Assembly: GCA_937881145.1 (NCBI GenBank) | Contig: CALGFL010000272.1 | Location: forward strand, 1-17,453 | Direction: 5' to 3' | DNA length: 17,453 nucleotides | DNA from: an uncultured Bordetella sp. | GTDB lineage: Bacteria; Pseudomonadota; Gammaproteobacteria; Burkholderiales; Burkholderiaceae_B | Part shown: piece after piece, positions 1-17,453 of the stretch | How the letters are laid out: every line of letters begins with the position of its first letter | Numbering within the stretch: the stretch's first letter is position 1 | Made by a program: the position numbers and the translations under genes | The notes under the pieces: model-generated | Told to the model about the DNA's origin: nothing | Seen by the model: the letters and a program-made list of their open reading frames with translations, nothing else | Database searches by the model: none

Positions 1-1
1 G

Positions 2-1045
2 GTGGAAATGGACGGTTTCGAGTCCGGCCAGGGCGTGATCGTCATCGCCGCCACCAACCGTCCCGACGTGCTCGACCCGGCGCTGCTGCGCCCGGGCCGC
101 TTCGACCGCCAGGTCGTGGTGCCGCTGCCCGACATCCGCGGCCGCGAGCAGATCCTCAAGGTGCACATGCGCAAGGTGCCGCTGGCCACCAACGTCGACG
201 CCTCCATCCTGGCGCGCGGCACGCCCGGCTTCTCGGGCGCGGATCTGGCCAACCTGGTCAACGAGGCGGCGCTCTTCGCGGCGCGCCGCAACGGCCGCAC
301 GGTCGACATGTCCGACTTCGAAAAGGCCAAGGACAAGATCATCATGGGCGCCGAGCGCCGCTCCATCGTCATGCCCGAGGAAGAGCGCAAGAACACGGCC
401 TACCACGAGTCCGGCCACGCCATCGTGGCGCGCATGCTGCCCAAGACCGATCCGGTGCACAAAGTCACCATCATCCCGCGCGGCCGCGCGCTGGGCGTGA
501 CCATGCAGCTGCCCGAGACCGACCGCTACAGCATGGACAAGACGCGCCTGCTGTCCACCATCGCGGTGCTGTTCGGCGGCCGCATCGCCGAAGAACTCTT
601 CATGGACCAGATGACCACGGGCGCCTCGAACGACTTCGAACGCGCCACCTCCATCGCCCGCGACATCGTCACGCGCTACGGCATGACCGATTCGCTCGGC
701 CCCATGGTCTACGCCGAGAACGAAGGCGAGGTCTTCCTGGGCCGCAGCGTCACCAAGACCACGCACATGTCCGAAGCGACGATGCAGAAGGTCGACGCCG
801 AGATCCGCAGCATCATCGACGAGCAGTACGGCGTGGCGCACAAGATCCTCGAAGAAAACCGCGACAAGGTCGAGGCCATGACGGCCGCGCTGCTCGAATG
901 GGAAACCATCGACGCCGACCAGATCGACGACATCGTCAACGGCCGCCCGCCGCGTCCGCCCAAGACGCCGCAAGGCCCCGCCGATTCCTCCGACGCCTCG
1001 GCGTCGCCGGGCGTGACCGCGGGCGGTACCACCGCCGTCGCCTGA
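2..1045 (+). CDS. ftsH: ATP-dependent zinc metalloprotease FtsH, 5'-truncated by window edge
   Basis: Membrane-anchored AAA+ protease that degrades misassembled membrane proteins and regulators such as LpxC and sigma-32 in E. coli. The visible 347 residues begin at the VEMDGF stretch, about residue 280 of E. coli FtsH by memory of that sequence. The two N-terminal membrane helices and Walker A/B therefore lie outside the window. Seen here are the AAA second region of homology ([20 protein letters not shown], residues 17-36), the zinc-protease motif HESGH (135-139) and a probable third zinc ligand, the Asp of the SNDFERAT stretch (about 211). The tail is Pro/Ala/Ser-rich, as is usual for FtsH. 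The first codon, GTG, is an internal Val and not a start. folP follows with no gap. Identification is secure; only the 5' extent is unknown. Confidence 0.97.
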
Positions 1046-1891
1046 TTGGCCACAAACCCGTCCTTTCTTTGCGGGCGCTTCGAGCTGATGCTCGAGCGCC
1101 CGCTTGTCATGGGTATCGTCAACGTCACACCGGATTCTTTTTCCGACGGCGGGGAGCATGATGCACCGAACGCGGCGATCGCCCACGCGCGCCGCTTGCT
1201 GGCCGAGGGGGCCGACATCCTCGACCTGGGCGGCGAATCCACGCGTCCCGGCTCGCGGGCCGTCGAGGCCGATGAAGAGCTGCGCCGCCTGCTGCCGGTG
1301 ATCGACGCGCTGCGCGATTGCGGCGCGCCCTTGTCTGTCGACACCTGCAAGGCCGAGGTCATGCGAGCCGTGCTCGACGCCGGCGCGGACATGATCAACG
1401 ACATCCGCGGCTTCGCCCAGCCGCAAACCATCGAGGCGGTGGCCGGATCGAACTGCGGCCTGTGCGTGATGCACATGCAGGGCGAACCGCGCACCATGCA
1501 GGACGCGCCGCATTACGATGATCTGCTGGACGAAGTGGGCGGCTTTCTGGGCGAGCGGGCCCGGCGCCTGCGCGAGGCGGGCGTGAATGCGCGCCGCATC
1601 GTGCTCGACCCGGGCTTCGGTTTCGGCAAGACACAAATACAGAATTACGAGCTATTGCGCAGGCTGCACGAGCTGGATGCCCATGGGTATCCTTTGCTTG
1701 CCGGGCTGTCGCGCAAGTCCATGATAGGCGCGGCCACGGGCCGGCCGGTGCAGGAACGCCTGGCGGGCAGCCTGGCCGGAGCGCTGGCCTGCGTGGCGCG
1801 CGGCGCGGCCATCGTGCGGGTGCACGACGTGGCGGCAACGGTCGACGCGCTCAAAGTTTGGCGCGCGGTAGAAAAAGGATTATCCGCATGA
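1046..1891 (+). CDS. folP: Dihydropteroate synthase
   Basis: Cytoplasmic folate-pathway enzyme that condenses 6-hydroxymethyl-dihydropterin diphosphate with p-aminobenzoate to give dihydropteroate; it is the sulfonamide target. The TIM-barrel family motifs are all present: [11 protein letters not shown] (residues 26-36), [14 protein letters not shown], the NDIRG stretch, [16 protein letters not shown] and a C-terminal RVHDV. The length of 281 aa matches E. coli FolP (282). The start is uncertain. A TTG at 1046 directly after the ftsH TGA retains the FLCGRF segment typical of betaproteobacterial homologues, but has no clear ribosome site. An ATG at 1089 would begin just before the first core motif. 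The 3' end overlaps glmM as ATGA, so translation is probably coupled. Confidence 0.95.
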
Positions 1892-3234
1892 GTCAACAAC
1901 GCAAATATTTCGGCACCGACGGCGTGCGCGGCGAAGTCGGCGGCCCGGTCATCAACGCCGGCTTCGCGCTGCGCCTGGGCTATGCCGCCGGCCGCGCGCT
2001 GGCCAGCGCGCACGCCGGTCGCCCCGGGCGACCGCGGGTGCTCATCGGCAAGGACACGCGCATTTCCGGTTACATGCTCGAATCCGCGCTCGAGGCCGGG
2101 CTCGCCGCGGCCGGGGTGGACATCCTGCTGGCCGGCCCCATTCCCACGCCGGCCGTGGCCTACCTGACCCGCGCCCTGCGCCTGACGGCGGGCATCGTCA
2201 TCAGCGCCTCGCACAATCCTTATCAGGACAACGGCATCAAGTTCTTTTCGGCCCAGGGTATGAAGCTGCCCGACGAGATGGAGCTGCGCATCGAGGCCGA
2301 GCTCGACAATCCGCTGGGCTGCGTGAGCTCCGGCGAACTGGGCCGCGCGCGCCGGCTGGACGACGCCCAGGGCCGCTACATCGAATTCTGCAAGAGCACC
2401 TTTCCCAACAATCTCGACCTGGGCGGCATGCGCCTGGTCATCGACGCGGCCCATGGCGCGGCCTACAACACCGCGCCCCATGTCTTTCGCGAACTGGGCG
2501 CGGATGTCCGCGTCATCGGCACCGCGCCCGACGGCTTTAACATCAACAATGACGTGGGCGCCATGCATCCCCAGGCCGTGGCGGCCGAGGTCCTCAAGCA
2601 GCAGGCCGATCTGGGCATTGCGCTCGACGGCGACGCAGACCGTTTGCTGATGGTCGACGCCGCGGGCCGCGTATACGACGGCGACGAGCTGCTCTACGCC
2701 ATCGTGCGCTCGCGCATGGCGGCGGGCCCGGTGGCCGGCGTGGCCGGCACCCTCATGACCAACTACGGCCTGGAACTGCGCCTCAAAGAGCTGGGCATTC
2801 CTTTCGCGCGCGCCAAAGTGGGCGACCGCTATGTGCTCGAAATGCTGAACGAGCGCGGCTGGCTCTACGGCGGCGAAAACTCCGGCCATCTGCTGTGCCT
2901 GGACCAGCACACCACAGGCGACGGCACCATCGCCGCGCTGCAGGTGCTGACGGCCTTGCGCCGCGGCGGCATGCCGCTGGACCAGTGGGTGGGCGATCTG
3001 CGCATGTTCCCGCAGGTCATGATCAACGTGCCGCTCAAGCCCGGCCAGGATTGGCAGTCGCACGCCGGACTGGCCGCGGCCCGCGAAGCGGTCGAGGCCG
3101 AACTGGCCGGCAAGGGGCGAGTTCTGATCCGCGCCTCGGGCACCGAGCCCAAACTGCGCCTCATGGTCGAGGCCCAGGACGAAACCGTGGCCCAGTCCAG
3201 TGCGCGCAGGCTGGCGGACGCCCTGTCAGCCTAA
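1888..3234 (+). CDS. glmM: Phosphoglucosamine mutase
   Basis: Converts glucosamine-6-phosphate to glucosamine-1-phosphate, the step before UDP-GlcNAc, feeding peptidoglycan and LPS synthesis in the cytoplasm. The 448-aa product is close to E. coli GlmM (445). It has the [10 protein letters not shown] start, the phosphoserine loop ISASHNP (catalytic Ser about 108), the Mg-binding DGDADR loop (247-252), the sugar-binding GGENSGH loop, and the C-terminal phosphate-binding [11 protein letters not shown] chose the ATG at 1888 because it gives the canonical N-terminus; a start further upstream in the same frame would add residues unlike the family. The gene overlaps folP by four bases, and ftsH-folP-glmM is a common proteobacterial gene order. 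Confidence 0.97.
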
Positions 3235-3263
3235 AAATAAGGGAAAACCCGAATCATTGGGCG

Positions 3264-3309
3264 TAGAATTCACTGTCATGCAATGAATCAGTCAGATGAC
3301 TGACATGAC
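3264..3309 (+). promoter_or_regulatory. Candidate promoter and palindromic site upstream of the acyltransferase gene
   Basis: A -10-like TAGAAT lies at 3264-3269 without a convincing -35. Just downstream is a perfect 7-bp inverted repeat, TCAGTCA-GA-TGACTGA (3288-3303). It is flanked by GTCATG (3275-3280) and CATGAC (3304-3309), which are also inverted copies of each other. Within this stretch CAGTCAG-ATGA-CTGACAT (3289-3306) matches the E. coli Pho-box layout (two CTGTCAT units 11 bp apart) at 11 of 14 positions, and a separate perfect CTGTCAT half-site starts at 3273. The arrangement may be an operator or a PhoB site. No good -10 lies about 10 bp downstream of the Pho-like pair, so activation from it is doubtful. 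Confidence 0.4.
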
Positions 3310-3348
3310 GCACTTGCAAACTTGCGTCCATGACAGGAGTTCTGCCCC

Positions 3349-4134
3349 ATGCTCGAGTTTGCTCGTATCGATACCCCCGCCGAAGGCAATCAAGCCTGGG
3401 CCGACACCAATACACGCGGTCTGGCGGTAGGCCTGGCGCTTACCCAGGAAGAAGTCGAACAGATCCAGCGCCTGCGCTACAGCGTGTTCACCGAGGACAT
3501 GGGCGCGGTCTTTCCCGGCGCGGAAGACGGCCTGGACCAGGACCGCTTCGATCCGTGGTGCGAGCACCTGATGGTGCGCGAACTGGACACCAAGCGCGTG
3601 GTGGGCACCTACCGCATTCTCACGCCCGAAAAAGCGCGCGAGGCGGGCGGCTATTATTCCGAGTCGGAATTCGATCTTTCCGCGCTGGGCGGCCTGCGCG
3701 ACCAGTTGGTCGAAGTGGGGCGCTCGTGTACGCATGCCGACTACCGCGGCGGCGCGGCCATCATGTTGCTGTGGTCGGGCCTGGCCGAGTTCCTGCGCCG
3801 CGGCGGCTACCGCCACATGCTGGGCTGTGCCAGCGTGAGCCTGCGCGATGGCGGCGTGACGGCGGCCGAGGTCTGGCGCACGGTGTCCAGGCACTTGCAG
3901 GATCCGGACGTGCCGCGGGTCGAGCCACGGCATCGTTATCCGGTCGAGCACTTGAACAGCACGCTGCCGGCGCGCGTGCCGCCGCTCATCAAGGGCTATC
4001 TCAAGTTGGGAGCGAGGGTATGCGGCGAACCGGCCTGGGACCCCGACTTCAACGCGGCGGATTTCCCCGTGCTGCTGTCGACCGACCGCATGGACAGCCG
4101 CTACCGCCGGCACTTCGGCCTGGAGCGCGCCTAG
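3349..4134 (+). CDS. OlsB-type L-ornithine N(alpha)-acyltransferase (GNAT fold, 'hemolysin-like' family)
   Basis: Probable acyl-ACP-dependent N-acyltransferase that makes lyso-ornithine lipid, the first step of ornithine lipid synthesis; a membrane phospholipid substitute. The 261-aa protein has the family's LuxI/GNAT-like fold signs: LRYSVFTEDMGA (about 45-56), the DxFDPWCEHLMV stretch, VVGTYRIL, YYSESEFDLS, and VEVGRSCTHADYRGGAAIMLLWSGL, followed by GCASVSL. No signal peptide or membrane helix is apparent. An AGGAG at 3335-3339, 9 bases before the ATG, supports the start. It lies between glmM and the polyphosphate/Pst genes. In rhizobia olsB is phosphate-starvation induced (established knowledge), which makes this position suggestive. 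The exact acyl acceptor is not provable from sequence, and some homologues are annotated only as putative hemolysin. Confidence 0.8.
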   Translation: MLEFARIDTPAEGNQAWADTNTRGLAVGLALTQEEVEQIQRLRYSVFTEDMGAVFPGAEDGLDQDRFDPWCEHLMVRELDTKRVVGTYRILTPEKAREAGGYYSESEFDLSALGGLRDQLVEVGRSCTHADYRGGAAIMLLWSGLAEFLRRGGYRHMLGCASVSLRDGGVTAAEVWRTVSRHLQDPDVPRVEPRHRYPVEHLNSTLPARVPPLIKGYLKLGARVCGEPAWDPDFNAADFPVLLSTDRMDSRYRRHFGLERA

Positions 4135-4156
4135 GCGCTGCGCGGCCTGTTTCCGA

Positions 4157-4186
4157 CGCGGCGGGCCTGCCGCCGCGCTCAGTTTT
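4157..4186 (+). terminator. Probable rho-independent terminator of the acyltransferase gene
   Basis: A perfect 8-bp GC-rich stem (CGCGGCGG at 4157-4164 pairing with CCGCCGCG at 4170-4177, loop GCCTG) is followed after CTCAG by TTTT at 4183-4186. It sits in the 44-bp gap between two convergent genes. The U-run is short and overlaps the 3' end of ppx, so efficiency is uncertain. No T-run follows it on the opposite strand. Confidence 0.5.
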
Positions 4187-5669
4187 CGAGCAGGTCGAAC
4201 GCGAAGCCGACCTTGCGCCATTCAGAGTCTTCGGCACGCAGCGTGAAATCGCTCAACGGGTGGCCCGCCAGCCACCTGGTCTGCACCTTCACCACGATGG
4301 ACGCGCCCTTGACCGACACCGAGAGCGGCAATTGCGCCATGTCCTGGCGCCGGCGAAAGAGCAGCACGGCCAGGCGCAGGCTCAGGATGGCCAGCCATTG
4401 CGCGCGGTCGCGCACCAGCCCCTCGACCTTGCCCAGCTTGCCCTGGTGGGCAAGCGTCAGCAGGGCGATCAACTGCTGGTCGGCGCGCGAGAAGCCGGGC
4501 ATGTCGGCGTTCTCCAGCACATAGGCCGTGTGGCGGTGATAGCCGTTGTGGGTGATGGTCAGGCCGACCTCGTGCAGATCGGCCGCCCAGCCCAGCGCGC
4601 GGCGCAGGTCGAAGTGCTCTTCCTTGTCGCCCGGCAGGACGGCGTCGAAGAAGGCCAGCGCCGTTTCGCGCACGCGGCGCGCCTGGCGCACGTCCACGTG
4701 ATAGCGCTTCATGAACTGGCGCACCGACTCGTCGCGCTTGTCGTGCTGGTCGTGGCGGCCCAGGAGATCGTAGAGCACGCCCAGGCGCAGGGCGCCGTCG
4801 CCCGTCTGCATGACGTCGATGTTCAGTTCGTCAAAGAGCGCGATCATGATGGCCAGGCCGCCCGGCAGCACGTCGGACCGGTCCGGCTTGATGCCGGGCA
4901 GCTCTTCGGCAATCACGCGGCCGGTCCGGATGATGCGCTCTTTGAGCTTGTTCATGCCGGCGCGGGTGATGCCGCCGGAGGAAAAGGCGCATTCGCCGAG
5001 AATGGCGTAAAGCGCCTTGGCCGTGCCGGAAGAGCCGTAAGCGGCCTTCCAGCCCATCTTGCGATACTGCTTGGAGATCACTTCGATCTCGCGGCGCGCG
5101 GCCATCTCGGCCTGCTTCATGCGGTGGGCATCGACCAGCCCGTCGTCGAAGAACTGGCGGCTGTAGCTCACGCAGCCCATGTAGAGCGAGGTCAGCAGAT
5201 GAGGCTCGAAGCCGCGGCCGATGATGACTTCGGTGGAGCCGCCGCCGATGTCGATCACCAGCCGGCGATCGTCCGACGGCGGCAGGCTGTGCATCACGCC
5301 CAGATAGATGAGGCGGGCCTCTTCGCGGCCGGCGATCACGTCGATGGGAAAGCCCAGGGCCGCCTCGGCGTCGGGCAGGAAATCGGAGGTGTTGCGCGCC
5401 ACGCGGAAGGTATTGGTGGCCACGGCCCGCACCCGGTCGGGCTGGAAGCTGCGCAGCCGCTCGCCGAAGCGCTCGAGCACGGCGATGGCGCGTTCGATGG
5501 CGGGACTGTCGAGCTGCTTGTCTTGCCGCAGGCCCGCGGCCAGCCGCACGGTTTCCTTGAGCCGATCGATCTGATAGATCTGCGCGACGCCGTTTTGATG
5601 GACGACGCGCCCGATAGAGAGGCGAAAGCTGTTGGACCCCAGGTCCACGGCAGCCAGAAGATGATCCAT
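4179..5669 (-). CDS. ppx: Exopolyphosphatase (Ppx/GppA family)
   Basis: Processively releases orthophosphate from the ends of polyphosphate, and/or hydrolyses pppGpp (the family includes GppA). The 496-aa protein starts with the ASKHA phosphate-1 motif AAVDLGSNSFRL (residues 6-17), has the second nucleotide-fold motif DIGGGSTEVIIG, and closes the catalytic half with TGDGALRLGVLYDLLGR. The C-terminal third (from about residue 310) is the helical HD-like domain, containing AADLHEVGL and the TLAHQGKLGK stretch. Length suits either Ppx (513 in E. coli) or GppA (494). The divergent ppk1 neighbour favours Ppx. The ATG chosen gives the canonical N-terminus, although no strong ribosome site precedes it. 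The gene converges with the acyltransferase gene. Confidence 0.93.
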   Translation of the reverse strand: MDHLLAAVDLGSNSFRLSIGRVVHQNGVAQIYQIDRLKETVRLAAGLRQDKQLDSPAIERAIAVLERFGERLRSFQPDRVRAVATNTFRVARNTSDFLPDAEAALGFPIDVIAGREEARLIYLGVMHSLPPSDDRRLVIDIGGGSTEVIIGRGFEPHLLTSLYMGCVSYSRQFFDDGLVDAHRMKQAEMAARREIEVISKQYRKMGWKAAYGSSGTAKALYAILGECAFSSGGITRAGMNKLKERIIRTGRVIAEELPGIKPDRSDVLPGGLAIMIALFDELNIDVMQTGDGALRLGVLYDLLGRHDQHDKRDESVRQFMKRYHVDVRQARRVRETALAFFDAVLPGDKEEHFDLRRALGWAADLHEVGLTITHNGYHRHTAYVLENADMPGFSRADQQLIALLTLAHQGKLGKVEGLVRDRAQWLAILSLRLAVLLFRRRQDMAQLPLSVSVKGASIVVKVQTRWLAGHPLSDFTLRAEDSEWRKVGFAFDLLEN

Positions 5670-5704
5670 GTGGCGTATCGGCGATGATGAGTATCGGAGC
5701 CGCG

Positions 5705-5710
5705 ATTATA
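5705..5710 (-). promoter_or_regulatory. Candidate -10 element for ppx
   Basis: Read on the minus strand this is a perfect TATAAT, about 35 bp upstream of the ppx ATG, leaving a 5' leader of roughly 30 nt. No recognisable -35 lies 16-18 bp further upstream, so it is only a candidate. The whole ppx-ppk1 divergent gap (5670-5763) has no CTGTCAT-like Pho box that I can see. Confidence 0.4.
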
Positions 5711-5763
5711 GAGAGCCGGCTTCGACTGGCGGCTTGGTGTTTGCTTGGTTATCCTCATAAATC

Positions 5764-7890
5764 ATGAAACAGCGCGAACTCGAAAAAACGACTCAGGAAT
5801 CTGCAACCACGGCGCGGACGGGGGTCGAACCCCGGTTGTTCAACCGCGAACTGTCGTTGCTCAAGTTCAACGAGCGGGTCCTTTCCATGGCCGAGCACCC
5901 CGAGGTGCCGCTCCTGGAACGCCTGCGCTACGTCTGCATCGTCAGCGCCAATCTGGATGAGTTCTTCGAGATCCGCATCTCGAGCCTCAAGGAGCAGCAG
6001 CGCCTGACGCCGAGCGTGATCGGCCCCGACGGCATGACGCCCGACGAGGCCTTCGATCGGGTGCAGGCCAAGGCCCATGCCCTGGTCGAGCATCAATACC
6101 GGGTGCTCAACGAGCAGATTCTGCCCGGCCTGCAGGCCGAGGGCATCGTCCTGCACCATGCTTCCGAGTGGAACGAGGCGCAGCAGCAATGGGCGCACGA
6201 TGTGTTCACGCGCGAAGTCATGCCGCTGCTCACGCCCATCGGGCTCGATCCGGCGCATCCGTTTCCGCGCGTCTACAACAAAAGCCTCAATTTCATCGTT
6301 TCCCTGTCGGGAGCCGATGCATTCGGGCGGGCAGCCTCGATCGCCGTGGTGCAGGCGCCGCGTGCGCTGCCGCGGCTCATCCGCATGCCGCCCGAGCTGT
6401 CGGGTCATCCCGAAGGCTACATTCTGCTGACTTCGTTCCTGCGCGCTTTCGTGGGCGATCTTTTCCCCGGATTGACGATCCACGGCTGCTATCAGTGGCG
6501 CGTGACGCGCAACAGCGACCTGTTCGTCGACGAGGAAGAGGTCACCAATCTGAGGTTGGCGCTGCAAGGCGAATTGTCGCAGCGCAATTTCGGCTCGGCC
6601 GTGCGGCTGGAGCTGGACTGGGTCATGCCGGCCGAGCTGGAACAGTATCTGCAGCGCGAGTTCTCGTTGACGCAGGCCGACACCTATCACATGCCGGGCC
6701 CTGTGAACCTGTCGCGCCTGATGCAGCTGTGCAATACCAACACACGGCCCGACCTGCTGTTTCCGCCTTATTACGCGCCGGTGCCGGCGCCCTTCGACAA
6801 GACGCAGGGCAAGCCGGCGGAGCTGTTCGCCGCCATCGCCGAACGCGAACGCCTGCTGCATCATCCCTACCAGTCCTTCCAGCCGGTCATCGACTTTCTC
6901 ACGGCGGCGGCGGTCGACCCCGACGTCATGGCCATCAAGCAGACCATCTATCGCACCGGCGAGGATTCCGAACTGATGCAGATCCTGCTGGCCGCGGCCC
7001 GCGCCGGCAAGGAAGTGACGGTGGTGGTGGAGCTGATGGCGCGCTTTGACGAGCAGACCAACATGAACTGGGCTTCGCGCCTGGAAGAGGTGGGGGCGCA
7101 CGTGGTCTACGGCGTGGTCGCGCACAAGACCCACGCCAAGATGCTGCTGGTGGTGCGCCGCGAGGGCGGGCGGCTACGCCGCTACGCGCACCTGGGCACC
7201 GGCAATTACCACCCCCGCACGGCGCGCCTGTACACCGATTTCGGCCTGCTCACGGCCGATCCGCGCCTGTGCGAGGACATGGACAAGGTGTTCGCGCAGC
7301 TCACCGGCCTGGGCGCGCGGCGCGAGCTCAAGTCCCTGTTGCAATCGCCCTTCACCCTGCATGCCGGCATGATCGACCTGATCCGCGCCGAAGCCCAGGC
7401 CGCGCGGGCAGGCCGCAAGGCCCACATCATGGCCAAGATGAACTCCCTGCTCGAAGAGCAGATCATCGAAGAACTCTACCTGGCCAGCCAGGCAGGCGTG
7501 ACAGTCGATCTCATCGTGCGCGGCGTATGCGCCCTGCGCGCGGGGGTCAGGGGCCTGTCCGAGAACATCAAGGTCCGCTCTATCGTGGGGCGCTTCCTGG
7601 AGCACTCCCGGGTCTTTTACTTCCACGCCGACGGCGAGGAAACGGTCTACCTGTCCTCGGCCGACTGGATGGACCGCAATTTCTTCCGTCGGGTCGAGGT
7701 GGCTTTCCCCGTGTACGACAAGACGCTCAAGCGGCGGGTCATCGCCGAGGCCTTCACCTATGCCTTGCGCGACAACCAGCGAGCCTGGCGGCTGCAGCCG
7801 GACGGCACGTACGTGCGAGCCGTCAATCAGCGCCAGCCCTTTGGCCTACATGACTATCTGATGGAAAAGCTGGGGCAAGGAAAATCTTAA
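5764..7890 (+). CDS. ppk1: Polyphosphate kinase 1
   Basis: Reversibly transfers the ATP gamma-phosphate onto polyphosphate, at the inner membrane in E. coli. The 708-aa protein is slightly longer than E. coli PPK (688). It shows the N domain start FNRELSLLKFNERVL (about 23-37) and NLDEFFEIR, a middle domain, and the C1/C2 catalytic halves with KQTIYRTGEDSEL, VELMARFDEQTN and the autophosphorylated His in HLGTGNYH (H476, with a second His at 483). Further on are LIVRGVCALR and YLSSADWMDRN. The N-terminal 20 residues are poorly conserved and no clear Shine-Dalgarno precedes this ATG, so the precise start is less sure than the identity. It is divergent from ppx and closed by its own terminator before pstS. 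Confidence 0.96.
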   Translation: MKQRELEKTTQESATTARTGVEPRLFNRELSLLKFNERVLSMAEHPEVPLLERLRYVCIVSANLDEFFEIRISSLKEQQRLTPSVIGPDGMTPDEAFDRVQAKAHALVEHQYRVLNEQILPGLQAEGIVLHHASEWNEAQQQWAHDVFTREVMPLLTPIGLDPAHPFPRVYNKSLNFIVSLSGADAFGRAASIAVVQAPRALPRLIRMPPELSGHPEGYILLTSFLRAFVGDLFPGLTIHGCYQWRVTRNSDLFVDEEEVTNLRLALQGELSQRNFGSAVRLELDWVMPAELEQYLQREFSLTQADTYHMPGPVNLSRLMQLCNTNTRPDLLFPPYYAPVPAPFDKTQGKPAELFAAIAERERLLHHPYQSFQPVIDFLTAAAVDPDVMAIKQTIYRTGEDSELMQILLAAARAGKEVTVVVELMARFDEQTNMNWASRLEEVGAHVVYGVVAHKTHAKMLLVVRREGGRLRRYAHLGTGNYHPRTARLYTDFGLLTADPRLCEDMDKVFAQLTGLGARRELKSLLQSPFTLHAGMIDLIRAEAQAARAGRKAHIMAKMNSLLEEQIIEELYLASQAGVTVDLIVRGVCALRAGVRGLSENIKVRSIVGRFLEHSRVFYFHADGEETVYLSSADWMDRNFFRRVEVAFPVYDKTLKRRVIAEAFTYALRDNQRAWRLQPDGTYVRAVNQRQPFGLHDYLMEKLGQGKS

Positions 7891-7917
7891 ATATTCGTTG
7901 AATTTCAATGAGTTAAA

Positions 7918-7955
7918 GAGAAATTCCCGGGCGTTTTTCCCGGGTTTCTTCTTTT
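7918..7955 (+). terminator. Rho-independent terminator downstream of ppk1
   Basis: CCCGGG (7926-7931) pairs with CCCGGG (7939-7944) around a CGTTTTT loop. The stem extends by GAAA (7920-7923) with TTTC (7945-7948) across a two-base TT bulge, and a T-rich tract runs to 7955. It separates ppk1 from the pst promoter. Confidence 0.75.
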
Positions 7956-7959
7956 GTGA

Positions 7960-7993
7960 CTGTCATATTCTTGTCACTCAGGACTTCTAAGAT
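7960..7993 (+). promoter_or_regulatory. Pho box and -10 of the pst operon
   Basis: CTGTCAT-ATTC-TTGTCAC (7960-7977) matches the E. coli Pho-box consensus (CTGTCAT, 4-bp AT-rich spacer, CTGTCAC/T) at 13 of 14 repeat positions. A TAAGAT (7988-7993) begins 10 bp after it, the spacing expected when PhoB replaces -35 recognition. It lies about 60 bp before the pstS ribosome site. PhoB-dependent induction under low phosphate is inferred from this match. Confidence 0.82.
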
Positions 7994-8052
7994 GGCTGGG
8001 CTTTCAGTGGAATCGAACTGTCCGCATCCTTCCAACTTATAAGGAATCCACG

Positions 8053-9099
8053 ATGTTCACGCGTGTTTTCAAGCAAGTCACCCTCGGTGTTGCCCTGAGC
8101 GCCGCCGTTTTCTCGGCCCAGGCTACCGACATCACCGGCGCGGGCTCTTCCTTCGCCTACCCCGTTTACGCCAAGTGGGCCGTCGGCTTCAAGGCCGCCA
8201 GCGGCTCGGCCGTGAACTATCAGTCGATCGGTTCGGGCGCCGGCATCAAGCAGATCGAATCCAAGACCGTGGACTTCGGCGCTTCCGACATGGCCCTGAG
8301 CGGTGCCGAACTCGACAAGAACAACCTGGTGCAGTTCCCCGGCGTGGTCGGCGGCATCGTGCCCGTGGTCAACCTGCCTGGCATCAAACCGGGTGAACTG
8401 AAGTTCACCGGCGCCGTGCTGGCCGACATCTACATGGGCAAAATCACCTCGTGGGACGACAAGGCCATCGCCGCGCTGAACCCCGGCGTCAAGCTGCCCA
8501 ACCAGGACATCCTGCCGATCTACCGTTCCGACGCTTCGGGCACCTCGTTCAACTACACGACCTACCTGACCGACGTGTCGGCCGACTGGAAGAGCAAGAT
8601 CGGTTTCGGTACCGACGTGAAGTGGCCCGTGGGCCAGGGCGGCAAGGGCAACGAAGGCGTGTCCAACCTGGTCAAGCAGTTCCAGGGCGCGATCGGCTAC
8701 GTCGAAATCGCCTACTCCACCACCAACCACCTGACCTACGGCCTGGTCGCGAACAAGGCCGGCAAGTACGTGCAGCCGACCCTGGAGACCTTCACGGCCG
8801 CCGCCGCGAACGCCAACTGGGATGCGCAGCCCGGCATGGGCGTGGTGCTGGTTGACGAGCCGGGCGACAATTCCTGGCCCCTGACCGTGGCCACCTATGT
8901 GCTGGTGCAGAAGGTGCAGGACAAGCCCGCCAACGGCGCCGAAGTCCTGAAGTTCTTCGATTACGGCTACACCAAGGGCAAGAAAGACGCCGAGTCGCTG
9001 ATCTACGTGCCGCTGCCCGACAATGTCGTCGCCAAGATCCACAAGTCGTGGGAGCAGATCAAGGACACCTCGGGCAAGCCCGTCTACGCCGCCAAGTAA
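8053..9099 (+). CDS. pstS: Periplasmic phosphate-binding protein PstS
   Basis: Captures inorganic phosphate in the periplasm and delivers it to the PstCAB importer. The 348-aa precursor has a Sec signal peptide: a basic N-terminus, hydrophobic VTLGVALSAAVF, and cleavage predicted after SAQA (residue 24), leaving a mature protein of about 324 aa, close to the E. coli mature form (321). Phosphate-site motifs are TGAGSSF (28-34), SIGSGAGIKQI, DFGASDMAL and RSDASGTSF, with GNEGVSNLVKQ downstream. AAGGA at 8041-8045, 7 bases before the ATG, fixes the start. It is the first gene of pstSCAB, behind a Pho box, and is separated from pstC by a strong hairpin. Confidence 0.97.
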   Translation: MFTRVFKQVTLGVALSAAVFSAQATDITGAGSSFAYPVYAKWAVGFKAASGSAVNYQSIGSGAGIKQIESKTVDFGASDMALSGAELDKNNLVQFPGVVGGIVPVVNLPGIKPGELKFTGAVLADIYMGKITSWDDKAIAALNPGVKLPNQDILPIYRSDASGTSFNYTTYLTDVSADWKSKIGFGTDVKWPVGQGGKGNEGVSNLVKQFQGAIGYVEIAYSTTNHLTYGLVANKAGKYVQPTLETFTAAAANANWDAQPGMGVVLVDEPGDNSWPLTVATYVLVQKVQDKPANGAEVLKFFDYGYTKGKKDAESLIYVPLPDNVVAKIHKSWEQIKDTSGKPVYAAK

Positions 9100-9126
9100 T
9101 TGCGGATCGTGGGATGTCTTGAGTAA

Positions 9127-9165
9127 ACGGCGCGAGGGCGGGCCATAGGTCCGCCCTTGTGCCGT
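9127..9165 (+). promoter_or_regulatory. Strong intercistronic RNA hairpin between pstS and pstC
   Basis: An uninterrupted 18-bp stem (left arm 9127-9144, right arm 9148-9165, three G-U pairs) closes on an ATA triloop. It begins 27 bp after the pstS stop and ends 7 bp before the pstC Shine-Dalgarno (AAAGGGA, 9173-9179). No T-run follows, so it is not a classical terminator. The likely role is 3'-end protection of pstS mRNA or partial read-through, giving more binding protein than permease. Structure is seen directly; function is inferred. Confidence 0.8.
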
Positions 9166-9184
9166 CTAGCGCAAAGGGAAGCTG

Positions 9185-10204
9185 ATGAGTGCGGTACTTG
9201 ATAATATGCCGGGCGGAACGCGGGTAAATCTCCCCGCGGATGTTACCGTCGGGAAAACTCCCCCCATGAAAAAGCCCAAGCATGCGTTCGCGGACATGCT
9301 GTTTCGAAACGCGACGCGCTTCTTTGCCTTCGCCGTCTTCTGTCTGCTGCTGGCGATCCTGATCTCGCTGGCCCTCGGCAGCACGACCACCCTGCACAAA
9401 TACGGCCTGTCTTTTCTCTGGACCAACGACTGGGATCCGGTGAACAGCCAGTTCGGCGCCCTGGTGCCCATCTTCGGCACCCTGGCCACCTCCCTCGTGG
9501 CGCTCGCCATCGCCGTGCCCGTCTCGTTCGGCATCGCCATGTTCCTCACCGAACTGTCGCCGACCTGGCTGCGCCGCCCGCTGGGCATCGCGATCGAGAT
9601 GCTGGCCGCCATTCCCTCCATCATCTACGGCATGTGGGGCCTGTTCATCTTCGCCCCGCTGTTTCAGCACTACCTCGAGCCCTATCTCATCCACGCGCTG
9701 AGCCCCATCCCCGGCATCGGCTTCATGTTCAAGGGACCGGCCTTCGGCATCGGCGTGTTCACGGCCGGCGGCATTCTCGCGGTGATGATCATCCCCTTCA
9801 TCACCGCCGTCATGCGCGACGTGTTCGAACTCGTGCCCTCCCTGCTGAAAGAATCCGCCTACGGCCTGGGCGGCACGACCTGGGAAGTCATGTACAAGGT
9901 GGTGCTGCCCTACACGCGCATCGGCGTGATCGGCGGCATCATGCTGGGCCTGGGCCGCGCGCTGGGCGAGACCATGGCGGTCACCTTCGTCATCGGCAAC
10001 GCCTTCCGGCTCGGCTCCCTGTTCCAGCCCGGCAACTCGATCGCCTCGGCGCTGGCCAACCAGTTCGCCGAAGCCAGCAACGCCACGCACCGGTCGGCGC
10101 TGATCGAGCTCGGCCTTATCCTGTTCCTCATCACCACCATCGTCCTGGCCCTGTCCAAGCTGCTGTTGCTGCGCCTGGCCAAGGGCGAGGGCGCGCGGAG
10201 CTGA
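9185..10204 (+). CDS. pstC: Phosphate ABC transporter permease PstC
   Basis: One of the two inner-membrane channel subunits of the PstSCAB importer. The 339-aa protein has about six hydrophobic segments, the first at residues 46-66 ([20 protein letters not shown]). It carries the binding-protein-dependent transport fold with the coupling-helix (EAA-like) stretch [20 protein letters not shown] at about 223-242, and [15 protein letters not shown] after it. It is 20 aa longer than E. coli PstC (319) because of a roughly 40-residue hydrophilic N-terminus. An alternative ATG at 9266 would remove most of that, but AAAGGGA at 9173-9179 supports the upstream ATG. pstA starts 2 bp after the stop. Confidence 0.95.
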
Positions 10205-10206
10205 GC

Positions 10207-11064
10207 ATGTCCACTCTCGGCATGAATAATCCCATCTACCGGCGCCGCAGCCGGGTCAACAAGGTCATGCTGACCTTGTCGTTCCTGGCGGTGCTGTTCG
10301 GCCTGTTCTGGCTGTTCTGGATCATCGCCACGCTGCTGTACAAGGGCGGCGGCCAGCTTTCCTATACGCTGTTCACGCAGATCACCCCGCCGCCGGGCTC
10401 GCCGGGCGGCCTGATCAACGCCATCGTCGGCAGCGGCCTGATGGCGGGCGTGGGCACGCTCATCGGCACGCCCGTGGGCATCATGGCGGGCACCTACCTG
10501 GCCGAATACGGCCGGCGCGGCTGGCTCGCCCCGGCCACGCGCTTCATCAACGACGTGCTGCTGTCTGCGCCGTCCATCGTCGTGGGCCTGTTCATCTATA
10601 CCGTCTACGTGGCCCAGGCCAAGCACTTCTCCGGCTGGGCCGGGGCGATTGTGCTATCGGTGCTGGTGGTGCCGGTGGTGGTGCGCACCACCGACGACAT
10701 GCTCAAGCTGGTGCCCAACAGCCTGCGCGAGGCCTGCGCGGCCCTGGGCTGCCCCGAGTGGAAGATGATCACCATGGTGTGCTACCGAGCGGCCCGCTCG
10801 GGCATCGTGACCGGCGTGCTGCTGGCCATCGCCCGCATTGTCGGCGAAACCGCGCCGCTGGTTTTCACCGCGCTCAACAGCCAGTTCATGACCTGGAACA
10901 TGAATGCGCCCATGGCCAACCTGCCCATGACCATCTATCAATACGCCATGAGTCCCTACGACGATTGGCAGCGCCTGGCCTGGGCCGGCGCCCTGTTGAT
11001 CACGCTGCTGGTGCTGGTGGTCAATATCGTGGCCCGCGCCCTGTTCAGCAGGCCCAACGTTTAA
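10207..11064 (+). CDS. pstA: Phosphate ABC transporter permease PstA
   Basis: Second channel subunit of the phosphate importer in the inner membrane. The 285-aa protein (E. coli 296) begins with a short basic cytoplasmic tail (YRRRSRVNK), then a hydrophobic segment (about 20-41, [20 protein letters not shown]) and further membrane spans. The family signature runs include [34 protein letters not shown], the coupling stretch [16 protein letters not shown], and [19 protein letters not shown] at 10197-10200 serves as ribosome site inside the end of pstC; the ATG lies two bases past the pstC stop, indicating tight translational coupling. Confidence 0.96.
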
Positions 11065-11110
11065 GGCATCCGGCCGCCATCGCCCGTTGCCCACCTTTTC
11101 CGGAACCGAA

Positions 11111-11890
11111 ATGGAACATCCCAGTTCAAGCCAAGCTCCCTCCAAGCTGGAAGTCAAGAATCTCAACTTCTTCTACGGCAACTTCCATGCGATCCGCAAT
11201 GTGAACATGTCGATCCGCGAGAACAAGGTCACGGCCTTCATCGGTCCGTCGGGCTGCGGCAAGTCGACGCTGCTGCGCACCTTCAATCGCATGTTCGAGC
11301 TCTACCCCGGCCAGCGCGCCGAGGGCGAGATCATGCTGGACGGCGAGAACCTGCTCACCACCAACACCGACATCGCGCTGATCCGCGCCAAGGTCGGCAT
11401 GGTGTTCCAGAAGCCCACGCCGTTTCCCATGAGCATCTACGACAACATCGCCTTCGGCGTGCGCTTGTTCGAGAAGCTCAGCAAGGGTGAGATGCAAGAG
11501 CGCGTCGAATGGGCGCTTACCAAAGCCGCGCTGTGGAACGAAGTGAAGGACAAGCTGCACCAGAGCGGCAGCAGTCTGTCTGGCGGCCAGCAGCAGCGCC
11601 TGTGCATTGCGCGCGGCGTGGCGATCAAGCCCGAAGTGCTGCTGCTGGACGAACCCTGCTCGGCGCTGGACCCGATCTCCACCGCCAAGATCGAAGAGCT
11701 CATCGCCGAGCTCAAAGGCGAGTACACCGTGGTCATCGTGACCCACAACATGCAGCAGGCCGCGCGTTGCTCGGACTACACGGCCTATATGTACATGGGC
11801 GAACTGATGGAGTTCGGCGCGACCGACCAGATCTTCGTCAAGCCCAAGCGCAAAGAAACCGAAGACTACATCACGGGTCGTTTCGGCTGA
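11111..11890 (+). CDS. pstB: Phosphate ABC transporter ATPase PstB
   Basis: Cytoplasmic ATPase that powers PstSCAB. The 259-aa protein (E. coli 257) has Walker [10 protein letters not shown] (45-53), Q-loop Q100, ABC signature LSGGQ (156-160), Walker B VLLLDE (176-181) and the switch His in THNMQ (H212), all intact. I chose the ATG at 11111, preceded by a weak GGAA. A TTG at 11087 would add eight residues without a better ribosome site. It follows pstA by 46 bp. The usual downstream phoU is not here; a convergent proQ-like gene follows after 67 bp. Confidence 0.96.
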
Positions 11891-11912
11891 TTTGTTTTTT
11901 GCTGCGCGGGTT

Positions 11913-11974
11913 GTTCTTCGAGTTCTTGGGACGCCTGCGCAGGGCAGCCTCGGCGACTTAAGAACCCGAAGAAC
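11913..11974. repeat. Inverted repeat joining the pstB and proQ 3' ends
   Basis: GTTCTTCGAGTTCTT (11913-11927) and AAGAACCCGAAGAAC (11960-11974) are inverted copies with a single mismatch (a G-U pair in one RNA strand). A 32-nt loop between them contains a second palindrome, CCTGCGCAGG (11934-11943). The right arm encodes the last codons and stop of the proQ-like gene. Neither strand has a U-run right after the structure, so it is not a canonical terminator. It could protect or pause both convergent transcripts. Confidence 0.55.
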
Positions 11975-12698
11975 CGACAGTGTCGTCGGCTTCGTCGGCG
12001 GATACGGAGATGGTTGCCTCATCAGCGGCAGGAGCCTCTGCTGAGGAGTCAGCAGCGGGTGCGGCAGGGGGCGCAGCAGCATCTTGCGCAGCCGGTGCCT
12101 GCGCCTTGGCCGCGGCCTGCGCCTTCTTGCGCTGCTGGCGCGCCAGGAAGCTGGCATGGCCTGCTTCGGCCGCCGTTACCGTGCCGCTGGGTTCGCCGTT
12201 CAGATCGACCCGCACCGCCTCCTTGCTCAGCGCGGCCCAATAGCGGCCCACGCTGCACCATGCGGCGATGGCGGCCTTGATCTCTTCTTCGCTCAGGCGC
12301 AGCTTGGCGGCGTGGGCGTAGAGATCTTCCACGATGCCCAGCTTGAGCGCCACGCGCGGAGCGGGTTTCTTGGGGAAGGCCTTGGGAAAGGCGTGCTGCA
12401 GCCGGCCGATGGCCACCAGCAAAGGATCACGCGGCGTTTCCGGCTGCTGCGGCTTGCCTTGCGGGGCGGGGCGCTTCTGGCCTTGCGGCTTTTTGCGTGC
12501 CTCGTCCTGCGTGCGCCGCGGCTTGCCTTCGGGGCGCTCGTCCTTGCGGGCTTGAGCCGGCTTGGCGGCGCGCGGCCTGTCTGCGTCGTTCTTGCCGGTC
12601 TTGGCCGGCTTGTCTTGCGTATTCTTGCCGTGGCCATCGCGCGCGGCGCGCTCGGCCGCAAGCTGATCGCGCAGGGCGGCGAGTTGTTCGAATCCCAT
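11958..12698 (-). CDS. ProQ/FinO-domain RNA chaperone
   Basis: Predicted RNA-binding protein of the ProQ/FinO family, which binds structured RNAs and 3' hairpins and stabilises sRNAs and mRNAs. The 246-aa protein has three zones. Residues 1-90 are strongly basic and probably disordered (Lys/Arg/Pro/Gln). Residues about 92-190 form the FinO-like helical domain, with LQHAFPKAFPK, ALKLGIVEDLYA, and WCSVGRYWAALSKEAVRVDLNGEPSGTV, ending at ASFLARQQRKK. Residues 195-246 are Ala/Pro-rich and acidic. The E. coli ProQ C-terminal Tudor-like domain is absent. It is convergent with pstB and separated from kdgR by a terminator. The start ATG has only a weak ribosome site. RNA binding follows from the family; targets are unknown. 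Confidence 0.85.
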   Translation of the reverse strand: MGFEQLAALRDQLAAERAARDGHGKNTQDKPAKTGKNDADRPRAAKPAQARKDERPEGKPRRTQDEARKKPQGQKRPAPQGKPQQPETPRDPLLVAIGRLQHAFPKAFPKKPAPRVALKLGIVEDLYAHAAKLRLSEEEIKAAIAAWCSVGRYWAALSKEAVRVDLNGEPSGTVTAAEAGHASFLARQQRKKAQAAAKAQAPAAQDAAAPPAAPAADSSAEAPAADEATISVSADEADDTVGSSGS

Positions 12699-12717
12699 GA
12701 GTCTTTCGCTTCGGTGG

Positions 12718-12739
12718 AAAATGCCGCCTGGCAGGCGGC
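12718..12739 (-). terminator. Rho-independent terminator of the kduD-kdgR transcript
   Basis: On the minus strand, 25 bp after the kdgR stop, a perfect 7-bp stem GCCGCCT/AGGCGGC with a three-base loop is followed by ATTTT. It ends the catabolic transcript before the proQ-like gene. Confidence 0.65.
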
Positions 12740-12763
12740 TATGCCGTTCTTGTAGAAGAGGGC

Positions 12764-13585
12764 CTATTGTATGCGCGTCGGGGCCTGCTCGGCTCGATAG
12801 CCCAGCCGGGCCGACGCGGCGGCGCCGGCGTGCTTGAGCATCTCGATATAGTGCGTCCTGGTGTCCGCGCTGCAGCGTATCGACGGGAACGAGATCGACA
12901 GCCCCGCGGCCACAAAGCCCAGGCGGTCGAAAATAGGCACGGCCAGGCAGCGCAGGCCTTCTTCCTGCTCTTCGTCGTCTTCCCCGTAGCTCTGCCGGCG
13001 CACGCTGGGCAGGATGCTCAGCACCGCCTCGGCCGAGGTCAGCGTTCTCGCGGTCAGCTTCCTGAATTCGACGCGCGAGAGGATTTCGCGCGCTTCTTCG
13101 GGGCTGCGCCAGGCCAGCAGCACCTTGCCGATCGCCGTGCTGTAGAGCGGATTGCGCCGGCCTATGCGCGACTGCATGCGCAGGCCGTAGTCGGCATCGA
13201 TCTTATGGATATAGATGATGCTGTCTTCGTCGAAGGCGCCCAGGTGCACGGTTTCGCGGGTCTGCTGCGCGATCTGCCGCATTTCCTTGTCCGCCTCGCG
13301 CACCAGATCGACGTGTTCCAGCGCCTGCGCGCCCAACTGGAACAGCCTGATGGTCAGGCGGTAGCGTTCGGTGTCGCTTTCCTGCTCCACGTAGCCCAGT
13401 CCGCGCAAGGTCTGAAGCAACCGGTGCACGGTGGTCTTGGACATGTCCAGCCGCTGCGCCAGGGCGCTGATGCCCACCGGACCGCACTGGCCTATCGCAT
13501 CCAGAATGGCGAAAGTCTTGCCGACCGAAGCGACGGATTCGGTGCTCATGACGGCCGGGTCAGGATTTTTCGAAGGCGTATGCAT
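12764..13585 (-). CDS. kdgR: IclR-family transcriptional regulator, KdgR type
   Basis: Probable repressor of 2-keto-3-deoxygluconate (KDG) genes, released by KDG in enterobacteria. The 273-aa protein has an N-terminal winged helix-turn-helix (about 17-80; recognition region LAQRLDMSKTTVHRLLQTL) and a C-terminal IclR effector domain. Its wording closely follows E. coli KdgR as I recall it: HLGAFDEDSIIYIHKID, SRIGRRNPLYSTAIGKVLLAW, YGEDDEEQEEGLRC and AGLSISFPS. The start is uncertain: ATGs at 13594, 13585 and 13549 are possible, none with a good ribosome site; longer readings run into kduD and are not family-like. It lies 22 bp behind kduD, probably co-transcribed, which suggests autoregulation through the sites near 14460 and 14568. 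Confidence 0.88.
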   Translation of the reverse strand: MHTPSKNPDPAVMSTESVASVGKTFAILDAIGQCGPVGISALAQRLDMSKTTVHRLLQTLRGLGYVEQESDTERYRLTIRLFQLGAQALEHVDLVREADKEMRQIAQQTRETVHLGAFDEDSIIYIHKIDADYGLRMQSRIGRRNPLYSTAIGKVLLAWRSPEEAREILSRVEFRKLTARTLTSAEAVLSILPSVRRQSYGEDDEEQEEGLRCLAVPIFDRLGFVAAGLSISFPSIRCSADTRTHYIEMLKHAGAAASARLGYRAEQAPTRIQ

Positions 13586-13607
13586 GAGGCGCATTGTATG
13601 GGCAGGC

Positions 13608-14369
13608 TCACCGCGCCAGCCAGCCGCCGTCCACCGCCAGCGTGTGCCCGTGCAGATAGTCGGACGCGGCCGAGGCGAGGAACACGGCCGGCCCGGCCAG
13701 GTCTTCCGGCATGCCCCAGCGGCCCGCCGGAATGCGTTCGAGGATTTCCCGGCTGCGGCGGACGTCGCAGCGCAGCGCAGCGGTATTGTTCGTCTCGATA
13801 TAGCCCGGCGCGATGGCGTTGACATTGATGCCGCGCGCCGCCCATTCATTGGCCAGCAGGCGCGTCAGGCCGAGCACGCCGCTTTTCGCGGCGGTGTAGG
13901 ACGGCACGCGGATGCCGCCCTGGAACGACAGCATCGAGGCGATATTGATGATCTTGCCCGGGCCGCCTTGGGCGATGAACTGGCGCGCCACGGCTTGCGA
14001 GAGGAAAAACACGCTCTTGAGGTTGACATCCAGCACCGCGTCCCAGTCCTGCTCGGTGAAGTCCAGGGCATCGTTGCGGCGGATGATGCCGGCGTTGTTG
14101 ACCAGGATGTCGATGCGGCCATAGGCCTGCACGGTGTCGCGCACGATGCCGGCAATGGGCGCGGTGCTCGCGAGGTCGGCGCGCAGGTCGAGGTAGCGCC
14201 GGCCGGCGGCGCGCACGTCCGCGGCGGTCTGCTCGGGCGCACTGCGGTTGACGCCGGCGATGTCGCAGCCGGCTCGCGCCAGCGCCTGGGCGATGGCCGC
14301 GCCCAGGCCGGTGTTGCAGCCGGTGACTACCGCGACCTTGCCGCCCAGATCGAACATGTTTGCATTCAT
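13608..14369 (-). CDS. kduD: 2-dehydro-3-deoxy-D-gluconate 5-dehydrogenase (KduD)
   Basis: NAD(H)-dependent short-chain dehydrogenase that in pectin and uronate degraders interconverts 2,5-diketo-3-deoxygluconate and KDG. The 253-aa length equals E. coli KduD. Seen are the Rossmann motif TGCNTGLG (16-23), NNAG (91-94), and the catalytic triad Ser145, Tyr158 and Lys162 (YTAAK). KduD-typical stretches also occur: IINIASMLSFQGGIRVPSY, INVNAIAPGY, and a C-terminal AVDGGWLAR. AAGGG 7 bases before the ATG supports the start. It is divergent from kdgT and leads the kduD-kdgR transcript. The isomerase kduI that normally supplies its substrate is not in the window. Confidence 0.93.
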   Translation of the reverse strand: MNANMFDLGGKVAVVTGCNTGLGAAIAQALARAGCDIAGVNRSAPEQTAADVRAAGRRYLDLRADLASTAPIAGIVRDTVQAYGRIDILVNNAGIIRRNDALDFTEQDWDAVLDVNLKSVFFLSQAVARQFIAQGGPGKIINIASMLSFQGGIRVPSYTAAKSGVLGLTRLLANEWAARGINVNAIAPGYIETNNTAALRCDVRRSREILERIPAGRWGMPEDLAGPAVFLASAASDYLHGHTLAVDGGWLAR

Positions 14370-14429
14370 GGTGTGCCCTTTGCGGGTGTATGCCGGTGCG
14401 CGCCGGCGCCGGGTCTCTGCGCTGCGGCG

Positions 14430-14469
14430 ATTAGAGCATGCGGTGTTTTTTCGGAACGATAGTCCGAAA
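14430..14469 (-). promoter_or_regulatory. Operator-like palindrome over the candidate kduD promoter
   Basis: TTTCGGA (14449-14455) and TCCGAAA (14463-14469) form a perfect 7-bp inverted repeat. Its core CGGAACGATAGTCCG is a near-copy of the palindrome at 14561-14575. On the minus strand a -10-like TCTAAT lies at 14430-14435, so the palindrome covers the -35 position of a kduD promoter, although no good -35 hexamer is visible. Binding by KdgR is inferred. Confidence 0.5.
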
Positions 14470-14556
14470 TATGGAAAAAGCTAGAATCAAGTTTCCATTA
14501 AAAAGGAATTTTTGGCTAAAAAATAATAGAAGTAGGGCATGTTTCGATTCGATAAA

Positions 14557-14585
14557 TTATCGGAACGATGTTCCGTATTTATGAT
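14557..14585 (+). promoter_or_regulatory. Candidate kdgT promoter with internal operator
   Basis: CGGAACGATGTTCCG (14561-14575) is a perfect inverted repeat (6-bp arms, 3-bp centre). It sits between a weak -35, TTATCG (14557-14562), and a -10, TATGAT (14580-14585), spaced 17 bp: the usual arrangement for repression. Two AT-rich palindromes overlap or adjoin it: CGATAAATTATCG (14550-14562) and ATTTATGATAAAT (14577-14589). The rest of the kduD-kdgT gap (14370-14667) shows a small GGACC/GGTCC hairpin (14636-14650) just ahead of the kdgT ribosome site, and no gene. Confidence 0.55.
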
Positions 14586-14667
14586 AAATTGCCCGGCACA
14601 AGCACGCGGCAAAGACGTGCGACCCACATACAACGGGACCTTCGCGGTCCTTCGAGGAGACAGATTC

Positions 14668-15669
14668 ATGAACATCAAAAAGGCCGTGGACCGCGTTCCC
14701 GGAGGGCTGATGCTGGTCCCGCTGCTGCTTGGGGCCGTTGTGCACACGTTCGCGCCCAAGGCAGGCGCGTATTTCGGATCGTTCACCAACGGGCTTATCA
14801 CGGGCACCGTTCCCATTTTGTCGGTCTGGTTCTTCTGCATGGGTGCGACCATCGACCTGCGGGCCACGGGCACGGTGCTGCGCAAGTCGGGCACCATCGT
14901 GGTCACCAAGGCGCTGATCGCCTGGCTGGTCACGCTGGTCTGCACCCATTTCATCCCCGACGAAGGCATCAAGACGGGCCTGTTCGCCGGCCTGTCCATC
15001 CTGGCCATCACCGCGGCCATGGACATGACCAACGGCGGCCTCTACGCCGCCGTGATGCAGCAATACGGCACCAAAGAAGAAGCGGGCGCCTTCGTGCTGA
15101 CCTCGATCGAGTCCGGGCCGCTCATCAGCATGCTCATCCTCGGCGCCACGGGCGTGGCCAGCTTCGACGGCCGCCTGTTCGTCGGCGCGGTGCTGCCTTT
15201 CGTCATCGGCTTCGTGCTCGGCAATCTGGACAAGCAGCTGCGCGAGCTGTTCGGCAGCTGCGTGGTCGCGCTGATTCCGTTCTTCGGTTTCGCGCTGGGC
15301 TGCGGCATCGATCTGACCGTGGTGTTCAAGAGCGGCCTGCCCGGCGTGTTCCTGGGCCTGGCGGTGATCGTCGTCACCGGCATCCCGCTCATCCTGGCCG
15401 ACAAAGTGATCGGCGGGGGCAACGGCGCGGCGGGCCTGGCAGCCTCGTCCACCGCCGGCGCGGCGGTCGCCAACCCGGCGATCATCGGCGAGATGATCCC
15501 CAAGTTCAAACCTCTGGTGCCCGCCGCCACGGCCCTGGTCGCCACGTCCTGCCTGATCACCGCGATCCTCGTGCCCATTCTTACCGCCATGTGGGCGCGC
15601 CGGTTCGGCAACTACCAGGCGCCGCAGGAAGACATGGCCACGGCCGTCCCGGCGATCGTGCACCACTGA
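14668..15669 (+). CDS. kdgT: 2-keto-3-deoxygluconate permease (KdgT family)
   Basis: Inner-membrane proton symporter for KDG; in Erwinia and E. coli it imports KDG and related keto-deoxy acids. The 333-aa protein (E. coli 327) consists of about ten hydrophobic segments. It carries family stretches such as [20 protein letters not shown] at the N-terminus, [42 protein letters not shown], and [20 protein letters not shown]. The ATG at 14668 is preceded by GAGGAGA at 14654-14660, a strong ribosome site, and gives the family-typical start; upstream in-frame extensions run through the promoter region. It is the first gene of an apparent operon with the dehydrogenase and hydrolase below. Confidence 0.94.
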
Positions 15670-15714
15670 AGCGCGGCTCCGTCCTCGATCAACGCAACGC
15701 AGGAAGAAAGCATC

Positions 15715-16458
15715 ATGTCGCAACGATTGGCCGGCAAGACGGCCGTGATCACCGCGGCCGGGCAAGGCATAGGCCGGGCCTGCGCCGAGCGGTTCGCCAG
15801 CGAGGGCGCCCGCGTCATCGCTACCGACGTGCGCATCGACGCGCTTGCCGGCCTGCCGGTGCAGGCCAGCAAGCTGGACGTGCGCGACGATGCCGCGATC
15901 AAGGCGCTGGCCGCGGAGCTGGGGCCGATCGACGTGCTGTTCAATTGCGCCGGCTTCGTGCATGCCGGCTCCATCCTGCAGGCCAGCGACGAAGACTGGG
16001 ACTTCGCCTTCGACCTGAACGTCAAGGCCATGTACCGCACCATCCGCGCCTTCCTGCCGGGCATGCTGGCCAGGGGGGGCGGCTCCATCATCAACATGTC
16101 CTCGGCGGCATCGAGCATCAAGGGCGTGCCCAACCGGTTCGTGTACAGTGCCTCCAAGGCGGCCGTGATCGGCCTGACCAAGTCGGTCGCTGCCGATTTC
16201 GTCGCGCAGAAGGTGCGCTGCAACGCCATCTGCCCGGGCACGGTCGCCTCGCCTTCGCTAGAGCAGCGCATCGTCGAGCAGGCCGCGGCGCAGGGCACCA
16301 GCGTCGAGGCCGCCCGCGCCGCGTTCGTCGCCCGCCAGCCCATGGGCCGGCTGGGCGAACCGCAGGAGATCGCCGCGCTGGCCTTGTACCTGGCCAGCGA
16401 CGAATCCGCGTTCACCACCGGCCAGACGCACGTCATCGACGGCGGCTGGGCTAATTGA
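15715..16458 (+). CDS. Short-chain dehydrogenase, DHRS6 / 2-keto-3-deoxy-L-fuconate dehydrogenase-like
   Basis: Cytoplasmic NAD-dependent oxidoreductase, 247 aa, classical SDR length. The nucleotide motif is TAAGQGIG (13-20), with Ala where most SDRs have the first Gly, as in human DHRS6. Asp38 after strand 2 predicts NAD over NADP. NCAG is at 77-80, catalytic Ser130, Tyr144 and Lys148 (YSASK). The stretches AFLPGMLA, IINMSSAASSIKGV and AAVIGLTKSVAADF also resemble DHRS6. Some close homologues oxidise 2-keto-3-deoxy-L-fuconate or -rhamnonate at C4 in non-phosphorylated sugar pathways, and the next gene encodes the matching hydrolase type. A role on KDG itself is my inference. AGGAAG (15701-15706) precedes the ATG by 8 bases; the gap to kdgT is 45 bp. 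Confidence 0.85.
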   Translation: MSQRLAGKTAVITAAGQGIGRACAERFASEGARVIATDVRIDALAGLPVQASKLDVRDDAAIKALAAELGPIDVLFNCAGFVHAGSILQASDEDWDFAFDLNVKAMYRTIRAFLPGMLARGGGSIINMSSAASSIKGVPNRFVYSASKAAVIGLTKSVAADFVAQKVRCNAICPGTVASPSLEQRIVEQAAAQGTSVEAARAAFVARQPMGRLGEPQEIAALALYLASDESAFTTGQTHVIDGGWAN

Positions 16459-16521
16459 TCCCGAGCCGGGCGCGCCGCGCGTTCGCCCGCACCTCATAGT
16501 CCGCTAGAAGGAAAAGCAAAG

Positions 16522-17370
16522 ATGAAACTGATGCGCTACGGGCCCAAAGGCCAAGAGAAACCCGGCCTGCTCGATGCCCAAGGCCGTATCCGGGACCTGT
16601 CCGGCGTGGTGGCCGACATCGACGGCTCCGTGCTCGACGACGCAAGCCTGACACGCCTGCGCGCGCTCGATGCGGCGTCGCTGCCGCTGGTGCAGGGCAA
16701 TCCCCGCATCGGCCCTTGCGTGGGCAGCATCGGCAAATTCATCTGCATCGGCCTGAACTATGCCGACCATGCGGCCGAGTCGAACCTGCCCGTGCCCGCC
16801 GAACCCGTCGTGTTCAACAAGTGGAACAGCGCCATCAGCGGCCCCAACGACGACATCGAGATTCCGCGCGGCTCGCAAAAAACCGATTGGGAGGTGGAGC
16901 TGGGCGTGGTGATCGGCAAGCCTGCCAAGTACATCACCGAAGCCCAGGCGCTGGACCACGTCGCCGGCTATTGCGTCATCAACGACGTGTCCGAGCGCGC
17001 ATGGCAGATCGAGCGCGGCGGCACCTGGGACAAGGGCAAGGGTTTCGACACGTTCGGCCCCATCGGCCCCTGGCTGGTCACCGCCGACGAAGTGCCCGAC
17101 CCCCAGAACCTGGGCCTGTGGCTCGAAGTCGACGGCCACCGCTACCAGAACGGCAGCACCCGCACCATGGTCTTTACCGTCGCCAAACTGGTGTCCTACC
17201 TGTCGCAGTGCATGAGCCTGCAGCCGGGCGATGTCATCTCCACCGGCACGCCGCCGGGCGTGGGCATGGGCGTCAAACCCAATCCGGTGTACCTGAAGCC
17301 GGGCCAGACGGTGCGGCTGGGCATCGACGGGCTGGGCGAGCAGACGCAGAAGACGGTCTCGGCAAAATAG
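16522..17370 (+). CDS. Fumarylacetoacetate hydrolase-fold enzyme, probable 2,4-diketo-3-deoxy-sugar-acid hydrolase
   Basis: Metal-dependent C-C bond hydrolase of the FAH superfamily, 282 aa. Seen are FICIGLNYADHAAE (73-86), VVFNKWNSAISGP, the metal-binding pattern DWEVELGVVIGK (Glu124, Glu126) with Asp155 in INDVSERAWQ, GKGFDTFGPIGPW (172-184), and STGTPPGVGMG near the end. This subtype is often labelled ureidoglycolate lyase, but the characterised relatives next to such a dehydrogenase split 2,4-diketo-3-deoxy-L-fuconate or -rhamnonate into pyruvate and lactate. Acting after the preceding dehydrogenase here, it would release pyruvate plus a three-carbon acid; the substrate is inferred from context. 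AAGGAAA before the ATG supports the start; no terminator is visible before the tRNA gene. Confidence 0.87.
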   Translation: MKLMRYGPKGQEKPGLLDAQGRIRDLSGVVADIDGSVLDDASLTRLRALDAASLPLVQGNPRIGPCVGSIGKFICIGLNYADHAAESNLPVPAEPVVFNKWNSAISGPNDDIEIPRGSQKTDWEVELGVVIGKPAKYITEAQALDHVAGYCVINDVSERAWQIERGGTWDKGKGFDTFGPIGPWLVTADEVPDPQNLGLWLEVDGHRYQNGSTRTMVFTVAKLVSYLSQCMSLQPGDVISTGTPPGVGMGVKPNPVYLKPGQTVRLGIDGLGEQTQKTVSAK

Positions 17371-17388
17371 GCGCGGATCCCGGGCGTG

Positions 17389-17394
17389 TACAAT
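17389..17394 (+). promoter_or_regulatory. Candidate -10 of the tRNA-Pro gene
   Basis: TACAAT, one mismatch from TATAAT, begins 27 bp upstream of the tRNA, leaving a leader of about 15 nt. No clear -35 is visible. Confidence 0.4.
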
Positions 17395-17415
17395 CCGGCG
17401 GCTTTATAAGCACAT

Positions 17416-17453
17416 CGGGGCGTAGCGCAGCCTGGTAGCGCATCTGCTTTGGG
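17416..17453 (+). tRNA. tRNA-Pro(TGG), 3'-truncated by window edge
   Basis: The first 38 bases of a tRNA are present: acceptor strand CGGGGCG, TA, D-arm GCGC...GCGC around AGCCTGGTA, the 5' anticodon stem TCTGC, and loop TTTGGG. The anticodon TGG therefore falls at positions 34-36, reading proline CCA codons and others by wobble. The gene runs past the window end, so the 3' half cannot be checked. Confidence 0.9.

Follow-up and report, generated by a model that had tools for sequence, protein, structure and literature searches.

A KdgR-type locus of an uncultured Bordetella joins genes for 2-keto-3-deoxygluconate to a putative oxidative-hydrolytic enzyme pair

Five genes, kdgR, kduD, kdgT, SDR2 and FAH, lie intact and uninterrupted in the window, i.e. 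the whole stretch of 17,453 nucleotides from an uncultured Bordetella sp. that was analysed. In our evenly balanced judgement they represent a KdgR-type regulon for the uptake and breakdown of 2-keto-3-deoxygluconate (KDG), in which the SDR2-FAH pair replaces or doubles the KdgK and Eda steps. The gene arrangement is well supported, and the reaction on KDG is putative, in that the pair may act on this compound. We regard these as enzymes of known kinds whose unusual combination is probably functional, a variant of the non-phosphorylative Route III with KDG as candidate substrate. The catabolism of pectin, alginate, glycosaminoglycans and uronates branches at KDG, whose known routes are the kinase/aldolase route and direct aldolase cleavage. 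If true, an exit by oxidation and hydrolysis would add to the fates of KDG, would change pathway predictions for Burkholderiales that look kdgK-negative and would mean that, under a single regulator, the end of a pathway has been exchanged between sugar systems. No report of such a KDG route was found in the titles and abstract openings of the open-licence PMC papers listed.

Two of the genes are on the reverse strand. kdgR (12764..13585, where 13585 is the 5' end and the actual start codon may be slightly inside) encodes an IclR-family regulator that is 59% identical to KdgR of Escherichia coli K-12 and scored 420.1 bits with NF011671 (cut-off 275). kduD (13608..14369) encodes a 2-keto-3-deoxygluconate 5-dehydrogenase of the SDR type, 67% identical to K-12 KduD, which scored 412 with TIGR01832 (cut-off 338.85) and fell narrowly under the cut-off of NF006528 (416 vs 430). 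On the forward strand, kdgT (14668..15669), coding for a KDG:H+ symporter 66% identical to K-12 KdgT (TIGR00793, 481 vs 453.8, the protein being scanned with one extra leading codon), is followed after 45 bp by SDR2 (15715..16458) and, after a further 63 bp, by FAH (16522..17370). The scores of KdgR, KduD (with TIGR01832) and KdgT, all above the NCBIfam equivalog cut-offs, and their 59-67% identity to the E. coli proteins uphold the initial annotation of kdgR, kduD and kdgT at one locus. Its placing of a DHRS6-like dehydrogenase beside an FAH-fold hydrolase was borne out by the PDB matches. The best matches of SDR2, a homologue of type-1 L-2-keto-3-deoxyfuconate (L-KDF) 4-dehydrogenases, were the L-KDF 4-dehydrogenase structures 8XWK (E 6.5e-103), 8Y11 and 8Y4J, with human DHRS6 (2AG5) next, and that of FAH, a homologue of FAH-fold 2,4-diketo-3-deoxy-sugar-acid hydrolases, was the L-2,4-diketo-3-deoxyrhamnonate hydrolase 8GSR (E 1.1e-99).

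Two sister genomes, G197 and G217, have the five-gene set with kduI added between kduD and kdgT. Their KduI proteins are 65-66% identical to E. coli KduI, and that of G197 scored 416 with NF002091 (cut-off 250). As KduI and KduD form KDG from 5-keto-4-deoxyuronate, a product of unsaturated uronates, they would be expected to make KDG in the fuller locus of the two sisters, and because both sister loci also hold kduI, we take the locus for a module that produces as well as imports KDG. No KduI-family match was found in the window's genome (G000, assembly 77% complete). Comparison with G197 and G217 located an approximate loss junction at 14376..14384, joining the kduD leader to the kduI upstream region, and a CCTTG-like short stretch occurs in both leaders. 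Judged from these sequences, the window's genome has cleanly lost kduI, so that its locus would live on KDG made by others.

Between the divergent arms lie two palindromic candidate KdgR operators, GGAACGATAGTCCG (operator 1, 14453..14466) and GGAACGATGTTCCG (operator 2, 14562..14575), both kept in the window, G197 and G217, and this conservation suggests that KdgR may act at them. A site of the operator 2 pattern, with at most one mismatch, was present no more than 330 bp upstream of kduI in all 53 Burkholderiales loci, and nine such sites were counted in the remaining 976,542 bases of those loci. A whole-genome search allowing two mismatches was uninformative, as the reversed-pattern control exceeded the pattern in all three genomes.

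The divergent kdgT/kduI-kduD-kdgR module recurs in Burkholderiales, and SDR2-FAH stands after kdgT in six of the 53 loci (Ralstonia and Bordetella); kdgT is without the pair in the other 47, three of which are too short to judge. The pair was seen behind kdgT in five of five Ralstonia loci, in G217, in G197 and in the window, the distance from kdgT to SDR2 being about 501 bp (∼0.5 kb) in Ralstonia locus L079. Among 29 further SDR2 loci of the order, kdgT was never within 1.5 kb of SDR2. The eight locus-linked rows of the SDR2 tree fall on one side of a branch (support 95/89). The FAH tree involves two changes, a single change being obtained in 0% of 200 bootstrap trees, and Bordetella FAH groups with fucose-linked FAH, not with that of Ralstonia. 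The SDR2 tree thus agrees with a single recruitment of the pair, and the FAH tree disagrees with it. Genes for kdgK-eda were found near kduI-kduD in 5 of 80 KduI loci, namely in three of the six Aeromonas and both Proteus in the list.

SDR2 shows the type-1 L-KDF 4-dehydrogenase residue pattern, its R141/T176/R185/R207 corresponding to Arg148-Thr183-Arg192-Arg214 of the Herbaspirillum huttiense enzyme (PMC11199699), and keeps the Ser-Tyr-Lys catalytic triad (S130/Y144/K148). It also keeps the pocket, including the Trp that touches the C6 methyl of L-KDF. These residues are not special to the locus, since all 30 other alignment rows keep all but Trp252, which is kept in 19 rows and not resolved at this position in the other 11; KDG-specific differences of SDR2 were sought among the known pocket residues, and there were none. 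At position 185 of the SDR2 comparison, adjoining a residue that contacts the cofactor, the eight locus-linked proteins have A, N or V and the others mostly E or D (S or A in four rows), which in this alignment is only a hint at a marker of KDG specificity. FAH contains His83 and Glu86 and thereby the His/Glu residues of an FAH-fold hydrolase; PMC6336799 gives His83 and Glu86 for the C785_RS20550 hydrolase.

The identity of the SDR2 pocket with that of the H. huttiense enzyme favours a reading in which SDR2 and FAH work on a different 2-keto-3-deoxy acid with a 4(S)-hydroxyl (L-KDGal, L-KDF or D-KDP), also imported by KdgT, while KDG made by KduD passes through kinase and aldolase. According to PMC11199699 (Table 1 for the oxidation of D-KDG), that enzyme does oxidize D-KDG, but with a kcat/Km of 75 vs 7900 for L-KDF, a ∼100-fold (105) preference, and a D-KDG Km of 6.6 mM, its ranking being L-KDF > L-KDGal > D-KDP > D-KDG; moreover, the nearest homologues of the pair sit in fucose-type loci. 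We nevertheless consider this reading rather unlikely. In the genomes of three Bordetella and five Ralstonia the UxaA/GarD-type dehydratase of fucose-type loci had no close relative (best 35-39%; 37% in G000), none of the five genes provides a sugar-acid dehydratase context of the fucose/arabinose type, and the pair follows kdgT, annotated as a member of the KDG transporter family, behind the shared site. The initial proposal that the pair serves KDG is strengthened by the sister kduI, the kdgT-pair spacing and the conserved site, and weakened by the ∼105-fold preference of the closest enzyme for L-KDF.

Using E. coli KdgK, Eda and KduI as queries, no match was obtained in the window (E ≤ 1e-3). 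The earlier statement that kdgK, eda and kduI are missing therefore holds for the window. It does not extend as such to the genome, where the search revealed two Eda-family genes (kdgA/eda) outside the locus and no kduI; the E. coli KDG kinase found nothing in this 77% complete assembly, which a kinase query from another genus of the family matched only weakly and in part (E 2.7e-6, 29%). The broader claim that the usual KDG-consuming genes are absent finds no support in the relatives either: G197 and G217 likewise have Eda genes, G197 has a kdgK-like gene, and all five Ralstonia carrying the pair have 55%-identical kdgK-like genes, clustered with an Eda homologue (47%) and a GntP permease. 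It could be that kinase and eda located elsewhere carry most KDG breakdown by the phosphorylative route, and that SDR2-FAH is a passenger or serves a side or overflow pathway. In the Burkholderiales sharing the module the pair is mostly lacking, and the pair and the kinase show no inverse relation; a replacement of the kinase by the pair failed as an account of presence and absence, because Ralstonia has both, and two of nine Burkholderia-type genomes checked (G258 and G259) have neither a kdgK-like gene nor the pair beside kdgT. This explanation is nonetheless unlikely in our estimation. In G217 the sequences that flank the kdgK-like gene of G197 are on one contig, 79 instead of 996 bases apart, so that no kdgK-like gene is present at the syntenic place, though another kinase homologue (35%) is kept. 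FAH and SDR2 are under purifying selection (dN/dS 0.07-0.14), and the operator pattern (at most one mismatch) was absent from the scanned edd-eda/eda stretches of G000, G197 and G217. It was also absent from the scanned kguK-like, glycerate kinase and Ralstonia kinase cluster stretches; one such site was located 3.4 kb away from the kdgK-like gene of G197.

That the locus is decaying in the window's genome and supports growth on nothing, as the clean loss of kduI might suggest, is highly improbable, since the remaining five genes are intact and kduD, with a dN/dS of 0.16-0.18 among the window's genome, G197 and G217, gives values in pairs with the window (0.16-0.17) that are not above that of the sister pair keeping kduI (0.18).

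KDG as substrate is thus favoured by the sister kduI, the shared site, the kdgT-pair order, the occurrence of kdgK-eda elsewhere, the kinase-gene gap of G217 and glycerate kinase. Against it speak the two Eda genes, the kinase homologues in the sisters and Ralstonia and the lack of an inverse pair-kinase relation, as well as the poor use of D-KDG by the closest enzyme, the same SDR2 pocket and the fucose-type loci of the homologues. In the proposed pathway KdgT, judged by orthology, would import KDG, SDR2 would oxidize its C4(S) hydroxyl with NAD+, and FAH would split the 2,4-diketo acid by hydrolysis into pyruvate and D-glycerate, the latter presumably being taken up by glycerate kinase. This family, of the PF02595 type, was present in five of five genomes of the genus searched (TIGR00045 in the window's genome, 489 vs 168), while a MOFRL-type glycerate kinase had no match in three Bordetella genomes and was present in two Ralstonia. 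Somewhat more tentatively, Bordetella- and Ralstonia-type bacteria may degrade KDG within the KdgR regulon by an ATP-free oxidative-hydrolytic route to pyruvate, D-glycerate and NADH, a route that would suffice for some lineages to do without KDG kinase.

With the L-fucose/D-pentose Route III (FucF-FucG; C785_RS13675 and C785_RS20550 of H. huttiense) the locus shares adjacent genes for a type-1 R-T-R-R 4-dehydrogenase and an FAH-fold hydrolase. Unlike that system it has no sugar dehydrogenase, lactonase or sugar-acid dehydratase, and in their place carries kdgR, kduD and kdgT, plus kduI in the two sisters. Compared with the L-rhamnose Route III (LRA5/LRA6; 8GSR), FAH is homologous to the L-2,4-diketo-3-deoxyrhamnonate hydrolase but stays under the cut-off of NCBIfam NF053535 (2,4-didehydro-3-deoxy-L-rhamnonate hydrolase; 444.2 vs 500), and SDR2 belongs with the 4(S) L-KDF dehydrogenases rather than with the L-KDR type. 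The enterobacterial KdgR regulon comprises kdgT, kduI, kduD, kdgK and eda; its KdgR, KduD and KdgT, and KduI in the two sisters, have homologues here that are 59-67% identical, whereas kdgK and eda are lacking from the locus, which has SDR2-FAH instead.

All five genes of the locus, kdgR (12764-13585, minus strand), kduD (13608-14369, minus strand), kdgT (14668-15669, plus strand), the dehydrogenase gene SDR2 (15715-16458, plus strand) and the hydrolase gene FAH (16522-17370, plus strand), are intact in the window, and KdgR, KduD and KdgT score above curated cut-offs with 59-67% identity to their E. coli K-12 counterparts, which bears out the five-gene set described in the initial annotation. 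The closest solved structures are the 2-keto-3-deoxyfuconate (L-KDF) 4-dehydrogenase of H. huttiense for SDR2 and L-2,4-diketo-3-deoxyrhamnonate hydrolase for FAH. The initial annotation had also described kdgK, eda and kduI as missing here; this held within the window, where E. coli KdgK, Eda and KduI found no match. The genome as a whole (G000; 3.02 Mb, 547 contigs, 77% complete) has two Eda-family genes, one adjoining edd. The rest of the window (1-12698), as read from ORFs, holds ftsH, folP, glmM, an acyltransferase-like gene, a ppx-like gene, ppk, pstS-pstC-pstA-pstB and proQ, the profile scan having covered ProQ alone. The contig apparently ends inside a tRNA gene (17419-17453), tRNA-Pro-like by eye, and the sole ARAGORN call on the window, a tRNA-Phe at 5809-5902 within the ppk-like gene, is probably false.

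The two sister genomes G197 and G217 carry the window's locus plus kduI, placed between kduD and kdgT. In the window, the intergenic region consists of the kduD leader joined to the kduI upstream region near a short common stretch; since both are kept and fused, kduI appears to have been cleanly lost, leaving the possibility of a metagenome assembly error. kduD is not relaxed in the window (dN/dS with the window 0.16-0.17 versus 0.18 between the two sisters), and SDR2 (0.10-0.14, three pairs) and FAH (0.073, the single pair window-G197) are under purifying selection. When 250 genomes of the family were sampled, 117 had a KdgT-family match (E<=0.001), and the window KdgT is 95-96% identical to those of G197 and G217 and 37-39% identical to the other 27 of the best 30 loci, window included. 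Outside the best 30, G241 and G181, which belong to a different genus (g4) within the family, each encode a KdgT 65-66% identical to that of E. coli, and no pair of SDR2 and FAH was found in the 18-19 kb examined around it. One KdgT homologue of the 38% group (G092:C1:1831152-1832067) was matched in two frames and is possibly a frameshifted gene. Among plasmid records, 263 had a KdgT homologue (216 Escherichia; 188 of the 263 typed conjugative); in the plasmid table, a VOC-family protein at L160 5220-5654 (AP028202.1) bears the resistance prediction 'VIM beta-lactamase, 100% identity', which looks like an annotation artefact.

A scan with KduI of G197, one genome per species, gave 536 relatives, whose best 80 loci were all examined. 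kdgT is divergent from kduI-kduD-kdgR in 53 of these, all Burkholderiales. SDR2 and FAH adjoin kdgT in six of the 53, namely all five Ralstonia and a Bordetella contig (public record L078, Bordetella sp., letter-for-letter identical to G217:C4) in which FAH is truncated by the contig end; the pair is absent beside kdgT in the other 47, three of which (L087, L107, L125) are too short beyond kdgT to judge. The remaining 27 loci include five with kdgK and eda near kduI-kduD (three Aeromonas, two Proteus), one also carrying kdgT, and 22 with neither kdgK-eda nor SDR2-FAH at the identity limits used. Thus, where neighbours reveal how 2-keto-3-deoxy-D-gluconate (KDG) is next processed, some lineages show kdgK-eda and others SDR2-FAH, most loci being uninformative. 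SDR2 itself was matched (E<=1e-60) in 80 of 399 genomes of the order; among the 30 loci listed from these 80 genomes, kdgT lies within 1.5 kb of SDR2 in the window's locus alone, and an FAH gene adjoins SDR2 in most of the others.

Two palindromic sites, GGAACGATAGTCCG and GGAACGATGTTCCG, lie between the divergent arms and are kept in the window, G197 and G217, the first with one base different in G217. In the 330 bp upstream of kduI, all 53 Burkholderiales loci have a match to GGAACGNNRTTCCG with one mismatch or none (two sites in 30); these loci are related to one another and include one of the Bordetella sequences from which the pattern was derived. Shuffled sequences gave a mean of 0.05 loci of 53 (20 rounds) and the reversed pattern none of 53; elsewhere in these loci there were nine sites in 976,542 bases. 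From its position, the conserved palindrome is a predicted KdgR site. No such site was detected in the scanned edd-eda/eda stretches of G000, G197 and G217, the KguK-like genes, the Ralstonia kinase cluster or the glycerate kinase gene. The kdgK-like gene of G197 has one at a distance of 3.4 kb, and the genome-wide scan was uninformative.

Eda-family genes number two in G217 and one in G197, and none were found in G036, G113 and G092. The best NCBIfam match of the G197 kdgK-like gene is KDG/KDGal kinase (185 versus a cut-off of 400), and the gene is 73% identical to one in G241 that adjoins an Eda homologue. Homologues of 53-56% occur in all five Ralstonia and in seven of nine Burkholderia/Paraburkholderia/Trinickia genomes, the other two (G258, G259) being also without the pair beside kdgT. 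In Ralstonia the gene shares a cluster with a GntP permease and an Eda homologue 47% identical to that of E. coli; one such cluster (L220, 7535-14803), comprising a KDG-kinase-like PfkB, an unassigned 440-aa protein, an amidohydrolase, the permease and the Eda homologue, possibly represents a route from D-glucosaminate to KDG. On one G217 contig, both flanks of the G197 gene are present 79 bases apart, versus 996 in G197, with ~30 bases of the gene's 3' end remaining, and the flanking region was not found in the 77% complete G000. A second kinase homologue (35%; 159 versus 400 with the KDG/KDGal kinase model) is common to G197 and G217; its neighbours in G197, a 2-hydroxyacid dehydrogenase and a LacI-type regulator read from sequence, suggest that it is perhaps a 2-ketogluconate kinase, possibly with KDG activity also. 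Given this distribution, kinase-free genomes carrying the kdu/SDR2/FAH locus may exist.

The H. huttiense enzyme is reported to oxidise 4(S) substrates with kcat/Km values (min-1 mM-1) of 7900 for L-KDF, 1480 for L-KDGal, 641 for D-KDP and 75 for D-KDG (PMC11199699). A preference of the pair for L-KDGal or L-KDF is the main rival to a role in KDG breakdown. All eight locus-linked SDR2 proteins keep the catalytic triad and the nine pocket residues that were mutated, as do 19 of 30 other alignment rows; in the other 11 only Trp252 is missing, at a position where the extracted sequences end early. The pattern, being common to both, thus identifies the type of enzyme and not its substrate. FAH of the window has His83 and Glu86, the residue pair named for C785_RS20550 in PMC6336799. 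KDG chemistry by the two enzymes is possible. In trees, the locus-linked SDR2 proteins cluster together (95/89; 38 rows, 37 different), with Caballeronia and G511 proteins as their neighbours, and the Bordetella FAH groups with that of G511 (93/90; 33 rows, 32 different). The loci of these neighbours encode a protein whose sole NCBIfam match (E<=1e-30) is L-fucono-1,5-lactonase (213 and 186 bits, cut-off 400), that of G511 also holding UxaA/GarD-type dehydratase and RbsABC-like transporter genes, and are read from their gene content as pathways of the fucose or arabinose type. The probable origin of the pair beside kdgT is therefore recruitment from a pathway of this kind, in one or two events. 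The three Bordetella and five Ralstonia genomes yielded no close relative of the dehydratase (best matches 35-39%).

A glycerate kinase family gene is present in all five searched genomes of the genus, that of the window genome scoring 489 versus 168 with TIGR00045. The most likely role of the locus, in which we place about as much belief as doubt, is the one proposed in the initial annotation: it would import KDG, which SDR2 and FAH would convert to pyruvate and D-glycerate. The SDR2 and FAH enzymes and the chemistry of Route III are already known. In the titles and abstract openings searched in the open-licence PMC literature, no report was found of these parts being combined with kdgR, kdgT and kduI-kduD.
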